Source: Actinocorallia sp. API 0066 (GTDB taxonomy: Bacteria > Actinomycetota > Actinomycetes > Streptosporangiales > Streptosporangiaceae). From it: 64,000 nucleotides of DNA. Positions 1-64,000 of this stretch are shown piece by piece (positions within the stretch are counted from its first letter, which is position 1; every line of letters begins with the position of its first letter). The stretch spans positions 62,001 to 126,000 of the forward strand of contig NZ_JAJLQY010000016.1 of assembly GCF_020991275.1 (NCBI RefSeq), in the 5' to 3' direction. The position numbers and the translations under genes were made by a program. The notes below the pieces were generated by a model. It saw only the letters and a program-made list of their open reading frames with translations, was not told the DNA's origin and searched no databases.

Positions 1-2379
1 GCCTACGCGGTGGACGGCGACACGGGCACCCGCTGGTCGTCGCAGGCCAGTGACCCGCAGTGGCTCCAGGTGGACCTGGGCGCCCAGTCCGACATCTCCA
101 GGGTCGCCCTGAACTGGGAGGCCGCCTACGGCAAGGACTACAAGATCCAGGTGTCGGACGACGCCAGCGCCTGGACCGACCTGAAGACCGTCACCAACGG
201 CGACGGCGGCACCGACGACTGGGCCGTGGACGGCACCGGACGCTATGTCCGCGTCCACGGCACCGCCCGGGGCACCGGGTGGGGCTACTCCCTGTGGGAG
301 TTCCAGGTGTTCGGTGAGGAGCCGGACGGGCCGCAGCAGCCCTGCGGCACCGAGAACGTCGCGGAAGGCAAGACGGCGACGGCGTCCTCGCAGGAGGGCG
401 GCTTCGCCCCGCAGAACGCCTTCGACGGGAACACCGGCACCCGCTGGTCGTCGCAGGCGAGCGACCCGCAGTGGGTCAGGGTCGACCTCGACGAGGTGAA
501 GGACATCTGCCGGGTCTCGCTGAACTGGGAGGCCGCCTACGGCAAGGACTTCAAGATCCAGGCGTCGAACGACGGGAACACGTGGACCGACCTGAAGACC
601 GTCACCGGGGGGACCGGCGGCCAGGCGTCCTACGACGTGTCCGGCCAGGGCCGGTACCTGCGCGTGCACGGGACGGCGCGCGGCACCGGATACGGATACT
701 CCCTGTGGGAGGTCACGGTGAACACCGGGAGCGGTGACGTCGAGGGCGGGGGCGACCTCGGCCCGAACGTCATCGTGGTGGACCCGGCGACGCCGAACCT
801 GCAGGGTGTGTTCGACGACGTCTTCGAGGATCAGGAGGACGCCCAGTTCGGCCAGGGCCGCTACCAGTTCCTCCTCAAGCCCGGGACCTACAACAACATC
901 AACGCCCAGATCGGGTTCTACACCTCGATCTCCGGGCTCGGCCTGAACCCGGGCGACACCACCATCAACGGCGACATCACCGTGGACGCGGGCTGGTTCG
1001 GTGGCAACGCCACCCAGAACTTCTGGCGCTCCGCGGAGAACATCCGGGTGAACCCGTCGAACGGGACGAACCGGTGGGCAGTGTCGCAGGCGGCGCCTTT
1101 CCGGCGGATGCACATCAACGGCGGCTTGAACTTGGCCCCGTCCGGCTTCGGCTGGGCGTCCGGCGGTTACATCGCCGACAGCAAGGTGGACGGCGTCGTC
1201 GCGCCGTACTCGCAGCAGCAGTGGTACACCCGCGACAGCACCATCGGCGGGTGGCTGAACGGCGTCTGGAACATGGTGTTCTCCGGAGTGGTGGGCGCTC
1301 CGGGTAACAGCTTCCCCGAGCCGCCTTACACCACGTTGGAGAACACCCCGATCTCCCGGGAGAAGCCGTTCCTGTACCTGGACGGCGACGACTACCGGGT
1401 GTTCGTGCCGAGCAAGCGCGAGAACGCCCGCGGCGTCTCGTGGCCGAACACCCCGGGCAGCTCGCTGCCGCTGGAGGACTTCTACGTGGTGAAGCCGGGC
1501 GCGACGGCCCAGACCATCAACGCCGCGCTCGCCGACGGGCTGAACCTGCTGTTCACCCCCGGCATCTACCACGTGGACCAGACGATCAACGTCAACCGCC
1601 CGAACACGGTCGTGCTGGGCCTCGGCCTCGCCACGATCATCCCGGACAACGGGGTGACCGCCATGAAGGTGGCGGACGTCGACGGCGTCCGGCTCGCCGG
1701 GTTCCTCATCGACGCGGGCACCACCAACTCCACGACCCTGCTGGAGCTGGGCCCGGCGAACGCCTCCGCCGACCACGCGGCCAACCCGACGACCGTCCAG
1801 GACGTGTTCGTCAGGATCGGCGGCGAGCACGCGGGCAAGGCGACGACGAGCGTCGTGGTGAACAGCGACGACGTGGTCATCGACCACACCTGGGTGTGGC
1901 GCGCCGACCACGGCGAGGGCGTCGGCTGGGAGACCAACCGTGCGGACTACGGCGTGATCGTCAACGGCGACGACGTCCTGGCGACGGGCCTGTTCGTCGA
2001 GCACTTCAACAAGTACGACACGGTCTGGAACGGCGAGCGCGGAAGGACGATCTTCTACCAGAACGAGAAGGCGTACGACGCGCCGAACCAGGCGGCCATC
2101 CAGAACGGGGACATCAACGGGTACGCGGCCTACAAGGTCGCCGACCACGTGGACGTCCACGAGGCGTGGGGTCTGGGCAGTTACTGCTACTACAACGTCG
2201 ATCCGACCATCAGGCAGCGGCACGGGTTCCAGACGCCCGTGAAGCCCGGCATCAAGTTCCACCACGTGATCGTGGTGTCGCTGAGCGGCAACGGTCAGTA
2301 CGACCACGTCATCAACGACACCGGCGCGCCGACGTCGGGCACCTCGACGGTTCCGTCGCAGGTGGTCTCGTTCCCGTGA
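1..2379 (+). CDS. Discoidin (F5/8 type C) plus right-handed beta-helix protein, 5' end missing
   Basis: The reading frame is open from base 1, so the N-terminus, including any signal peptide, lies outside the window. Two tandem F5/8 type C (discoidin) modules are visible, near residues 1-100 and 113-240. Both contain TRWSSQASDPQW, LNWEAAYGKD and a GYSLWE ending, so they arose by internal duplication. They normally bind carbohydrate. The remaining 550 residues are rich in Asn, Gly and Val and carry pectate-lyase-like coils (FTPGIYHVDQTINVNRPNTV), as in secreted beta-helix glycosidases or lyases. The protein is probably extracellular and acts on plant or fungal polysaccharide, which fits the sugar importer that follows. 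The substrate cannot be read from the sequence. Confidence 0.8.
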   Translation, partial: AYAVDGDTGTRWSSQASDPQWLQVDLGAQSDISRVALNWEAAYGKDYKIQVSDDASAWTDLKTVTNGDGGTDDWAVDGTGRYVRVHGTARGTGWGYSLWEFQVFGEEPDGPQQPCGTENVAEGKTATASSQEGGFAPQNAFDGNTGTRWSSQASDPQWVRVDLDEVKDICRVSLNWEAAYGKDFKIQASNDGNTWTDLKTVTGGTGGQASYDVSGQGRYLRVHGTARGTGYGYSLWEVTVNTGSGDVEGGGDLGPNVIVVDPATPNLQGVFDDVFEDQEDAQFGQGRYQFLLKPGTYNNINAQIGFYTSISGLGLNPGDTTINGDITVDAGWFGGNATQNFWRSAENIRVNPSNGTNRWAVSQAAPFRRMHINGGLNLAPSGFGWASGGYIADSKVDGVVAPYSQQQWYTRDSTIGGWLNGVWNMVFSGVVGAPGNSFPEPPYTTLENTPISREKPFLYLDGDDYRVFVPSKRENARGVSWPNTPGSSLPLEDFYVVKPGATAQTINAALADGLNLLFTPGIYHVDQTINVNRPNTVVLGLGLATIIPDNGVTAMKVADVDGVRLAGFLIDAGTTNSTTLLELGPANASADHAANPTTVQDVFVRIGGEHAGKATTSVVVNSDDVVIDHTWVWRADHGEGVGWETNRADYGVIVNGDDVLATGLFVEHFNKYDTVWNGERGRTIFYQNEKAYDAPNQAAIQNGDINGYAAYKVADHVDVHEAWGLGSYCYYNVDPTIRQRHGFQTPVKPGIKFHHVIVVSLSGNGQYDHVINDTGAPTSGTSTVPSQVVSFP

Positions 2380-2432
2380 CGGCCTGATCACCTCCGTTCC
2401 GGAGCGCCCTGAGCGGCCGGAACACCCCGAAG

Positions 2433-2466
2433 CGGACCACCGCCTCCTCCCCGAGGCGGTGGTCCG
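2433..2466 (+). terminator. Hairpin terminator after the discoidin gene
   Basis: A perfect 14-bp inverted repeat (CGGACCACCGCCTC paired with GAGGCGGTGGTCCG) around a 6-base loop starts 54 bases after the stop. There is no long T-run, as is usual for actinobacterial terminators. Confidence 0.75.
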
Positions 2467-2697
2467 TCGTGCGTTCTCCCAGGTAACGCCGGAGTTTCCC
2501 GATTGTTATCCGAGACAACAAATTCATGGGCGGCGCCGGTTGTCCCACGCCCCGGTGTCGATTAAGTTGCAGCAAACAACATTCAAACCAGGCCGAACGC
2601 CCGCGACCCGGGCGAAAGATCTGGCTCAGCGCTGAACCCACCCCGTATCCCCGGCCCGGCCCTCACCGGAGCCTTCCCCCGAAAGGACCCACGCACC
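2467..2697 (+). promoter_or_regulatory. Promoter region of the sugar ABC operon with candidate operator
   Basis: This AT-enriched gap precedes the binding-protein gene. TTGTT-N9-AACAA (2503-2521) is an inverted repeat, and a second stretch at about 2565-2580 (GTTGCAGCAAAC) also has TTG...CAA symmetry. They could be sites for the ROK repressor at 5940. No clear -10/-35 pair was identified. A GAAAGGA ribosome site lies shortly before the ATG at 2698. Confidence 0.4.
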
Positions 2698-3789
2698 ATG
2701 CGCAAGGGGATCCTCACGCTCACGGCCACCCTGGCCCTGTTCGGCAGCACCGTCGCCGCCTGCGGCAGCGAGGACGGCGGCGACACCACGGCGCCCAAGG
2801 AGGCGGGCAAGATCGGCGTGATCCTGCCGGACAGCAAGTCCTCCGCCCGCTGGGAGACCGCGGACCGCAAGTACCTCAAGGAGGCGTTCGACGCCGCCGG
2901 CATCCAGTCCGACATCCAGAACGCCCAGGGCGACAAGTCCGCGTTCCAGACGATCGCCGACCAGATGATCACCAACGGCGCGACCGTGCTGCTGATCGTC
3001 AACCTCGACAGCGGCACCGGCAAGGCCGTCATCGAGAAGGCCAAGTCGCAGGGCGTCGCGGTCATCGACTACGACAGGCTCACCCTCGGCGGCGGCGCCG
3101 AGTACTACGTCTCCTTCGACAACGGCGCGGTGGGCAAGCTCCAGGGCGAGGGCCTGGTCAAGTGCCTCACCGACCAGAAGGCCGACAAGCCGATCGTCGC
3201 GCGCCTCAACGGCTCGCCGACCGACAACAACGCCACCCTGTTCGCCCAGGGCTACAACGGCGTCCTCCAGCCGAAGTTCGACTCCGGCGAGTACGTCGCG
3301 GGTCCCGACCAGTCCGTGCCCGACTGGGACAACACCAAGGCCGGCACCATCTTCGAGCAGATGCTCACCAGCGAGCCGAAGATCGCCGGCGTGCTGGCCG
3401 CCAACGACGGCCTCGGCAACGCCGCCATCGCCGTCCTGAAGAAGCAGAAGCTGAACGGCCAGGTCCCGGTGACCGGCCAGGACGCCACCGTCCAGGGCCT
3501 GCAGAACATCCTCGCGGGCGACCAGTGCATGACGGTCTACAAGGCCATCAAGAAGGAGGCCGACGCGGCCGCCGCGCTCGCGATCTCCCTCGCCAAGGGC
3601 GAGAAGGGCCAGACCAACGGCACCGTCAAGGACACCGAGACCGGCGCCGACGTCCCGTCGGTGCTGCTCGAGCCGCAGGCCATCTTCAAGGACAACGTCA
3701 AGGACGTCGTCGCGGACGGCTTCGTGACCAAGGACGAGCTCTGCACCGGTGACTTCGCGGCGAAGTGCACCGAGGCGGGCATCCAGTAG
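2698..3789 (+). CDS. xylF: Sugar ABC transporter substrate-binding lipoprotein (xylose type)
   Basis: A 363-residue periplasmic-binding-protein-fold lipoprotein that should capture a sugar, probably xylose or a related pentose, outside the membrane. The first 22 residues form a lipoprotein signal with lipobox VAAC (lipidated Cys22). The mature part follows the XylF/RbsB pattern: KIGVILPDSKSSARWE at the start, SGTGKAVIEKAKSQGVAVIDYDR in the middle and VLAANDGLGNAAI in the second lobe. The neighbouring single ATPase, permease and ROK regulator are the usual XylFGH partners. The exact sugar is inferred from family resemblance only. Confidence 0.85.
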   Translation: MRKGILTLTATLALFGSTVAACGSEDGGDTTAPKEAGKIGVILPDSKSSARWETADRKYLKEAFDAAGIQSDIQNAQGDKSAFQTIADQMITNGATVLLIVNLDSGTGKAVIEKAKSQGVAVIDYDRLTLGGGAEYYVSFDNGAVGKLQGEGLVKCLTDQKADKPIVARLNGSPTDNNATLFAQGYNGVLQPKFDSGEYVAGPDQSVPDWDNTKAGTIFEQMLTSEPKIAGVLAANDGLGNAAIAVLKKQKLNGQVPVTGQDATVQGLQNILAGDQCMTVYKAIKKEADAAAALAISLAKGEKGQTNGTVKDTETGADVPSVLLEPQAIFKDNVKDVVADGFVTKDELCTGDFAAKCTEAGIQ

Positions 3790-3806
3790 CCGTTCCCGCC
3801 CACCCC

Positions 3807-3840
3807 GCCCCGGCCGTCCCCCGCGCGGGACGGCCGGGGC
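3807..3840 (+). terminator. Intra-operon hairpin between binding protein and ATPase
   Basis: A perfect 14-bp stem (GCCCCGGCCGTCCC with GGGACGGCCGGGGC) with a 6-base loop lies 17 bases after the binding-protein stop and 20 bases before the ATPase ATG. It may protect the upstream mRNA 3' end or end some transcripts, giving more binding protein than membrane components. It is a common arrangement in sugar ABC operons. Confidence 0.6.
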
Positions 3841-3860
3841 CCATGTGAGGAGACACCCCC

Positions 3861-4661
3861 ATGACCGCGTCTGAGAACCAGGTCCCCGGCCCGGTGATCG
3901 AACTGCGAGGGATCGACAAGAGCTTCGGTCCCGTCCAGGTCCTGCACGGCGTGGACTTCGAGGCCCACGTCGGCGAGGTGACCGCCCTCGTCGGCGACAA
4001 CGGCGCCGGCAAGTCCACCCTGGTCAAGTGCATCGGCGGCATCCACCCGATCGACGCCGGCGACTACCTGTTCGAGGGCAGGCCGGTGCACGTCGGCGGC
4101 CCCCGGGACGCGGCGGATCTGGGCGTCGAGATCGTCTACCAGGACCTCGCCCTCGCCGACAACCTGGACATCGTCCAGAACATGTTCCTCGGCCGGGAGA
4201 AGAAGAGCGGCATCGTCCTCGACGAGTACACGATGGAGGAGCTCGCCGCCGAGACGCTCGCGGGCCTGTCCGTCCGGACCGTCAAGTCGGTGCGCCAGCA
4301 GGTGTCGAGCCTGTCCGGCGGGCAGCGGCAGACCGTCGCCATCGCCAAGGCCGTGCTGTGGAACAGCAAGGTCGTCATCCTCGACGAGCCGACCGCCGCG
4401 CTCGGCGTCGCGCAGACCCAGCAGGTGCTGGAACTGGTCCGCCGCCTCGCCGACAAGGGCCTGGCCGTCGTGCTCATCTCGCACAACATGAACGACGTCT
4501 TCGCGGTGTCCGACCGGATCGCCGCGCTCTACCTCGGGCGGATGGCCGCCCAGGTCAAGACCCGCGACGTGACCCACGCGCAGGTCGTCGAGCTGATCAC
4601 CGCGGGCCGCAGCGGAGACCTCGGCCTTCAGCAAGCGAACGGGAACGGAGCCAAGGCATGA
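3861..4661 (+). CDS. Sugar ABC transporter ATP-binding protein (single NBD)
   Basis: A 266-residue ATPase that powers sugar import. Walker A is GDNGAGKST, the signature is SLSGGQRQT, Walker B is VVILDEPTAAL and the switch His is in LISHN. Unlike E. coli XylG or RbsA (about 500 residues, two fused NBDs) it has one NBD and must act as a homodimer, as in many actinobacterial XylFGH-like systems. Its stop overlaps the permease start (ATGA at 4658-4661), implying translational coupling. Confidence 0.88.
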   Translation: MTASENQVPGPVIELRGIDKSFGPVQVLHGVDFEAHVGEVTALVGDNGAGKSTLVKCIGGIHPIDAGDYLFEGRPVHVGGPRDAADLGVEIVYQDLALADNLDIVQNMFLGREKKSGIVLDEYTMEELAAETLAGLSVRTVKSVRQQVSSLSGGQRQTVAIAKAVLWNSKVVILDEPTAALGVAQTQQVLELVRRLADKGLAVVLISHNMNDVFAVSDRIAALYLGRMAAQVKTRDVTHAQVVELITAGRSGDLGLQQANGNGAKA

Positions 4662-5905
4662 GCGCCGTCATCACCAAGCGGCCTGCCGAGGAGGGCACCG
4701 AGTCACCGGTGCGCGAGATGGTCGGCGGCTACCTCGCCCGGGTCAGGGGCGGCGACATGGGCGCGCTGCCCGCCGTCTCCGCGCTCGTCGCGCTGTGCCT
4801 GTTCTTCTGGGTCGCGCAGCCCGTCTTCATGAGCACGAGCAACCTCGCGAACCTGTTCACCCAGGGCGCGGCGGGCATCGTCATCGCGATGGGCCTTGTT
4901 TTTGTCCTGCTGCTCGGCGAGATCGACCTGTCGGCGGGCTTCACCAGCGGCGTCTGCGCCGCGATCCTCGCCGTCACCCTCACCCAGCAGGGCTGGCCCT
5001 GGTACGCGGCGGTCGGCGCCGCGCTCCTCACCGGCGCGCTCATCGGGACGCTGCTCGGCACGATCGTCGTCAAGATCGGGATCCCGTCGTTCGTCGTGAC
5101 GCTCGCGGCGTTCCTCGCCCTCCAGGGCGTGGCGCTGAAGATCATGGACAACGGCACCAACGTCTCGGTCAACGACAAGACCATCGTCGCGATCGCCAAC
5201 GACAACGTGCCGATCACCCTGGGCTGGGTGATCTTTGTGGTGGGCATCCTCGGCTTCGCCGCCGTCCAGTTCAAGCAGTTCTCCACCCGCCGCAGGCGCG
5301 GCCTCACCGGGCAGAGCCTCGCCGGGCTCGTCGTGAAGATCGCCGCGCTCGCCGCGGTCTGCGGCTTCGTCGTCTACGTGCTCAGCATGGAGCGCAGCCG
5401 GAACCCCGCGTTCGCGTCGCTCAAGGGCATGCCGATCGTGGTGCCGCTCATCCTCGTGCTGCTCGTCGTGTTCACGTTCGTGCTCAACCGGACGTCCTTC
5501 GGCCGGCACATCTACGCGGTCGGCGGCAACCAGGAGGCGGCCCGCCGCGCGGGCATCAACGTCGACCGGATCAAGATCACCGCGTTCGTGCTGTGCTCGG
5601 CGATGGCCGCGATCGGCGGCATCATCGCGGCGTCCCGCGCCAACTCCGTCGACCCGAACACCGGCGGCAGCGACGTGCTGCTCAAGGCCGTCGGCGCGGC
5701 GGTCATCGGCGGCACGAGCCTCTTCGGCGGCCGCGGCCGGATGCTGGACGCGATCCTCGGTGGCCTCGTCATCGCGGTCATCGACAACGGCATGGGCCTC
5801 ATGGGGTACAGCGCGGGCACGAAGTTCATCGTGACAGGATTGGTGCTGCTGCTGGCGGCGGGCGTCGACGCCCTGTCCAGACGGCGCTCACTGACCACAC
5901 GGTGA
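4658..5905 (+). CDS. xylH: Sugar ABC transporter permease (XylH type)
   Basis: A 415-residue polytopic membrane protein of the BPD_transp_2 family. The ATG at 4658 overlaps the ATPase stop, which fixes the start. Many hydrophobic helices are visible, with family motifs GEIDLSAGFTSGVCA in the N-terminal half and AVGGNQEAARRAGINV, the cytoplasmic loop that contacts the ATPase, in the C-terminal half. It forms the import channel with the two preceding gene products. Confidence 0.88.
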   Translation: MSAVITKRPAEEGTESPVREMVGGYLARVRGGDMGALPAVSALVALCLFFWVAQPVFMSTSNLANLFTQGAAGIVIAMGLVFVLLLGEIDLSAGFTSGVCAAILAVTLTQQGWPWYAAVGAALLTGALIGTLLGTIVVKIGIPSFVVTLAAFLALQGVALKIMDNGTNVSVNDKTIVAIANDNVPITLGWVIFVVGILGFAAVQFKQFSTRRRRGLTGQSLAGLVVKIAALAAVCGFVVYVLSMERSRNPAFASLKGMPIVVPLILVLLVVFTFVLNRTSFGRHIYAVGGNQEAARRAGINVDRIKITAFVLCSAMAAIGGIIAASRANSVDPNTGGSDVLLKAVGAAVIGGTSLFGGRGRMLDAILGGLVIAVIDNGMGLMGYSAGTKFIVTGLVLLLAAGVDALSRRRSLTTR

Positions 5906-5939
5906 CCTGCCCCCTTCCCTTCCCGTAAGGACCACCCCC

Positions 5940-7151
5940 ATGAGAGCCGCGCCCTCACCCGAGGAGATCCGTCGGCACAATCTGGGGACGCTGCTCCGGC
6001 ACGTCCACCTGTCCGGCCCCGCCTCGCGGGCGGCGCTGGCCGAGCGGATGGGCCTCAACCGCAGCACCATCATGGCGCTGACCTCGGACCTCACCGCCGC
6101 CGGGCTGGTGACCGAGGAACTGCCGAAGACGACCCGCAAGGCCGGACGGCCCTCCCTCGTCGTCCGGCCCGAGTCCGACCGGGTGTTCGTGCTCGCGCTC
6201 GACCTCGGCGCGGACCGGCTCGTCGTCGCGCGGGTCGGGCTCGGCGGCACGGTCCTCGACCGCGCCGACGTGGCCCGGCCCCGCGACTCCTTCGACGCCG
6301 ACGAGATCATCTCCGCGCTCGCCGCGACCGGGCGCCGTCTGGTGCGGCAGGCCGGGGCGGACGCGGTGTGCGTCGGCGTCGGCGTCGCGTTCTCCGGGAT
6401 CGTGCGGCAGGAGGACGGTGTGGTGCGGCACGGGCCGAACATCGGCTGGGTCGACGTGCCGCTCGGCGCGGAACTGACCCGGCGGATGGCTTTGGGCCTG
6501 CGGGTCTCGGTCGGGAACGACGCGAACCTGGCGGCGCTCGCGGAACGTGCCAGGGGCGCGGGCTCCGGCCTCGACGACATCATCTACCTGCACGGCGACG
6601 TCGGGATCGGCGGCGGCGTCATCGTCGGCGGGCGGCTGCTCGGCGGCGAGGGCGGCTACGGCGGGGAGGTAGGGCACATGGTCGTCAACCCCGGGGGGCG
6701 GCCGTGCGGGTGCGGGTCGCGGGGCTGCCTCGAATCCGAGGCGGGGGAGCTGGCGCTCATCGCGCTCGCCGGCCGGGCCGGGCAGGGCGAGACGGGGCGG
6801 CGCGCGGTGGAGATCATCGTGGACGCCGCCGACCGGGGCGACGCGACCGCGCGCGACGCCTTGCACCAGGTCGGAGACTGGCTCGGGTACGGCGTCGCCA
6901 ACCTCATCAACATCTTCAACCCGTCGATGGTGATCTTCGGCGGGGTGATGCGCGAGATCTACATGGGCTCGGCCGCCCAGGTCCGCAGCCGCCTGGCGGT
7001 GGACGGGCTGACCGCCGCACGCGAGGGCGTCCGCCTGCGCACCTCCGCGCTGGGCGAGGAGGCGACGCTGATGGGAGCCGCCGAACTCGCCTTCAGCGAC
7101 GTCCTCACCGACCCCCTCGAAACCCTCGCCCGGGTCCGCGCCACCGATTAG
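5940..7151 (+). CDS. ROK-family transcriptional repressor
   Basis: A 403-residue regulator with an N-terminal winged helix (about residues 10-75, SRAALAERMGLNRSTIMALTSDL) and a ROK sugar-kinase-like domain. The Zn site CGCGSRGCLE and the sugar-binding GHMVVNPGG region are present. It starts 34 bases after the permease stop with an AAGGA ribosome site at 5926-5930. Family knowledge and position suggest it represses the xylFGH-like operon and is released by the imported sugar or its phosphate. Confidence 0.85.
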   Translation: MRAAPSPEEIRRHNLGTLLRHVHLSGPASRAALAERMGLNRSTIMALTSDLTAAGLVTEELPKTTRKAGRPSLVVRPESDRVFVLALDLGADRLVVARVGLGGTVLDRADVARPRDSFDADEIISALAATGRRLVRQAGADAVCVGVGVAFSGIVRQEDGVVRHGPNIGWVDVPLGAELTRRMALGLRVSVGNDANLAALAERARGAGSGLDDIIYLHGDVGIGGGVIVGGRLLGGEGGYGGEVGHMVVNPGGRPCGCGSRGCLESEAGELALIALAGRAGQGETGRRAVEIIVDAADRGDATARDALHQVGDWLGYGVANLINIFNPSMVIFGGVMREIYMGSAAQVRSRLAVDGLTAAREGVRLRTSALGEEATLMGAAELAFSDVLTDPLETLARVRATD

Positions 7152-7210
7152 GGGCGGTCGGCACGGCCCCGGGCGAGCCTTAATCCAAGCCTTGTACGCG
7201 GGTTCACGGC

Positions 7211-8005
7211 TTAGTCGAAGACGTCGGGGTTCTCGCGGATGGTCTGGTCGGCGATCGGCTGGTAGTTGATCCAGGCGACGAGGTCGTTGCCGATCTGGCC
7301 CTGGGTGAGGACCGCGTTCTCGTGCTCGATCGGCACCGGCGTCCCGGCCGCCTCGGCGAGTAGCTGCACCTGGCTCGACCGCTCCATCGTGACGAACCAC
7401 CAGGCGGCGGCGTCCACGGAGTCGCCGACGGTCAGGAGGCCGTGGTTGCGGAGGATGACGGCCTTCGTGTCCCCGAGGGCGGCGGCGATCCGCTTGCCCT
7501 CCTCCAGGTCGGTGACGACGCCGGTGTAGTCGTCGAACAGGCCGTGGTCCTGGTAGAAGGCGCACGCGTCCTGCGTGATGGGCTCCAGCTTGCGGCCCAG
7601 CGCGGACAGCGCCCGTCCGTGGACGGAGTGGCTGTGCGCCGCCGCCACCACGTCCGGCCTGGCCTGGTGCACCTGCGAGTGGATCGCGAACGCCGCCTCG
7701 TTGACCGGGTACCGTCCCTCGACCACCTGCCCCTGGTGGTTGACGAGGATCAGGTCGCTCACCCTGATGTGCTTGAACGACATACCGAACGGATTCACCC
7801 AGAAGTGGTCGGTGCGCTCGGGGTCGCGCGCCGTGATGTGTCCGGCGACCCCCTCCTCGAACCCGAACCGGCCGAACGTCCGCAGCGCGACCGCGAGCCG
7901 CTCCTTGCGGTGCCGCCGCTCCTCCTCGACCGTCGTGAAACTCGGCGGCAGCCGGAAGATCAGATCCCCCGCCAGCTTGTCCAAGAACTCCTCTTCCAGC
8001 CCCAT
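7211..8005 (-). CDS. Class II aldolase/adducin-family protein
   Basis: 264 residues with a single class II aldolase/adducin domain. Metal-binding histidines are visible in AAHSHSVHGRAL (HxH) and RNHGLLTVG, with an acidic residue in FGFEEGVAGHIT. Bacterial relatives include L-fuculose-phosphate and ribulose-5-phosphate aldolases/epimerases, but family members this broad are often uncharacterised. Convergent with the ROK gene. No partner enzyme lies beside it, so the substrate is open. Confidence 0.78.
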   Translation of the reverse strand: MGLEEEFLDKLAGDLIFRLPPSFTTVEEERRHRKERLAVALRTFGRFGFEEGVAGHITARDPERTDHFWVNPFGMSFKHIRVSDLILVNHQGQVVEGRYPVNEAAFAIHSQVHQARPDVVAAAHSHSVHGRALSALGRKLEPITQDACAFYQDHGLFDDYTGVVTDLEEGKRIAAALGDTKAVILRNHGLLTVGDSVDAAAWWFVTMERSSQVQLLAEAAGTPVPIEHENAVLTQGQIGNDLVAWINYQPIADQTIRENPDVFD

Positions 8006-8284
8006 CCCGACCTCCTCGTCCGCAGGAACATGAGCACCCGAATTCTCCCCCCGCCTTCACCGCCCGACAAGGCCCCGTGAGGCGGAACCCGAAACCCGTT
8101 CTGGTTTCCCTGGGTCACCCATCGGCGCGCGGCTTTGTCGTGTTCGCCGATCACGGCTCGGGCCACGGGAGGGGCTGGCACTTTCTTGGGCCGCGCCTCG
8201 TCGGGTGAGGGGTGTCTGGCTTGTGGGGGATTGTGGGGGTGGGGGAGTGGCGGGTTGGGTGGGCGGCGACGGAGGTGGGTGGGT

Positions 8285-9937
8285 GTGCGGTTCACGTGGC
8301 TGAAGACCGACGGCACAAAGGTCCAGGTCGACACGGCAGTCAAGAGCGATCGGACCAAGGGGGCGGCGAACTACCTGGCGAAGAACGTCGCGCTGGTCTG
8401 CGCCGGAGATCTGGCGCGGTACTCCGAGGCACGGCGGTGGCTGGGGACGTTCCGTCTCGACGACTCGCAGGCAGCGCAGCGGCGGCACCAGGCGACGCGG
8501 GACATCAAGGCGTTCCTGCGCAGGGCGGTCGAGGTCCGGTACGCGGACCTCTACGAGCTCGCCATGGAAGACGAGGACGCGACCGAGGCGGAGCAGGCCG
8601 CGGCCGAGCTGGTGCGGCAGATGAAGAACGCCGCGCAGGCTTACGCCGCACGCTACGAGGCAGCCATCCTGACGTCCCGGCCGCTGCTGAACCCGCTGGT
8701 CGTCCGGAACGACGAGGTACTGGCCGAGGTCCAGCCCCGCGATCCGGCGGACGTCGTCAACGCGCTCCTGTCGCTGCCGTCGGGCCCCGCGCCGGGCCGG
8801 GTGTGGACGAGGGACGAACTCCGCTTCCCGATCGCCCGCGCGCTGGACCGGCTCTACCCGCTCGGCAGGTCCTGGATCGAACCGAGCGACCTTGAGGACT
8901 GGCACACCGCGCTCTACCGGGACTGGGCTGCCGGGCTCCACCTCCTGCCGCTGGCCCGTCCGACGGCCGTCCCGGCCACCCTGCCCGTCCAGCTTCCGCC
9001 CGGCCAGCCGTCTCCCGGTCAGTCCCCGCCCGGCCAGCTTCCTCCCGGTCAGTCTCAGCCCGGTCAACCTTCGCCCGTCCAGGCTCCGCCCGGCCAGCCG
9101 TCGCCCGTCCAGGTCCCGGCCGTCGTGTCGGCCGATGACGGGATGGAGGTGGAGGAGGCGGAGCCGTTGGGCGATCCGCATGATCCCGAGCTCGTCCAGC
9201 CCGCCCCGCGCACCTCGGCGCAGGACGAGCGGCAGGCGGAGGTGCTCGCGAGCCTGCGGTCCCTGCTCGACAGGCCGATGGCGAAGCTCAAGCTGGAGGA
9301 GCGCGAAAGCCTCATCACGCTACGGGCCGGACATCCCACCCCGGACCTGCTCAACCTCTCCTCGGCGAACGCCGAGCGGCTTCGTGAGCTGTACACGCTC
9401 GTCGCCGACCGCTGCGCCCTGACGCCGCAACGGGCCGAGCGCTGGGCGGAGACCCTGAAGCGGGACGGATTCGACCTGCGCGACCTGCCCGCCACGATCG
9501 ACCGCCTACGAAGCGAAGGCCAAATGCCCCAGGTACGCGGATACGAGTTCCAGATAAGGCAGACGCTCGAGGCATGGTCGGAGTACCGGTTGTCGATGGT
9601 GGAGGCCAAGCTCCCCGGCGACACCCAGCCGTGGCCGCGGCACGACAGGTTCATCGACACCCTCGAATGGGTCGCCCCCGGCGAGTTCCGCTTCCGCGAG
9701 TACAAGTCCTACAACGCGGCCCTCGACCTGCCACCAAAATGGCAGGCCAGCTTCATCGACCAGAGCGACGACTACTGGGCCGCCATCTTCGGCAACCCCT
9801 TCGGCTACCCCGTCGAGTACGTCTTCGAACAAGGCGTCCCCCGCTGGGCGAGAACCGCCCTGACCGCCAACGCCCCCTACTTCGCCTACGGCCTCCACCT
9901 CACCAACCTCCAGACCAACACCACCGAACGCCTCTGA
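8285..9937 (+). CDS. Unknown protein with Pro/Gln-rich linker and nuclease-like C-terminus
   Basis: I do not recognise this 550-residue protein. The GTG at 8285 is preferred because GGAGG lies 9 bases upstream; the open frame reaches back to 8135 but is G-run rich there. Residues 1-235 are alpha-helical and charged. Residues about 238-278 form a low-complexity linker of repeated PPGQ/PSPGQ/PSPVQ units (about 8995-9120). The C-terminal 230 residues are a compact mixed domain with two E-x-K pairs, VEAKLPG and FREYKSYN, like the core of PD-(D/E)xK nucleases, and an aromatic end. The nuclease idea is an inference. No secretion signal is visible and no immunity partner was recognised. Confidence 0.6.
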   Translation: MRFTWLKTDGTKVQVDTAVKSDRTKGAANYLAKNVALVCAGDLARYSEARRWLGTFRLDDSQAAQRRHQATRDIKAFLRRAVEVRYADLYELAMEDEDATEAEQAAAELVRQMKNAAQAYAARYEAAILTSRPLLNPLVVRNDEVLAEVQPRDPADVVNALLSLPSGPAPGRVWTRDELRFPIARALDRLYPLGRSWIEPSDLEDWHTALYRDWAAGLHLLPLARPTAVPATLPVQLPPGQPSPGQSPPGQLPPGQSQPGQPSPVQAPPGQPSPVQVPAVVSADDGMEVEEAEPLGDPHDPELVQPAPRTSAQDERQAEVLASLRSLLDRPMAKLKLEERESLITLRAGHPTPDLLNLSSANAERLRELYTLVADRCALTPQRAERWAETLKRDGFDLRDLPATIDRLRSEGQMPQVRGYEFQIRQTLEAWSEYRLSMVEAKLPGDTQPWPRHDRFIDTLEWVAPGEFRFREYKSYNAALDLPPKWQASFIDQSDDYWAAIFGNPFGYPVEYVFEQGVPRWARTALTANAPYFAYGLHLTNLQTNTTERL

Positions 9938-10026
9938 ATCCACCCCTCCAGCCTCCTGGCGCCGTCAGGGACGTCAGAGCTTGGCCGAAGGGTGATGGGG
10001 CTGCGGCGCTGCTGGTGGGGACGCGG

Positions 10027-10977
10027 TCAGGCGTGGGGGAGGACGACCAGGTTGCCGGTTTTTCGGCCGGTGTCGATGCGGCGGTGGGCTTCGCGGACGG
10101 CGTCCAGGTCGCCGACGATCTCGGTGAGGGGGTCGAGGGCGCCGGTGGCGACGAGGTCGAGGAGGAAGGCGAAGTCGGCGGGGCGTTCGGGAGCGGGGCC
10201 CGCGAGGACGCGGCCGCGGGCGCGGACGGTGTCGAGCAGGTCGGCGACGGCGAGGACAAGGGTGCCGTCCGGGGTGAGGAGGCGCAGGCCCTCGGCGCGG
10301 GAGATGTTGCCGACGGCGTCGAAGACGATGTCGAAGCGGTCGTCGAGCGTGGTGACGGGCGTCGCCGTGTAGTCGACGGCGCGGTGGGCGCCCAGCCGTG
10401 TCACGAGGTCGTGGTTCCGGCGGCTGGCCACGGCCGTCACGGTGGCGCCGAAGTGCGCGGCGAGCTGCACCGCGCTGGAGCCGACCGCGCCCGACGCGCC
10501 GTTCACGAGGACCGTCCGCCCGGCGGCGACCCCCGCCTTCCGCAGGAAGTGCAGCGCCGTCGAGCCGCCGAACAGCGCGCCCGCCGCCTCCGCGTGCCCG
10601 ACTTGTTCGGGTTTACCGGTGAACTTCGAGGCGGGTGCCGCGACGAACTCGGCGTGGCCGCGCAGCCGGGCGCCGGTCATGCCGGCGATCTCGTCGCCCG
10701 GGGCGAACGCCGTGACGTCGGGCGCGACCCGCTCGACGCGACCGGAGAGCGCGCCGCCCAGGATCCGGGCGCGCGGCCCGCGGATGCCGACGCCGAGCCG
10801 GGCGAGCGCGCCGAAGCCGCGTGGGAAGCGGCCCGAGCGCAGGCGCGCGTCGCCCGACGTGACGGCGACCGCCTCGACGCGGACGACCACCTCCCCGGCG
10901 CGCGGCTCCGGCGTCGGCACCTCGGTGACGACGACGCTGTCGGGCGGTCCGTAACGGTCGACGTAAGCGGCTCGCAC
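10027..10977 (-). CDS. Zinc-type/quinone NAD(P)H-dependent oxidoreductase
   Basis: A 316-residue MDR-superfamily enzyme. It has the N-terminal GroES-like fold (AVAVTSGDARLRSG), the Rossmann motif GASGAVGSSAVQLAAHFGA and a C-terminal dimer region. It lacks the Cys/His set of zinc alcohol dehydrogenases and so resembles quinone oxidoreductases or enoyl reductases. It is divergent from the TetR gene at 11052, with two shared operators between, so it is probably induced by that regulator's ligand. Confidence 0.82.
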   Translation of the reverse strand: MRAAYVDRYGPPDSVVVTEVPTPEPRAGEVVVRVEAVAVTSGDARLRSGRFPRGFGALARLGVGIRGPRARILGGALSGRVERVAPDVTAFAPGDEIAGMTGARLRGHAEFVAAPASKFTGKPEQVGHAEAAGALFGGSTALHFLRKAGVAAGRTVLVNGASGAVGSSAVQLAAHFGATVTAVASRRNHDLVTRLGAHRAVDYTATPVTTLDDRFDIVFDAVGNISRAEGLRLLTPDGTLVLAVADLLDTVRARGRVLAGPAPERPADFAFLLDLVATGALDPLTEIVGDLDAVREAHRRIDTGRKTGNLVVLPHA

Positions 10978-10987
10978 GGGGGTTCTC

Positions 10988-11034
10988 CTTACACTCGTAA
11001 GTCTCGTTCGGAACAGTAGCCTTACGTCCGTAAG
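10988..11034. promoter_or_regulatory. Twin TetR-type operators in divergent promoter
   Basis: CTTACACTCGTAAG (10988-11001) and CTTACGTCCGTAAG (11021-11034) share CTTAC...GTAAG arms with a 33-base centre-to-centre distance. They lie between the start codons of the oxidoreductase and TetR genes, as expected for an autoregulated divergent pair. Confidence 0.75.
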
Positions 11035-11051
11035 AGCACAAGGGGGGCGAG

Positions 11052-11696
11052 ATGACCGATCGAGCGCCGCTCAGCGAGCGCCGCATCATCGAGGCGGCGG
11101 CGGCCGTCGCCGACCGCGGCGGGCTCACCGCCGTCAGCATGCGGAACGTCGGCAAGGAACTCGGCGTGGAGGCGATGTCGCTCTACCATCACGTCGCGAA
11201 CAAAGAGGCGTTGCTCGACGCGCTCGCCGACTGGGTTTTTTCAAGCATTGAACTCCCCGAGATCGGGGCGCCGTGGCAGGAGGGCATGCGGCGACGGGCG
11301 GTGTCCGCCCGCGACGTTCTCGCGCGCCACCCGTGGGCGCTCACGCTCATCGAGTCGCGCGGCAACCCGGGCCCCGCGCTCCTGCGCCACCACAACGCGG
11401 TCATCGGCTGCCTGCGCCGCGACGGCTTCCCGGTCCGCCTCGCCGCCCACGCCTTCTCGGTCATCGACGCCTACATCTACGGCTTTGTCCTCACCGAACA
11501 GAACCTCCCGTTCGACACCACAACCAACCCCGCCGACTTCGCCACCGAGATCGCCCCACCCCCCGCCGACTACCCCTACCTGGCCGAACTGGTCACCGAA
11601 CTCATCACCACCCCCGACTACACCTTCACCGCCGAGTTCACCTACGGCCTGGACCTCATCCTCACCGAACTGGAAAACCGCCTCCCCACCCCCTAA
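11052..11696 (+). CDS. TetR/AcrR-family transcriptional regulator
   Basis: 214 residues. The N-terminal helix-turn-helix covers about residues 8-55, with LGVEAMSLYHHVANKEALLDAL typical of the TetR DNA-binding domain. The rest resembles the TetR_C1 ligand domain. It should repress itself and the divergent oxidoreductase through the repeats at 10988-11034. The ligand is unknown. Confidence 0.88.
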   Translation: MTDRAPLSERRIIEAAAAVADRGGLTAVSMRNVGKELGVEAMSLYHHVANKEALLDALADWVFSSIELPEIGAPWQEGMRRRAVSARDVLARHPWALTLIESRGNPGPALLRHHNAVIGCLRRDGFPVRLAAHAFSVIDAYIYGFVLTEQNLPFDTTTNPADFATEIAPPPADYPYLAELVTELITTPDYTFTAEFTYGLDLILTELENRLPTP

Positions 11697-11723
11697 CCCA
11701 CCACCCACCACCCACCCCACCCC

Positions 11724-11836
11724 GAGCTGTGCGGAACCTTCGGGGCGGCCCATACGGAACCGTCGGTGCGGCCCACACCCCCGAGCTGTCCGGAATCAGC
11801 GGGGCACATCAAGCTGTCCGGAACCTTCGGGGCGGC
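11724..11836. repeat. Cluster of imperfect GAGCTGTCCGGAA-type direct repeats
   Basis: Four imperfect copies of about 26 bases occur at roughly 11724-11749, 11753-11776, 11783-11808 and 11811-11836. The core is (G/A)AGCTGT(G/C)CGGAACCTTCGGGGCGG. The second copy lacks the first half and the third has a variant second half. They lie in the gap after the TetR gene, in sequence with no convincing gene. CCGGAA..TTCGG is also partly self-complementary. Confidence 0.6.
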
Positions 11837-11986
11837 TCAGCCGGAGTGGGGCTTGTGGGAGTGCGTCCTGATGGTGGCTCGTGGATCGGACGGGGGCTCG
11901 TTGAGGGCTTTGACTTGGGCTTGTTTTAAGGGTGGGCGGTGGAGGGCGCGTGTGGTCGGGGGTGGGGGGTCTGGGAGGATAGGGGG

Positions 11987-12871
11987 ATGAATGTCGGGGT
12001 GGTGCTCTGGCCGATCGCGGAGTGGCCGGAGATGGGTGCGCAGTGGCGGCAGGTTGAGGAGATGGGGTTCCACACCGGGTGGGTGTACGACCATCTGGCG
12101 TGGCGCGGGCACAGTCCGTGGGACGACGCGCTGACGTCGCTCGCGGCCGCCGCCGCGGTGACCTCGACGCTCCGGCTGGGCACGCTGGTGACGTCGCCGA
12201 ACTTCCGGCATCCGCTGCCGACGGCGCACGCCGTCAAGACGCTCGACCGGATCAGCGGCGGCCGGATCACCCTCGGCGTCGGCGCGGGCGGCACGTCGCA
12301 CACCTCCGACGGCGACGTCCTGGACGAGGAGTGGTCGCCGCGCAAACGGGCCGACCGGTACGCCGAGTGGGTGGGGCAGCTCGACGCGCTCCTCACCGAG
12401 GCGCCCGTGACGGTGAAGGGCGAGTACTGGGCGGCGCGTGACGTCACCGTCGCGCCCGGACTCGTCCAGCGGCCCCGGCCGCCGTTCTACGTCGCGGGGG
12501 AGGGCCCGCGCGGGATGCGGCTCGCCGTCAGGTACGGGCAGGGCTGGATCGCCAACCCGGCGAGCCCCGACGCGCCCGCGCTCGACCTCGTCCGCTCGCG
12601 CATGGCGTGGCTCGGCGAGGCGTGCGAGGAGAGCGGACGCGACTTCCGTTCACTCCGCCGCCTCCTGCTCACCGGCTTCACCCCCGACCCGTGGACCCGC
12701 TCACTTTCCGACTTCGTCGAACTCTACGAGTCCTACGCCGACGCGGGCATCACCGACGTCGCCCTCCACTGGCCCCGCCCCGACACCCCCTGGGACGCCG
12801 ACCCCGACGTCCTAGCCGAGATAGCCACCTGGCACCAAACCCAACACCAATCCCCCCAAAGCCCCACCTAA
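11987..12871 (+). CDS. LLM-class F420-dependent oxidoreductase
   Basis: A 294-residue luciferase-like TIM-barrel protein. The ATG at 11987 has GGGAGGA upstream and begins MNVGVVLWPIAEWPEM. Family landmarks include LGTLVTSPNFRHP, the barrel strand RITLGVGAGG and PPFYVAGEGPRGMRLA. Such actinobacterial proteins use cofactor F420 or FMN in hydride transfer. The substrate is unknown. Its 3' end overlaps the convergent VOC gene by 60 bases. Confidence 0.85.
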   Translation: MNVGVVLWPIAEWPEMGAQWRQVEEMGFHTGWVYDHLAWRGHSPWDDALTSLAAAAAVTSTLRLGTLVTSPNFRHPLPTAHAVKTLDRISGGRITLGVGAGGTSHTSDGDVLDEEWSPRKRADRYAEWVGQLDALLTEAPVTVKGEYWAARDVTVAPGLVQRPRPPFYVAGEGPRGMRLAVRYGQGWIANPASPDAPALDLVRSRMAWLGEACEESGRDFRSLRRLLLTGFTPDPWTRSLSDFVELYESYADAGITDVALHWPRPDTPWDADPDVLAEIATWHQTQHQSPQSPT

Positions 12872-13318
12872 CCCCCGCCCCGGTGCCGGGCCCTGGGCGG
12901 CGCGGCGCCCAGCTGGCCTCGCGCCTGTTAAGAGGTTGTAGGGGTTGTAGGTGCTGATGGTCCAGTGGTGGCCGGCGGGGTCGAGGGCCGTGTAGTCGCG
13001 GCCGCCGTAGCCGGAGTCGCGGGGTTCGTGCAGGACGCGGGCGCCCGCGGACAGGGCGCGGGCGTAGTGGGCGTCCAGGTCGGCGACGTGGACGATGAGC
13101 CACATCGGCGCCGGATCCACCGCCGCGATGGGCATGATGAGCCCTCCGTCGCCGAGGGCGAGTTCGGCGTGCTGCACGCCGCCCGAGGTGTCCTCGACCA
13201 CCAGGTGGGGGGTGAAGCCGAACGCGTCGCACAGGAACGTGATCGCGCCTGAGACGTCGCGGTAGGGCACCACGGGGTAGATGGAAGGGTTGCTGCTCAA
13301 CGGGACCGACCTCCCCAA
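12812..13318 (-). CDS. VOC (glyoxalase/bleomycin resistance) family protein
   Basis: 168 residues from a TTG at 13318 with a GAGGGGG ribosome site 6 bases upstream. The first 125 residues form a VOC fold (PVVPYRDVSGAITFLCDAFGF, ALDPAGHHWTISTYNPY). The last 40 residues are Gly/Arg/Ala-rich, lie partly on the complement of the oxidoreductase 3' end and are not part of the fold, so the reading frame seems to have run past its ancestral stop. Possible roles are metal-dependent small-molecule modification or binding. Confidence 0.75.
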   Translation of the reverse strand: MGRSVPLSSNPSIYPVVPYRDVSGAITFLCDAFGFTPHLVVEDTSGGVQHAELALGDGGLIMPIAAVDPAPMWLIVHVADLDAHYARALSAGARVLHEPRDSGYGGRDYTALDPAGHHWTISTYNPYNLLTGARPAGRRAAQGPAPGRGLGGALGGLVLGLVPGGYLG

Positions 13319-13366
13319 TCGGTTTCCCCCTCAAGCTAAGCCACGGCGAAAGCGCCCGCTTGCGTT

Positions 13367-14092
13367 CTACTCGAAGAGCTGCCCACAAGCGAGAAGACGG
13401 CTTAGTTCGAACCATGAAACAAGCCCCAGTTGCCGCACGGGCGACGCGGACGGTCCGCCGTCACGCGGCACCCGGGAGCCGTCCGCGACGTCCCAACCGC
13501 CGAACGCGCCCGCGACGGCGCACTCCAGGTAGGCGGCCGGGTCGAAGTTGCGCCACCGCGCCGGGACCGCGCGCGGCCCCGAGCCGTAGGGCCGCGGCGC
13601 GGGCGACACCCCGTGCACCGGCGCCGCCGGGTGCACGACGAAGTCCTCAAGATCGGCGATCTGGGAGAGCAGCACTTTCTCCCAGTCGGCCTGCGTCGCG
13701 GGATCGCCGGACAGCGAGAGGTCCTTGCCCGACCAGGCGGGGTCGAACGCGGGCGGCGGCGACCCGGCCGCCGCGGAGAACAGCGCGGCCACCTGGTCGG
13801 GTTCGAGCCGCGCCGTGTCGCGCAGCGCGGACCCGACCTTCCACAGCGAGCGCAGCAGCGCCGACAGCGACCACGCGGCGGCCCGCGCGTCCTTGCCGAT
13901 GCGCAACAGGTGCAGGTACAGGTCGCGGTTGGTGGCCAGCTGGGGCCCCGGCGGGCCGTCCACCCAGTACATCCGCGTCTGCGGGACGCCGCTCTCGAAC
14001 GTCAGCACCTGGGCGAGCGCCGACACCCGGGTCTGGTGCCGGGCGACCCGTACCTGATTGCCGCTGCCGTCCTCGCGCAAAACGTCCCACAT
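13367..14092 (-). CDS. Conserved hypothetical protein with SPOR-like N-terminus
   Basis: 241 residues with no recognised enzyme motif. The first 50 (WDVLREDGSGNQVRVARH, FESGVPQTRMYWVDG) resemble short SPOR-like domains seen in actinobacteria. The rest is helical and then Pro-rich. It begins 11 bases after the aldehyde dehydrogenase stop, so it is probably the last gene of that operon. Confidence 0.6.
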   Translation of the reverse strand: MWDVLREDGSGNQVRVARHQTRVSALAQVLTFESGVPQTRMYWVDGPPGPQLATNRDLYLHLLRIGKDARAAAWSLSALLRSLWKVGSALRDTARLEPDQVAALFSAAAGSPPPAFDPAWSGKDLSLSGDPATQADWEKVLLSQIADLEDFVVHPAAPVHGVSPAPRPYGSGPRAVPARWRNFDPAAYLECAVAGAFGGWDVADGSRVPRDGGPSASPVRQLGLVSWFELSRLLACGQLFE

Positions 14093-14102
14093 GAGGATGA
14101 AC

Positions 14103-15509
14103 TTACAGCCTGTTGCGGTGCCTCACTTGCACCTCGGTGAAGCCCTCGAGCCCCCACGTCCCGTTCTCGGTGCCCACGCCGCTCCACTTCACCCCGCCGA
14201 ACGGCTGTCCCGGGTGCACCGCGAGGTGCGTGTTGACCCAGGCGGTGCCGCACTCCAGCGCGGACGCGACCTCCCACGCCCGGTCGGCGTCGGCACCCCA
14301 GACGGAGCCGGACAGGCCGAAGTGCGTCCCGTTGGCGCGCTCGACGGCCTCCTCGACCGTCGAGTACCGCACGACGGGCAGCGCCGGGCCGAACTGCTCC
14401 TCGTCGACGATGGCGAACCCGTCGGTGGCTCCGGCGAGAATCGTCGGCTCGTGAAAAAAGCCGGGGCCTTCGACCGGACCGCCGCCGGTGACGGCCGTCG
14501 CGCCCCTGGCGAGCGCGTCCGCGACGAGCGCGGCCACCCTGTCGCGCTGCGGCGCGTTGTTGAGCGGACCATGGGTCACGCCTTCTTCCATGCCGTCACC
14601 GACCTTGGCGGCCCGCGCCTGGTCGGCGAGCGCCTCGACGAGGTCGTCGTGCAGCGCGTCCGGCACGTACACGCGTTTGATGGCCGAGCAGACCTGGCCG
14701 TTGTTCGCGAACGCCCGGTCGAACAGCTTCGGCGCGATCTCGGCGGGGTCGGCGTCCGGGAGGACGATGGCGGGGTCGTTGCCGCCGAGTTCCAGGGTGA
14801 CGCGCTTGAGGTCGTCGGAGGCCGCCGCAGCCACCCGCTTGCCTGTCGCGACGCTGCCCGTGAAGCTCACCTTGCGCGGCACCGGATGCGCCGTCATCTG
14901 CGCGCCGAGGGGGTCACGGCCGCTTACGACATTGAGCACGCCGGGCGGGAGCACGGAAGCCAGGAGTTCGCCCACCGCGAGCGTCGTCAGCGGCGTGTAG
15001 GGCGACGGCTTCAGGACCATCGTGTTGCCCGCGAGCAGGGCCGGGCCGACCTTCCAGCAGGCGAGCATCAGGGGGAAGTTCCACGGGGTGATGGCCGCCA
15101 CCACGCCCATGGGACGGCGTACCACCTCGACGTAAGCCGCCTCGTCGTCACGGATGACCTCGTGCGGGATGGGCATGTCGGCGTGGTGCTTCAGCCAGAA
15201 GCCCGCGCCGAAGACCTCCGCCGCGGCGTCCTGGAGCGGTTTGCCCTGCTCGCCCGTGAGGACGGGCGCCAGGTCGTTGGCCTTGGCCATGAGGAGGTCG
15301 CCCGCGGCGTGCAGGGCGGCGCGGCGGGCGTCCAGGTCGTCCTTCCAGCCGCGGTAGGCGGTGCGGGCCGACTCGAACGCGGCGTCGAGCTGGGCGGGGG
15401 AGCAGTCGGGGGCCTGCGCGTGCGCCTGCCCGGTCGCGGGGTTGACGACGTCGAAGCTGTGCTCGCCCTTGACGCTTCGACCGCCGATGGTCATGCCGTA
15501 CTGGGTCAT
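14103..15509 (-). CDS. NAD(P)+-dependent aldehyde dehydrogenase
   Basis: A 468-residue aldehyde dehydrogenase. The ATG at 15509 (MTQYGMTIGG) has GGTGGAG upstream, while an in-frame extension to 15557 lacks one. The oxyanion Asn is in ITPWNFPL, the general base Glu in LELGGND and the nucleophile Cys in NNGQVCSA. The length is normal for the family. The alcohol dehydrogenase upstream on the same strand suggests sequential oxidation of an alcohol to an acid, but the substrate is unknown. Confidence 0.88.
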   Translation of the reverse strand: MTQYGMTIGGRSVKGEHSFDVVNPATGQAHAQAPDCSPAQLDAAFESARTAYRGWKDDLDARRAALHAAGDLLMAKANDLAPVLTGEQGKPLQDAAAEVFGAGFWLKHHADMPIPHEVIRDDEAAYVEVVRRPMGVVAAITPWNFPLMLACWKVGPALLAGNTMVLKPSPYTPLTTLAVGELLASVLPPGVLNVVSGRDPLGAQMTAHPVPRKVSFTGSVATGKRVAAAASDDLKRVTLELGGNDPAIVLPDADPAEIAPKLFDRAFANNGQVCSAIKRVYVPDALHDDLVEALADQARAAKVGDGMEEGVTHGPLNNAPQRDRVAALVADALARGATAVTGGGPVEGPGFFHEPTILAGATDGFAIVDEEQFGPALPVVRYSTVEEAVERANGTHFGLSGSVWGADADRAWEVASALECGTAWVNTHLAVHPGQPFGGVKWSGVGTENGTWGLEGFTEVQVRHRNRL

Positions 15510-15661
15510 TCGAGGCTCCACCGAATCGGATTCTGTTTCCCGCCCATCGTGGCTCACGAGAGGTGTTCCGGGGAAGCCTCAGGGGCGGCTCGGCCTTTTT
15601 TTAAGGCCAAGCCGCCTGTTCTCGCAGGGTGTTCGGGGATCTGGCGATCCGGTGCGCGCCG

Positions 15662-16771
15662 TCAGTCGAAGGTGATGATCTGGCGGATCGCGAGGCCGTC
15701 GGCCAGGGTGTCCATCGCCTCGTTGATCTCGCTGAGCCTGATCCGGGAGGAGATGAGCTCCTCGACGGGGAGCCTGCCCTCGCGCCACATCCGCGCATAG
15801 ATCGGAATGTCGCGGGAGGGGACGGCGGAACCGAGGTAGGAACCGACGATCGTCCGCGCCTCGGCCGTCAGGACGAGCGGCTCGATCGCCGACGTCGCGC
15901 CCGGCGCGGGCAGGCCCACGGTGACGGTTGTGCCGCCCGGCGCGGTGATCCGCACGGCCGTCTCGAACGCCTTCGGGTGCCCGGCCGCCTCCACCACGAT
16001 GTCCGGCCGGACGCCGGAGGCCAGCACCCCGTCCGGCGAGTACACCTCGTCGGCGCCGAGCTCCGTCGCCCGCTCCAGCTTCGCGGGCACCGCGTCGATC
16101 CCGACGACCCTGGCGACGCCCAGGGCCTTCGCGGTGAGGAGCGCGGCCATCCCCACCCCGCCGAGCCCGACGACCGCCACGGTGTCCTCAGGGCCCGGAC
16201 GCGCCGCGTTGAGCAGCGCCCCGCCCCCGGTGAGGACGGCGCAGCCGAGCACCGCCGCGACGTCCGGCGGCACGTCGTCGTCCACCGGGACGAGCGAGCG
16301 CCGGTCCACCACCGCGTGCGTCGCGAACCCGGACACGCCCAGGTGGTGGTGCACCTCCGCCCCGTCCCGCGACAGCCGCCGTTCGCCGCTGAGCAGCGTC
16401 CCCACCCCGTTGGCGGCGGACCCGGGCGTACACGGCATCCTGCCGTCCGTCTTGCATGCCCGACATTCCCCGCATCTAGGCAGGAACGCCATGACGACCC
16501 GCTGCCCGACCTTGAGGTCCTCGACGCCTTCCCCCAGCGCCTCGACGCGCCCGGCCGACTCGTGCCCCAACAGCATCGGCACCGGCCGCACCCGATGCCC
16601 GTTCACCACCGAAAGGTCCGAGTGGCACACCCCCGCCGCCTCGATCCGCACCAGCACCTCTCCGGCGCCGGGCTCGGCAAGCCGCACTTCACCCACCCGA
16701 AGAGGCCGGGACCCCGCATAGGGCCGCTCCGCCCCCACCTGCTCCAACACCGCCCCGGTGATGACCCTCAC
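15662..16771 (-). CDS. Zinc-dependent alcohol dehydrogenase (class III-like)
   Basis: 369 residues from the GTG at 16771, chosen because GGAGGAG lies 6 bases upstream; a longer frame to 16825 adds a non-homologous lead. Catalytic zinc ligands are in GVCHSDLS and GHESAG, and a structural zinc cluster of cysteines is in PRCGECRACKTDGRMPC. The cofactor loop is VVGLGGVGMAALL. Related enzymes oxidise primary alcohols or S-hydroxymethyl-thiols with NAD+ in the cytoplasm. It lies upstream of the aldehyde dehydrogenase. Confidence 0.87.
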   Translation of the reverse strand: MRVITGAVLEQVGAERPYAGSRPLRVGEVRLAEPGAGEVLVRIEAAGVCHSDLSVVNGHRVRPVPMLLGHESAGRVEALGEGVEDLKVGQRVVMAFLPRCGECRACKTDGRMPCTPGSAANGVGTLLSGERRLSRDGAEVHHHLGVSGFATHAVVDRRSLVPVDDDVPPDVAAVLGCAVLTGGGALLNAARPGPEDTVAVVGLGGVGMAALLTAKALGVARVVGIDAVPAKLERATELGADEVYSPDGVLASGVRPDIVVEAAGHPKAFETAVRITAPGGTTVTVGLPAPGATSAIEPLVLTAEARTIVGSYLGSAVPSRDIPIYARMWREGRLPVEELISSRIRLSEINEAMDTLADGLAIRQIITFD

Positions 16772-16984
16772 ACCCAACTCCTCCCACACCCAGATCTCTG
16801 CACCCCGACCGTACGCCACCCCCACCCTCCGCCTCCTATGCGCCCGCCCACCCTCCCCGCGCCCCCCTGTGCCCCGCCCAAACCCGCCGATCCCGTGCCC
16901 CGGCCAGCCGTGCGACGCCGTTGCGCTCCCTCGGCACCGCGTCCGTCGTCGCCCGTGCCGCCACGTCCCGGTCGTGCGTGCGGG

Positions 16985-18019
16985 TCAGGGGTCCGGCGGG
17001 AGGGAGGTGCTGTTGCGGACGATGAGTTCGTGGCCCATGAGGAGGGCGGGGGAGGGGGTTTCGGGGGGGTCCAGGAGGAGGCGGCCTACGGCGCGGCCCT
17101 TTTCGGTTTTGGGTTGGCGGATGGTGGTGAGGCCGGCGGCTTCGGCCTGGGGGATGTCGTCGAAGCCGGTGACGGAGAGGTCGGCGGGGACGGACAGGCC
17201 GGCGTCGCGGGCGGCGCGCAGGGCGCCGAGGGCGATGAGGTCGGTCGTGGCGAGCAGGGCGGTGGGGCGCGGGTCGGCCGCCAGGAGGACGGACGCCGCC
17301 TCGTGGCCGCCGTCGTGGGAGTGGGTGGTGCGACGCACCGCGACGGACGCCCAGTCGAGGCCGAACTCGCGGACGGCGTCCCGGAACCCCGCGAGCCGTG
17401 CCGCGACGGCGCCGGACGTGCCCGCCGCGTCGAGGTCGGGCTCGAACCCGGGCCGTCCGTCGTGCAGGACGCCCAGCCTGCGGTGCCCGAGCCGTAGGAG
17501 ATAGGAGCACAGCTGGTAGGCGGCCTCACGGTCGTCGATGCCGACGAAGGGCACGCCCTCCAGGCGGGGCTCTCCGGCGATGACGTAAGGCAACCGTCGT
17601 AGGCGCAGTGCCTCCAGGGCGGGATGCCCTTCATGCAGACAGAACGCCACAAACCCGTCCACGATGGCCTCGCGCACCGACGCCTCGGCGGCCGTGTCGT
17701 CAGGCCAGGTCATGAGCAGCAGGCTCGTCGACGACGGCTCGGCCACCTCGGCGAGGCCGCGCAGGAACGCCACCGCGTACGGGTCGGTGAACGCGTAGGA
17801 GATCTCCTCGGTGAGGACGACGCCGAGCACACCGGCGCGGCCACGGCGCAGCGTGCGCGCGGCCGGATCGGGCCCCGCGTAGCCGAGCCGCTTCGCCGTG
17901 TCCAGAATCCGGCGGCGCAGCTCGGGATTCAGCTGGTCCGGGCGGGAGAACGCGTTGGACACGGTCGTCCGCGAGACGCCGACCTCTTCGGCGATCGTCT
18001 TCAGTGTGACGCGTGCCAT
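16985..18019 (-). CDS. LacI-family transcriptional regulator
   Basis: 344 residues. The N-terminal LacI helix-turn-helix is VTLKTIAEEVGVSRTTVSNAF, followed by a hinge (DPAARTLRRGRAGVLGVVL) and a periplasmic-binding-like effector domain. It faces away from the structured RNA and small ORF at 18.1-18.5 kb. A LacI-type palindrome 58 bases upstream (18078-18091) suggests it controls itself and that divergent transcript. The ligand is probably a sugar or nucleoside, but no transporter is adjacent. Confidence 0.88.
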   Translation of the reverse strand: MARVTLKTIAEEVGVSRTTVSNAFSRPDQLNPELRRRILDTAKRLGYAGPDPAARTLRRGRAGVLGVVLTEEISYAFTDPYAVAFLRGLAEVAEPSSTSLLLMTWPDDTAAEASVREAIVDGFVAFCLHEGHPALEALRLRRLPYVIAGEPRLEGVPFVGIDDREAAYQLCSYLLRLGHRRLGVLHDGRPGFEPDLDAAGTSGAVAARLAGFRDAVREFGLDWASVAVRRTTHSHDGGHEAASVLLAADPRPTALLATTDLIALGALRAARDAGLSVPADLSVTGFDDIPQAEAAGLTTIRQPKTEKGRAVGRLLLDPPETPSPALLMGHELIVRNSTSLPPDP

Positions 18020-18077
18020 GCGCGAGATCGTATTTCCGCGTTGAATACCCGCACAACCGGCACTACGCTGAACGTGT

Positions 18078-18091
18078 CTGAATCGATCCAG
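18078..18091. promoter_or_regulatory. LacI-type operator candidate
   Basis: CTGAATCGATCCAG is a 14-base palindrome with one mismatched pair and the central CG typical of LacI-family sites. It lies between the LacI gene and the RNA element starting near 18103. Confidence 0.55.
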
Positions 18092-18102
18092 ATCTGAGAT
18101 GG

Positions 18103-18265
18103 CTCACGGAGACGAGGGGCCGCCGGCGGATCGAGGAAGACCACGGGACCCGCCGCCTTCGGGCGGCGTCCGGAGCGGCACCCCATGGGGATGGGGGCCC
18201 GCTCTGTGAGGGCCGGTGGACGACCCCCAGGGGTGGGGAGGCCGTCCACCGGCCACTTCCTTTTT
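18103..18265 (+). ncRNA. Candidate structured RNA with terminator
   Basis: CTCACGGAG (18103-18111) pairs with CTCTGTGAG (18202-18210) in a 9-bp helix with one G-U, enclosing about 90 bases. Inside is a perfect 7-bp stem capped by a C(UUCG)G tetraloop (18151-18168, extendable past a two-base bulge), and GAGCGG/CCGCTC is an alternative pairing. Directly after the closing helix comes a 12-bp hairpin GGCCGGTGGACG/CGTCCACCGGCC (18211-18254) and then TTTTT. I recognise no known riboswitch. It could be a small RNA, or a leader controlling the ORF at 18358. Confidence 0.5.
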
Positions 18266-18357
18266 GGGGCCTTTGTCCCCGGGTCCGCCTGCGCCGGTTA
18301 ACGGGTTGCCGGTGCCGCCCCCGTCCGGCAGGCTGAATCCCAGAAGGGGGCGCGCAC

Positions 18358-18501
18358 ATGCCAGACCAGACCACGGACCAGAGGCCGAAGCCCGTCCCCG
18401 CCGACACCCCGCCACCCCCACCCCGCCCCTCCCGCTGGGCCCTCCTCACCCCGCGCCCCCGCCCCGACCGCCCCCACAACACCCAGGGCGCCGACGGCTG
18501 A
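18358..18501 (+). CDS. Small Pro-rich ORF (47 aa)
   Basis: ATG at 18358 with AAGGGGG 7 bases upstream. The 47-residue product has an acidic/polar head (MPDQTTDQRPKP), a Pro run and an Arg/Pro tail containing RWALLTP, ending NTQGADG. A hairpin follows 27 bases after the stop, giving a complete small transcription unit. There is no signal peptide or membrane segment. I do not recognise the family. It could be a peptide precursor or a chance frame in C-rich DNA. Confidence 0.35.
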   Translation: MPDQTTDQRPKPVPADTPPPPPRPSRWALLTPRPRPDRPHNTQGADG

Positions 18502-18528
18502 CCCACCCCCGACCCCCACCCCCGAGTT

Positions 18529-18562
18529 GTCGCGGAGCGGTCGGCGAGCCGGACTCCGCGAC
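18529..18562 (+). terminator. Hairpin after small ORF
   Basis: A 9-bp stem GTCGCGGAG/CTCCGCGAC with an inner CGG/CCG helix. It lies 27 bases after the stop of the small ORF. Confidence 0.55.
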
Positions 18563-18879
18563 GATCTCGCATGGGTGGACACGCGTCGAGCTCGGGGGCC
18601 GCGCCGGACCGCCGACCGTCGCATCGAGGGGCGTCGCCGGGTGCGCTCGCACGCCAGGCCGCGTCGGGCACACCCGGCGCCACCGCGCCGAGACGTGCTT
18701 CATCTCTCTCGCCGCGCCCGTCTGGGGGTGGTCTTGCGTTGTGGGCATCTGACGCTGTTACGGGGCGGGTGGGATTGGGGTGGGGAGGTGGGGCTGAGAT
18801 GAGATCTGGAAGTGGGGTGGGGAGGGGGGAATGTGCAGTACGCTGCGGGTTTTGTTGGATGTCGAGAGAGGTTGGATTC
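18563..18879. other. Intergenic stretch before mscL
   Basis: About 300 bases with no convincing gene; open frames here lack ribosome sites and homology-like composition. The 3' part (about 18780-18860) should hold the mscL promoter, but I see no clear -10/-35. Confidence 0.4.
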
Positions 18880-19284
18880 GTGTTGGATGGGCTGAAGAAG
18901 TTCCTTTTGCGGGGGAACTTGGTGCAGCTTGCGGTCGCTGTGGTGATCGGGGCGCAGTTCGGTTCGCTGGTCACCCAGTTCGTGAAGTCGTTCATTGATC
19001 CGTTGCTGGCGCTGGTGGGCGGGAACCCGGATCTGAGCTACCTGACGTTCAAGGTGGGGGAGTCGGTCTTCGCGTACGGGGCGTTCCTGTCGGTGGCGAT
19101 CGCGTTCCTGATCTCGGCGACGGTGGTCTACTTCGCGCTGGTGGTGCCGATGGCGAAGCTGCTGCAGTTCCTCGACCGGAAGGAAGAGGCGACCGAGCGG
19201 GACTGCCCGCAGTGCCTGAGCGCGGTGCCGCTCAAGGCGTCGCGGTGCAAGCACTGCACCTCGGAGCTGCAGCCCGCCGCTTGA
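18880..19284 (+). CDS. mscL: Large-conductance mechanosensitive channel
   Basis: 134 residues from the GTG at 18880, giving the family start (V/M)LDGLKKFLLRGN, with GAGAGG 8 bases upstream; an in-frame ATG at 18859 is the alternative. TM1 (VQLAVAVVIGAQFGSLV) carries the pore-lining small residues, and TM2 is AFLSVAIAFLISATVVYFALVV. The C-terminus has a four-cysteine zinc-ribbon-like tail (CPQC, CKHC) found in some actinobacterial MscL proteins. It releases solutes on hypo-osmotic shock. Confidence 0.93.
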   Translation: MLDGLKKFLLRGNLVQLAVAVVIGAQFGSLVTQFVKSFIDPLLALVGGNPDLSYLTFKVGESVFAYGAFLSVAIAFLISATVVYFALVVPMAKLLQFLDRKEEATERDCPQCLSAVPLKASRCKHCTSELQPAA

Positions 19285-19419
19285 CGGCGGGGCGGGTCGG
19301 GCGGGTGGGAAATCTGAAGATTGCCCGGAATCTCCGGAAAATCTGGATACCTGGGTGATCGACCTGTTATCAATGTCCACCGGGGCGCGTCTGCGGCCTG
19401 GAACGGACGGTGGTCAACG

Positions 19420-19851
19420 GTGCGGCACGCGCTCGGGTTCCTGCTGGGGATCCTGCTCATACCGGTTCTCGCCTACGGGATGGCCTGGGGGTACGCGCGG
19501 GCCGGCGCGTCCGTCCACCCGCTCGACCTGACGATCACCGACCGCACCCAGTTCTACGGGGCGTTCGCCACGATGGCGGCGGTCGGGCTGTTCTTCGGGA
19601 TCATCATGATGGCGCGGTGGGCCTCCCCGTTCGTCACGCTCTTTCCCGGCATCGCCTATCTGTACTGGAGCGGCTGGTATCTGGTGGAGCCGCAGAAGGC
19701 CGCCGACCTCGTCGCCCGCGTGCCGCCCAGCGGCGAGCTGGACACCGCGCTGCAGGCGCTGCTCACCTCGGGGTTCTTCGCCCTCGCCGGGTTCGCGCTG
19801 GTTGTCCCGATGTGGTTTCCAGCCCGCTGGCGGCGGCGCTACGAGTACTGA
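19420..19851 (+). CDS. Small polytopic membrane protein of unknown function
   Basis: About 143 residues from GTG 19420 (the frame is open from 19321, so the start is uncertain). Four hydrophobic segments are visible: ALGFLLGILLIPVLAYGMAW, FATMAAVGLFFGIIMMA, TLFPGIAYLYWSGWYLV and SGFFALAGFALVVPMW. It ends RWRRRYEY. No catalytic motif is seen. The 3' end overlaps the convergent ABC ATPase by 13 bases. Confidence 0.7.
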   Translation: MRHALGFLLGILLIPVLAYGMAWGYARAGASVHPLDLTITDRTQFYGAFATMAAVGLFFGIIMMARWASPFVTLFPGIAYLYWSGWYLVEPQKAADLVARVPPSGELDTALQALLTSGFFALAGFALVVPMWFPARWRRRYEY

Positions 19852-20813
19852 TCCTGCGGCGTCCTCCCGTACAGCCGGGTGACGATGTCCTCGATGTCCG
19901 GCTCGTGTAGGGCGATGTCGACGACGTCGTGGGACGCGGCGATCCGGGCGACGACGGACGCGGCGCTGACCTCCGGTGGGATCGCCAGCCACAGCCGTGG
20001 CCCCTCCCTGCGGACGAGCCGGATGCCCTGGGGCGGGACGAGCGGTGTGGCGTCCGGCGCGAGGTCGACGACGAGGGTGCGGTCGGCCGGTGCGGTGGCG
20101 CGCAGGTCGTCGAGGGTGCCGTCGAAGGCGAGCCGCCCGTGGTCGATCACCATGACGCGTCGGCAGAGCCGCTCGATGTCCCCGAGGTCGTGGGTGGTGA
20201 GCAGGACCGTGGTGCCCTCCTCGGTGTTGATCCTGGCCAGGAACTCCCGCACCGTCGCCTTGCTGACGACGTCGAGCCCGATCGTCGGCTCGTCCAGCAC
20301 CAGCAGCTCGGGGGAGTGCAGCAGCGCCGCCGTGAGATCGCCGCGCATCCGCTGCCCGAGGCTGAGCTGGCGCACCGGCGTTCCCAGGAACTCGCCGAGC
20401 CCCAGCAGCTCGGTCAACTCGTCGAGCCGCGCGGTGAACCTCCGCCGGTCTACTTTGTAAAGGTGCCGGATCAGGGCGAAGCTGTCCTTGAGCGGCAGGT
20501 CCCACCACAGTGTCGTCCGCTGCCCGAAGACCACGCCGATGCGCCGGGCCAGCTCCGCCCGCCGCCGCGCCGGATCGAGCCCCGCGACCCTGACGACGCC
20601 CTCCGACGCGCTCAGGATCCCCGTCAGCATCTTGATCGTTGTGCTCTTGCCCGCCCCGTTGGGCCCGAGATACCCCACGAACTCCCCGGCCGCCACGGTG
20701 AACGACATCCGCTCCACCGCCGTCACCACCTTCCGCTCCCGCCGCAACCCGCCGCGCTTCCCGTAGACCACGAACCGCTTCGAGACCCCGTCCAGCAGAA
20801 TCACGCGCCCCAC
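19839..20813 (-). CDS. ABC-2 exporter ATP-binding protein
   Basis: 324 residues. Walker A GPNGAGKSTT, Q-loop VVFGQRTTLWWD, signature LSLGQRMR, Walker B LLVLDEPTIGLD and switch His TTHDL are all present. The FGQRTTLWWD variant and the C-terminal extension match ATPases that pair with DUF990-type ABC-2 permeases, and two such permeases lie 2.2-3.7 kb upstream on the same strand (23006-24572). The transported compound is unknown. Confidence 0.87.
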   Translation of the reverse strand: MGRVILLDGVSKRFVVYGKRGGLRRERKVVTAVERMSFTVAAGEFVGYLGPNGAGKSTTIKMLTGILSASEGVVRVAGLDPARRRAELARRIGVVFGQRTTLWWDLPLKDSFALIRHLYKVDRRRFTARLDELTELLGLGEFLGTPVRQLSLGQRMRGDLTAALLHSPELLVLDEPTIGLDVVSKATVREFLARINTEEGTTVLLTTHDLGDIERLCRRVMVIDHGRLAFDGTLDDLRATAPADRTLVVDLAPDATPLVPPQGIRLVRREGPRLWLAIPPEVSAASVVARIAASHDVVDIALHEPDIEDIVTRLYGRTPQDQYS

Positions 20814-21008
20814 CCCCGAAAAACCCGGCGTCCGCGAACCCCGGCCGACCCCGAAACCTCAACCGTCGCCACCCTCCCACCGTTCGCGCGACCCGTCCAC
20901 CTCCCCCACAGCCACACCCGCCTCCCCCCAAAGCAACCATCCACTTACCCTCAGTAACATCCTGTCGTCGCCCGAGACGCCGACGGGGGTGTCGGCGGTC
21001 GAGCGGGC

Positions 21009-21350
21009 TCAGTTCGGGTGGGGCCGTTTGACGATGCGGTGGACGGCGGCGGCGGTGATGGCGGGGTGGGTGGCGGGCGAGATGGGGGTGCCGCCCGCGT
21101 GGGTGAACCAGAGGCGGCCGCCGTCGTCCGCGCGGGTGTGGCACCAGACCTCGACCGTGGGGGAGCCGTCGCGGGTGGCGGTGAGGTGCCAGTGGGCGGT
21201 GTGGACGGTGAGGCCCTGACGACGCAGGAGGCGGGCGAGACGCTCCAGGGCCGCCCGTCGGGAGGCGGACGGGTCGTCGGCGGCGGTGGTGCAGGCGGCG
21301 TCCGCTTCGGGCACGGCGGAGCTCCTCTCCGTCGGTACGCAAGGGGGCAT
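21009..21350 (-). CDS. Small hypothetical protein in the HTH module
   Basis: 113 residues from ATG 21350. It has an acidic-polar lead, then a helix (RRAALERLARLLRRQGLTVHT) and a beta-rich part (VEVWCHTRADDGGRLWFTHAGG). Similar small proteins are common beside DUF5753-type HTH regulators in actinobacteria. No function is assigned. It lies downstream of the HTH gene on the same strand. Confidence 0.6.
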   Translation of the reverse strand: MPPCVPTERSSAVPEADAACTTAADDPSASRRAALERLARLLRRQGLTVHTAHWHLTATRDGSPTVEVWCHTRADDGGRLWFTHAGGTPISPATHPAITAAAVHRIVKRPHPN

Positions 21351-21519
21351 CACCACGAACGTTAATTTTCGGACGTTTCGCCACAGGAGGGGTGTGCCAA
21401 AGTGTGGCCCCTCAGTTTCGTCACCCCGTGCCACTGCGCCGTCCCACACGGCGTTCGCCCCGCCCGACAGCTGCCAAGACGGCCCACGAAGGGCACAGAA
21501 GGCGCCTGAAGCGACACAC

Positions 21520-22377
21520 TCAGCTGAAGGTCTTGAGCGCCTTCTCGATGAGCCCGCGCGCCGCGTCGTCACGCACCGCGATCGCCGCCAGGTCGGTGAA
21601 CGCGTCCGAGTACCGCTCGACCTCGGTGGGCGCCGTCACCGCCACCTCGGCCGACAGCAGCTCGACGTCCACCCGTTCCCCGTCGTAGAGGATGAACGTC
21701 TCCAGCACCCACTGACGCGCCCTGTCCGCGCCCATCGGGATGACGAGGACCGTCACCCGGGGCGTCGTCACGGCCTCCAGAAGGCGGGTGAGCTGCTCCC
21801 GCATCGCCGCGCGCCCTCCGTGCCCGTAGTACAGGACGGACTCCTCCAGGACGAACGTGAAGCGGTGCCCCGGTGTGCGCATCACGCGCTGCCGGGCGAG
21901 CCGTGCCTCGACGGCCTCCGCGACGTCGTTGGGGGTGCCGAACCGTTCGGTGATGGAGGTGAGGAGCGCCGTCGCGTAGCCGCGGGTCTGGAGCATCCCG
22001 GGAACCACCTGGGAGGCGTAGACGCGCAGGTGCTCTGTCCGCTCGTACAGGGGCACCTTGGCGATCTGGAGGCGGCGCAGGCCGGCCCGCTGGGTGCGCT
22101 TCCACTCGACGTAGACGCCCTCGGCGGTGCGGAGCTCGGCGAGGAGGTCCTCGATCCGGTCGTCGGCGGCGCAGACCCGGCACCAGGTTCTGATGACCTC
22201 GGGGGTGGCGGCGCGCACGCCGTGCTCGATCTTGGAGACGCGGGTGCGGTCCCAGCCCGCGGCCGCGGCGAGCGCGAGCGCGGTGAGCCCCGCGTCCTGG
22301 CGGATCTCCCGCAGCCGGTCGGCGACGGCCTGCCGGGCGGCCTGCGCGGGGGGATACGGAGACGGTCGCTGCGGCAT
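21520..22377 (-). CDS. XRE-type HTH regulator with DUF5753 (Scr1/BldB-partner-like)
   Basis: 285 residues. An XRE helix-turn-helix lies near residues 18-75 (AGLTALALAAAAGWDRTRVSKIEHG). The C-terminal DUF5753 domain includes YERTEHLRVYASQVVPGMLQT, VLEESVLYYGHGG and VIPMGADRAR. Actinomycetes hold dozens of such genes, usually next to a small partner protein and affecting development or antibiotic production; some are treated as toxin-antitoxin-like. The partner here is probably the gene at 22457. Confidence 0.87.
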   Translation of the reverse strand: MPQRPSPYPPAQAARQAVADRLREIRQDAGLTALALAAAAGWDRTRVSKIEHGVRAATPEVIRTWCRVCAADDRIEDLLAELRTAEGVYVEWKRTQRAGLRRLQIAKVPLYERTEHLRVYASQVVPGMLQTRGYATALLTSITERFGTPNDVAEAVEARLARQRVMRTPGHRFTFVLEESVLYYGHGGRAAMREQLTRLLEAVTTPRVTVLVIPMGADRARQWVLETFILYDGERVDVELLSAEVAVTAPTEVERYSDAFTDLAAIAVRDDAARGLIEKALKTFS

Positions 22378-22456
22378 GGTGTTCCGGACGGCTCAGCGCC
22401 CGCGCGGGCCGCCGCCCACCCTTGGCGCCCACGCCGCAGGGCCGTGCGCGCAGGGG

Positions 22457-22756
22457 TCAGCGGACGAGGTCTCCGTTTTCGGCTGCACTCAGGGCCTCCA
22501 AGATCAACTTCCGCATGCGCGCGGGGATGCGGACCATCGTCTCCCGCTCGCCCATCGGGCTGTGCCGGGCCGTCGCGGCCCGGGTCGCCGCGTCGGTCTC
22601 CTCATCTCCCTGGAACAGGAGATCGCCGCTCTCGCGGTCGATGAAGAGCGCGGGGCAGTTTCCACCGTTCGTGTTCGGATCGATGCACAGGAAGACAATG
22701 GGCACGAAGGAATCCGGGAATCGACAGCGTGCCCGGCAGGCACAGGGTCTCTCCAT
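22457..22756 (-). CDS. Small partner protein of the HTH/DUF5753 regulator
   Basis: Up to 99 residues; the start is uncertain (ATG 22756 or GTG 22705). The conserved core CIDPNTNGGNCPALFIDRES, then LLFQG, SPMGERETMVRIPARMRKLILEAL matches a small actinobacterial family encoded with XRE/DUF5753 regulators. It is 79 bases upstream of that gene on the same strand. Its biochemical role is not known to me. Confidence 0.65.
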   Translation of the reverse strand: MERPCACRARCRFPDSFVPIVFLCIDPNTNGGNCPALFIDRESGDLLFQGDEETDAATRAATARHSPMGERETMVRIPARMRKLILEALSAAENGDLVR

Positions 22757-23005
22757 CATCCACCCGGGACCGTGTCGCACGTCGCTTTTGGCCGAACCAG
22801 GCCATGGTCCGCGTGTCGTCCGGACTGCGGTGACGCGGGGGATTCCGCAGGTCATAGCGCCCATGACCGGACATGATGCAGCGTGACCTTGTGATTTGAC
22901 ACGTGTCTGCCCTCTGTGCTCGGTAATGTGCCTTCTACTGGTAGGAACGTGATCCATGTTACATTCGTCCGCCTCGTTCGCGTTCACGGCTTTCATCCAT
23001 AAAAA

Positions 23006-23794
23006 TCAGCTCCCCGTCGAGCGGTAGTGCCGCAGCCCCGTCCGCCAGGCGCCCACCGCGGCCAGACAGACGACGACGGCGGCCACCGGCCCCAGGAACC
23101 TGACGAACTCCGGCAGCCCCAGCGGATCGGGGCGCCCGAGGATGTACAGGGACGGCTGCCAGTTGACGAACGCCAGCGGCACCGTGAACGTCACGGCCCG
23201 CACGAGGTCCTGCCCGTAGAGCGACATCGGGTACTGCGTCATCGAGGCGCCGCCCCAGGTGAACGCCTTCGTGGCCTCGTGCCCGGCCAGCAGCGCGAAC
23301 TGGACGGACGCCGCGAGCACCCACAGCCCCCCGAAGAGCACAGCCCCGTTGAGCACCATGAGCACCGTGAGCACGAGGTCGGAGGGCGACAGATCGAGGC
23401 GCGGCACACTCCAGATGAGGACCGCGGCGGACGGAAGCAGCCTGCCGAGCTTGCGCGGCGTGAAGTCCTCGGCGGCGAGCTGCACCAGCGCGCTGACGGG
23501 ACGGATGAGCATCGCGTCGAAGGATCCGGCCCTGATGTGCCTGCCGAGCTTGTCGGTCGAGCCTACGGCGACGTCGCTGAGCGTGAAGGAGATCTGGGAC
23601 GCCCCGTACAGGAACCCCGCCTCGGCGGCGCTGAGCCCGCCCAGGCTCGGCATGTGCGTGAACAGGATGACGATGGCGACGAGGTCGAGCGACGTGCTGA
23701 CGGCGGCGCCCAGGATCATCGCGAGAAGCGTCCCCGGGTACTGGGCGGCGGCGCGCGTCCACGTCCAGGCGAGCAGGAACCATGCCCTAACCAC
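23006..23794 (-). CDS. ABC-2 family transporter permease (DUF990-like)
   Basis: 262 residues with six predicted hydrophobic segments (for example LLAMILGAAVSTSLDLVAIVILF and LGPVAAVVVCLAAVGAW). SFDAMLIRPVSALVQ is a cytoplasmic motif shared with the partner permease (VAIDLHRPADLQ). The start overlaps the previous gene by 8 bases. It probably forms a heterodimeric exporter with 23787-24572, driven by the ATPase at 19839. Confidence 0.83.
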   Translation of the reverse strand: MVRAWFLLAWTWTRAAAQYPGTLLAMILGAAVSTSLDLVAIVILFTHMPSLGGLSAAEAGFLYGASQISFTLSDVAVGSTDKLGRHIRAGSFDAMLIRPVSALVQLAAEDFTPRKLGRLLPSAAVLIWSVPRLDLSPSDLVLTVLMVLNGAVLFGGLWVLAASVQFALLAGHEATKAFTWGGASMTQYPMSLYGQDLVRAVTFTVPLAFVNWQPSLYILGRPDPLGLPEFVRFLGPVAAVVVCLAAVGAWRTGLRHYRSTGS

Positions 23795-24572
23795 CCTGGA
23801 TCACCAGCTTCCGGTGCGCCGCCCCCGTCAGCGCCCTACCGAGGAGGAGAAGGACGACCGCCCAGGCCGCCTGGAAGCCGTACGCCGCTACGAGGTCCCA
23901 GCCTTCGCGCTTGCCCAGGTAGACGTCAGCCGGGATCTGGATGAGCGCCGACCAGGGCAGCAACTGCGCCACGGTGCCCAACGCGCCGGGGAAGACGACG
24001 AGCGGAAGGATCATCCCGGAGAAGAACAGCGAACAGACCATCGCCATCCCCTCGACGCCCCGGGAGTCATGGATCCAGAAGACGGCGAGGGCCACGAGGT
24101 AGCGCAGCCCGAAGGAGACCGCGACGGCGAGCAGCACCGCGACGAGGAAGGCGGCCCACCTGGACGGCTCCGGAAGCAGGATCCCGAAAGCCACCCATCC
24201 CGCGACCATCGGTAGGAACCCGCGCGCGAGAAACGTGTAGGCGGCCCGTCCAAGGTCGTCCGCGAGCCACCACAGCTGGAGGTCGGCCGGCCGGTGCAGG
24301 TCGATGGCGACGTCACCGGTGCGCACCCGTTCGGCGAGGTCCATCCCGCCGAAGATCTGGACGGGTCCGATGAGAGCCTGGGTGAGGAAGCAGAACGTCA
24401 CGGCGTCGGTGACGGTGTAGCCGCCGAGGTGCGGCCGGTACTCCCACAGCGCGATGAGGATGGCCGCCCGGATGAACCCGAAGACGGTGTTCGTGAACGC
24501 CTCACCGAGGGCGGCGAGCCGGTAGGAGGCGTTGCGTCGGAACGAGAACCAGCACACCAGCGCGTACGTCAT
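23787..24572 (-). CDS. ABC-2 family transporter permease (DUF990-like)
   Basis: 261 residues from ATG 24572 (MTYALVCWFSFRRNASY); an upstream ATG at 24611 gives an unlikely 13-residue lead. Several membrane segments and the RTGDVAIDLHRPADLQ motif are visible. It is the first gene of the exporter operon. A hairpin at 24617-24655 separates it from isocitrate lyase. Confidence 0.83.
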   Translation of the reverse strand: MTYALVCWFSFRRNASYRLAALGEAFTNTVFGFIRAAILIALWEYRPHLGGYTVTDAVTFCFLTQALIGPVQIFGGMDLAERVRTGDVAIDLHRPADLQLWWLADDLGRAAYTFLARGFLPMVAGWVAFGILLPEPSRWAAFLVAVLLAVAVSFGLRYLVALAVFWIHDSRGVEGMAMVCSLFFSGMILPLVVFPGALGTVAQLLPWSALIQIPADVYLGKREGWDLVAAYGFQAAWAVVLLLLGRALTGAAHRKLVIQGG

Positions 24573-24616
24573 GGCCCCCCTGTAGCCGTGCGAGCACGGA
24601 CCTTCCAACATAGCGC

Positions 24617-24655
24617 GAGGGGCCCTTCCGGATGCACGGTCCGGAAGGGCCCCTC
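24617..24655 (-). terminator. Strong hairpin terminator after isocitrate lyase
   Basis: A perfect 16-bp inverted repeat (GAGGGGCCCTTCCGGA / TCCGGAAGGGCCCCTC) with a 7-base loop. It lies 82 bases beyond the aceA stop and just upstream of the next minus-strand gene. There is no T-run. Confidence 0.8.
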
Positions 24656-24736
24656 TCAGGGGACCCGCGCGGTGGAGGGGGAGTCACCGCGCGTGTCGGG
24701 TGGCCATCCCCGGGGGTGGGCCCGGGGGGATGGCTT

Positions 24737-26023
<1,287 letters not shown>

Positions 26024-26143
26024 TGTCTTGCTCCCTCGTTTGTCGTCCCCTGGGTGCTATGTCTACGAGTGTGCTTGTCTCGACATCAAGCTTCTACCCG
26101 TAAGTAACAGAAAGTTCTGCCGTTTTTGCGGTACTATCAAGCC
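26024..26143. promoter_or_regulatory. Divergent aceA/regulator promoter region
   Basis: TACTAT at 26132-26137 is a good -10 box for the rightward gene, putting transcription start near the GTG at 26144. TTTTTGCGG (26123-26131) and TTGCGAAG (26153-26160) resemble halves of the RamB site described in corynebacteria. This assignment is tentative. Confidence 0.5.
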
Positions 26144-27613
26144 GTGGCGACCTTGCGAAGTGAAGAAGCGCTGAACTTGTCGAGTGGTGTAGACCTTTCC
26201 GTGTTCGGTCAGCGTCTGCGCCACCTTCGCCGTCAGCGTGGTCTTACCCTGTCTGAGCTGGGAGAACGAGTCGGCAGGGCCCCCTCCCAGCTGTCCCTCC
26301 TGGAGAACGGGAAGCGGGAACCCAAGCTCTCCCTGCTCCAGGCGCTGGCCGGAGCACTCGGCGTCCCGGTGGAAGAACTTCTTCACCGGGAAGCCCCCTC
26401 ACGGCGCGCCCAGCTGGAGATCGCCCTGGAGGAGGCCCAGCGGGACCCCATCTACACGTCCCTCGGGCTGCCCTACCTTAAGGCGTCCAAGCGGCTGCCC
26501 AACGACGTCCTGGAGCACCTCCTCGGCCTCTACGACGAGCTGAAGCGCTCCCGTACCAAGCCGACGGCCTCCCCGGAGGAGGCGCGGATCGCCAACGCCG
26601 AGCTGCGCCGCCAGATGCACGACCGCGGCAACTACTTCGGCGAGATCGAGCAGGTGGCCCGCCGGACGCTGGACGCCGTCGGCTACAAGTCCGGCGCGCT
26701 CTCCCAGGGCATGCTGATGTCCCTCGTCCAGCACTTCGGGTACGGGCTGAGGTACGTGCAGGACCTTCCGCGGTCCGTCAGGTCGATCACCGACCAGCGC
26801 AACCGGCGGATCTACCTGGAGCGCGAGCAGCTGGGCATGCACACCCCGCGCACGATCCTCCTGCAGACCCTCGGGCACGTCGCCCTCGGCCACTCCGTCC
26901 CCCGGGACTTCGCCGACTTCCTCCGCCAGCGCGTGGAAGCCAACTACTTCGCTGCCGCGACCCTGATCCCGGAGACGGCCGTCGTCCCCTACCTCCAGGA
27001 CGCCAAGGCCAACCGTGAGCTGTCGGTGGAGGACCTCGCCGACATCTTCTCCGTCTCCTACGAGATGGCGGCGCACCGGTTCACCAACATCGCGACCCAG
27101 CACCTCGACCTTCGCTGCCACTTCACCAAGAACGACGAGAGCGGCACGATCTACAAGGCGTACGCGACCGACGGCCTCGTCTTCCCCGCCGACGAGGACG
27201 GCGCGATCGAGGGCCAGCGCATGTGCCGTCAGTGGGGCGGACGCCGGGTCTTCAACAGCGACGACAGGTTCTCGGTCTTCTACCAGTACACGGACACGCC
27301 GACCGGGACGTACTGGTGCCTCTCGCACATCGACCCGTCGCACGAGCGGGACTTCGCGATCACCCTCGGCGTCCGGTTCGAGGACTCGCGCTGGTTCCGC
27401 GGCCGCGAGACGTCCAACCGCGTCCGCTCCTCCTGCCCCGACGGCGACTGCTGCCGCCTCCCCCCGCCGGATCTCGCCGCCCGCTGGGAGGGTCAGGTGT
27501 GGCCGTCGGCCCGCGCGCACTCGCACGTGCTGTCGGTGCTGCCGCCCGGCGCGTTCCCCGGCGTCGACGAGGCGGACGTCTACATGTTCCTGGACAAACA
27601 CGCCGCGGAGTGA
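26144..27613 (+). CDS. RamB-like XRE regulator of acetate metabolism
   Basis: 489 residues from GTG 26144. The N-terminal XRE domain is FGQRLRHLRRQRGLTLSELGERVG...SQLSLLENG. A middle IrrE/ImmA-like segment has TLGHVALGH, where metallopeptidases have HExxH, so it is probably not catalytic. The C-terminal short-chain-fatty-acid-regulator domain has clustered cysteines (RSSCPDGDCC). RamB-type proteins control glyoxylate-shunt genes, and aceA lies divergently. No ribosome site precedes the GTG; a -10 box ends 6 bases upstream, suggesting a leaderless mRNA. GTG 26201 is another possible start. Confidence 0.82.
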   Translation: MATLRSEEALNLSSGVDLSVFGQRLRHLRRQRGLTLSELGERVGRAPSQLSLLENGKREPKLSLLQALAGALGVPVEELLHREAPSRRAQLEIALEEAQRDPIYTSLGLPYLKASKRLPNDVLEHLLGLYDELKRSRTKPTASPEEARIANAELRRQMHDRGNYFGEIEQVARRTLDAVGYKSGALSQGMLMSLVQHFGYGLRYVQDLPRSVRSITDQRNRRIYLEREQLGMHTPRTILLQTLGHVALGHSVPRDFADFLRQRVEANYFAAATLIPETAVVPYLQDAKANRELSVEDLADIFSVSYEMAAHRFTNIATQHLDLRCHFTKNDESGTIYKAYATDGLVFPADEDGAIEGQRMCRQWGGRRVFNSDDRFSVFYQYTDTPTGTYWCLSHIDPSHERDFAITLGVRFEDSRWFRGRETSNRVRSSCPDGDCCRLPPPDLAARWEGQVWPSARAHSHVLSVLPPGAFPGVDEADVYMFLDKHAAE

Positions 27614-27751
27614 CGCCCTCACCGCCGCGAACCCCCCTCGTGAACTGTGTGTTACCGCTGGTTAAGTTCAGGGGTCGGTCTCCCAGCCTCCGTATATGGA
27701 GGGGGATGATCGGGGATGTCCGCGGTGTTCCTTTCAGGAGAGGAGGGTGCT

Positions 27752-28717
27752 GTGCTCGCTGAAGCTTCGGACTGGCTGCGCCGCCGGTCCGGGTGCGCCG
27801 CGGACTGGCCGGTCGAAACCCTGCTTGGCTTGAAGGGCTCGACCACGGTGAGCGTCGTGCTGCCCGCGCGGGACGAGCAGGACACCGTGGGGACGATCGT
27901 CGCGGCCATCCGCCGCGACCTCGTCGACCGGGCCCCGTTGGTGGACGAGATCGTCGTGATCGACTCCCGTTCCGTCGACGACACCGCGGCGGTCGCCGCC
28001 GCGGCCGGGGCGAAGGTCTTCGCCCAAGATGCCATCCTGCCCAAACTGCCGTTCCTGTCCGGCAAGGGTGAGGCGCTGTGGAAGTCACTGGCCGTCACCA
28101 CCGGGGACCTCGTGGTCTTTGTGGACGCGGACCTGCTGAACTTCTCGTCAACGTTCGTGACGGGCCTCCTCGGACCGCTGCTGTCCGATCCCTCGGTCTC
28201 CTACGTGAAAGCGTGCTACGACCGTCCCTACAACGGCGGTGAGGAGGCGTTCGCCGGCGGCGGGCGCGTCACCGAACTCGTCGCCAGGCCGCTCATCAAC
28301 CTCCACTGGCCGCAGCTCGCGGGTGTCGTCCAGCCGCTCGGCGGCGAGTACGCCGGACGCCGGTCGCTGCTGGAACGGCTGCCGTTCGTCACCGGGTACG
28401 GGGTCGAGCTGGGGCTGCTGCTCGACGCCTTCGACCTGGTCGGCCTCGACGCCATCGCCCAGGTGGACCTCGGCGTCCGCGAGCACTCGCACCAGCCGAC
28501 GGAGGTGCTCGCCGCGATGTCCGCGCAGATCCTCCAGACCGCGTGGTCGCGCCTGGACCGGCACGGGCTGATGATGCCCCTGTCGGCGCCGCGCTCGACG
28601 CTCACGCAGTTCCGGCGCGGCGCGGCGGGCTACCTGCCGTCCGACCGGGACGCCGCGGTGGGGGAGCGGCCCCCGATGATCGAGATCGAGGAGTACGCCC
28701 TGACCGTCGGACGCTGA
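27752..28717 (+). CDS. gpgS: Glucosyl-3-phosphoglycerate synthase
   Basis: 321 residues from GTG 27752, chosen for the GGAGAGGAGGG ribosome site ending 4 bases upstream; ATG 27716 is weaker. GT81 features: SVVLPARDEQDTVG, the metal motif FVDADLLNF, KACYDRPYN and GGEYAGRRSLLERLPFVTGYGVE. It transfers glucose from a nucleotide sugar to 3-phosphoglycerate, the first step to glucosylglycerate and methylglucose lipopolysaccharides. Length and motifs match the mycobacterial enzyme. It stands alone and ends at a clear terminator. Confidence 0.93.
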   Translation: MLAEASDWLRRRSGCAADWPVETLLGLKGSTTVSVVLPARDEQDTVGTIVAAIRRDLVDRAPLVDEIVVIDSRSVDDTAAVAAAAGAKVFAQDAILPKLPFLSGKGEALWKSLAVTTGDLVVFVDADLLNFSSTFVTGLLGPLLSDPSVSYVKACYDRPYNGGEEAFAGGGRVTELVARPLINLHWPQLAGVVQPLGGEYAGRRSLLERLPFVTGYGVELGLLLDAFDLVGLDAIAQVDLGVREHSHQPTEVLAAMSAQILQTAWSRLDRHGLMMPLSAPRSTLTQFRRGAAGYLPSDRDAAVGERPPMIEIEEYALTVGR

Positions 28718-28739
28718 TCCGGCTGATCCGGCTGCCGGG

Positions 28740-28771
28740 AAGGCCCGCCCAATGTCACTTGGGCGGGCCTT
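28740..28771 (+). terminator. Rho-independent terminator after gpgS
   Basis: A 13-bp perfect stem AAGGCCCGCCCAA/TTGGGCGGGCCTT with a 6-base loop, followed by TTTTCCGGCTTTTT. Confidence 0.9.
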
Positions 28772-28838
28772 TTCCGGCTTTTTCCTTTATGTGAGTCTGG
28801 TCACGGCCTTGTTGCGGCGGCATCCTTGGCCTACTCGC

Positions 28839-28868
28839 GGGTAACCCTTGGGTGCTACCGTGGGTAAC
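28839..28868. promoter_or_regulatory. Direct repeats upstream of acyl-CoA dehydrogenase
   Basis: GGGTAAC occurs at 28839-28845 and 28862-28868 (23-base period) with GGTAACC and GCTACC half-symmetry between. They sit 38-68 bases before the ATG at 28907 and could be a regulator site. Confidence 0.4.
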
Positions 28869-28906
28869 ACATCATTGGACGGCTAATCCAAGGGGACGAG
28901 AACACC

Positions 28907-30133
28907 ATGTCCGACGCAGCGAAGAGCTTCTCATTGGAGCTCACCGAGGATGTCCGGGACGCCCAGGCCTGGTGCCACGAGTTCGCCCGCGACGTCATCC
29001 GGCCCGCGGCCGAGGAGTGGGACGAGCGGGAGGAGACCCCCTGGCCGATCATCCAGGAGGCCGCCAAGATCGGCCTGTACTCCCTGGACTTCTTCGCCAC
29101 CCAGTCCTTCGAGGACTCCGGCCTCGGCATCCCCGTCACGTTCGAGGAGCTCTACTGGGGCGACGCCGGCATCGCGCTCGCGATCACCGGCACCGGCCTC
29201 GCCGCCGCGTCCCTCGCCGCCACCGGCACGCCCGAGCAGATCGCTGAGTGGGCGCCCCAGATGTTCGGCACACCCGACGACGTCAAGCTCGGCGCCTTCT
29301 GCGCCTCCGAGCCCGGCGCGGGCTCCGACGTCGGCTCGATCCGCTGCAAGGCCGTCTACGACGAGGCCAAGGACGAGTGGGTGCTCAACGGCACCAAGAC
29401 CTGGGCGACGAACGGCGGCATCGCCGAGGTGCACATCGTCGTCGCGTCCGTCCACCCCGAACTCGGCTCGCGCGGGCAGGCGTCCTTCATCATCCCGCCG
29501 AACACGCCGGGCTTCTCGCAGGGCCAGAAGTTCAAGAAGCACGGCATCCGCGCCTCGCACACCGCCGAGGTCATCCTCGACGACGTCCGTCTCCCCGGCC
29601 GCCTCCTCATCGGCGGCAAGGAGAAGTTCGACGCCCGGATCGCCCGTGTCCGCGAGGGCACCAGGGCCGGCGGCCAGGCCGCGATGAAGACGTTCGAGAC
29701 GACCCGTCCGACGGTCGGCGCGATGGCTCTCGGCGTCGCCCGCGCCGCCTACGACTACGCCCTCGAGTACTCGCGTGAGCGCGAGCAGTTCGGCAAGAAG
29801 ATCGGCGACTTCCAGGCCATCGCCTTCAAGCTCGCCGACATGAAGGTCCGCGTCGACGCGTCCCGCCTCCTCATCTGGCGCGCCTCCTGGATGGCCCGCC
29901 AGGGCGTCCCCTTCAACAACGCCGAAGGCTCCATGGCCAAGCTCCACGCCTCCGAGACCGCCGTCCGCGTCACCGAGGAGGCCATCCAGATCCTCGGCGG
30001 CAACGGCTACACCCGCGACTACCCCGTCGAACGCATGCACCGCGACAGCAAGATCTTCACCATCTTCGAAGGCACCTCCGAAATCCAGCGCCTCGTCATC
30101 GGCCGAGCCGTCACCGGCCTCCCCGTCCGCTAA
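28907..30133 (+). CDS. Acyl-CoA dehydrogenase
   Basis: 408 residues, the normal length. FAD/acyl contacts: [69 protein letters not shown]. The active-site base is probably the Glu of [10 protein letters not shown]. It introduces the alpha,beta double bond in an acyl-CoA using FAD and electron-transfer flavoprotein. It is monocistronic with a terminator on each side. Chain-length preference is not apparent. Confidence 0.92.
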
Positions 30134-30147
30134 CCCCGACCCGCACA

Positions 30148-30185
30148 ACGTCCCCTCCCCCGCCCTTCTTCGGGAGAGGGGACGT
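30148..30185 (+). terminator. Hairpin terminator after acyl-CoA dehydrogenase
   Basis: A 10-bp stem ACGTCCCCTC/GAGGGGACGT, extendable inward with CCC/GGG. It starts 15 bases after the stop. Confidence 0.75.
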
Positions 30186-30283
30186 CTGCTTCCCTGCAAG
30201 ATCATCAAGGATGCCTCCGGCCCCATTACTGATCAGAGCGGGGGCGGGGGCGGCTCCATGGTCCCGCCTGTGATCGTTGTCGA

Positions 30284-31015
30284 TCAGGACGGGGACGTGG
30301 CGAAGGTGGCGAGGGCGGTGGTCAGGGGGAGGGGGGCGGAGAGTTGGGGGGCGTGGTCGCTGTTCAGGGAGACGACTTTGGTGGGTGGGGTGAGGGTTTG
30401 CATGTGGTGTTGGGCTGGGAGGGGGATGGAGCGGTCGGCGCGGGCTTCGATGTAGAGCTTGGGTAGGCGGCCGTAGCGGGTGGGGGTCCAGGTGGGGGTG
30501 ATGAGGCGGGCGGTCTCCATCTGGGGGACGAGGCGGCGGGCGGCGGCGATGGCGGCGGCGGGCTCGGCCTGGTGGAAGAAGACGGCGGCGCCGGCTTCGG
30601 GGGAGACGATGGAGTGGCGGCCGTCGGGCGTGGTGTCGAGGTGGGCGGAGATGCCTACGGGGGCGGTGAGCCCGGCCTCGGCGCAGATCTCGGCGAAGGA
30701 CCGGCCGGAGGGGAGCATGATCCCGGCGACGTGGGCGACGCCCGCGACACGGTCGCAGATCCGTTCGGCGACCTGGGTGGCGATGACGCTGCCGCCCGAG
30801 TGGCCGACGAGGACCAGGGGGCCGTCGATCCCGTCGAGCTGGTCGATGACGGCGCGGGCGAGCGTGTCGAGGGTGACATCCGAGGTTTGGCCGGTGCCGG
30901 TGCCGGGAAGATGCACCGGCAACGGGCTGTGCCCGGCGTCGGCGAGCGGTCGCAGCAGGGTGTCCCAGACCCAGGGGCCCGCCCACGCGCCGTGCACGAG
31001 CACGATCGTCGTCAC
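30284..31015 (-). CDS. Alpha/beta hydrolase (esterase, MES/salicylate-esterase type)
   Basis: 243 residues. IVLVHGAWAGPWVWD is the oxyanion segment and VLVGHSGGSV the nucleophile elbow (Ser in GHSGG). A late His lies in LNSDHAPQLS, and the acid is probably the Asp of EARADRSIPL. It resembles plant-type methylesterase-like hydrolases common in actinobacteria. Its start overlaps the stop of the upstream 2OG oxygenase by 4 bases, so the two form an operon. Confidence 0.83.
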   Translation of the reverse strand: MTTIVLVHGAWAGPWVWDTLLRPLADAGHSPLPVHLPGTGTGQTSDVTLDTLARAVIDQLDGIDGPLVLVGHSGGSVIATQVAERICDRVAGVAHVAGIMLPSGRSFAEICAEAGLTAPVGISAHLDTTPDGRHSIVSPEAGAAVFFHQAEPAAAIAAARRLVPQMETARLITPTWTPTRYGRLPKLYIEARADRSIPLPAQHHMQTLTPPTKVVSLNSDHAPQLSAPLPLTTALATFATSPS

Positions 31016-32061
31016 GGCCGGTGTCCTTCGGCGGCGAGGACGCGGGCGGCTTCGCGGAGGGCGGCGGTGTTGGCCTTGCCCTGGCGGGAGCCCGCGAGCT
31101 TGGCCTTGATGTGGTCGCGGACCATGATGGGCTCGTACGCGAGGCCGTCGGCGTCGATGTGGCTGGGCAGGGTGGAGATGACGGCGTCGATGTTGCCGTC
31201 ATGGAAGAAGGCGGCGGAGCGGCGGCGTTTGATGGCGCCGTCGACGATGGGGGGTTTGACGCGGTGGAGGGTGGACGTCCAGCGGTCGTTGGTGAGCCGG
31301 GCGGTGAGGTCGCCGAGGTTGACGAGAAGGGCGCCGTCGGCGGGTTCGACGTCGTGCCACACGCCGTCGCCGCCGAGGACCTGGAGGCCCGCCACCTGGT
31401 CGGCCCACAGCACGGTGACGAGGCCGAAGTCGGTGTGCTCGCCCATGCCGATGAGGTCGCCGTCGAGGGTGACGCCGCCTTCGGGGAGCGCGTAGTTGTT
31501 CATGCGCAGCACGTCGACGGAGTGGTCGGTCAGGGTGTCGAAGAGGCCGGGCCTGCCGAGCGCGTCGGCGAAGACGGTGGTGAGCGTGCGCGCGACCCGG
31601 GCCGCTTCGGCGTAGTACGCCTCGACCTTCGGCTGGAAGGCCGCGACGTCGGGCCAGACGTTGATGCCGTAGTCGTCTTCGGAGAGGTCGAGGCCGGGGA
31701 ACGAGCGGGCCTCGGCGCCGATGTTGAACGCCTCGAAGAAGTCCTTCATCCGCGCGGTCGACTCGACCCCGAGGCTCAGGCTCAGCGCCTCGCTCTTGGG
31801 CGGGCTGTACCCGCGGTTCGCGCCCACGACGCGGTAGGTCTTCTTGGTCTCAAGGGGCAGGGTGAAGAAGGCGTCGATCGCCTCGGTCAGGCCGTCGAGG
31901 ACGGGGCGGGGCACACCGTGGCCGAGGATCTGGACAAAGCCGACGGACGAGCACGCGGCGTCCATCCGACGGCTGACCTCCGCCTTGGCCTCCGCGCTTC
32001 CCTCAAGGACGTAGGGGCTGATGTCGACGACGGGGACGGTGAACGGGCCGGGCTGGGGCAT
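31012..32061 (-). CDS. 2-oxoglutarate/Fe(II) oxygenase (isopenicillin-N-synthase family)
   Basis: 349 residues from ATG 32061 with AGGAG 5 bases upstream. The N-terminal DIOX_N region begins VPVVDISPYV. The jelly-roll core has the HxD...H iron triad: GEHTDFGL and the His of STLHRVKPP, whose following basic region would bind 2-oxoglutarate. Homologues hydroxylate or desaturate small molecules. The divergent XRE-cupin regulator at 32201 probably controls this oxygenase-hydrolase pair. The substrate is unknown. Confidence 0.86.
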   Translation of the reverse strand: MPQPGPFTVPVVDISPYVLEGSAEAKAEVSRRMDAACSSVGFVQILGHGVPRPVLDGLTEAIDAFFTLPLETKKTYRVVGANRGYSPPKSEALSLSLGVESTARMKDFFEAFNIGAEARSFPGLDLSEDDYGINVWPDVAAFQPKVEAYYAEAARVARTLTTVFADALGRPGLFDTLTDHSVDVLRMNNYALPEGGVTLDGDLIGMGEHTDFGLVTVLWADQVAGLQVLGGDGVWHDVEPADGALLVNLGDLTARLTNDRWTSTLHRVKPPIVDGAIKRRRSAAFFHDGNIDAVISTLPSHIDADGLAYEPIMVRDHIKAKLAGSRQGKANTAALREAARVLAAEGHRP

Positions 32062-32091
32062 GGGGTCTCCTGTCACGGCGAGGACGTACCA

Positions 32092-32132
32092 AATATTCTT
32101 GAGGCTTATTATTTCTTAGCCTGGTCAATATT
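32092..32132. promoter_or_regulatory. AT-rich nested inverted repeat in divergent promoter
   Basis: AATATT (32092-32097) and AATATT (32127-32132) flank AGGCT (32102-32106) and AGCCT (32118-32122), forming a nested palindrome in an unusually AT-rich patch between the oxygenase and regulator genes. It is probably the operator of the XRE-cupin protein. Confidence 0.6.
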
Positions 32133-32200
32133 GTGTCGTGCCGGTTACGTGGCGGCCCGAGTGGACCGTCCGCGATGTGCCGCTTGATAACGTCCGCTGC

Positions 32201-32761
32201 ATGGACGATGAGCAACGGGACCTCGCGCGATCCCTGGGGGCGTCCATCCGGGCCGCCCGCAAGCGGGCCGGGCTCACCCTGACCGAGCTCGCCAAGGAGG
32301 CGGGGGTTTCGCAGCCGTTCCTGAGCCAGGCCGAGAACGGCAACGTCATGCCCAGCGTGATCAACCTGCACCGGGTCGCCAAGGCGCTCGGCACCACCGC
32401 GCACCAGCTCCTGGAGAGCGGCGCGCGGCGCCCCGCCACGGTCGTGCGCGCGGGCGCGAGCCGCTCCTACCCGCTCGGGCCGGACGCGACCGTGCGGTTC
32501 TGCATCGAGGGCAACCGGGCACTGGACTGCAACGAGGTCACCGCGGGCCCGCGCAGCGCAGCCGAGGCGCCCACGACCCACGAGGGCGAGGAGTTCGTCT
32601 ACGTGATCGAAGGCCGCGTCCGCATGGTCATCGGAGGCAGCGACTACCTTCTCGGCCCCGGCGACACCGTCACCTACACCGCCGCCCTCCCACACCAGTG
32701 GTTCAACGACGAGGACGCGCCCGCGAGGTTCCTGTTCACCAGCACCCCGCCCGGCTTCTGA
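32201..32761 (+). CDS. XRE-cupin transcriptional regulator
   Basis: 186 residues from ATG 32201 (MDDEQRDLARSLG); an upstream in-frame ATG at 32138 would place the operator region inside the gene. HTH: LTLTELAKEAGVSQPFLSQAENG. C-terminal cupin: THEGEEFVYVIEGRVRMVIGG and LGPGDTVTYTAALPHQW. This is the PuuR/SutR type, which usually senses a small metabolite and controls adjacent catabolic genes. Confidence 0.87.
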   Translation: MDDEQRDLARSLGASIRAARKRAGLTLTELAKEAGVSQPFLSQAENGNVMPSVINLHRVAKALGTTAHQLLESGARRPATVVRAGASRSYPLGPDATVRFCIEGNRALDCNEVTAGPRSAAEAPTTHEGEEFVYVIEGRVRMVIGGSDYLLGPGDTVTYTAALPHQWFNDEDAPARFLFTSTPPGF

Positions 32762-32810
32762 CCCGGCGCGCCGGCCGGACCACGTCCCGCCGACGCACCG
32801 GCCTCGGGTG

Positions 32811-33812
32811 TCAGGTGGCGGGGCCGTTCAGCCACGCGTCGATGCCCGCGTGGGCGGCGGCCTTCACGGGGGCGGAGGCCGCGGAGAACTCCACCGAGGT
32901 GCGCGCGCAGTCGGCCAGGACGGCGTCGGACAGCCCGAGGGCGGTGCGGGCGACGCCGTACTCGGCGGCGACGCCGGGCCCGAACAGGGTCGGGTCGTCG
33001 GCGTTGATGGTGCAGCGGACGCCAGCCGCCAGCAGGGCGGGCAGCGGGTGGCCGGACATGTCGGGCACGACGGACAGGATGACGTTGGAGGTAGGGCAGA
33101 CGTCCAGGCAGACGCCGCCGTCGACCAGCTCACCGACCAGAGCGGCGTCCTCCAGGGCGCGGATGCCGTGCAGGATCCGGCGGGGCCGCAGCCAGGTCAG
33201 GGAGTCACGGATGGACTCGGGGCCGACGAGCTCTCCGGCGTGCGGCGCCGCCGGAACGCCGCCTTCGCGGGCGACGCGGAACGCTTCGGCGAACCGCTCG
33301 GCGGGGTGGCCGCGTTCCTCCGAGGCCAGGCCGAGCGCCGTCACGCCCCGGTCGGCGTAGGCGACGGCGGCGCGGGCCACCTCAAGGCCGGTCTCCGTGG
33401 GTCCGGTGCGGTCGATGGTCGGCATGATGCCGATCTCCACCCCGTGCCGCCGCGTCGCGGCCGCGGCGGCCGCGGTGAGCCGGTCCAGTGCCGCGTCGAC
33501 CGACCCGCAGGAGCGCACGAGAAAGCCCTCCATCACCCCGAGCTCAACGAACACCACACCGTCGCGTGCCTCGTCCACGGCGACCTCGTCCATGACACGC
33601 TCGATGACGCCCGGCCGCGCCAGCAACTCCCACAGCGTGCCCAACGCCCCCAGGAAGTCGCCGAAGTCGTCGTAGGAGCGCGTCAGCCTCAGAGCCAGAC
33701 CCGCCTCCTCGGCCAACTCCAACGCGGTCGCCGAACGCATCGCTGCCTCAAAATGCAGATGCTGGTGCGCCTTCGGCAACCGAGCAAGATCAAGCGAACC
33801 GGTTTCCCTCAT
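32811..33812 (-). CDS. Adenosine deaminase-family amidohydrolase
   Basis: 333 residues. Metal and catalytic residues are in place: HxH at His18/His20 (PKAHQHLHFEA), HAGE (His191, Glu194), His215 in ILHGI, the SN pair at 242-243 and ADDP (Asp272). The first motif differs from the usual PKxELHxHLxG: Gln17 replaces the common Leu and FEAAMR follows the HxH. The substrate may therefore be adenosine or another aminopurine. It converges on the XRE-cupin gene. Confidence 0.83.
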   Translation of the reverse strand: MRETGSLDLARLPKAHQHLHFEAAMRSATALELAEEAGLALRLTRSYDDFGDFLGALGTLWELLARPGVIERVMDEVAVDEARDGVVFVELGVMEGFLVRSCGSVDAALDRLTAAAAAATRRHGVEIGIMPTIDRTGPTETGLEVARAAVAYADRGVTALGLASEERGHPAERFAEAFRVAREGGVPAAPHAGELVGPESIRDSLTWLRPRRILHGIRALEDAALVGELVDGGVCLDVCPTSNVILSVVPDMSGHPLPALLAAGVRCTINADDPTLFGPGVAAEYGVARTALGLSDAVLADCARTSVEFSAASAPVKAAAHAGIDAWLNGPAT

Positions 33813-33953
33813 GTGCAGGTCTTTCCCTCAAAATCCGGGGCTGGCCGCCGACGACCACCGATGAAGTCGGACGCGACGGCGATCCGACCACCTCATCCCC
33901 ACCGGCGTCCACCCGCCCCAATCCGATGGCCCTGCCGCGCGCCGCGCCCGGGG

Positions 33954-34625
33954 TCAGCGGGAGGTTCGGCGGGAGAGGATTTCGGTTATCCAGGTGGGGG
34001 CGTAGGGGGAGGTGCAGTTGGGGGGAGTGGGGTAGTCCTTGAAGACTTCGAGGTGTTCGCCGATGTGGAGGGCTCGGGGGCGGAGGGGGGCGTGTTCGAT
34101 GCCTATCTGGGCCAGGCAGTGGTTCATCGCCCATTGGAGACGGTGGGGGGCCGATTTCATTTCGGCTTCGATGGTGTCCAGGAGGGACGGGAGGTTCAGG
34201 GTGTCGGGGGACTTGGCGACGCGGTCCGTGGTGAGGGCCCAGCCGGCGCTGGCGACGACGGGGTCGGGGTCGGCGAACCAGGTCCGGCGGAGGTCCTCGG
34301 AATGGGGGCTTTTCTTCACGACGTAGTTGACGAGCCAGTCGTGCACCTTGGGGGTGCGGGCGTCGCGCAGCATGGTGTCCAACTCGTCGCGCTCGAACAT
34401 TCTCGGGCGGCAGATCAGGAGCGCGAGCAGACGGGCCGCGGAGTCTCCGGTCTCCCAGAGTTGACGCGCGAGTTCCTGCTGTGTTTTCAGCCGCTTCGCC
34501 ACCGCGCGCAGTTTGGTGAGGTTCACCCCGTGGTCGTCGCCGTGCCTCGCGTTCACCGCGCGCATCTTCGGATCGTCGAGCGCGGCGAGTTCGGCCATCA
34601 CCTCGGCCACCGTCGTCCCGGTCAT
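33954..34625 (-). CDS. HEAT-repeat DNA alkylation repair-like protein
   Basis: 223 residues of all-helical HEAT-like repeats. NARHGDDHGVNLTKLRAVAKRL, LARQLWETGDSAARLLALLI and WLVNYVVKKSP are typical of AlkD-like DNA glycosylases. It is close in length to AlkD. The catalytic Asp/Trp residues were not placed with certainty, so it may be a non-catalytic relative. Confidence 0.75.
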   Translation of the reverse strand: MTGTTVAEVMAELAALDDPKMRAVNARHGDDHGVNLTKLRAVAKRLKTQQELARQLWETGDSAARLLALLICRPRMFERDELDTMLRDARTPKVHDWLVNYVVKKSPHSEDLRRTWFADPDPVVASAGWALTTDRVAKSPDTLNLPSLLDTIEAEMKSAPHRLQWAMNHCLAQIGIEHAPLRPRALHIGEHLEVFKDYPTPPNCTSPYAPTWITEILSRRTSR

Positions 34626-34741
34626 CCCGACCTCTCTTCCTCATATGCGGGCCCAGCCTACGAGAAGATCACAACCGACCCGGTCGAGTAGTCCGATAAG
34701 TGATTCTTGGAATTCTCTGGTGCGGATGATCGGGGTGCGTC

Positions 34742-35323
34742 ATGCTTTGGATCATGGACGACAGGGCGCGGTGGGACGGGGAGCTCGCGGGGGCGCGGGC
34801 GGAGCGCGAAGCGCGGGAGGCGGCGTTCCGGCAGGGCGGCGCCATGCCGGAGGGCCAGCGGCTGGCACTCAGCAGGCAGACGTATCCGCGGTTGCGGGAG
34901 GCGGCCGGGTGGGCCGTCGGACGGTACCGCGAGGCCGGGGTGCCGGGACAGGGCAGGCCGGGCGCGCGGCGCTGGCCCGTCGGCCAGGTCGAGGTGCCCA
35001 TCGGGCCGAATTCGTACGGCGGATATCCCGAAACGCGGGTGGCCTTCCTCTGGGCCGACGAGAAGGGGAACCTGTTCGCGTCCGCCGACGACCACGGTTC
35101 GGCCCGTATGACGCCGCTGTCCCCTGACGACGTCGGCGACTTCCTCGGGAAGGACGGCGATTCCCTGGGCGTCGCACGGTTCGTGCACGACGTCGTCACC
35201 GCCTACGAGGAGTGGAAGGCCGAGACCGGCGGCAGACGGTTCAAGGTCAAGGTCACCTTTCATCCGGTCCGGCTTGTGGTTTTTCTTGTCCTCTTCTGTG
35301 TCCTTGCTTACCTGCTCTTCTGA
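34742..35323 (+). CDS. Unknown protein with C-terminal membrane anchor
   Basis: 193 residues (ATG 34742; ATG 34754 gives MDDRARWD and is equally likely). The soluble part has an Arg/Glu/Ala-rich helix, then a beta-rich part (GGYPETRVAFLWADEKGNLFAS). The last 17 residues, RLVVFLVLFCVLAYLLF, form a lone hydrophobic segment ending at the C-terminus, so it is probably tail-anchored with the N-terminus in the cytoplasm. No known family is recognised. Confidence 0.6.
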   Translation: MLWIMDDRARWDGELAGARAEREAREAAFRQGGAMPEGQRLALSRQTYPRLREAAGWAVGRYREAGVPGQGRPGARRWPVGQVEVPIGPNSYGGYPETRVAFLWADEKGNLFASADDHGSARMTPLSPDDVGDFLGKDGDSLGVARFVHDVVTAYEEWKAETGGRRFKVKVTFHPVRLVVFLVLFCVLAYLLF

Positions 35324-35380
35324 CCCCGGCGACAACGGGCGGGCTGAGGGGGGAGGATGGGGTGACGGGAAGGGGTGGGG

Positions 35381-36241
35381 ATGTTCGCGAGGGTGCGTGG
35401 GACGCGGTTGTTCTTTGATGTGGAGGGGGCTGGGCTTGTGCAGGGGAAGGGAGGGATGCGGGAGAAGGTCGTGGTGGTGGCGGTGCACGGGGGGCCCGGG
35501 GGTGAGCACGGGGCGTTCAAGCCGGTGCTTTCGGGGTTGGCGGACAAGGCGCAGGTCGTTTATGTGGACCATCGGGGGAGCGGGCGGTCGGAGCGGGGGG
35601 CGCGGGAGACGTACACGTTGGAGAACAACGTGGAGGACCTGGAGGCGCTGCGGGAGTATCTGGGGTTCGAGAGGATCGCGCTGCTCGGCGTCTCCTATGG
35701 CGGCATGGTCGCGTTGACGTACGCGACGCGGTATCCGCGGCGGCTTTCGCACCTGATCGCGGTGGTGACGGCGCCCAGTCATCGGTTTCTGCCCAGGGCC
35801 CGCGAGATCCTGGCCGAGCGGGGCACACCCGAGCAGCGGGCCGCCGCCGAACCGCTGTGGACGGGCACCTTCGAGTCCGAAGAGCAGCTCCGCGCCTACT
35901 TCGAGGTTCTCGGCCCGCTCTACTCGCGCACCTATGACCTCGCCAAGAGCCGCGAACGCCCCCGCATCCTCAACCCCGAGGCGCTCAACGAGGGGTTCGC
36001 GGGCTTCCTGCGCACCTACGACGTGACGGGCGAGCTGCACCGGATCACGGCCCCCACCCTCGTCATCGGCGGCCGCCACGACTGGATCTGCCCGCCGGAG
36101 TTCTCCGCCGAGATCGCCGCCGCCATCCCCGGCGCGGATCTACGCATCTTCGAGGACAGCGGGCACAGCGTCATGTCCGACGAGCCCGACGCGTTCCTCG
36201 ACGTCGTCCGCGGCTTCCTCACCTACACGGGACGCCCGTGA
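35381..36241 (+). CDS. Alpha/beta hydrolase, proline-iminopeptidase-like
   Basis: 286 residues from ATG 35381 with GGGAAGGGG upstream. HGGPGG is the oxyanion motif, DHRGSGRS and GVSYGG (nucleophile Ser) follow, GGRHDWICPPE supplies the acid and DSGHSVM the His. This pattern matches S33 peptidases and related esterases. It is cytoplasmic, with no signal peptide. The substrate is unknown. Its stop lies within the shared terminator hairpin. Confidence 0.85.
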   Translation: MFARVRGTRLFFDVEGAGLVQGKGGMREKVVVVAVHGGPGGEHGAFKPVLSGLADKAQVVYVDHRGSGRSERGARETYTLENNVEDLEALREYLGFERIALLGVSYGGMVALTYATRYPRRLSHLIAVVTAPSHRFLPRAREILAERGTPEQRAAAEPLWTGTFESEEQLRAYFEVLGPLYSRTYDLAKSRERPRILNPEALNEGFAGFLRTYDVTGELHRITAPTLVIGGRHDWICPPEFSAEIAAAIPGADLRIFEDSGHSVMSDEPDAFLDVVRGFLTYTGRP

Positions 36242-36267
36242 CGGTGCCCCTGTGCCGGGGCACCGTC
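36240..36267. terminator. Bidirectional hairpin between convergent hydrolases
   Basis: An 11-bp stem GACGGTGCCCC/GGGGCACCGTC with a 6-base loop; the left arm overlaps the TGA of the gene ending at 36241. It can serve both convergent units. Confidence 0.75.
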
Positions 36268-36277
36268 GGCGCGGGGC

Positions 36278-37138
36278 TCAAGCCCGCGCGGCGGGCGTGA
36301 TGTGGGTGGTGAGCCAGGTGGTGAGGTCGGATTCGACCTGGGGGCGGTTGGTTTCGTTGAGGATTTCGTGGCGGGCGTCGGGGTAGGTGACGTAGGTGAG
36401 GTTGGTGAGGCCGGCGTCGCGGTAGCGCTGGACGGCGAGGTCGCTGAGCTTGAGGTGGTCGTTGAGGGGGTCGCGGTCGCCGACCATGACGTAGAACGGC
36501 AGGTCGGCGGGGATGCCGGTGGGGGTGGTGAGGCGGGTGACGGAGACGGTGGCGAGGTCGCCCATGCTGGCGTCGTCGATGGCGAAACCGCACCACGGGT
36601 CGGCGACGTAGGCGTCCACCTGGGCGTCGTCGCGGCTCAGCCAGTCCGCGTCGGTGCGGCGCGGCTCGAACGTGACGTTGAAGAAGTCGGTGAGGTCGCC
36701 GCCGAACTCGGCGATGTTGCCGAACAGGCCGTCGACCGCGGTGGTGCCGGACAGCACGACGCCGTCGAGGAGGTCGGCGTGGTCCAGGACGTACTGCTGC
36801 GCGGCCATCGAGCCGAGGCTGTGCCCGAGCAGCACGAGCGGGACGCCCGGGTGCCGGTCGCGCAGGATCCGGGTGAGCGCGACGAGGTCCGCGACGAGCA
36901 GGTGCCACCCGTTCTCGCCGAGGTCGCCGGGCTCGCCCTTGATGGTGTGGCCGTGGCCGCGGTGGTCGTCGGCGTAGACGGCGTAGCCGAGGCCGTTGAG
37001 GGTCTCGGCGAGGTGCGCGTAGCGGGCGGCGTGCTCGCCCATGCCGTGCGCGATCTGGACGACGCCGCGGACCTCGCCGGGCGCCGGCCACTCGTGGACG
37101 TGGATCTCCAGGCCGTCCTCGCTGGTGAAGGTGAACAT
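36278..37138 (-). CDS. Monoacylglycerol lipase-like alpha/beta hydrolase
   Basis: 286 residues from ATG 37138, which overlaps the glpD stop by one base (TGATG). HGMGEHAARYAHLAETL is the hallmark of bacterial monoacylglycerol lipases, GHSLGSM is the nucleophile elbow, VGDRDPLND the acid and DARHEILNE the His. As the last gene of the glycerol operon it would release glycerol and fatty acid from monoacylglycerol, feeding GlpK and GlpD. Confidence 0.88.
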   Translation of the reverse strand: MFTFTSEDGLEIHVHEWPAPGEVRGVVQIAHGMGEHAARYAHLAETLNGLGYAVYADDHRGHGHTIKGEPGDLGENGWHLLVADLVALTRILRDRHPGVPLVLLGHSLGSMAAQQYVLDHADLLDGVVLSGTTAVDGLFGNIAEFGGDLTDFFNVTFEPRRTDADWLSRDDAQVDAYVADPWCGFAIDDASMGDLATVSVTRLTTPTGIPADLPFYVMVGDRDPLNDHLKLSDLAVQRYRDAGLTNLTYVTYPDARHEILNETNRPQVESDLTTWLTTHITPAARA

Positions 37139-38664
37139 CAACGCTCCTCTGGGGTGGTGGTGCGCAGCATGTCGGCGACGCGCTGCCGGATCCGCGGGGT
37201 GTCCAGGCCGCGCAGCGCCAGCGTGGTGCGGCGGCGCAGCACGTCGTCGGACGTCGCCGCCCACTCGTGGTCACGAGCGTAGGCGACCTGCGCCCAGATG
37301 TCCGGCCCGTCCGGGTGGATGGGCTCGCCGAGCGACGGGTCGCGGCGGACGAGGTCGGCGAGGTCGAACGCGAGCGTGCCGTAGTGGGTGGCGAGGTGCG
37401 CGGCGACCGTCGGGTCCATCGGCGCGGCGGCGAGCCGGTGCGCGACGGCGGCGGGCGCGGCGAGGCCGGGCAGCGGCACGGTCTTGAGGACCTCGGAGCC
37501 GACGCCGAGCCGGTCGAGGACGACCCGGCCGATGTGCCGGTAGGTCGTCCACTTGCCTCCGGCGATGGAGAGCATGCCGCCGCGTCCCTCGGTGATGACG
37601 GTCTCCCGCTTGGCGGTGGCGACGTCACCGGGCCCGCCCGGAAGGACACGCAGCCCGGCGAACGCGTAGGTGACGTCCTCCCTACGCATCCCGTCGAGCG
37701 CGACGGAAGCCTCGTCGAGGATCTGCGTGATGTCGCCGTCGGTGGCGCGGACCTCGCGGGGGTCGCCCTCGTACGGCTCGTCGGTGGTGCCGAGCAGGAG
37801 GTGGTCCTCCCACGGGACGGCGAAGGAGACCCGGTACTTGTCGATCGGGATGGTGACGGCAGCCTTCCACGGCTCCTGCCGCTTCAGCACGAGGTGCGCG
37901 CCCTTGGACAGCCGGACGCTCGGCCCGGCCGCCGGGTTCTCCATGACCCGCAGCCTGTCGATCCACGGCCCTGTCGCGTTGAGGACGAGCCGCGCGGACA
38001 CGCCGAACTCGGCGCCGTCCAGGCCGTCCTTCAGTTCGGCGCCGACGACCCGGCCGGACGCGGTGCGCAGCGCCTCGACGGAGGCGTGGTTCAGCACGAC
38101 GGCGCCCGCCGCGACGGCGGCCCGCACCGTCATGATGGCGACGCGGCTGTCGTTCATCTGGTGGTCGGTGTAGACGGCCGCCGCCTTCAGCCCTTCGGCC
38201 TTGAGCGCGGGCACCTGCTGGAGCGCGTGGTTGCGCCCGATGACGCGGCCGAGCCCGTCGCCGAACGCCGACAGCGCCGAGTAGAGGAACACGCCCGCGC
38301 CGAGCTTGGCCGCGCCGTGCGGGCCGCCCTCGTAGATGGGGACGAGGAACCGGCGCGGGTTGACCAGGTGCGGCGCGACGTGCGCGGCGAGGCTGCGCCG
38401 TTCCCGGTGGTTCTCGGCGACGAGGCGGACGTTGCCGGTCTGGAGGTAGCGCAGCCCGCCGTGCACCAGTTTGGTGGACGCGCTGGAGGTGGCCCCGGCG
38501 AAGTCGCCGGCGTCCACGAGGGCGACCCGCAGGCCCGCCTGGGCGGCGGTCCAGGCGGCGGAGATCCCGATGATCCCGCCGCCGATGACCAGTAGGTCGA
38601 AGGTGCCGCGGCCGAGTTCCTCGCGCACGGCGGCCCGGTTGGTTCGCTGGATGATGGTGGACAT
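37138..38664 (-). CDS. glpD: FAD-dependent glycerol-3-phosphate dehydrogenase
   Basis: 508 residues. It oxidises sn-glycerol-3-phosphate to dihydroxyacetone phosphate and passes electrons to quinone at the membrane. The FAD fold is LLVIGGGIIGISAAW, with STKLVHGGLRYLQ and the C-terminal GGKWTTYRHIG characteristic of GlpD. It starts 3 bases after the glpK stop in the gylR-glpK-glpD-lipase operon. Confidence 0.95.
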   Translation of the reverse strand: MSTIIQRTNRAAVREELGRGTFDLLVIGGGIIGISAAWTAAQAGLRVALVDAGDFAGATSSASTKLVHGGLRYLQTGNVRLVAENHRERRSLAAHVAPHLVNPRRFLVPIYEGGPHGAAKLGAGVFLYSALSAFGDGLGRVIGRNHALQQVPALKAEGLKAAAVYTDHQMNDSRVAIMTVRAAVAAGAVVLNHASVEALRTASGRVVGAELKDGLDGAEFGVSARLVLNATGPWIDRLRVMENPAAGPSVRLSKGAHLVLKRQEPWKAAVTIPIDKYRVSFAVPWEDHLLLGTTDEPYEGDPREVRATDGDITQILDEASVALDGMRREDVTYAFAGLRVLPGGPGDVATAKRETVITEGRGGMLSIAGGKWTTYRHIGRVVLDRLGVGSEVLKTVPLPGLAAPAAVAHRLAAAPMDPTVAAHLATHYGTLAFDLADLVRRDPSLGEPIHPDGPDIWAQVAYARDHEWAATSDDVLRRRTTLALRGLDTPRIRQRVADMLRTTTPEER

Positions 38665-38667
38665 CGT

Positions 38668-40182
38668 CTATCCGACCTCGATCTCGTCGTCCTCGTCGAT
38701 CCAGCCCTTCGCCAGTTCGACGGCCTTGTGGTACTTGCGGAGGCGGCGCTCGCGGGTTCGCGGGTCGAGCCGCGGGGTCCATTCGGCGGCGCGCTGCCAG
38801 TCGGCGCGCAGCGCGTCGAGGTCGGACCAGACCCCGGTGACGAGCCCGGCGGCGTGCGCGGCGCCCAGGCAGGTCGTCTCCGCGACGAACGGCCGGATCA
38901 CCGGCACGTCCAACATGTCGGAGATGGTCTGCATGAGCAGGTTGTTGGAGGTCATTCCGCCGTCCACCTTGAGCGACTTCAGGGCGACGCCGGAGTCCAG
39001 CACCATCGCGTCCACGACGTCGCGGGTCTGGAACGCCGTCGCCTCCAGGACGCAGCGGGCGAGGTGGCCCTTGCCCGCGAACCCGGTGAGGCCGACGATG
39101 ACGCCGCGCGCGTCCGGCCGCCAGTGCGGCGCGAACAGGCCGGAGAACGCGGGGACGAGGTAGAGCCCGCCGTTGTCCTCGACGGTCAGCGCGAGCGTCT
39201 CGATCTCGGCGGCGGTGCTGATGAGGCCGATCCGGTCGCGCAGCCACTGGGTGAGCGACCCGGTGTTGGCGATGGACCCTTCGAGCGCGTAGACGGGCCG
39301 GTCGGAGCCGAGTTGGTAGCCGACGGTCGTCAGCAGGCCGTGCCGCGACCGGACGGGCTCGTCGCCGGTGTTGAGCAGCAGGAAGCTTCCGGTGCCGTAG
39401 GTGGACTTGGCGTCGCCGACGCCGAAGCAGGTCTGGCCGAACAGCGCGGCCTGCTGGTCGCCGAGCGCGGCGGCGATGGGCACGCCCTCCAGGACGCCGC
39501 GGGCGGTGCCGTACACCTCGGCGGACGAGCGGATCTCCGGCAGCAGTGAGCGCGGGATGTCCAGGGCGGCGAGGACGCCGTCGTCCCAGTCGAGGGTGCG
39601 CAGGTCCATCAGGAGGGTCCGCGACGCGTTGGTGACGTCGGTGACGTGCGCGGCGCCGCCGGTCAGGTTCCAGATGAGCCAGGTGTCGATGGTGCCGAAC
39701 AGCAGCTCGCCGGCCTCGGCGCGCTCCCGGACGCCGGGCACGTGCTCCAGCAGCCAGGCGATCTTCGGCCCGGAGAAGTAGGACGCGACGGGCAGTCCCG
39801 TCGTCTCGGCGAACCTGTCGCGGCCGCCGTCGGCGGCGAGGTCGGCGCAGAGCGCCTCGGTGCGGGTGTCCTGCCAGACGAGGGCGTGGTGCACGGGACG
39901 GCCGGTGGCCCTGTCCCACAGCACCGTCGTCTCACGCTGGTTGGTGATGCCGACGGCGGTCAGGTCGGACGGCTGGAGTCCGGCCCGGTCGAGCGCGCCG
40001 GTCACGACCTCCTGCACGCGCGCCCAGATCTGCTCGGCGTCGTGCTCGACCCAGCCGGGCCGCGGGAAGATCTGCCGGTGTTCACGCTGGTCAACGGCAA
40101 GGATGCGACTGTTCGAGTCGAAGATGATGCAGCGGCTCGACGTCGTGCCCTGGTCGATCGCCGCGACATAGCGGTGCGCCAT
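38668..40182 (-). CDS. glpK: Glycerol kinase
   Basis: 504 residues of the FGGY family. Phosphate loop [13 protein letters not shown], substrate region [17 protein letters not shown] and the ADP site [12 protein letters not shown] are all present. It phosphorylates glycerol and traps it in the cell. A palindromic operator lies 50 bases upstream. No glycerol facilitator gene is in this operon, unlike the Streptomyces gyl locus, which carries glpF. Confidence 0.96.
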
Positions 40183-40231
40183 GCGGGCTCCTCCGGTCGT
40201 TCATGGTGGGTGGTTTGGTCACGGTACCTGA

Positions 40232-40246
40232 TTCGACAATGTCGAA
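40232..40246. promoter_or_regulatory. GylR operator copy 1
   Basis: TTCGACAATGTCGAA is a perfect 7+1+7 palindrome just upstream of glpK, between it and the regulator gene. An identical copy lies at 41043-41057. Confidence 0.85.
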
Positions 40247-40256
40247 CAATGGGCGG

Positions 40257-41018
40257 TCAGTACAACGTCGCTCCCAGATCCCGGCTGATCGAGCGCGCGG
40301 TGTCCCTGACGGCGGCGACGAGCCGGGCGGGGAACTCGCCGTCCTCGGTGAGCCGCTCCACCGCGCCGCCGACGCCGACCGCGCCGAGCGGGGAGCCGCG
40401 CCGGTCCCTGATCGGCGCGGCGATCGAGGCGAGGCCGTCGCCCGCCTCCTCGCGCTCCCCGGCCCAGCCCAGGCCGCGGATGCGCTCGCACTCGGCGTCC
40501 ACGTCCCCGTGGGTGACGAGGGTGCGCCGGGTGTAGGGCTTCAACTCCGCTTCCAGGTCGCCGTGCGCCACCGGGTCGAACGCCAGCAGCACCTTGCCCC
40601 AGGCGGTCGCGTGCAGCGGCAGCATCGAGCCGACCTCAAGGACCTGGCGGCTGTCGTCGGGCCGGAACACGTGGTGGATCACCAGCACGCCGCCCTGGTG
40701 CAGCACGCCGATCCGGACGCTCTCCCCGGTCAGCCTGGCCAGGTCGTCGGCCCACATCAGGGAGCGTGCCCGCAGTTCGTGGACGTCAAGGTAGCTGTTG
40801 CCCAGGCGCAGCAGTTCCGCGCCGAGCTGGTAGCGCCCGGTGACGGGGTCCTGCTCGACGAAGCCCTCCTGTTGGAGCGTGCGCAGGATGCCGTGGACGG
40901 TGCCCTTGGCCAGGCCGAGGGTCAGCGCCACGTCGCCGAGGGCGAGCTGGCGTTCGCCGCCGGCCAGCAGCCGCAGGATGGCCGCGGCTCTCGTGAGCGA
41001 CTGGATGGGACCAGGCAT
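40257..41018 (-). CDS. gylR: IclR-family glycerol operon regulator (GylR)
   Basis: 253 residues from ATG 41018, with GGAG 7 bases upstream; starts MPGPIQSLTRAAAILRLL. Winged helix (ALGDVALTLGLAKGTVHGIL) and IclR effector domain (LPLHATAWGKVLLAF, GLASIAAPIRDRRG) are clear. It resembles Streptomyces GylR, which represses glycerol genes. Identical 15-bp palindromes precede both this gene and glpK, so it should repress itself and the operon. Confidence 0.9.
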   Translation of the reverse strand: MPGPIQSLTRAAAILRLLAGGERQLALGDVALTLGLAKGTVHGILRTLQQEGFVEQDPVTGRYQLGAELLRLGNSYLDVHELRARSLMWADDLARLTGESVRIGVLHQGGVLVIHHVFRPDDSRQVLEVGSMLPLHATAWGKVLLAFDPVAHGDLEAELKPYTRRTLVTHGDVDAECERIRGLGWAGEREEAGDGLASIAAPIRDRRGSPLGAVGVGGAVERLTEDGEFPARLVAAVRDTARSISRDLGATLY

Positions 41019-41042
41019 CAAACTCTCCAATTCCAAATGTTA

Positions 41043-41057
41043 TTCGACAATGTCGAA
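41043..41057. promoter_or_regulatory. GylR operator copy 2
   Basis: TTCGACAATGTCGAA, identical to 40232-40246, sits 25 bases upstream of the gylR start. It lies between gylR and the liv remnant and could also affect the remnant's promoter. Confidence 0.85.
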
Positions 41058-41129
41058 CCTACCTCTTGCCTGCCGCCTTGCCCAGACCTAGAGTGTGCGG
41101 CACCTCACACCCCTTTTGGAGCATCCCCC

Positions 41130-41404
41130 ATGGTTTCGAGACCAACAGCACTCCTCGCCCTGTCCGCGCTCACCCTGACGGCCGCCGCCTGCGGCACCGG
41201 AGGCGGCGACGCCGACGCCAGTGGCGACGTCGTCAAGATCGGCGCCCTCCTCTCGATGTCCGGCGTCTACGCGACGCTCGGCCCGGCCGAGCGGAACGCG
41301 ATCACGATGGGCGTCGAGGAGCTCAACAAGACGGGCTTCACCGTCAACGGCGAGAAGCACACCTTCGAGGTCGTCTTCGCCGACGACAAGTCCGACGCGG
41401 CCAC
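41130..41404 (+). pseudogene. Truncated branched-chain amino-acid ABC binding protein (LivK N-terminus)
   Basis: The 5' end is intact: ATG 41130 with TTTTGGAGCATCC upstream, a lipoprotein signal with Cys in TAAACGTG, then VVKIGALLSMSGVYATLG and FEVVFADDKSDAATG, the first 90 or so residues of a LivK-type protein (normally about 380-420). At about 41404 the sequence passes into permease coding in another frame, and the LivK frame runs only to a stop at 41450. The binding lobes are lost, so it is non-functional. Confidence 0.85.
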
Positions 41405-41608
41405 GGGGTCATCGCGCCGTCCCGGTTCACCTTCGCGCAGAGCTTCCTGATGTTCGTCGCGCTCGGCCTCGGCGGCGCGGGACGGCTGCTCGCGCCCGTC
41501 GTCGGCAGCGTGATCGTGCTCGGGTTCACCCAGCTCATCAAGCTCGGGCCCGGCGTCAGCCAGATCGTGCTGGGCGTCAGAGGCGGCCGCGTAGCGGACG
41601 GCCCTTGA
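41405..41608 (+). pseudogene. C-terminal fragment of a LivM-type permease
   Basis: In the +2 frame, GVIAPSRFTFAQSFLMFVAL is followed by GLGGAGRLLAPVVGSVIVLGF and LGPGVSQIVLGV. This is the last two membrane segments of a branched-chain amino-acid permease, without start or N-terminus. The final residues (RGGRVADGP) do not look like the family, so the break with foreign DNA is near 41575-41590. Confidence 0.78.
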
Positions 41609-41625
41609 TCCTGTAGGGGAAACCC

Positions 41626-42213
41626 TCACACAGCCGCGTTCGGTGGGCGGTCTTCGTGCTCTGCCTCGAACATGAGCAGCAGGGAATAGGCTGCCAGGGT
41701 TGAATCGTCTGTGATGCGGCCATCCCTGATCATCTGATGGAATTCAGCGCGAGAGAACCAAGCTTGATCCATGTCCTGTTCCTCAAGTTCACGGTCGGTC
41801 TCTCCTTGGCTGAGATCTGATGCGAGGAAGACGTTGAATCCTTGCCCGCTGGTCCCATGCGAACAGTGCAGAAATCCTAGTCGTTGAAGCGACTTAGCAC
41901 GTAGGCCGGTTTCCTGAGCGAGTTCGGAGAGTGCGAGTTCTGTCGGACTGCCGTCCTCGCCCATGGGGAAGGTCCCCTGCGGGAAGGACCACGTACGACG
42001 CCGGATCGGGTATCGGTATTCCTCGACCATGTGGAATCCTCCGGCTTCGGCCGGTATCACCAACGCGAAGTCTGGCTTATCGACCACACCGTAAATGCCT
42101 GATGAGCCGTCCGGCCGTTCAATCCGGTCTTCTCGGACTGTCATCCATGGATTCTGGTAGACGATCTTCGAGTCGATCCGCTTGATCACCTGGGCGCTAC
42201 TATCCTTGATCAT
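41626..42213 (-). CDS. Nudix-family protein, Pif-like
   Basis: 195 residues with a Nudix fold (VVDKPDFALVIPAEAGGFHMVEEY, then RRRTWSFPQGTFP). The Nudix box is degenerate: LALSELAQETGL has Ser where catalytic boxes have Arg and Gln for one metal-binding Glu (REUxEE becomes SELxQE). Hydrolase activity is therefore doubtful. The ATG directly abuts the TAG of the GntR gene, so they form an operon. By analogy with pSAM2 Pif it may give transfer immunity. This role is inferred. Confidence 0.75.
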   Translation of the reverse strand: MIKDSSAQVIKRIDSKIVYQNPWMTVREDRIERPDGSSGIYGVVDKPDFALVIPAEAGGFHMVEEYRYPIRRRTWSFPQGTFPMGEDGSPTELALSELAQETGLRAKSLQRLGFLHCSHGTSGQGFNVFLASDLSQGETDRELEEQDMDQAWFSRAEFHQMIRDGRITDDSTLAAYSLLLMFEAEHEDRPPNAAV

Positions 42214-42957
42214 CTACGCTCCGTAGCGATAGACCAGCTCATGGCGGTCTCCGACGACGACACGGTGAGTCACCTCAACGATGCGCTCATTCTGGTCGTA
42301 GGCTCGTCGCCAGAGGGTGAGGACCGGCTGATCCGGCCTGACTTCCAAGGTCGCCTGCTCCTCCGCGCGCGGAAGCCGACAATTCACGGTCTCCTCAAAG
42401 ACGATCTTGTACCCCAGGTCGTCTAGCCGAGAATAGATGCCGCCCGGTCCGGTATTGACTTCCTTGAGTACCGGTATCTGATTCACGATGTCGGAGATTA
42501 TCCACGTGGTGGCAGTCTGAATAGGTGGCTCCCCGACAACGCCTTGAACTCGCGCCCGTTCCAGGACGTCGGTGCCGATGGGAACGCCAAGCCAGCGGGC
42601 CAGTTGTGCGTCCGCTTGGACATCTCGGATGGTGGTGTGAGTGAAGGGCTCCCTTCCGGAGCGCTGTGCGGAGACGTGAAAGCCTCGCCACGATCCCACT
42701 TGCTTGGTGATGTCGGCGGCGTTTCTCCGTACGGGCTCGGTCTTCCTGACCTGTGTCCCGGTCCCGGCCTGTATCTGGACCAATCCCTGTTCGGCGAGCA
42801 GGCGTATGGCACGGCGGATGGTTGAGCGGTCCGCGCCGAACTGCTCGGCAAGTTCGCGCTCGGGAGGTAGCCACGACCCGGGCGGAAGATCGCCTTCGAC
42901 GATCCGCGCGGCGATGGCGGCCGTGATTGCTAGTGCTTTGGCGGGCGGCCTGGGCAT
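42214..42957 (-). CDS. GntR/UTRA regulator, KorSA-like
   Basis: 247 residues from ATG 42957 (MPRPPAKALAITAAIAARIV). The GntR winged helix covers residues 8-75 (LPPERELAEQFGADRSTIRRAIRLLAEQGLV), followed by a UTRA domain (GIYSRLDDLGYKIVFEETV...PVLTLWRRAYDQ). KorSA-type repressors of integrative elements belong to this family and silence transfer and replication genes. The palindrome at 43099-43116 in the divergent promoter is a possible site. Confidence 0.82.
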   Translation of the reverse strand: MPRPPAKALAITAAIAARIVEGDLPPGSWLPPERELAEQFGADRSTIRRAIRLLAEQGLVQIQAGTGTQVRKTEPVRRNAADITKQVGSWRGFHVSAQRSGREPFTHTTIRDVQADAQLARWLGVPIGTDVLERARVQGVVGEPPIQTATTWIISDIVNQIPVLKEVNTGPGGIYSRLDDLGYKIVFEETVNCRLPRAEEQATLEVRPDQPVLTLWRRAYDQNERIVEVTHRVVVGDRHELVYRYGA

Positions 42958-43098
42958 CGTCCGATGGCCTCCTTGGTCGGTCTTCTGGGTGGTGAGCCTT
43001 GCCAGAGGCAAACCATAGACCAACCATAGGGCAGTCGCTAGGCGGTTCCGCCAATGCCGATTCTGAGATGCTCTTGACATCTATCCCACCGGTTGGCC

Positions 43099-43116
43099 TA
43101 CGGTAGGCACACCGTA
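43099..43116. promoter_or_regulatory. Candidate operator in the element's divergent promoter
   Basis: TACGGT-N6-ACCGTA is a perfect inverted repeat, overlapping a second palindrome CCTAC-G-GTAGG (43097-43107). A TTGACA box at 43074-43079 lies 19 bases upstream of the repeat. Two AACCATAG copies near 43010-43030 could belong to the leftward promoter. Confidence 0.5.
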
Positions 43117-43150
43117 AATAAACCAAGGTTCGCGGTAGGTCAACCACAAC

Positions 43151-43192
43151 GGCCCTGCCCGACGGAACCGGGAAGCTGCGTCGGGCAGGGCC
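43151..43192 (+). terminator. Leader hairpin before the small-gene operon
   Basis: A 13-bp perfect stem GGCCCTGCCCGAC/GTCGGGCAGGGCC with a 16-base loop lies between the rightward promoter and the first gene (ATG 43219). It could stop or attenuate read-through. Confidence 0.6.
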
Positions 43193-43218
43193 TTGACCAG
43201 ACTCTGGAGGTCTGATCC

Positions 43219-43659
43219 ATGATCCATGCTAATGGCCATCCGGGGCTATACCCGGCTCTTCGGCCGGGCGACGACGGGCTTGCGCTGCCGGATCTGCGCG
43301 CCCGGTACGAAGGCGTTTTGATGTGGTTCGGGGAGGCCACGCGGCACTACTGGGCGCTGGTCGGCGGCCGGTTGGTCGAGGCCGGAACGCTGAGCGGCTT
43401 GGAGGCGTTGCTTCGCGAGTCGGCCGCGCCGCACCGCTGGACGTCCCAGCCGGTGCGCCGTTCCGTCCCGCCGTCCGAGCCGACGCGCACCGGAACGCCG
43501 CGTCGATCGGACGTGCCGCCGCTGCCTTACGCCGTCGCTCCTGGGATCGACCGGTGCGGCGTTCCGTCCGCCTTCGTGCCTACGTCTCCGGCTGTAGCCG
43601 GATCGGCGGGTTTCCACGGCCGGGGTAGTTCGTGGCTCGCACCGGGGCCGCGCCGATGA
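43219..43659 (+). CDS. Small element gene 1, unknown
   Basis: 146 residues, ATG 43219 with GGAGG 8 bases upstream. The first half contains RYEGVLMWFGEATRHYWALV, typical of short proteins in Streptomyces integrative elements. The second half is Pro/Ser/Arg-rich and looks disordered. Its stop overlaps the next start (ATGA). Function unknown. Confidence 0.6.
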   Translation: MIHANGHPGLYPALRPGDDGLALPDLRARYEGVLMWFGEATRHYWALVGGRLVEAGTLSGLEALLRESAAPHRWTSQPVRRSVPPSEPTRTGTPRRSDVPPLPYAVAPGIDRCGVPSAFVPTSPAVAGSAGFHGRGSSWLAPGPRR

Positions 43660-43850
43660 ACCGGGAGCCCGCCGCCCTTCAGACGCCGGTCTGGCTGGTG
43701 CCCGAGGTCGCCACAGGCGAGCTGATGTTCACCCTGGACCAAGCCGCCGAACTCCACACCGTGCTTGGCTCTCTCCTGGCCGCGACCGGACGCCCCGCAT
43801 CCGAGAGCACGGCGGGTACGAGCGCACCGCCGAAGCCGGTCCAGCCGTGA
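43656..43850 (+). CDS. Small element gene 2, unknown
   Basis: 64 residues from ATG 43656, coupled to the previous gene. Core: TPVWLVPEVATGELMFTLDQ, then AAELHTVLGSLLAATG. No known function. The overlap with the next gene (GTGA at 43847-43850) supports both starts. Confidence 0.6.
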   Translation: MNREPAALQTPVWLVPEVATGELMFTLDQAAELHTVLGSLLAATGRPASESTAGTSAPPKPVQP

Positions 43851-43939
43851 CAGACCTGGTCGCTGCGGTCGTGATCGGCGTCCTGTTGGGGGTGCTGGCC
43901 GTCGTGGCGCTGGTGGTGTATCTGCGGGCGGGCCGGTGA
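43847..43939 (+). CDS. Single-pass membrane microprotein (30 aa)
   Basis: GTG 43847 overlaps the upstream stop, and its own TGA overlaps the next GTG (43936-43939). The product is M-TDLVAAVVIGVLLGVLAVV-ALVVYLRAGR: one 20-odd-residue hydrophobic helix with a short basic tail, presumably in the inner membrane. It is too short for ordinary gene calls but is framed by stop-start overlaps on both sides. Confidence 0.6.
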   Translation: MTDLVAAVVIGVLLGVLAVVALVVYLRAGR

Positions 43940-44205
43940 CGTCGCTGGACGGGCCGGTGACCCGCGCCCGCAGCGCCGTTGAAGTACTCCGCCGTGCGCT
44001 GGCCGGGTCGGGGTGGGAGTACGGGGCGTTGTGGGAGGTGCCGCGTGAGGAGTGGCCTTCCGGCTTGGCTTCGGCCTATGACGGCTACCGCGACGGCATG
44101 GCCGCGCTGATCGGGGTTCTTGCCCGCCATGACGGCAGGAACCCCGACGCGCTGGACGCCGATGAGCAGGCGCGGTACGCGCTGACCGCGTTGGCGTTGC
44201 TGTAG
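43936..44205 (+). CDS. Small element gene 4, unknown
   Basis: 89 residues from GTG 43936, coupled to the microprotein. Helical, with RSAVEVLRRALAGSGWEYG and ALWEVPREEW. Similar short proteins are frequent in actinomycete integrative elements; their roles are not established. Confidence 0.6.
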   Translation: MTSLDGPVTRARSAVEVLRRALAGSGWEYGALWEVPREEWPSGLASAYDGYRDGMAALIGVLARHDGRNPDALDADEQARYALTALALL

Positions 44206-44301
44206 CCGGTTCGCTCTCTGCCCGGGGAGGTGCCCGCCGGTTGTGGGGGCGTCTGTCCGGTTTCTTGATTCCCGTCGTACTCTTGAGGAAGGTGTGTGCG
44301 T

Positions 44302-44943
44302 ATGTCTGGGTCTGTGGCGAATCTGGCGCGGTGGGGGGTGGTGCCGTACATCACGGCGTGGTCGTCGGAGGAGATGTTGCCCGTCACGTTCGTGCTCCGT
44401 GACGGGAGGCTCGCTTATGCCGATGAGACGGTGGTGGACCGTGATGGGGCGGGGGTGTTGTGGACGCGGGTGGGGTTCAGTCCGGGGGTGGGGGTTCCGG
44501 AGTTCAAGTCCGTGCACTTCCTGCGGCATCGTCGGGCGATGCGCGGGCGGCTGTGTCAGGTGTGTGGCACGCCCTGCGGCAGGAGCGCGCTGTGGATGCT
44601 GTCACGGGAAGAGTACGAGAGCGCGGAGGGGCCTTGGCCCGCGCCGGTGATGACGGCTCATCCGCCGGTGTGTCCGGGGTGTGTGGAGCGGTCGGGTCGC
44701 CTGTGCCCGCATCTGCGTGACGGGTATGTGGTGCTGCGTCCCCGGCGAGTCGCTCCGGCCGCGATTTCGGGGATGCTCTACGGGCCGACCCGGGCCGGTC
44801 TGGTGCCCGCTGCCGCCGTCACCATCGCGCACGACGACCCCCGTACCCGTCTGCTGAGCGCGGCCCAGCTTCACGTGACCTTGGAGGACTACGACGTCGT
44901 CAGTCTCGACAGCATGATCGTCACCGGTTCCCGAGGCGCGTGA
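44302..44943 (+). CDS. Cysteine-rich element protein (zinc-finger-like)
   Basis: 213 residues from ATG 44302 with GAGGAAGG 9 bases upstream (GTG 44296 is too close to it). Cys pairs in LCQVCGTPCG and HPPVCPGCVERSGRLCPH form a probable zinc site. An N-terminal beta-rich part (VVPYITAWSSEE) precedes. It resembles a family found in phage-like and integrative elements. No function is known. It is the last gene before the right border. Confidence 0.65.
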   Translation: MSGSVANLARWGVVPYITAWSSEEMLPVTFVLRDGRLAYADETVVDRDGAGVLWTRVGFSPGVGVPEFKSVHFLRHRRAMRGRLCQVCGTPCGRSALWMLSREEYESAEGPWPAPVMTAHPPVCPGCVERSGRLCPHLRDGYVVLRPRRVAPAAISGMLYGPTRAGLVPAAAVTIAHDDPRTRLLSAAQLHVTLEDYDVVSLDSMIVTGSRGA

Positions 44944-44977
44944 GGAGCGGAAGTGGGGTGCGTCCGATTGTCGCCGG

Positions 44978-45454
44978 TGGGCGGGCATCGCGCTCTGCCC
45001 GGAGAACCGCAGGCTGTTCCCCGACATGAGCATCGAGGACAACCTCCTCCTCGGCGCCTACGGGCAGCCGCGCCGGGTCAGGAAGGAAAGGCTGGCGCGC
45101 GCCTACGACCGGTTCCCCTGGGTGCGCGACCGGGCGGCCGAGCCCGCCGGACGGCTCAGCGGCGGCCAGCAGCAGTCCGTCGCGATCGCCCGCGCGCTCA
45201 TGTCGGAGCCGCGCCTGGTCCTGCTGGACGAGCCGTCGAGCGGCCTGTCCCCGGTGGCGGTCGACGAGATCGGGGGCCTGCTCGCCGGGATCGCGCGGGA
45301 GGGCACCGCGATCCTCCTGGTGGAGCAGAACGTCAGGCTCGTCCAGGGCCTCTGCTCGACGGCGTGGGTCCTCGCGCACGGCGAGGTCACCGCGTCCGGG
45401 CCGGTCGCCGACCTCGTCAGCGCCGACGCCATCTCCAGCGCCTACCTGGGCTGA
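44978..45454 (+). pseudogene. C-terminal two-thirds of LivF ATPase
   Basis: Similarity to LivF begins at WAGIALCPENRRLFPDMSIE and continues through the signature RLSGGQQQS, Walker B LVLLDEPSSGLS and the switch-like LLVEQN to SSAYLG. The Walker A third (about 85-100 residues) is missing, so it cannot bind ATP normally. The frame could initiate at ATG 45026. LivG is absent. Together with 41130-41608 it marks a deleted liv operon. Confidence 0.83.
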
Positions 45455-45459
45455 GAGCC

Positions 45460-45504
45460 GACCGGTCCGCCGCCCCACGTGGGGTCGGCGGCGGCGGACC
45501 GGTC
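45460..45504 (+). terminator. Hairpin after the LivF fragment
   Basis: A 15-bp stem GACCGGTCCGCCGCC/GGCGGCGGACCGGTC with a 15-base loop, 5 bases after the LivF stop. It is the surviving terminator of the former operon. Confidence 0.75.
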
Positions 45505-45548
45505 AACCGCCGTCACGGGCGCCGCGAGACGGCCGTGACGAGTGAAAA

Positions 45549-45584
45549 GCCGCGGCCGTGGACCTGCCCGTCCACGGCCGCGGC
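45549..45584 (-). terminator. Terminator of the MFS operon
   Basis: A 15-bp perfect stem GCCGCGGCCGTGGAC/GTCCACGGCCGCGGC with a 6-base loop. Read leftward, the hairpin is followed by CTTTTC. Confidence 0.8.
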
Positions 45585-45599
45585 GCACCCAGTGGCTTG

Positions 45600-47003
45600 T
45601 TACCCCTGCGGCTCGGGGTCGGGGATGAGGACGGCGATGAGCGCGGCCAGCGCGGCCGCGATCGCGCACGCCAGGTAGAGGGCGTGGAAGTTGTCCAGCG
45701 GCAGCCGGTCCGCCGACATGAGGGCGGCGAAGGAGGCGATGCCGAGCGCGCCGCCGACCTGCCGTGCCGTCATGTTCATGCCGAGGCCCGCGGCGAACTG
45801 GATCGGCGGGAGGCTGGTCGCGGCGGTGGTGCCGAGGCCGGTGATGGCGAAGCCGAGGCCGCCGCCGCCCAGGAGGCTGGCCGGGACCCAGGCGCCCCAC
45901 AGGTTGGGCGTCTCGTTGAACAGGTCGGTCGCCATCATCGCGCAGCAGGCGGCGAACATCGCGGCGCCGAGCGCGACGATCCAGCGGTGCTTGGTCTGGT
46001 CGGTGATCCGGCCCGCGATCACCGAGGTGACCATGGACGCGAACGCGCCGATGGACAGGGCGCCCGCGCTCTCCAGGATGCTCCACTGCCAGATCGTCGT
46101 GGTGAACAGCGCGCCGGACAGCAGCCACGCGAACATCGGCGCGCCGAACACGAAGTAGGCGATGTTGCAGAGGACGAACCTGCGCACCTTCCACAGGCCG
46201 ATCTCGACGGCGGGGGACGCGTGCCGCCGCGACCGCGCCAGCGCGAGCCCGACGAGCACGAGCCCGCCGACGATCAGGCCGAGGGTCAGCGGGTCGGTCC
46301 AGCCCCACCGGTCGCCCTCGGTGAGCCCGGCGACCGCGCCGCCGATGCCGAGGGTGAGCAGGAGCGTGCCGACGACGTCGGGGAACGGAGTGCCGGGCGG
46401 CGCGTGCCGGGGCAGCCCGCGCAGGCCGCCCACCAGGAGCAGCACCCCGACGGGCACGTTGATGAAGAAGACGGCGCGCCAGTCGAACTGCTCGACGAGC
46501 ACACCGCCGAGGGCCGGGCCGACCACCGCGGAGAACCCGGAGATCGCGGTCCACGCGGCGACCGCGCGGAACAGCTTCTCGAACGGCGTGCTGGAGATGA
46601 TGAGGGCGAGCGCGCTCGGAATCATCGCGGCGGCGAACCCGCCCTGCAGGACCCGGCCCGCGACGAGCACGCCGGGGTCGGGCGCGAGCGCGCACAGCAG
46701 CGAGGCGAGCGTGAACCCGACCAGCGCCGTGAGGAACACCTTGTGCCGTCCGACGGCGTCGGCGAGCTTGCCCGCCGGGGTCAGGAACGCGGCGAACACG
46801 ATCGCGTAGGCGCTGACGACCCACGTGAGCGTGGACATCGGGGTGCCGGGGTAGTCGGCGAGGATGTCGGGGAACGCGATGTTCACCACCGACAGGTCGA
46901 GGAACGCCATGAACGTGGCGCCGGAGCACAGGGCGAGCACGAGCCCCGGCTTGATGGGGCGCGGTGGCGAAGCGGCTGTCTTGTCTACGGTCTCCGATGT
47001 CAC
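45600..47003 (-). CDS. MFS drug/H+ antiporter, DHA2 (14-TM) family
   Basis: 467 residues. The TM1 motif MAFLDLSVVNIAFPDI and the motif-A loop PAGKLADAVGRHKVFLTAL are typical of DHA2 exporters, with about 14 hydrophobic segments. It is the last gene of a MOSC-TetR-MFS operon, 22 bases after the TetR stop, so the TetR protein probably controls export of its own ligand. The substrate is unknown. Confidence 0.88.
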   Translation of the reverse strand: MTSETVDKTAASPPRPIKPGLVLALCSGATFMAFLDLSVVNIAFPDILADYPGTPMSTLTWVVSAYAIVFAAFLTPAGKLADAVGRHKVFLTALVGFTLASLLCALAPDPGVLVAGRVLQGGFAAAMIPSALALIISSTPFEKLFRAVAAWTAISGFSAVVGPALGGVLVEQFDWRAVFFINVPVGVLLLVGGLRGLPRHAPPGTPFPDVVGTLLLTLGIGGAVAGLTEGDRWGWTDPLTLGLIVGGLVLVGLALARSRRHASPAVEIGLWKVRRFVLCNIAYFVFGAPMFAWLLSGALFTTTIWQWSILESAGALSIGAFASMVTSVIAGRITDQTKHRWIVALGAAMFAACCAMMATDLFNETPNLWGAWVPASLLGGGGLGFAITGLGTTAATSLPPIQFAAGLGMNMTARQVGGALGIASFAALMSADRLPLDNFHALYLACAIAAALAALIAVLIPDPEPQG

Positions 47004-47025
47004 CGGGAGCGGCCTCTCTGAGGGG

Positions 47026-47652
47026 TCAGGGTACGGAGTCAGGCCGGGTGGCCAGGGCGCGCAGCCGGTCGCGGATGCCGGCGCGTGCGCGTTCGTAGGC
47101 CAGGGGCTCGTCGAGCAGCAGCGCGGTGGAGTTCGCCGCGCAGGCGAGCGCGTCGAGCTCGAAGGCCACCTGGACGGGGTCGGCGGCCTCGGTGAGCTCG
47201 CCGAGGTGCCGCGCGTCCGTGACGGTCTGCGCGCACAGCCGCAGCCAGTCGCGGCGCGCGTCGGCGAGCAGGTCGCGGATGCGGCCGGGACGGGCGTCGA
47301 ACTCGGCGCCCGCCGCGTAGAAGAAGCAGCCGCCGGGGAAGACCCGGCGCTGCGAGTAGTCGAGCCAGCCGTCGCACAGGCCGAGCAGGCGCGGCAGGCC
47401 GGGTGGCAGGTTCAGGCCGGGCGCGATGACCTCGCGGGCGAACACGGCGCCCGCGGCGCGGATCACCGCGGCCTGGAGCTCCTCCTTGGAGCCGAAGTGG
47501 GCGAAGACCCCGCTTTTGCTCACCCCGAGGTCGGTGGCGAGCCGCCCGATCGAGAGGGCTTCCAGGCCGTCCTGGGAGGCGGTCGCCATCGCCCGCTCCA
47601 GGATGCGCCGCCTGCTTTCGTTGCCCCGCGCGAGCCTGCCGTCCTGTGTCAT
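47026..47652 (-). CDS. TetR/AcrR-family regulator
   Basis: 208 residues from ATG 47652, overlapping the MOSC stop by 4 bases. The HTH is LATDLGVSKSGVFAHFGSKEELQAAV. The C-terminal domain (PGGCFFYAAGAEFDARPGRIRDLL) is of the type that controls efflux pumps. Palindromes in front of the MOSC gene are its likely operators. Confidence 0.87.
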   Translation of the reverse strand: MTQDGRLARGNESRRRILERAMATASQDGLEALSIGRLATDLGVSKSGVFAHFGSKEELQAAVIRAAGAVFAREVIAPGLNLPPGLPRLLGLCDGWLDYSQRRVFPGGCFFYAAGAEFDARPGRIRDLLADARRDWLRLCAQTVTDARHLGELTEAADPVQVAFELDALACAANSTALLLDEPLAYERARAGIRDRLRALATRPDSVP

Positions 47653-48305
47653 GTCCGTAGCCCCGTCCTGTTCAGTCGCATCAGCACCCCGGCCCGCCAC
47701 TGGTCGGCGAGTGCCGGTGTGGAGACCATACGCAGGAGTTCGGCGGGGTCGAACTCGCGCGCGTAGCTCGTGCTGAACAGTTCGTTGACGGTGGGGGCGC
47801 GCTCGTCGCGCTCCAGCAGCCGCAGCTCGCCGGAGGTCGGGACGGTGCCGGGCCGCAGCACCCGCAGGTACCAGCCGGTGCGGGCGGTGGTGATCATCTG
47901 CGCGACGGCCTCCTTGCGGCCCGCGCGCAGCCCGAACTTGAAGCAGGGGGAGCGCGGCTGGGAGACCTGCACGCGCGCCTCGCCCCAGGCCCAGACGTCG
48001 CCGATGCGGATCTCGTGCTCGTCGGGCCCGGTGACGCTGACGTTCTCGCCGACCCCGCCGGGGCCGAGGTCGTAGCCCTCGCCGGTCCAGTAGCCGTAGT
48101 GGGCGGCCGGGTAGAGGTAGACGGCCTTGTCGGGGCCGCCGTGGACGGAGAGGTCGGCCTGGCGGTCGCCGTCGAGGCCGAACACGCCGAGGGCGAGCGA
48201 CGGCCGGGTGACGGGCTCCTTGCGGATCGCGCTCAGCACGCGCCGCGGCCCGAGGGGCGCGGGGGTGCCGACGTAGACGCCGCCGACCGTCGAGATCTCG
48301 TTCAC
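47649..48305 (-). CDS. MOSC-domain protein (YiiM type)
   Basis: 218 residues. It carries the MOSC motif GLDGDRQADLSVHGGPDKAVYLYP, GGVGENVSV and the conserved Cys in SQPRSPCFKFG, with the C-terminal 3-alpha region of YiiM-like proteins. MOSC proteins use the Cys with molybdenum cofactor to reduce N-hydroxylated compounds or to handle sulfur. Its place before a TetR and an exporter suggests detoxification. Confidence 0.85.
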   Translation of the reverse strand: MNEISTVGGVYVGTPAPLGPRRVLSAIRKEPVTRPSLALGVFGLDGDRQADLSVHGGPDKAVYLYPAAHYGYWTGEGYDLGPGGVGENVSVTGPDEHEIRIGDVWAWGEARVQVSQPRSPCFKFGLRAGRKEAVAQMITTARTGWYLRVLRPGTVPTSGELRLLERDERAPTVNELFSTSYAREFDPAELLRMVSTPALADQWRAGVLMRLNRTGLRT

Positions 48306-48312
48306 GGAAAAG

Positions 48313-48389
48313 AAAGTACGTACGTTCGCATTGTTTTGTCAACGGACGAGCGCCGCCCTGAAGGCACTGGATCATACGAACGTTCGTTC
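48313..48389. promoter_or_regulatory. Candidate TetR operators before the MOSC operon
   Basis: GTACGTAC (48316-48323, within AGTACGTACGTTCG) and ACGAACGTTCGT (48376-48387) are palindromes sharing ACGTTCG, in the gap upstream of the MOSC start. They are likely sites for the operon's TetR protein. Confidence 0.6.
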
Positions 48390-48432
48390 ATAAAAGCGTC
48401 CAGGCACCGGCAGGGCGGCGCATCCTGCCAGG

Positions 48433-49644
48433 TCAGGGCAGCGGGATGCGGCGGCCCGTCGTCACCTCGATGGCCTCCAGCGCCAGCGACAGCTCCACGA
48501 GGTCGCGCGGCGAGGTGACCGAACGGCCGGTGAGCCGCTCCAACCGCCGCAGCCGGTGCAGCACCGTGTTGCGGTGACACGACAGCACCGTCGCGGCCTT
48601 GCCCGCCGCGCCGTCCGCGGCGAGCCACGCGCGCAGCGTCTCCAGCAGCGGGTCGCGGGACGCGGGCTCCAGCGCCAGCACCGAGCCGAGCACCCGGTCG
48701 CACAGCCGGGCCGCGAGGTCGGGGTTCAGGCCGAGCAGCCCGGCCGCGAGCCTGTCCTCCAGCGAGACGACGTCGCGTCCGTCGGCCATGGTCCGGCAGG
48801 CCAGGTCGGCGAGCTGGCGCGCCCGGCCGATCTCCATGAGCCCGCCGACCTCGATGCTCACCGAGGTGCGCCGGCCCGGCCGGGGCCGGAACGCCCGGTG
48901 CACCGCGCCGACCGGCGTGCCCGCCAGGACCACGAGGCCGAGCGCGCACTCGCCGTGCATCCGCCAGATGACCCGGGCCTCGCCCACCCACGGCGTCAGC
49001 TCCGCGGGGCGCAGCGGCGGGCCGTCGGCGGCGGGCCGGTGGCAGATGACGGCGTAGCCGCCGCCCAGCGGCAGCGCGTAGCCCCGCTCGACGGCCTCGG
49101 CGAACGACTCGTCGGTCTCGCCGTTCAGCAGCGCGTCCAGCAGGTAGCCCGCCGTCCGCTGGTCCCGCGTGTCGCCGCGGGTGGCGCGCAGCGCGTCGAG
49201 CGCGGTGCTGGCGTGCTCGAACGTGAGGTCCCAGACGCGGTCCACGAGCGCCGCGGCGACCTCCGGCGGGTGCCGCTCGTCGGCGCACCAGCGCGTCACC
49301 GCGCCCGCGATGGTCTGGCCGCCCAGATGGTAGGCGCGCTGGAGCGAGACGACGGGCACGCCCTGGTGCGCCCGGTGCCTGCCGACCGCACCCGGCCAGG
49401 CGAGCGCCTCCGCCGCGTCGCCGCGCATGGCGATGAGGCCGTTCTCCAGCGATCTGCGGACGAACTCCGGCGGGTCCTGCGGGGGGATGACGCCGTCGTT
49501 GTAGACGGGCTCCGCGGCGCGCAGCCCGGCCACGACCTGCTCGCCGAGCGCGTCCACCCGGTCCAGGAGACGCGTCGCCACCTCCTCCCTGATCCGGACG
49601 CCGGGGACGCCGAGCACGAGTTCGGACAACTGTCTGCCTCCCAT
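48433..49644 (-). CDS. PucR/CdaR-type transcriptional regulator
   Basis: 403 residues. The C-terminal HTH_30 is LRAWLAADGAAGKAATVLSC, then HRNTVLHRLRRLERLTGRS. The middle is a GGDEF-like sugar-diacid-regulator fold, and the N-terminal part is helical (RsbRD-like), as in many actinobacterial PucR proteins. It is divergent from the AraC gene beside the biosynthetic cluster. Whether it controls the cluster is unknown. Confidence 0.85.
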   Translation of the reverse strand: MGGRQLSELVLGVPGVRIREEVATRLLDRVDALGEQVVAGLRAAEPVYNDGVIPPQDPPEFVRRSLENGLIAMRGDAAEALAWPGAVGRHRAHQGVPVVSLQRAYHLGGQTIAGAVTRWCADERHPPEVAAALVDRVWDLTFEHASTALDALRATRGDTRDQRTAGYLLDALLNGETDESFAEAVERGYALPLGGGYAVICHRPAADGPPLRPAELTPWVGEARVIWRMHGECALGLVVLAGTPVGAVHRAFRPRPGRRTSVSIEVGGLMEIGRARQLADLACRTMADGRDVVSLEDRLAAGLLGLNPDLAARLCDRVLGSVLALEPASRDPLLETLRAWLAADGAAGKAATVLSCHRNTVLHRLRRLERLTGRSVTSPRDLVELSLALEAIEVTTGRRIPLP

Positions 49645-49846
49645 GGTGCGGAACCTGGCCAGAACATTTGTCGGACGTTAAGGATCGCAAATTTGCTGTA
49701 GCGGTGGAAACTCACGGGTAACCAGATACGTCGCACTATATAAGCGGTCCCGGCGGACTCGTTTGCGGATCGGGGCCAGATATTTGTCGGCCGGGGCCAT
49801 CTGAGATTCTCGTGGGTGTCCTGCCCGATGCGTGAAAGGCGACCAG

Positions 49847-50857
49847 ATGCGCGCAGGTCCGACCAGGCTTCCGGTGCTCGGTACGGCGAGTGCGCACCTC
49901 ATGGTCCAGTTCGCGGGTGAACTGGGCGTGAGTCGGGAGCGATGTCTCGCCGACACCTGCGTCACCCCCGCGCAGCTCGACGACCCGGCCGCCACCATCC
50001 GGCTCGCCCAGGAGCTGACCATCGCCCGCAACGTCGTGGACGAGCTCGGCTCGCTGCCGGGGCTCGGCTACCGGATCGGCCAGCGGTACCGGCTCACCGC
50101 CTACGGCGCGTGGGGATGGGCCATGCTCTGCTCCCAGACCGCGCGCGAGTCCCTCGCCTTCGCCCGCGACTACATGGACCTCTCCTACGCGCTGTGCGAG
50201 CTCACCATGCGCGACGTGGACGGGCTCGCGCGGATCGACGTCGCCGAGGAGTGGCTGCCCGAGCGGCTCAGCGTGTTCTTCCGGGAGAAGTCCGTGGGCG
50301 CCGTGCTGCGCATGCTGGAGGACATCATCCCCGAACGGGGCTGGCTGAAGGAGGTCAGGCTCGCCGCGCAGGACGGGCCCGCCGCGGACTGGCTGCGCGA
50401 GGCCGTCGGGGTGCCCGTGCGGTGCGGGAAGCCGGGCACCGAGATCGTCGTCTACGGGGAGCTGCTCGACCGGCCGCTGCCGCTCGCCAACAGCCAGGCG
50501 CGGCAGCTCTCGGAGTCGCTGTGCCGGGAGCTGCTCGACAAGCGGCGGGCGCTACTGACCGTGACCGAGAGCGTCCGGCAGTACCTCCTGCAGTGGCTCG
50601 CGGACTCGCCGACGCCCGCCTCGGCCGCCCAGTCGCTCGGCATCGGGCAGCGGACACTGCGCCGCAGGCTCGCCGAGGAGGGCACCTCGTTCCGTGAGTT
50701 GCACGACCAGGTGCGCCGGTCGCTGGCCGTCGAACTGCTCGGGGACGGCGTCCCGGCGGCCCGGGTGGCGCGCCGACTCGGGTACGCGGGACCCGCCGCG
50801 TTCACCCACGCATTTCGCCGCTGGCATGGCGTCGCGCCCAGCGAATTCCTCTCCTGA
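49847..50857 (+). CDS. AraC-family regulator with Arabinose_bd N-terminus
   Basis: 336 residues from ATG 49847 (AAAGG 9 bases upstream; GTG 49832 is possible). The N-terminal domain (SAHLMVQFAGELGVSRERCL, LGYRIGQRYRLTAYGAWGWAML) is of the PF12625 type found in regulators sensing hydrophobic ligands. The C-terminal AraC HTH pair is PASAAQSLGIGQRTLRRRLAEEG and VARRLGYAGPAAFTHAFRRW. It lies directly upstream of the biosynthetic cluster in the same direction and is its best candidate activator. Confidence 0.88.
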   Translation: MRAGPTRLPVLGTASAHLMVQFAGELGVSRERCLADTCVTPAQLDDPAATIRLAQELTIARNVVDELGSLPGLGYRIGQRYRLTAYGAWGWAMLCSQTARESLAFARDYMDLSYALCELTMRDVDGLARIDVAEEWLPERLSVFFREKSVGAVLRMLEDIIPERGWLKEVRLAAQDGPAADWLREAVGVPVRCGKPGTEIVVYGELLDRPLPLANSQARQLSESLCRELLDKRRALLTVTESVRQYLLQWLADSPTPASAAQSLGIGQRTLRRRLAEEGTSFRELHDQVRRSLAVELLGDGVPAARVARRLGYAGPAAFTHAFRRWHGVAPSEFLS

Positions 50858-51086
50858 ATGCCTGTTGGACGCCAATTCGAATAGCCCTGGCCGGGTGCCG
50901 GGACCTGCATTCACCCTGTGGATCAAGCGGCTGACCTGTTCTTTCTCGCCGGGTTGTGCGCGAGCACACTAGAACGGTCCCGATCGTGTTCCCGCACAAT
51001 TCGCCGAAGAAGCGTTGACTGCTAATTGTCCGACGTGTCAGGGTCGGGCCGTTCCCGCTGAATTCTCCACCCCGAGGGGGAAAGAA
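50858..51086 (+). promoter_or_regulatory. Probable promoter region of the biosynthetic cluster
   Basis: 229 bases with lower G+C than the flanks separate the AraC gene from the first cluster gene. TTGACT at 51015 could be a -35 box but no good -10 follows at 17 bases. A GAGGGGGAAAG ribosome site (51074-51084) precedes the TTG at 51087. Confidence 0.45.
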
Positions 51087-51881
51087 TTGCAGACCTCACC
51101 CGGATACATGCTGTCCAACGCCGACCAGGGGGAGCGGCGCAGGTTGGCGGCCATCGAGGCCGCCTACGACCCGGGCAGCAGGCGGCACCTGACCGCGCTC
51201 GGCGTCGGCCACGGCGCGCGGGTGCTCATCGCCGGCGCCGGCGGCGGCAGCCTCGTGCGGTGGGCGGCCGAGACCGTCGGCCTGACGGGCGAGGTCGTCG
51301 CCGTCGACATCGACCCCCGCTTCGTCGAGCCGCTCGCCGCCCAGTACCCCAACGTCCGCGTCTTCCGGCAGGACATCGTCACCGAGGACCTGCCCGGCGG
51401 CGGCTACGACGCCGCGCACGCCCGCCTCCTGCTCGGCCACCTGCCGCGGCGCGAGGAGGTCGTCGCCAAGCTCGGCGCCGCGCTCCGGCCCGGCGGCGGC
51501 CTGCTGGTCGAGGACTTCGACTTCGGCTCCTACGGGCCCGCCGAGGCCAACGAGGCGGCCGCCAAGGCCATCGCGACGGTCGCCGCGTTCGTCCGCTCGA
51601 TCGGCTTCGACACCTCCTTCGGCCGCCGCCTGCCCGGCGTGATGCGCCGGGCCGGACTGGTCGACGTGGACGCCGAGGGCCTCGTCCTCACCCTGCGCGG
51701 CGCGACGTTCCCGCTGGAGCCGATGTACCGCCAGACGTTCGACAAGCTCCTGCCCGCACTGATCGCGGCCGGTCAGATGACCGAGCAGGAGGCCGCCGAC
51801 GTGCACGCCCGCTTCGACGACCCCGAGCACGACATGTGCACCCAGACGCTCATGTCCGTCTGGGGACGCCGCCCCGCCTGA
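51087..51881 (+). CDS. Class I SAM-dependent methyltransferase
   Basis: 264 residues from TTG 51087, supported by GAGGGGGAAAG 2-12 bases upstream. SAM motif I is VLIAGAGGGSLVRWAAE, the acidic loop VVAVDIDPRF and the post-motif ARLLLGHLPRREEVVAKL, followed by LRPGGGLLVEDFD. The C-terminal half is variable and likely binds the acceptor. As first gene of the cluster it probably tailors the product by O-, N- or C-methylation. Confidence 0.82.
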   Translation: MQTSPGYMLSNADQGERRRLAAIEAAYDPGSRRHLTALGVGHGARVLIAGAGGGSLVRWAAETVGLTGEVVAVDIDPRFVEPLAAQYPNVRVFRQDIVTEDLPGGGYDAAHARLLLGHLPRREEVVAKLGAALRPGGGLLVEDFDFGSYGPAEANEAAAKAIATVAAFVRSIGFDTSFGRRLPGVMRRAGLVDVDAEGLVLTLRGATFPLEPMYRQTFDKLLPALIAAGQMTEQEAADVHARFDDPEHDMCTQTLMSVWGRRPA

Positions 51882-51910
51882 CCGCCCCCCGACCCCTGAG
51901 GAGAGCGATT

Positions 51911-53314
51911 TTGCGCACGCACACCCGAATCCTGGTGATCGGCGGTGGTCCCGCCGGATCGACCGCGGCGACCCTGCTGGCCAAGGAGGGCTTTGAGGTC
52001 ACGCTGCTGGAGGCGGCGACCTTCCCCCGCTACCACATCGGCGAGTCCATCCTGCCGTCCGCGCTGCCGGTCCTGGACCTGCTCGGCGTCCGCGAGAAGA
52101 TCGAGGAGTACGGCTTCGTCCGCAAGGGCGGCGCCTACTTCGAGTGGGGCCCGGAGAACTGGGAGCTGAACTTCAACCACCTCGAAGGCAGCGACACCTA
52201 CTCCTACCAGGTGATCCGCTCGGAGTTCGACAAGCTCCTGCTGGACAACGCCCGCGAGAACGGCGTCGACGTGCACGACGGCATCCGCGTCGCCGAACTC
52301 GGCTTCGACGGCGCCCGCCCCGTCTCCGCCACCTGGACGCGCGGCCGCGACAAGGACGACTCCGGCACCATCACCTTCGACTTCCTCGTGGACGCCTCCG
52401 GCCGCAACGGCGTCATGGCGACCAAGTACCTGAAGAACCGCCAGGTCAACGAGGCGTTCAAGAACATCGCCACCTGGTCGTACTTCCGGAACGTCAAGCC
52501 GCTCGACAAGGGCCCCGAGGGCGCCATCGCGGTCTGCTCCGTCCCGGACGGCTGGTTCTGGGCGATCCCGCTGCACGACGGCACGCACAGCGTCGGCCTC
52601 GTCCGCAACGCCGCGAAGTTCGCCGAGCAGCGGCAGGCCGCGGGCGGCGACCTCGGCAAGGTGTTCTTCGACGCCGTCGAGTCCAGCTCCCGGATCAAGG
52701 ACATGCTGGCCGGCGCCGAATCCGTCGCCGACTTCAAGGCCGAGCAGGACTACTCCTACTCCGCCGACTCCTTCGCCGGGCCCGGCTACGTGCTCGCGGG
52801 CGACGCCGCGTGCTTCCTCGACCCGCTGCTCTCCACCGGCGTCCACCTGGCGACGTTCAGCGGCCTGCTCGCCGGGGCCGGCGTGTCCAGCCTGCTGCGC
52901 GAGGAGCTGACCGAGGAGGAGGCGCTCGGGTTCTACACCCAGGCGTACCGGCAGGCTTACGAGCGGCTGCTCATCCTCGTGTCCTTCTTCTACAAGAGCT
53001 TCAGCCGCCAGTCCCAGTTCTTCGAGGCGCAGAAGCTCACCCGCCGCGAACGGCACATGCTCAACCTCTACGAGTCGTTCCTGTACGTCGTCACCGGCGT
53101 CGAGGACATCGCCGACAGCAAGGACAGCGCGCTGGACGCGGTGGCCCGGCGGATGGCCGAGTCCGGGCACCTGTTCGCCGGGGAGAACGAGGCGCTCGCC
53201 GCGATGCCGACCTCCGAGCGCAACGCCGTCGGCGGCATCTACCTGGTGTTCGAGCCGCGGCTCGGCCTGCGCAAGCGCACCGGCGTCACCGAGCCCCAGC
53301 CGTCCCCGGCCTGA
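51911..53314 (+). CDS. Flavin-dependent halogenase-family enzyme (CmlS/PltA-like)
   Basis: 467 residues from TTG 51911, with GAGGAGAG 5 bases upstream. FAD motif GGGPAG at 11-16; Lys72 in VRKGGAYFEWG fits the halogenase lysine that carries the chloramine; the WxWxIP signature is WFWAIP at 215-220; GDAACFLDPLLSTG follows near 297. The C-terminal extension (SFFYKSFSRQSQFFEAQKL) resembles enzymes that act on carrier-protein-bound acyl chains. Halogenation is the first guess, but family members can also be monooxygenases. Confidence 0.8.
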   Translation: MRTHTRILVIGGGPAGSTAATLLAKEGFEVTLLEAATFPRYHIGESILPSALPVLDLLGVREKIEEYGFVRKGGAYFEWGPENWELNFNHLEGSDTYSYQVIRSEFDKLLLDNARENGVDVHDGIRVAELGFDGARPVSATWTRGRDKDDSGTITFDFLVDASGRNGVMATKYLKNRQVNEAFKNIATWSYFRNVKPLDKGPEGAIAVCSVPDGWFWAIPLHDGTHSVGLVRNAAKFAEQRQAAGGDLGKVFFDAVESSSRIKDMLAGAESVADFKAEQDYSYSADSFAGPGYVLAGDAACFLDPLLSTGVHLATFSGLLAGAGVSSLLREELTEEEALGFYTQAYRQAYERLLILVSFFYKSFSRQSQFFEAQKLTRRERHMLNLYESFLYVVTGVEDIADSKDSALDAVARRMAESGHLFAGENEALAAMPTSERNAVGGIYLVFEPRLGLRKRTGVTEPQPSPA

Positions 53315-53345
53315 GAAGGAACAACAAGGAACAAGAAGGAATCCC

Positions 53346-54014
53346 ATGACCGCAGAGAACGCCGAACCGACCGACCCGTACTGCCTGCCCGACGCGGACG
53401 CCGACCGGCTGCTGGCCGCCGCGCCGTGGAAGCGGTTCGCGGTCGTCGGCGACAGCCTCGCCGAGGGGCTCGGCGAGGCGACCCCGGGCTACCGGACCCT
53501 GCCGTGGGCGGACCGGACGCGCGAGGCGCTGGCCCGGGTCCAGCCCGACCTGGAGTACCTCAACATCGGGCTGCGCGACCTCATCGCGTCCGAGGTGCGC
53601 GAGCAGCAACTGGAGCGGGCCCTGGAGTTCGGGCCCGACCTCGCCGCCGTCGTCTGCGGCGGCAACGACCTGCTGCGGCCCGTCGTCGACCTGGACGCCG
53701 TCGAAGGCGAACTCGACACGATCATCGGCTCGCTCGCCGCGACCGGCACCACCGTCGTCACCTACTGCCTGATGGACATCTGCGCCGCCTTCCCGGAGCT
53801 GGCGGCGCTCAGCCCGAAGATGCAGGAGCTCAACGCCAGGGTGCGCGGCGTGTCCGCCCGGCACGGCGCCCTCGTCGTCGACATGTGGGCGCACCCCGCG
53901 TGCGCCGAGAAGTCGATGTACAGCTCCGACCTCCTGCACTCCTCGATGCGCGGACACGCGCTGCTCGCCGCCGAGACGCTGAAGCGCCTCGGCAGCCACC
54001 TCGCCGACGCCTGA
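53346..54014 (+). CDS. SGNH/GDSL hydrolase
   Basis: 222 residues. The catalytic Ser is in VVGDSLAEGLGE, block III is CGGNDLLR and the Asp-His pair is SDLLHSSMRGHA. Block II (NIGLRD) is slightly unusual. No signal peptide, so it acts in the cytoplasm, possibly as a thioesterase, esterase or acyltransferase of the pathway. It has an AAGAAGGA ribosome site 31 bases after the halogenase-like gene. Confidence 0.82.
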   Translation: MTAENAEPTDPYCLPDADADRLLAAAPWKRFAVVGDSLAEGLGEATPGYRTLPWADRTREALARVQPDLEYLNIGLRDLIASEVREQQLERALEFGPDLAAVVCGGNDLLRPVVDLDAVEGELDTIIGSLAATGTTVVTYCLMDICAAFPELAALSPKMQELNARVRGVSARHGALVVDMWAHPACAEKSMYSSDLLHSSMRGHALLAAETLKRLGSHLADA

Positions 54015-54025
54015 AAGGACCAGCC

Positions 54026-54700
54026 ATGGCCGCCACCGCCCCCTCCACGGTCAGCAAGAACTGGATCACGAACGGACGCCTCGCCAAGAACTGGGACCGC
54101 GGCGTCAAGAGCTACCCCGTCGCGATGGCCTACGGGGTCGTCGTCTTCGGCACCGACAACCGCAAGATGTACAAGCACATGGCGGAGGTCGGAAAGCTGC
54201 CGGACGGCACGTCGGTGCTGGACGTGCCGTCCGGCGGCGGGGTCGTGCTCCTCGGCCTCAAGCCCGAGAACCGGATCACCTACACCGCCGCCGACATCTC
54301 CCCGGTGATGCTGGAGCGGGTCCGCGACGAGGCCACCCGCCGCGGCCTCGACTACGTCTCCACCCAGGAGGCCGACGCCGGGAACCTCCCGTTCGAGGAC
54401 GCCACGTTCGACGTCGTCGTCTCCTACAGCGGCCTGCACTGCGTGCCGGACCCGGCCAAGGCCGTCGCGGAGATCGCCCGCGTCGTCAAGCCCGGCGGGA
54501 CGGTCCGCGGCAGCGTCGTCGTCCGCAAGGCCGGGTTCGTGCCCGACCGGTTCATCGACCTGTGGGTGAAGCTGAACATCCTCGACGTGGTCACCCCGGT
54601 GGACACGGTGTTCGGCTGGTTCGAGGACGCCGGCCTGACCCGGGTCGCCTCCTCGACCTCGGGCGCCGTCCTGTACTTCGAGTACACCAAGGCGCAGTGA
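54026..54700 (+). CDS. Class I SAM-dependent methyltransferase (UbiE/Methyltransf_11 type)
   Basis: 224 residues from ATG 54026 (GAAAGGA upstream). SAM motif I is VLDVPSGGGVVLLGL, acidic DIS in YTAADISPVMLERVRDEA, motif II DVVVSYSGLHCVPDP and post II VVKPGGTVRGSVV. Its stop overlaps the ligase start by one base (TGATG), beginning the fully coupled stretch of the cluster. Confidence 0.83.
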   Translation: MAATAPSTVSKNWITNGRLAKNWDRGVKSYPVAMAYGVVVFGTDNRKMYKHMAEVGKLPDGTSVLDVPSGGGVVLLGLKPENRITYTAADISPVMLERVRDEATRRGLDYVSTQEADAGNLPFEDATFDVVVSYSGLHCVPDPAKAVAEIARVVKPGGTVRGSVVVRKAGFVPDRFIDLWVKLNILDVVTPVDTVFGWFEDAGLTRVASSTSGAVLYFEYTKAQ

Positions 54701-57189
54701 TGCTGCTGCTCGACTGGCTCGACGACCCGGCGGCCGACCGGGGCATCCACTTCGCCGGCGACGGCGGTAGCTGGACGTTCCGGTCGTACGCCGAGCTCGC
54801 CGGGGACGTGCGCCGGGTGGCCGCGCTGCTGCGCGCGTCCGGCGCGGCCCCCGGCGAGCCGGTGTCGCTCATGCTCGGCGACTCCCGGTCCTTCATCGCC
54901 GGGTTCGTCGGTTCGGTGCTGGCCGGGGCGACGCCGTCCCCGGTCGCCGCGCCCCTGACGTTCCGGGGCAAGGACGCCTACGTCGAGCACGTCTCGAACG
55001 TCCTGGACGTGGCGGCGCCCTCGGTCGTCCTCACCGACGACTTCCTGGGCGAGACCACCGCCCAGGCCGCGCCCGGCGTGCGCGCGGTGCGGCTCGACTG
55101 GGACGCGCTGCCGGACGGCGACGTGCCGCGCGGCCCCGTCGCGGAGACGGCGCTGCTCCAGTTCACCTCGGGGTCCAGCGGCAGGCCCAAGGGCGTCCGG
55201 GTCTCCCCGGCCAACCTCGACCACAACCTGTCCTCGATCATCGCGTGGGGCGGGCTGCACCGGGACGACGTGTTCGCGTCCTGGCTGCCGCTGCACCACG
55301 ACATGGGCCTCGTCGGGGCGCTGCTGTGCCCGCTGGTCAGGCAGTGCGACCTGCTCCTGATGACGCCCGACCAGTTCGTCCGCGACCCGCTGCGCTGGGT
55401 GTCCTGCCTCGGCCAGCGCGGCGCCACCAAGACGACGGCGCCGAGCTTCGGCTACTCCTACGCGGCCCGCCGGGTGAAGCCCGCGCAGCTTGAGGGCATG
55501 GACTTCTCCGCGCTGAGGATGGCGATCCTCGGGGCCGAGCGGATCGACCCGGCCGGGGTCGCTGCGTTCACGGCGCTGACCGCGCCGCACGGGTTCGACC
55601 CCGCCTACCTCGTCGCCGCCTACGGCATGGCCGAGGCGACCCTCGCCGTCACCGGGGTCCGGCCCGGCGACGGCTCCACCATCATCCGGCTCGCCGACAC
55701 CGGCCTGCGCACCGGCGAACCCGTCAAGGTCGCCGAACGCGCCGTGCTCGGCACCGACGTGGTGGAGGGCACCGGCTGGCTCACCGGCTGCGGCTCGCCG
55801 CTCGCCGGGACGGCCGTCCGGATCGTGGACGAGGACGGCGAGCCCGTCCCGGACGGGTCGTTCGGCGAGATCGTCGTGACCGGCGCGTCGGTCGCCCAGG
55901 GCTACCGGACCGCCTCCCCGACCAGCGCCACCGCGTTCGGCCCCGACGGCCTGCGCACCGGCGACTCGGGCTTCCTGCTCGACGGCGACCTGTACGTCGT
56001 CGGCAGGATCGGCGACAGCCTCAAGGTCCGCGGCCGCAAGGTCCACGCCGAGGACCTCGAACAGCAGCTCGCCGCCGCGACCGGACTGCGCGCCGACCGG
56101 TGCGCCGTCGTCGCCGGGGCCGTCGGCGACCTCGACGCGGTCGTCGCGCTGGTCGAGGACACCGGCACCGCGTGGCTCGACAAGGTCATCCCGATGCTGC
56201 GCGCCGCGACCGGCCCGAACGTCGTGCTCGCGGTGTTCCACGGCCGCCGCGGCTGCGTCGAGCGGACCTCCAGCGGCAAGCCGCGCCGCCGCGTCATCTG
56301 GGAGAACCTGCTCAGCGGCGCGTCGGCCGCGAAGCTCTGCCACACCAACTGGACCGACCTGACCACCGCGTTCCCGCCCTGGCCCGGCGCCCGCGACGTG
56401 CTGCCCAAGCTCGACCACTACCCCGGCTGCCTGGGCTGCGGCGCCGCCAACGAGCAGGGCCTCGCCCTGGACGTCAGGTGGACCGGCACCGAGGGCGTGT
56501 GCGTGCACGTCCCGCCCGAGCACGTCCAGGGCGGGCCCGGCATCGCGCACGGCGGCCACCTCGCCTCACTCGTCGACGAGGTGACGGCGTTGGTCGCCTG
56601 CCAGTACGCGGGCGAGCCGACCATGACCCGCAGAACCGAGATCGACTACCGCGCGCCGGTGCCGATCGGCCGTCCGATGCGGATGCGCGCGTTCGTCGTC
56701 GACGCGGGCAAGCGCCGCGTCGTCGTCAGGCTGGAGGCGACGCCCGAGGGCGCCGACGAGACCCTCCTGTTCGAGGCCCGCGTGGTGTGCGTGCGGGTGC
56801 CGCGGGTGCGCTGGACGGGCACCCACGCCGAGCAGCGCGACGCCCTCGCCAACCTCGACTTCGCGGGCGGCGACGCCTCGACGTTCCTGCGCTGGCAGCT
56901 CGACGGCGGACTCCAGCAGTTCTACCGGCCCGACCGGCTCGCCGCGCCCGTCCGGGTCAGGCTCGTCATCACCGACGCCGAGCCCGGCACCTGGCAGCTC
57001 GCCGCCACCGCCGACGGGCTCACCGCGACCGTCGCGCCCGGCCCCGACGAACCCGCCGACGCCGTCTACACCGGCACCTTCGCCGACTGGTACGGCTACC
57101 TGCGCGGCGGCGACGGCGGAACCGTCACCGGCGCCGCCGACCTGCTGCGCGGCCTGACCGAAGCGTTCGATTTCGGAGGACAAGCATGA
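54700..57189 (+). CDS. Fatty-acyl-AMP ligase fused to hotdog thioesterase and SCP2-like domains
   Basis: 829 residues. Residues 1-575 are an adenylating ligase: P-loop LLQFTSGSSGRPKG (about 152-165) and SWLPLHHDMGLVG, a hallmark of fatty-acyl-AMP ligases that load acyl carrier proteins rather than CoA. Residues about 575-700 form a PaaI-type hotdog domain (GCGAANEQGLALDV, GIAHGGHLASLVDEV). Residues about 725-829 look like an SCP2/sterol-carrier fold. The probable role is to activate a fatty acid for the carrier encoded at 58157 and to edit or hold the acyl group. Confidence 0.8.
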   Translation: MLLLDWLDDPAADRGIHFAGDGGSWTFRSYAELAGDVRRVAALLRASGAAPGEPVSLMLGDSRSFIAGFVGSVLAGATPSPVAAPLTFRGKDAYVEHVSNVLDVAAPSVVLTDDFLGETTAQAAPGVRAVRLDWDALPDGDVPRGPVAETALLQFTSGSSGRPKGVRVSPANLDHNLSSIIAWGGLHRDDVFASWLPLHHDMGLVGALLCPLVRQCDLLLMTPDQFVRDPLRWVSCLGQRGATKTTAPSFGYSYAARRVKPAQLEGMDFSALRMAILGAERIDPAGVAAFTALTAPHGFDPAYLVAAYGMAEATLAVTGVRPGDGSTIIRLADTGLRTGEPVKVAERAVLGTDVVEGTGWLTGCGSPLAGTAVRIVDEDGEPVPDGSFGEIVVTGASVAQGYRTASPTSATAFGPDGLRTGDSGFLLDGDLYVVGRIGDSLKVRGRKVHAEDLEQQLAAATGLRADRCAVVAGAVGDLDAVVALVEDTGTAWLDKVIPMLRAATGPNVVLAVFHGRRGCVERTSSGKPRRRVIWENLLSGASAAKLCHTNWTDLTTAFPPWPGARDVLPKLDHYPGCLGCGAANEQGLALDVRWTGTEGVCVHVPPEHVQGGPGIAHGGHLASLVDEVTALVACQYAGEPTMTRRTEIDYRAPVPIGRPMRMRAFVVDAGKRRVVVRLEATPEGADETLLFEARVVCVRVPRVRWTGTHAEQRDALANLDFAGGDASTFLRWQLDGGLQQFYRPDRLAAPVRVRLVITDAEPGTWQLAATADGLTATVAPGPDEPADAVYTGTFADWYGYLRGGDGGTVTGAADLLRGLTEAFDFGGQA

Positions 57190-58160
57190 CCGTGCTCGAG
57201 GAACTCCCCGACATCACCGAATCGCCCGACGCCAAACCGTCCGGGAACCTGCCCACGTCCAAGGACCTCTACTACCGCTGGGAACGCCAGCAGTGGAGCG
57301 TCGCCGCCCTGGACCTCACCAAGGACCAGGAGACCTGGGGGACGCTGCGCGCCTTCTACCGGACCGAACTCCTCAACGCGCTCACCGAGCTCGAGGTCGG
57401 CGAGGTCACCGTGGTGGAGACGCTCAGCTCCCTCGTGGACAAGGCGCCGACCGACGACGACCGCATCTACCTGTCCACCCAGCTCGCCGACGAGGGCAGG
57501 CACGTCAGGTTCTTCCAGACGTACCTGCGCGAGGCCGCCGGGATCAGCGGCGAGGGCCTGGCCGACTCGGCCGACTACACCAACCACTTCGCGCCCGAAC
57601 TGCGCCGCGTCACCGGCGCCGTCTGGGCCAAGGGCGACCGCGACAGCTGGTACGAGGCGCTCGTCTACTACCACCTCGTCACCGAGGGCGTCCTGGCCGC
57701 GACCGCGCTGCGCACCACCCGGCAGCTCGCCAAGCGGCTGCCGCTGCCCGCGCTGGTCGAGGGCCTGACGAACGTCACCCGCGACGAGTCAAGGCACGTC
57801 GCGTTCGGCATGATCGCCGCCCGCGACGGCGTCGCCGCCGGATACGCCGAGCCCGTCCGCCGCGCCTACCTGCACGGGCTGGAGCTGGGCGCGCGCGTCC
57901 TGGTCGGGCCGCTGCGCAAGCAGGCCGTCCCCGCCGTGAAGACGGCGCTGGTCTTCCGCGCCGCGCAGCTCCGGGGCGGGTTCGAGATCGCCCGCGACCG
58001 CGCGGTCCGGCAGCTCGCCCACATCGGGCTGCCCGACGCCGTCGCGGACGCCGCCGAGGTCTGGGACACCGCGCTGGAGCGCGCCCTCGACGCCTACGAG
58101 GAGCACTGGAACACGCCGCACCCGGTCCGGGCCGCGGGCAGCCTTAAGGAGAGCGCATGA
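57186..58160 (+). CDS. R2-like diiron oxidase/oxygenase (R2lox-like)
   Basis: 324 residues of the ribonucleotide-reductase R2-like ferritin superfamily. RWERQQWSVAALDLTKD resembles R2lox proteins. Metal ligands appear as Glu70 (or 73), Glu103 and His106 (ADEGRH), Glu167 (TEG), Glu201 and His204 (DESRH). It is too short for an RNR subunit and has no radical-transfer tail. A role in desaturating or hydroxylating a carrier-bound acyl chain is an inference from its place between the ligase and the carrier gene. Confidence 0.8.
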   Translation: MTVLEELPDITESPDAKPSGNLPTSKDLYYRWERQQWSVAALDLTKDQETWGTLRAFYRTELLNALTELEVGEVTVVETLSSLVDKAPTDDDRIYLSTQLADEGRHVRFFQTYLREAAGISGEGLADSADYTNHFAPELRRVTGAVWAKGDRDSWYEALVYYHLVTEGVLAATALRTTRQLAKRLPLPALVEGLTNVTRDESRHVAFGMIAARDGVAAGYAEPVRRAYLHGLELGARVLVGPLRKQAVPAVKTALVFRAAQLRGGFEIARDRAVRQLAHIGLPDAVADAAEVWDTALERALDAYEEHWNTPHPVRAAGSLKESA

Positions 58161-58411
58161 GCAGCGAGGAGATCCTCACCGGCGTCCGCCGGATCATCGG
58201 CGAGATGTGCCCGCTGGGCGCCCGCGACGTCGCCCCCGCCGACCGGATCATGGAGGACCTCGGATACGACTCCATGGCCGTCGTGGAACTCGCCCTCGTG
58301 CTGGAGGCCGAGTTCGCGCTGGAGCCGATCGACGAGGAGCAGGCCATCGACCTCGTCACCGTCGAGGACGTGGCCGAGCTCGTCGGCCGGATGGTGTCGG
58401 CGCGGGCATGA
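58157..58411 (+). CDS. Acyl carrier protein 1
   Basis: 84 residues, overlapping both neighbours by 4 bases. The phosphopantetheine site is Ser39 in LGYDSMAVVELALVLEAEF, and the surface is acidic as usual. It lies just downstream of the ligase and R2-like enzyme and directly before the transglutaminase-like gene, so it is the probable acyl donor carrier. Confidence 0.9.
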   Translation: MSSEEILTGVRRIIGEMCPLGARDVAPADRIMEDLGYDSMAVVELALVLEAEFALEPIDEEQAIDLVTVEDVAELVGRMVSARA

Positions 58412-59421
58412 GCGTGCTCACCGGGACCCCGCCCCCGGCACTGCGCGACGGCTGGCTCGCCGCGCTCGCCGACCTGGTGCCCGTCGCCGACGGGTACCGG
58501 GACGAGGTCGTCGGCCGCGGCGAGGCGCTCGACCTGCTGCGCTGCGGCGACGCCCTGCTCGACGACCTCGTCGCGCACGGGCTGCCCTGCTCGCCGGACG
58601 GCAGGTTCGACCGCTACGACCTGTTCAACCTCGCGCTGTACTCCGGCTCGGGCAGGTCCGCGCCGGAGACCGGGATCCGGTTCGCGCTGCGCTGGATGGG
58701 CCGGGAACCCGACACGTGGTTCACCGACAAGAGCTGGACGATCTCCGTCGAACTCGCCTGCCCGCGCGCCGGAGGCTGCGGGGCCGACCCGTGGTGGAAG
58801 GCGGCCCGGCCACTGCCCGAGGCGTTCGGCGGGACCGTCCACACCCTCCTGCCGGACGACCCGGGCACCGCCGACCTCGACACGCCGGGCTTCACCGCCC
58901 GGCTCACCGCGCGCGGCGAGCGGCGCGAACTCCGCTCGCCGGTGCTGCGCGAGATCTGCGCCGAGTACGACGCCGCGCGCTGGGTGCGGCTGCCCGTCGA
59001 ACTCCAGGCCAGACCCGAACTCGTGCTGCCGCACGGGATCGCGCCGTGCATCTCGGTCAGCCTCGACCTGGCCGCCAAGTGCCGCGCCGCCGGATACCGG
59101 GCGCGGACCCGGCGCGGCTGGATCCTCGGCATGCTCGACCTCGCGCACGCCTGGCTGGAGGTCGTGGACGACGACGGGCTGACCAAGGTCGTCGACCCGG
59201 TGTTCGGGCTGCTGTCCGCGCACGCCGACGCGCCCCACCCGTCGTTCCGGGCCGCCTGCTCCGGCTCCCGCTTCAACCGCCTGCTGCCGTCCGCGCACGA
59301 GGCCGACGAGCCGCTGTTCCGGCACGGCTGCGCCGGCGGCGAGCACACCCCCAAGACCCGCACCACAGTCCGCACCGCGCGCCCCGACGGACCCGCGGAC
59401 CACGGGAAGGAGACCCCATGA
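58408..59421 (+). CDS. Transglutaminase-like (papain-fold) enzyme
   Basis: 337 residues. The C-terminal half shows the transglutaminase-like core: Cys214 in APCISVSLDLAAKCRAAGYR, His248 in LAHAWLEVV and Asp263 in VVDPVFG, with normal triad spacing (34 and 15). The N-terminal 190 residues match nothing I know. AdmF in andrimid biosynthesis is a transglutaminase homologue that joins an acyl-S-carrier to an aminoacyl-S-carrier. Flanked by two carrier genes, this protein may do the same. Confidence 0.72.
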   Translation: MSVLTGTPPPALRDGWLAALADLVPVADGYRDEVVGRGEALDLLRCGDALLDDLVAHGLPCSPDGRFDRYDLFNLALYSGSGRSAPETGIRFALRWMGREPDTWFTDKSWTISVELACPRAGGCGADPWWKAARPLPEAFGGTVHTLLPDDPGTADLDTPGFTARLTARGERRELRSPVLREICAEYDAARWVRLPVELQARPELVLPHGIAPCISVSLDLAAKCRAAGYRARTRRGWILGMLDLAHAWLEVVDDDGLTKVVDPVFGLLSAHADAPHPSFRAACSGSRFNRLLPSAHEADEPLFRHGCAGGEHTPKTRTTVRTARPDGPADHGKETP

Positions 59422-60308
59422 CCGCGACAGTGCTCGACTCCGCGGAACGGCTCAAGGACATCCTCGACCGGCTGGTCGCCAAGTCCGAGGCCGACTACTA
59501 CAACCCGTACCAGCTCTTCCAGTGGCCCGACACGCTGCCGCAGGAGCAGTACTGGATGTCGCCCGAACTGATGTCGGTGCACGGCACCGAGGTCGGCGCG
59601 GAACTCACCGAGGAACAGCTGCACAAGCTCAGCAAGTGGGAGAGCGTCAACTTCTACAGCCTGAACGTGCACGGCATCCGGGAGCTCATCACCGAGGTCA
59701 TCGCGCGTATCCACACCAAAGAGTTCAAGCTCACCTCGGAGTACTTCCACCACATCATCGGCGAAGAGAACGAACACATGTGGTTCTTCGCCAGGTTCTG
59801 CAACCAGTACGGCGGCAAGATCTACCCGGACCTGACGTTCAAGTTCGACCAGGCGTCCACCGACGGGCCCGCCGCCCACTTCCTGGTGTTCGCCCGCCTT
59901 CTCCTGTTCGAGGAGATCGTCGACTTCTTCAACAAGCGGATGGGCGAGGACGAGCGGCTCGACCCGACCATCCGCAAGGTCAACGCCATCCACCACCAGG
60001 ACGAGTCACGACACGTCGCGTTCGGCCGGCAGATCGTCTCCCTGCTGTGGAAGGACCTCGCCGCCAAGTCCGACGAGTCCGAGCTGGAGGCCGTCCGCGC
60101 CTACCTCAAGGCGTACCTGCGGCGCTCGCTCGAATCGCTCGTCAACCCCGCCGCGTTCCGCGACGCGGGCATCCCCGAGCCGTACAAGGCGCGCAACCGC
60201 GTGCTCGCCGACCCCGCGCACGCCGACCTCGACCGGGCGATCCTCAAGCGCTCGGTGAAGTTCCTCGTCGCCGAAGGCATCCTCCTCACCGAAAGCATCG
60301 ATGCGTGA
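59418..60308 (+). CDS. AurF/CmlI-type diiron N-oxygenase
   Basis: 296 residues. Ligand motifs: Glu117-x-x-His120 (GEENEH), Glu165/166 (LFEEIVDF), and His192...Glu196-x-x-His199 (HHQDESRH). The extra histidine four residues before the last Glu is the seventh ligand that marks AurF and CmlI, enzymes that oxidise arylamines to nitro groups. This suggests oxidation of an amine, but family members also hydroxylate carbon. It has its own GGAAGGAGA ribosome site. Confidence 0.83.
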   Translation: MTATVLDSAERLKDILDRLVAKSEADYYNPYQLFQWPDTLPQEQYWMSPELMSVHGTEVGAELTEEQLHKLSKWESVNFYSLNVHGIRELITEVIARIHTKEFKLTSEYFHHIIGEENEHMWFFARFCNQYGGKIYPDLTFKFDQASTDGPAAHFLVFARLLLFEEIVDFFNKRMGEDERLDPTIRKVNAIHHQDESRHVAFGRQIVSLLWKDLAAKSDESELEAVRAYLKAYLRRSLESLVNPAAFRDAGIPEPYKARNRVLADPAHADLDRAILKRSVKFLVAEGILLTESIDA

Positions 60309-60556
60309 TGACTCAGAGCGCCGTCGATTTCATCATCGACTACCTCCTGGCCAAGCGGCCCGACCTGACGTCGATCGACCTCGACCTCGACCTCATCGAG
60401 AACCGGATCCTCGACTCGCTCGGCTTCGTCAACTTCCTCTACGTCGTCGAGGAGCACACCGGGACCGAGATCTCCCTCGACGACGTCACCCCCGAGGACT
60501 TCCGCACCGTCCGCTCGATCGCGAAGAGGTTCTTTGATGGCGCGGACGTCGGCTGA
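60308..60556 (+). CDS. Acyl carrier protein 2 (aminoacyl carrier)
   Basis: 82 residues; ATG 60308 shares its A with the preceding TGA. The modified Ser37 is in NRILDSLGFVNFLYVVEE, clearly different from carrier 1. It overlaps the amino-acid:carrier-protein ligase gene by 20 bases, so it is the likely amino-acid acceptor. Confidence 0.9.
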   Translation: MTQSAVDFIIDYLLAKRPDLTSIDLDLDLIENRILDSLGFVNFLYVVEEHTGTEISLDDVTPEDFRTVRSIAKRFFDGADVG

Positions 60557-61376
60557 CCCCGCGGCGCGGGCCACCGGAGGGCTGGCGACCCTCGGCCCGG
60601 ACGCCGTCGCGCTGCGCACCGCGCTGGAGGGCATGTTCACGTCCTGGGCCGCCGACTGCGGGGCCGAGGCCCGGCTGTACCCGCCGCTCATGCGGGTCGC
60701 GGACCTGCACCGGATCGACTACTTCCAGAACTTCCCGCACCTGGCCATCGCGGGCTCCGGCCTGCGCGCGGAGGCGCTGAAGACCCAGGGGCGGGAACCG
60801 GCCGTCGCCGCCGCCGACCTGGAGGACGCCGCCTACGCGCTCCCGTCCGCCGCCTGCTACAACATCTACTTCGACCGCGCGGGCACCGTGCTCGGAGACG
60901 AGCCGGAGAAGGTGACGACCGTCGCGACGTGCTTCCGGCGCGAGGACCACTACGACGGGCTGCGGCGGCTGCTCGGGTTCTCCATGCGGGAGATCGTCTG
61001 CGTCGGCTCGCGGGACGCCGTCCTGGACCACCTCGGGTCGTTCAAGAAGCAGCTCATCGCCTACTTCGCCGACATCGGTCTGCCCATCGAGGTGGAGAAG
61101 GCGAGCGACCCGTTCTTCGACGCGGACGGGGCGCGGGCCCTCATGTCGCAGCTCTTCCCCACCAAGGAGGAGTTCGTCTTCGACGGGTCCCTGGCGATCG
61201 CGTCCGTCAACTTCCACCGGAACTTCTTCGGTGAGCGCTGCGACATCCGCCTCCCCGACGGTTCGCCCGCCTTCTCCGGGTGTGTCGCCTTCGGGATCGA
61301 GCGGTGGCTGAGCGCGTTGACAACGCAGTTCGACCTCGACCCGGCCGACCTGCGCACCCATGTCGCCCGCCCCTGA
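60537..61376 (+). CDS. Amino acid:[carrier protein] ligase (SerRS-like)
   Basis: 279 residues, a class II aminoacyl-tRNA-synthetase-like catalytic core without a tRNA-binding domain. Motif 2 is TCFRRED, motif 3 FGIERWL. Zinc ligands are probably Cys107, Glu152 and Cys249, a spacing close to that of methanogen-type SerRS and the Bradyrhizobium aa:CP ligases, which load glycine or alanine onto phosphopantetheine of a carrier protein. The overlap with carrier 2 supports that pairing. The amino acid cannot be told from sequence. Confidence 0.85.
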   Translation: MARTSADPAARATGGLATLGPDAVALRTALEGMFTSWAADCGAEARLYPPLMRVADLHRIDYFQNFPHLAIAGSGLRAEALKTQGREPAVAAADLEDAAYALPSAACYNIYFDRAGTVLGDEPEKVTTVATCFRREDHYDGLRRLLGFSMREIVCVGSRDAVLDHLGSFKKQLIAYFADIGLPIEVEKASDPFFDADGARALMSQLFPTKEEFVFDGSLAIASVNFHRNFFGERCDIRLPDGSPAFSGCVAFGIERWLSALTTQFDLDPADLRTHVARP

Positions 61377-62370
61377 CCGGCTCCCCGTCCTGCGGCTCGC
61401 GGTCGCCGACCAGTCCGTCGAGGTCTGGCTCGGCGCCCCGCCGCACTACCGCCCCGCCCCGGCCGTCCCCCAGGCCGCCCCGGCCCCGGACGACCGGGGC
61501 GGTCCGCCCGCCCGCGCGCCGTCGCCCCGCGCCGTCCACGGGCCCGTCCTGGACGACGGGTCCGCGCTGAACCGGGGGCTCGCGCTGGACTACGGGTCCG
61601 CGCTCGACCACCTGTTCGTGCACGGCAGGGCCGTGCACCCGGGTGGGCGGGCGGTACGGACGCGGAGGGGGGAGGAGCTCGCCGCTCCGCCCTGCGTCGC
61701 GGAGCTGGCGGAGGCCGGGGGGATCGGGGGCGCCGGGGCGTGGTGGGAGCTGCTGCCACGCGAGGAGGTGCGGCGGCTCGCGCGGGTCGCCGACCCGGAG
61801 GCCAGGGCGCGGGCCGCGCTGGCGCACGCCGTCGTCAGGCTGCTGCTCGGCGAGCGGCTCGGCGCGCCGCCCGAGACGCTGCGGTTCGCCAGGACGGCGG
61901 GCGGCAGGCCGTTCCTCCCGGACGCCGCGTGGGACTTCAGCCTGTCCTCCACGCCGGGGCTCGTCTGCGTCGCGCTGGTGCGGGGCGGCCGGGTCGGCGT
62001 GGACGTGCAGCGGTTCCGGAAGGTGTCCAAGGCCGACCGCATCGCCGAACGGCTGTTCAGCGAGCAGGACCGCAAGACGCTCGCCGGAGCGGCCGGACAG
62101 GAACGCGTCGCCGCGTGGTTCGCCGCCTGGACGCGGGTCGAGGCGCGCGTCAAGGCCGCGGGGACCGGGCTGTTCGGCCCGCCCCCACCGCCCGCCCCGA
62201 CCGCGCGGCTCCCCGTGCCGCCGGGCTACGCGGGCAGCATCGCAGTCCGCCCAGCCGCTCCCGTCTCACGGGCACAGCCCGGGGGCGCCCCGACGAAGTC
62301 GGGCTCGCAAAGCGCCCTCGGGCCCAAACGAACACAGGCTGGGGATGAGGGAGAGGCGTTGGATGAGTGA
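61360..62370 (+). CDS. Sfp-type 4'-phosphopantetheinyl transferase
   Basis: 336 residues. The core is in the last half: FSLSSTPGLVCVAL, GVDVQRF (Mg ligands) and WTRVEARVKAAGTGL, matching the WxxKEAxxK motif, with Arg/Val-Glu variation. A Pro-rich linker (about residues 30-70) and a long Pro/Gly-rich tail after residue 270 flank it. It should convert both carrier proteins to holo forms. It overlaps both neighbours. Confidence 0.85.
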   Translation: MSPAPDRLPVLRLAVADQSVEVWLGAPPHYRPAPAVPQAAPAPDDRGGPPARAPSPRAVHGPVLDDGSALNRGLALDYGSALDHLFVHGRAVHPGGRAVRTRRGEELAAPPCVAELAEAGGIGGAGAWWELLPREEVRRLARVADPEARARAALAHAVVRLLLGERLGAPPETLRFARTAGGRPFLPDAAWDFSLSSTPGLVCVALVRGGRVGVDVQRFRKVSKADRIAERLFSEQDRKTLAGAAGQERVAAWFAAWTRVEARVKAAGTGLFGPPPPPAPTARLPVPPGYAGSIAVRPAAPVSRAQPGGAPTKSGSQSALGPKRTQAGDEGEALDE

Positions 62371-63754
62371 CTTTGTGGTGGTCGGGGCGGGTACGGCGGG
62401 GTGTGTGGTGGCGGCGGGGTTGAGCGCGGCCGGGGCGAGCGTCACGCTGCTGGAGGCCGGGCCGCCCGACCGGCGGCCCGAGGTGCGGGTGCCCGCCGCG
62501 TTCCCCCGGCTCTTCGGAAGCGAGTACGACTGGGCGCACGAGACCGTGCCGCAGCCGGGGCTCGACGGGCGGGCGCTGTACTGGCCGCGCGGGCGCACGC
62601 TCGGCGGGTCGTCGGCCGTCAACGCGCAGATCTGGACGCGCGGGCACCACGCCGACTACGACGACTGGGACATTCCCGGCTGGACGCACAAGGAGCTGGC
62701 GCCGCTGTTCGAGCGGGCCGAGCGGGCGGTGCGGATCGGGCCGCTGCGCACCCCGCACCCCAGCACCGCCGACTTCCTCGCGGCGTGCGCCGACTCGGGC
62801 CTTCCGCCGCTCGCGGACGGTGAGGGGTACGGGGCCGTCCAGGTGACCCAGGACCGGGGGCGGCGCTGGTCGAGCGCTGACGCGTACCTGCGGCCCGCCT
62901 TGGAGCGGCCGGGACTGACCGTCGTCACCGGGGCCGAGGCCGAGTGGGTCGTGCTGGAGGGCGGGCGCGCCGTCGGCGTCGCCTACCGGGACTCGGGCGG
63001 CGCGGCGCGGGTGGCGCGGGCTTCGCGTGAGGTGGTGCTCGCGGCGGGCGCGATCGGAAGCCCCGCGCTGCTGCTGCGGTCGGGGTTCGGCGACCCCGCC
63101 GAGGGGGCGGCGTTCCCGCTGCCCGACGTCGGACGGAACCTCCAGGACCACCTGATGGCGCCGCTCGTGTTCGACGCGGGGGAGCGGGCGGAGCGGGTAC
63201 GGCCGTCCTCGAACAACGCGGAGGCACTGGCCTTCCTTCGGACGCCGGGAGCCGACGCGCCCGACATCGAGTTCCTGTGGATGCCGGTGCCGTTCCTTGA
63301 CCACGGGCGCGGCACGCTCGGCACAGGCTGCACGCTCGGCGTTGTGCTGCTGCGGCCGGAGAGCCGGGGGCGGATCACGCTGGACGACGGGCGTCCGGTG
63401 ATCGACCCCGGATACCTGTCCGCGCCCGCTGACGTCGCCGCGCTGACGGCCGGGGTGGAGGCCGCGCACAGGCTGCTCGCGCGGCTCGCGGACTGGACGG
63501 GCGCGCCGCTGACGCCCGTCGCCGCCTCGTCCTCGCCCGCCGCGCTGCGGGCCTCGGCGCAGACGCTCTACCACCCCGTCGGGACCTGCCGGATCGGCTC
63601 CGTCGTCGACGAACGGCTGCGGGTGCGGGGGGCGGCGGGGCTGCGCGTCGCCGACGTGTCGGTCTGCCCGCTCATCCCGCGCGCGCACACGCAGGCCGCC
63701 GCTTACGTCATCGGTGAGCGAGCGGTTGACCTGATCCTTGAGGAGGGGCCATGA
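62363..63754 (+). CDS. GMC-family FAD oxidoreductase
   Basis: 463 residues, somewhat short for the family (usually 500-550). FAD motif VVVGAGTAGCVVAAGLS, GMC signature 1 WPRGRTLGGSSAVNAQIW and the catalytic His in YHPVGTCRIG. The second catalytic position, usually within GNTNAP, reads RAHTQAA, so the active-site pair differs from choline-dehydrogenase types. It should oxidise an alcohol to an aldehyde, which the next enzyme could transaminate. Confidence 0.87.
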   Translation: MSDFVVVGAGTAGCVVAAGLSAAGASVTLLEAGPPDRRPEVRVPAAFPRLFGSEYDWAHETVPQPGLDGRALYWPRGRTLGGSSAVNAQIWTRGHHADYDDWDIPGWTHKELAPLFERAERAVRIGPLRTPHPSTADFLAACADSGLPPLADGEGYGAVQVTQDRGRRWSSADAYLRPALERPGLTVVTGAEAEWVVLEGGRAVGVAYRDSGGAARVARASREVVLAAGAIGSPALLLRSGFGDPAEGAAFPLPDVGRNLQDHLMAPLVFDAGERAERVRPSSNNAEALAFLRTPGADAPDIEFLWMPVPFLDHGRGTLGTGCTLGVVLLRPESRGRITLDDGRPVIDPGYLSAPADVAALTAGVEAAHRLLARLADWTGAPLTPVAASSSPAALRASAQTLYHPVGTCRIGSVVDERLRVRGAAGLRVADVSVCPLIPRAHTQAAAYVIGERAVDLILEEGP

Positions 63755-64000
63755 CCGACCGGGACGACGTGCTCAAACTGTACGAAAGGCATATCAGTAC
63801 CGGGGCGGCGCGGATGGCCGCGCAGGTCGGGCTGCCCGTGGAGGCGCGCGCGGAGGGGGCGACGGTCTGGGACACCTCGGGTCGGGCTTATCTGGACTGC
63901 GGGGGGTACGGGGTTTTTCTGACGGGGCACCGGCATCCGGCGATCGTCGCCGCTCTGCACGCGCAGTTGGACCGGATGCCGCTTTCCACCCGGACGTTCC
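63751..64000 (+). CDS. Class III aminotransferase, 3' end beyond window
   Basis: The first 83 residues, from ATG 63751 overlapping the GMC stop (ATGA) with GAGGAGGGG upstream. RAYLDCGGYGVFLTGHRHPA is the N-terminal motif of PLP-dependent class III (ornithine/GABA-type) aminotransferases. The PLP lysine lies outside the window. It would add or remove an amino group at an aldehyde, possibly the one made by the GMC enzyme. Confidence 0.82.
   Translation, partial: MTDRDDVLKLYERHISTGAARMAAQVGLPVEARAEGATVWDTSGRAYLDCGGYGVFLTGHRHPAIVAALHAQLDRMPLSTRTF

Follow-up and report, generated by a model that had tools for sequence, protein, structure and literature searches.

Actinocorallia sp. API 0066 carries a gene cluster in which an AurF-type oxygenase (DI2), a carrier (ACP2) and an amino acid:carrier ligase (aaCP) form a recurring, widespread cassette. 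Judged by its sequences, the window analysed (a 64,000-nt stretch, positions 62,001-126,000 of NZ_JAJLQY010000016.1) falls in a separate clade with strong support, whose members have in addition a transglutaminase-like enzyme (TG) with a Cys-His-Asp triad. We hypothesize, at about even confidence, that the product of the cluster is a small N-oxygenated amide, assembled via a two-branch, carrier-tethered route. The cluster appears to be a variation on a known core, the N-oxygenation cassette, to which TG, another carrier and an R2lox-like oxidase are joined. The architecture, the protein families, the catalytic residues and the conserved linkage are seen in the sequence; we infer every substrate, the order of the steps, the direction of the amide, the oxidation level and the product.

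Organization of the cluster

The cluster includes 14 co-directional genes on the plus strand at 51087-64968, the last of which passes the window end. All 14 genes named in a preliminary description were recovered as reading frames and by family profiles, and 13 of the 14 proteins reached the Pfam cut-off, TG being the exception. The ten overlapping junctions counted there were also found (10 of 13 junctions); seven overlaps are of 1 or 4 bases, and the remaining three are of 8-20 bases, depending on the chosen start. MT1, Hal, SGNH and MT2 are parted by gaps of 11-31 bases, unlike the overlapping rest. The preliminary description did not list the genes at 45600-50857, which encode two regulators, an exporter and a MOSC/YiiM-type protein. 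Since relatives of all of these occur at the Actinomadura rudentiformis cluster, we count about 18 genes in the unit, which probably reaches upstream to 45600. The MFS exporter (45600..47003, -; PF07690, 178 bits) has relatives at this cluster (62%, L063/L041), in L061 (45%) and in L062 (43%). The MOSC-domain protein (47649..48305, -; PF03473, 100 bits; PF03475, 28.6 bits) is YiiM-like and a candidate N-O reductase for self-protection; it has relatives in L063 (67%) and L061 (62%), and the cysteine of PR[ST]PC is present in 3/3. The PucR-family (48433..49644, -; PF13556) and AraC-family (49838..50857, +; PF12625, PF12833) regulators have relatives of 51% and 49%, respectively, at L040.

Past the aminotransferase, the next protein-like reading frame (L008:17166-18200) lies on the opposite strand. 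None of the 50 ketosynthase and none of the 43 condensation-domain matches in the genome (E <= 0.001) falls on the 169-kb contig of the window, in agreement with the earlier statement that no PKS or NRPS module is present. Just beyond the window, too, no such module was found on the contig, and the genes that follow base 64000 give no reason to regard the cluster as accessory to a PKS or NRPS. The description of a pathway free of modular synthases and built on two free-standing carriers stands, with an amide as a plausible product.

The N-oxygenation cassette

DI2 (59418..60308, +; PF11583, 113 bits) is an AurF-type diiron N-oxygenase, in which H192-x3-E196-x2-H199 and further Glu/His residues are invariant in 7/7 sequences. 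It is overlapped by 1 base by ACP2 (60308..60556, +; PF00550, 21.4 bits), a putative carrier for the aminoacyl unit whose best NCBIfam match is AmcB (37 against a cut-off of 80). The amino acid:[carrier protein] ligase aaCP (60537..61376, +) scores below the NCBIfam equivalog cut-off (NF005479, 125 vs 357 bits) and matches the structures 3mey (E 2.7e-27) and 4h2w (E 1.3e-26) of ligases from Bradyrhizobium and Agrobacterium. It shares with these ligases Cys107-Glu136-Cys249, which we take to be the zinc site and which is kept in 86/86 rows. On the other hand, aaCP has 279 residues vs 346 in the matched chains, and it lies in a biosynthetic cluster.

One scan confirmed 208 DI2 relatives, and the best 80 loci were kept and read. 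Among these best 80 of 208, aaCP was found within 6 kb of DI2 in 79, ACP2 in 78, an LCM-type methyltransferase in 64 and a nitronate monooxygenase (NMO) in four, none of which has the LCM enzyme. NMO and a methyltransferase can nevertheless co-occur (L072, L196), and the annotation of a Tistrella plasmid gives an oxygenase, a carrier-sized gene, a ligase, NMO and a methyltransferase consecutively. The gene set had been described as one that could not be matched to a known pathway; this is not supported, because the cassette recurs and its partners fit the logic of glycine-derived nitronate biosynthesis that He and Ryan reportedly set out in 2021. The window contains the methyltransferases MT1 and MT2, but these are not of the LCM type of the 64 loci, and no NMO or LCM relative was found in it. 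For glycine nitronates bound to a carrier, the reported partner is an O-methyltransferase or NMO (as paraphrased in PMC9967187 and PMC11035981), and a title cited in PMC12154687 refers to the denitrification of such nitronates. The akazaoxime cluster combines a diiron oxygenase and a nitronate O-methyltransferase with NRPS and PKS modules (PMC9967187).

The enteromycin carboxamide and akazaoxime/A-76356 pathways resemble the window in having a diiron oxygenase (likened by description), a dedicated carrier, an amino-acid-activating enzyme and methyltransferases. The window differs from akazaoxime in loading via a class II-synthetase-like ligase, with no condensation or ketosynthase match on the contig.

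The transglutaminase-like clade

In the DI2 tree, the 11 TG-linked rows, window included, form one clade with support of 100/100. The order and strand of TG-DI2-ACP2-aaCP are the same in all nine TG-bearing loci among the best 80 of 208 DI2 loci, which is more than chance. Seven clade members, window included, share DI1-ACP1-TG-DI2-ACP2-aaCP, and six of these seven full clusters also have the acyl-AMP ligase (exception L060). L047 lacks DI2 but has the ligase, DI1, ACP1, TG, ACP2 and aaCP. No LCM relative was seen in the other TG-clade loci among the DI2 loci read, and the ten clade loci besides the window likewise gave no NMO relative, L058 being incomplete on one side. The methyltransferases of the clade belong to other families than LCM, and none was seen in L059 and L060. 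TG adjoins NMO in L038, L045, L046 and L173, but this NMO-linked TG group is distant from that of the window in the tree. Proteins related to MOSC or to a molybdopterin oxidoreductase are encoded in 5/9 TG loci vs 0/71 others, and also in the window and L037. Molybdenum enzymes in general do occur outside the TG clade, as the xanthine-dehydrogenase-type molybdenum genes in L038 show.

TG (58408..59421, +) is a candidate amide-forming enzyme. Its Cys214-His247-Asp263 triad is kept in 10/10 and in 22/23 rows, the exception (L049) being a fragmentary match. The score is below the Pfam Transglut_core cut-off (20.6 vs 23 bits). The model (pLDDT 88.8) has 3isr as its best Foldseek match (E 2.3e-7), a distant one with TM 0.37-0.39, and weak matches to arylamine N-acyltransferases and amide synthases were also obtained. 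AdmF carries out transglutaminase-like amide formation in andrimid biosynthesis and shares the Cys-His-Asp triad; here too an amide between two carrier-bound units would be expected. Unlike the window cluster, andrimid biosynthesis has PKS/NRPS partners.

The proposed acyl branch and the R2lox-like oxidase

The acyl-AMP ligase (54700..57189, +; PF00501, 175 bits) is fused to a 4HBT hotdog domain (PF03061, 44 bits) and a further C-terminal region; its top NCBIfam matches are FAAL-type, under the cut-off, and in L056 a hotdog-SCP2 protein is separate from the ligase. ACP1 (58157..58411, +; PF00550, 31.4 bits) has a DSM serine motif. Between them lies DI1 (57186..58160, +). Two diiron enzymes had been proposed, and this applies to the AurF-type DI2, but DI1 is R2lox-like by profile, fold and metal ligands and could be Mn/Fe. 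Its best score against the R2lox NCBIfam profile is 84 bits vs a cut-off of 194, hence the name R2lox-like. The model (pLDDT 90.2) has 7qbp as its nearest solved fold (TM 0.68). The metal ligands given for R2lox of G. kaustophilus are E69, E102, H105, E167, E202 and H205 (PMC6060897). The DI1 ligands E73, E103, H106, E167, E201 and H204 are present in 7/7 full clusters, and L047 has Asp in place of E73. The cross-linking pair of R2lox (Val72, Tyr162) is V76 and Y162 in DI1, in 7/7 full clusters and 14/14 stand-alone relatives; a distant L052 row lacks both residues. DI1 differs from R2lox in its gene context and in having Leu175 in place of the cavity Tyr175, where 14/14 stand-alone relatives have Gln.

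Candidate tailoring enzymes

The methyltransferases MT1 (51087..51881, +; TTG start; PF13649) and MT2 (54026..54700, +; PF08241) are SAM-dependent; MT1 has a 69% relative in L063, and MT2 has relatives in L063 (68%), in L056 (56%) and near DI2 in L090 (45%). The SGNH/GDSL hydrolase (53346..54014, +; PF13472, 75.6 bits) is a candidate release enzyme; each of the other six full clusters (L056, L059-L063) has a relative, which in L062 lies on the opposite strand. The phosphopantetheinyl transferase (61360..62370, +; PF01648, 39 bits), whose start is uncertain, is 56-120 residues longer than four relatives (216-280 aa; L055-L057, L037). The GMC oxidoreductase (62363..63754, +; PF00732, PF05199) directly precedes the class III aminotransferase (63751..64968, +, past the window end at 64000; L008:15751-16965; PF00202, 306 bits) in the window, L056 and L059. 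A zinc alcohol dehydrogenase lies beside the aminotransferase in L060 and L063, and L062 gave no aminotransferase match.

Hal (51911..53314, +; TTG start; PF04820, 128 bits) belongs to the flavin-dependent halogenase family. GxGxxG, Lys72 and WxWxIP, which we take to be the FAD motif, the catalytic-type Lys and a halogenase motif, are present in 7/7 and shared with CmlS and RadH. The nearest solved structure is 8gu0 (RadH), and 3i3l (CmlS) is among the first four. Hal differs in that its score does not reach the CmlS equivalog cut-off (287 vs 900 bits) and in that its subgroup is associated with the DI2 cassette: six DI2-linked relatives, that of the window among them, form a group at 94/98, just under the starred level of the tool. 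Searches that did not use DI2 gave 17 relatives of at least 47%; a DI2 cassette is found 1.3 kb from the sole relative above 59%, and none is near the other 16 (48-56%). The majority of Hal relatives found have no DI2 nearby.

Proposed pathway and alternatives

In the first branch, aaCP would charge ACP2 with an amino acid, glycine being the likeliest; DI2 would then oxidise the bound amine, with an oxime or a nitronate as the most probable outcome. In the second, the acyl-AMP ligase would load a carboxylic acid onto ACP1, DI1 would catalyse a two-electron oxidation (hydroxylation or desaturation), and an alcohol would be converted to an aldehyde by GMC and then to an amine by the aminotransferase, as the oxidoreductases beside the latter suggest. 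The TG cysteine would accept the acyl group from one carrier and pass it to the amine on the other. The favoured donor is the ACP2-bound oxime or nitronate, giving HON=CH-CO-NH-R or its O-methyl nitronate; where TG accompanies NMO and a nitronate is presumably formed (L038, L045, L046, L173), the glycine nitrogen would not be acylated. MT1 and MT2 would methylate, Hal would perhaps halogenate the nitronate end, as its DI2-linked group and closest relative suggest, and SGNH would release the product. The phosphopantetheinyl transferase would arm the carriers, the MFS protein would export, and MOSC would reduce leaked N-O product; its linkage to TG loci argues for such a product.

The two-branch reading is supported by the cassette linkage, the TG clade, the shared six-gene core and the triad and fold of TG. 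Against it are the lack of LCM and NMO relatives in the window and other TG-clade loci, the distance of the NMO-linked TG group, the co-occurrence of NMO and methyltransferase, the distant fold and low Pfam score of TG, the missing aminotransferase match in L062, the many Hal relatives without DI2 and the support of the Hal group. Moreover, TG of L047 must accept an unoxidised aminoacyl carrier. This locus and the LCM and NMO results would be accounted for if DI2 stopped at N-hydroxyglycyl-ACP2 and TG put the ACP1 acyl group on the hydroxylated nitrogen; the resulting N-acyl-N-hydroxyglycine would then be O-methylated and released. Here carrier-bound acyl transfer would run in the ordinary direction, and MOSC/YiiM-type proteins act on N-hydroxylated compounds. 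However, DI2 relatives elsewhere pair with NMO, some with TG too, the aminotransferase is left without a role and the halogenase without an obvious carbon nucleophile, and we consider this hydroxamate rather unlikely.

L047 also suggests that the core can run without DI2. TG might then make a plain acyl-glycine from both carriers, in line with the acyl-amino acid first predicted, and DI2 would act on the aminotransferase-made amine or the released product. This is improbable, since DI2 is linked to aaCP and ACP2 in nearly all of the 80 loci read, also in those lacking DI1, ACP1 and TG, which ties it to the ACP2-bound unit. NMO beside some relatives and the denitrification reported for glycine nitronates (a title cited in PMC12154687) would fit a pathway in which oxidised glycine yields nitrite, used on the second branch to form an N-N bond or a nitro group; the NMO results for the window and the rest of the clade make it very improbable. 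A fortuitous juxtaposition of at least two unrelated operons, to which the gaps between MT1, Hal, SGNH and MT2 might point, is already disfavoured and scarcely credible: L056 and L063 have Hal, SGNH and MT2 together with the core, each of the other six full clusters has an SGNH relative, and the regulators, MOSC and MFS reappear at A. rudentiformis.

Extending the two-branch route, we tentatively propose, as an unlikely but specific possibility, that DI1 acts on an ACP-bound acyl chain, by which R2lox relatives would gain a physiological reaction, that Hal acts on the carbon nucleophile of a carrier-bound nitronate, and that TG links a nitronoacetyl unit, halogenated and O-methylated, to an aminated acyl unit. 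A new class of reactive amides would result, from which a MOSC-type molybdenum enzyme would protect the producer by N-O reduction. Neither the R2lox-like nor the halogenase action is described in the literature consulted.

Implications

If the two-branch route is true, an amide-forming pathway would operate without assembly-line modules, and with each half on its own small carrier every step could be assayed separately. Papers of 2014 and 2018 (PMC4118035, PMC6060897) stated that the function of R2lox was unknown. The gene context of DI1, with an acyl-AMP ligase on one side and an ACP on the other, assigns an R2lox-like oxidase to a definite point in metabolism and makes this question directly testable. 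From the linkage of the Hal subgroup to an N-oxygenation cassette we would predict flavin halogenases with a new class of substrate, and from that of MOSC and molybdopterin enzymes a mechanism of self-protection. For genome mining, too, the cassette offers a handle, as the 208 relatives confirmed in one scan, the best 80 of them read, illustrate.

Gene content and extent of the cluster

In this work, 14 genes were found on the + strand at 51087–64968, in the coordinates of the window, which covers bases 62001–126000 of contig C8 (169,021 bases) in a draft genome of 7.0 Mb and 44 contigs. The end of the aminotransferase gene was taken from the contig, beyond the window, and 10 of the 13 junctions overlap, so the same-strand set of the preliminary description is borne out. 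According to Pfam and NCBIfam families, the products are two SAM methyltransferases (MT1 and MT2), a CmlS-like flavin halogenase-family protein (Hal), an SGNH hydrolase, a fatty-acyl-AMP-ligase-type enzyme fused to a hotdog domain, the R2-type oxidase DI1, the acyl carrier ACP1, the transglutaminase-like TG, the AurF-type DI2, the second carrier ACP2, the amino acid:carrier ligase aaCP, a phosphopantetheinyl transferase, a GMC oxidoreductase, and a class III aminotransferase. The absence of PKS ketosynthases and NRPS condensation domains described earlier was confirmed for the whole of contig C8, where none of the genome's 50 ketosynthase matches and none of its 43 condensation-domain matches is located; a role of the cluster as an accessory to PKS or NRPS was therefore rejected. 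The genes of the extent first assigned, 51087–64000, are confirmed, with the last gene ending at 64968 and probable upstream genes from 45600. The cluster is probably larger than 14 genes and takes in those at 45600–50857, because the Actinomadura rudentiformis cluster contains a relative of each of these four, namely an MFS exporter (45600–47003, 62%), a MOSC/YiiM-type gene (47649–48305, 67%), a PucR regulator (48433–49644, 51%), and an AraC regulator (49838–50857, 49%). MOSC and MFS relatives are also present at the A. fibrosa cluster (L061). Window positions 1–64000 contain no tRNA, and Rfam gave no match there that reached the gathering threshold.

The N-oxygenase cassette and its partners

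A scan of the genome contigs of 84,980 species with the DI2 alignment gave 208 confirmed relatives, the best 80 of which were analysed; neighbours were counted as matches ≤6 kb from DI2. The stretch has <9 kb on one side at 21 of the 80 loci (3/9 with TG and 18/71 others), and L040–L044, duplicates of L063 and L061, were excluded from trees and counts. Among these best 80 of 208, aaCP was present at 79 loci and ACP2 at 78, followed by an LCM-type methyltransferase (PF04072) at 64, an AcpS-type transferase at 59, a KASIII-like gene at 29, TG at 9, and a nitronate monooxygenase (NMO) at 4. None of the four NMO-bearing loci contains the LCM enzyme. NMO is adjoined by another O-methyltransferase at L072, the genes for oxygenase, carrier, ligase, NMO, and methyltransferase are consecutive on a Tistrella plasmid. 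Since L072 and the Tistrella plasmid have both partners, NMO and methyltransferases are not strictly exclusive; L072 and L196 were noted as loci with NMO and another methyltransferase. A bifurcation of glycine-derived nitronate pathways was reportedly described by He and Ryan in 2021. The partner pattern of the cassette fits this published bifurcation; their findings on glycine-derived nitronates are paraphrased in passages of two other papers (PMC9967187, PMC11035981), and their title is among the references of PMC12154687. An actinobacterial cassette composed of DI2, aaCP, AcpS, carrier, LCM methyltransferase, and KASIII is common among L064–L134 (e.g., L108:10001–14197), with exactly this order at 24 of the best 80 of 208 loci (≤6 kb), and no product name for it was met in the records and literature searched. 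In the genus of L068, a search for the akazaoxime oxygenase matched 64 of 160 genomes, with 14 strong matches in 10 genomes; nine surroundings were compared with the query set, four of them with gene lists, and none was clearly the NRPS-PKS cluster.

A relative of the window's MOSC protein or of the molybdopterin oxidoreductase of L059 (E ≤ 1e-8) was found at 5/9 TG loci vs. 0/71 others among the best 80 of 208 (hypergeometric 5e-6, for loci that are not fully independent). The MOSC gene of the window is 11 kb from DI2. A molybdopterin enzyme is present at L037, and L038 has a xanthine dehydrogenase set, so other molybdenum genes occur elsewhere. Reduction of N-hydroxylated compounds is a known reaction of MOSC/YiiM proteins and of molybdenum enzymes related to them. 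Because such relatives occur at TG loci and this kind of enzyme acts on N-hydroxylated compounds, the neighbourhood points to a cluster product that would contain an N–O bond.

Direction of the proposed amide formation

The Cys214, His247, and Asp263 residues of TG are invariant in 10/10 close relatives, and 22 of the 23 rows in the alignment have them. The TG model is confident (pLDDT 88.8), and Foldseek matched it at E < 0.001 only to the three chains of 3isr, a transglutaminase-like cysteine protease (TM 0.37–0.39); weak matches, at E 0.025 or worse, include arylamine N-acyltransferases and geldanamycin amide synthase. Loci with both TG and NMO presumably form a nitronate, in which case TG would not acylate that nitrogen, and this favours the ACP2-bound unit as the acyl donor for TG. 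Against this stands L047, which has no DI2 and keeps the ligase, DI1, ACP1, TG, ACP2, and aaCP, a gene set more readily explained by a glycyl amine that accepts the acyl group. This locus (L047:176–7723) is a short contig and a natural variant without the N-oxygenase, also with MFS and SGNH genes, and L049 is another TG locus without DI2. A TG relative (31%) was also seen on a Mycobacterium intracellulare plasmid (L039:7555–14907), where the surrounding genes are annotated as ACP, hydrolase, acyl-CoA dehydrogenase, adenylation protein, carrier, and chlorinating enzyme.

We hypothesize a two-carrier amide pathway, in which the glycine-type half would be N-oxygenated on ACP2 and the other half would undergo oxidation and amination on ACP1 or after it. 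The carrier-tethered N-oxygenation is well supported and quite probable, while the oxime or nitronate level and the direction of donation are less supported, with the chances about even.

Tailoring enzymes

In the window, L056, and L059, the GMC gene directly precedes that of the aminotransferase, and a zinc alcohol dehydrogenase is beside the aminotransferase at L060 and L063. That one alcohol oxidiser takes the place of another, unrelated one suggests a route from alcohol via aldehyde to amine. L061 has an aminotransferase and a P450 in the locus, and no aminotransferase match was found at L062. Methyltransferases of different families are present at 5/7 full clusters: the window and L063 have MT1 and MT2, L056 has MT2, and L061 and L062 have a PF04672 member, which in L061 is fused to SGNH. 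At L059 and L060, no methyltransferase was seen in the part of the genes scanned.

The best profile matches of DI1 were R2lox structures (E 6e-19), and its model (pLDDT 90.2) matched 7qbp with TM 0.68. At the positions given by the reference residues in PMC6060897, DI1 of 7/7 full clusters keeps all six metal ligands of R2lox together with its cross-linking Val and Tyr. In L047 DI1, Asp replaces the first Glu ligand, and the distant L052 row is without the cross-linking Val and Tyr. DI1 has Leu at the place of Tyr175, and its NCBIfam R2lox score is 84 vs. a cut-off of 194. An excerpt of PMC4118035 states that the function of R2lox is unknown and proposes a desaturase role. Stand-alone DI1 relatives were found in 26 further genomes (396 searched); all eight of these residues are conserved in the 14 whose surroundings were compared, and nothing matching the ligase, a carrier, or TG lies within about 1.5 kb of them, in stretches that partly stop at contig ends. 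These stand-alone R2lox-like proteins (L220–L233) belong to actinobacteria with 1.6–4.4 Mb genomes, with up to four matches per genome, and have Gln at the Tyr175 place.

The FAD, Lys, and WxWxIP motifs of Hal were present in 7/7. In the 16-row Hal tree, six DI2-linked rows, the window included, are united at 94/98, just under the starred level; nine unlinked rows are outside, as is L101 (42%), where the Hal relative is 8.5 kb from DI2. As a DI2-based search could itself create this linkage, it was retested without DI2 in the query in 394 + 392 genomes (some shared) and plasmids, and the surroundings were compared for 17/17 relatives at ≥47%. Weaker matches in these searches comprised relatives at 40–44% and 41 lower plasmid records. 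The only relative above 59% (L213, 66%) is 1.3 kb from a DI2 cassette, one positive being a small test, and no DI2 cassette was found in the stretches of the 16 relatives at 48–56%. Another cluster type, with Hal beside a DI2 cassette and AONS-like and AMP-ligase-like genes, was seen at L213:8812–18699 and L103:4940–15666. Cyanobacterial plasmids also carry Hal relatives (L234:8980–10455, 50%; L235:8980–10461, 49%), near large synthase genes and without DI2.

Clade and distribution

In the 94-row DI2 tree, 11 TG-linked rows form one clade (100/100). DI1 and ACP1 are present in seven of them, i.e., the window, L056 (Solihabitans), L059 (Lentzea), L060 (uncultured), L061 and L063 (Actinomadura), and L062 (Kineosporia), and the ligase was also seen in six of these seven. 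The other four, L037, L055, L057, and L058, have TG without DI1. L037, the sole annotated one, has type II PKS-like genes; on this Streptomyces NBC_00335 linear plasmid (L037:2252–17746), type II PKS-like, pabB, and class IV aminotransferase genes are located by TG-DI2-ACP2-aaCP, the part that L055, L057, and L058 have in common with it. At L037, the same N-oxygenated unit may become attached to an aryl polyene. A separate group with TG and NMO consists of L038, L045, L046, and L173 (100/97), where L173 represents five same-genus genomes with near-identical best scores and is the one whose surroundings were examined.

Several literature leads were set aside. Cispentacin/AmcB, the nearest NCBIfam carrier to ACP2, gave nothing; the largimycin oxime is made by the oxidoreductase LrgO, according to a portion of PMC13200230; and the Nocardia diazo pathway, as outlined in part of PMC12154687, is different chemistry. 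PMC11205464 and PMC11253843 likewise contributed nothing about the enzymes of this cluster. The kinds of genes are known, and in the literature searched no open-access paper, compared mostly by title and abstract opening, could be recognised as describing this combination. When 120 genomes related to this one were searched, this one among them, DI1 at E ≤ 1e-20 was found solely in this genome. Because DI1 is confined in this way, the cluster is rare and has probably spread horizontally.
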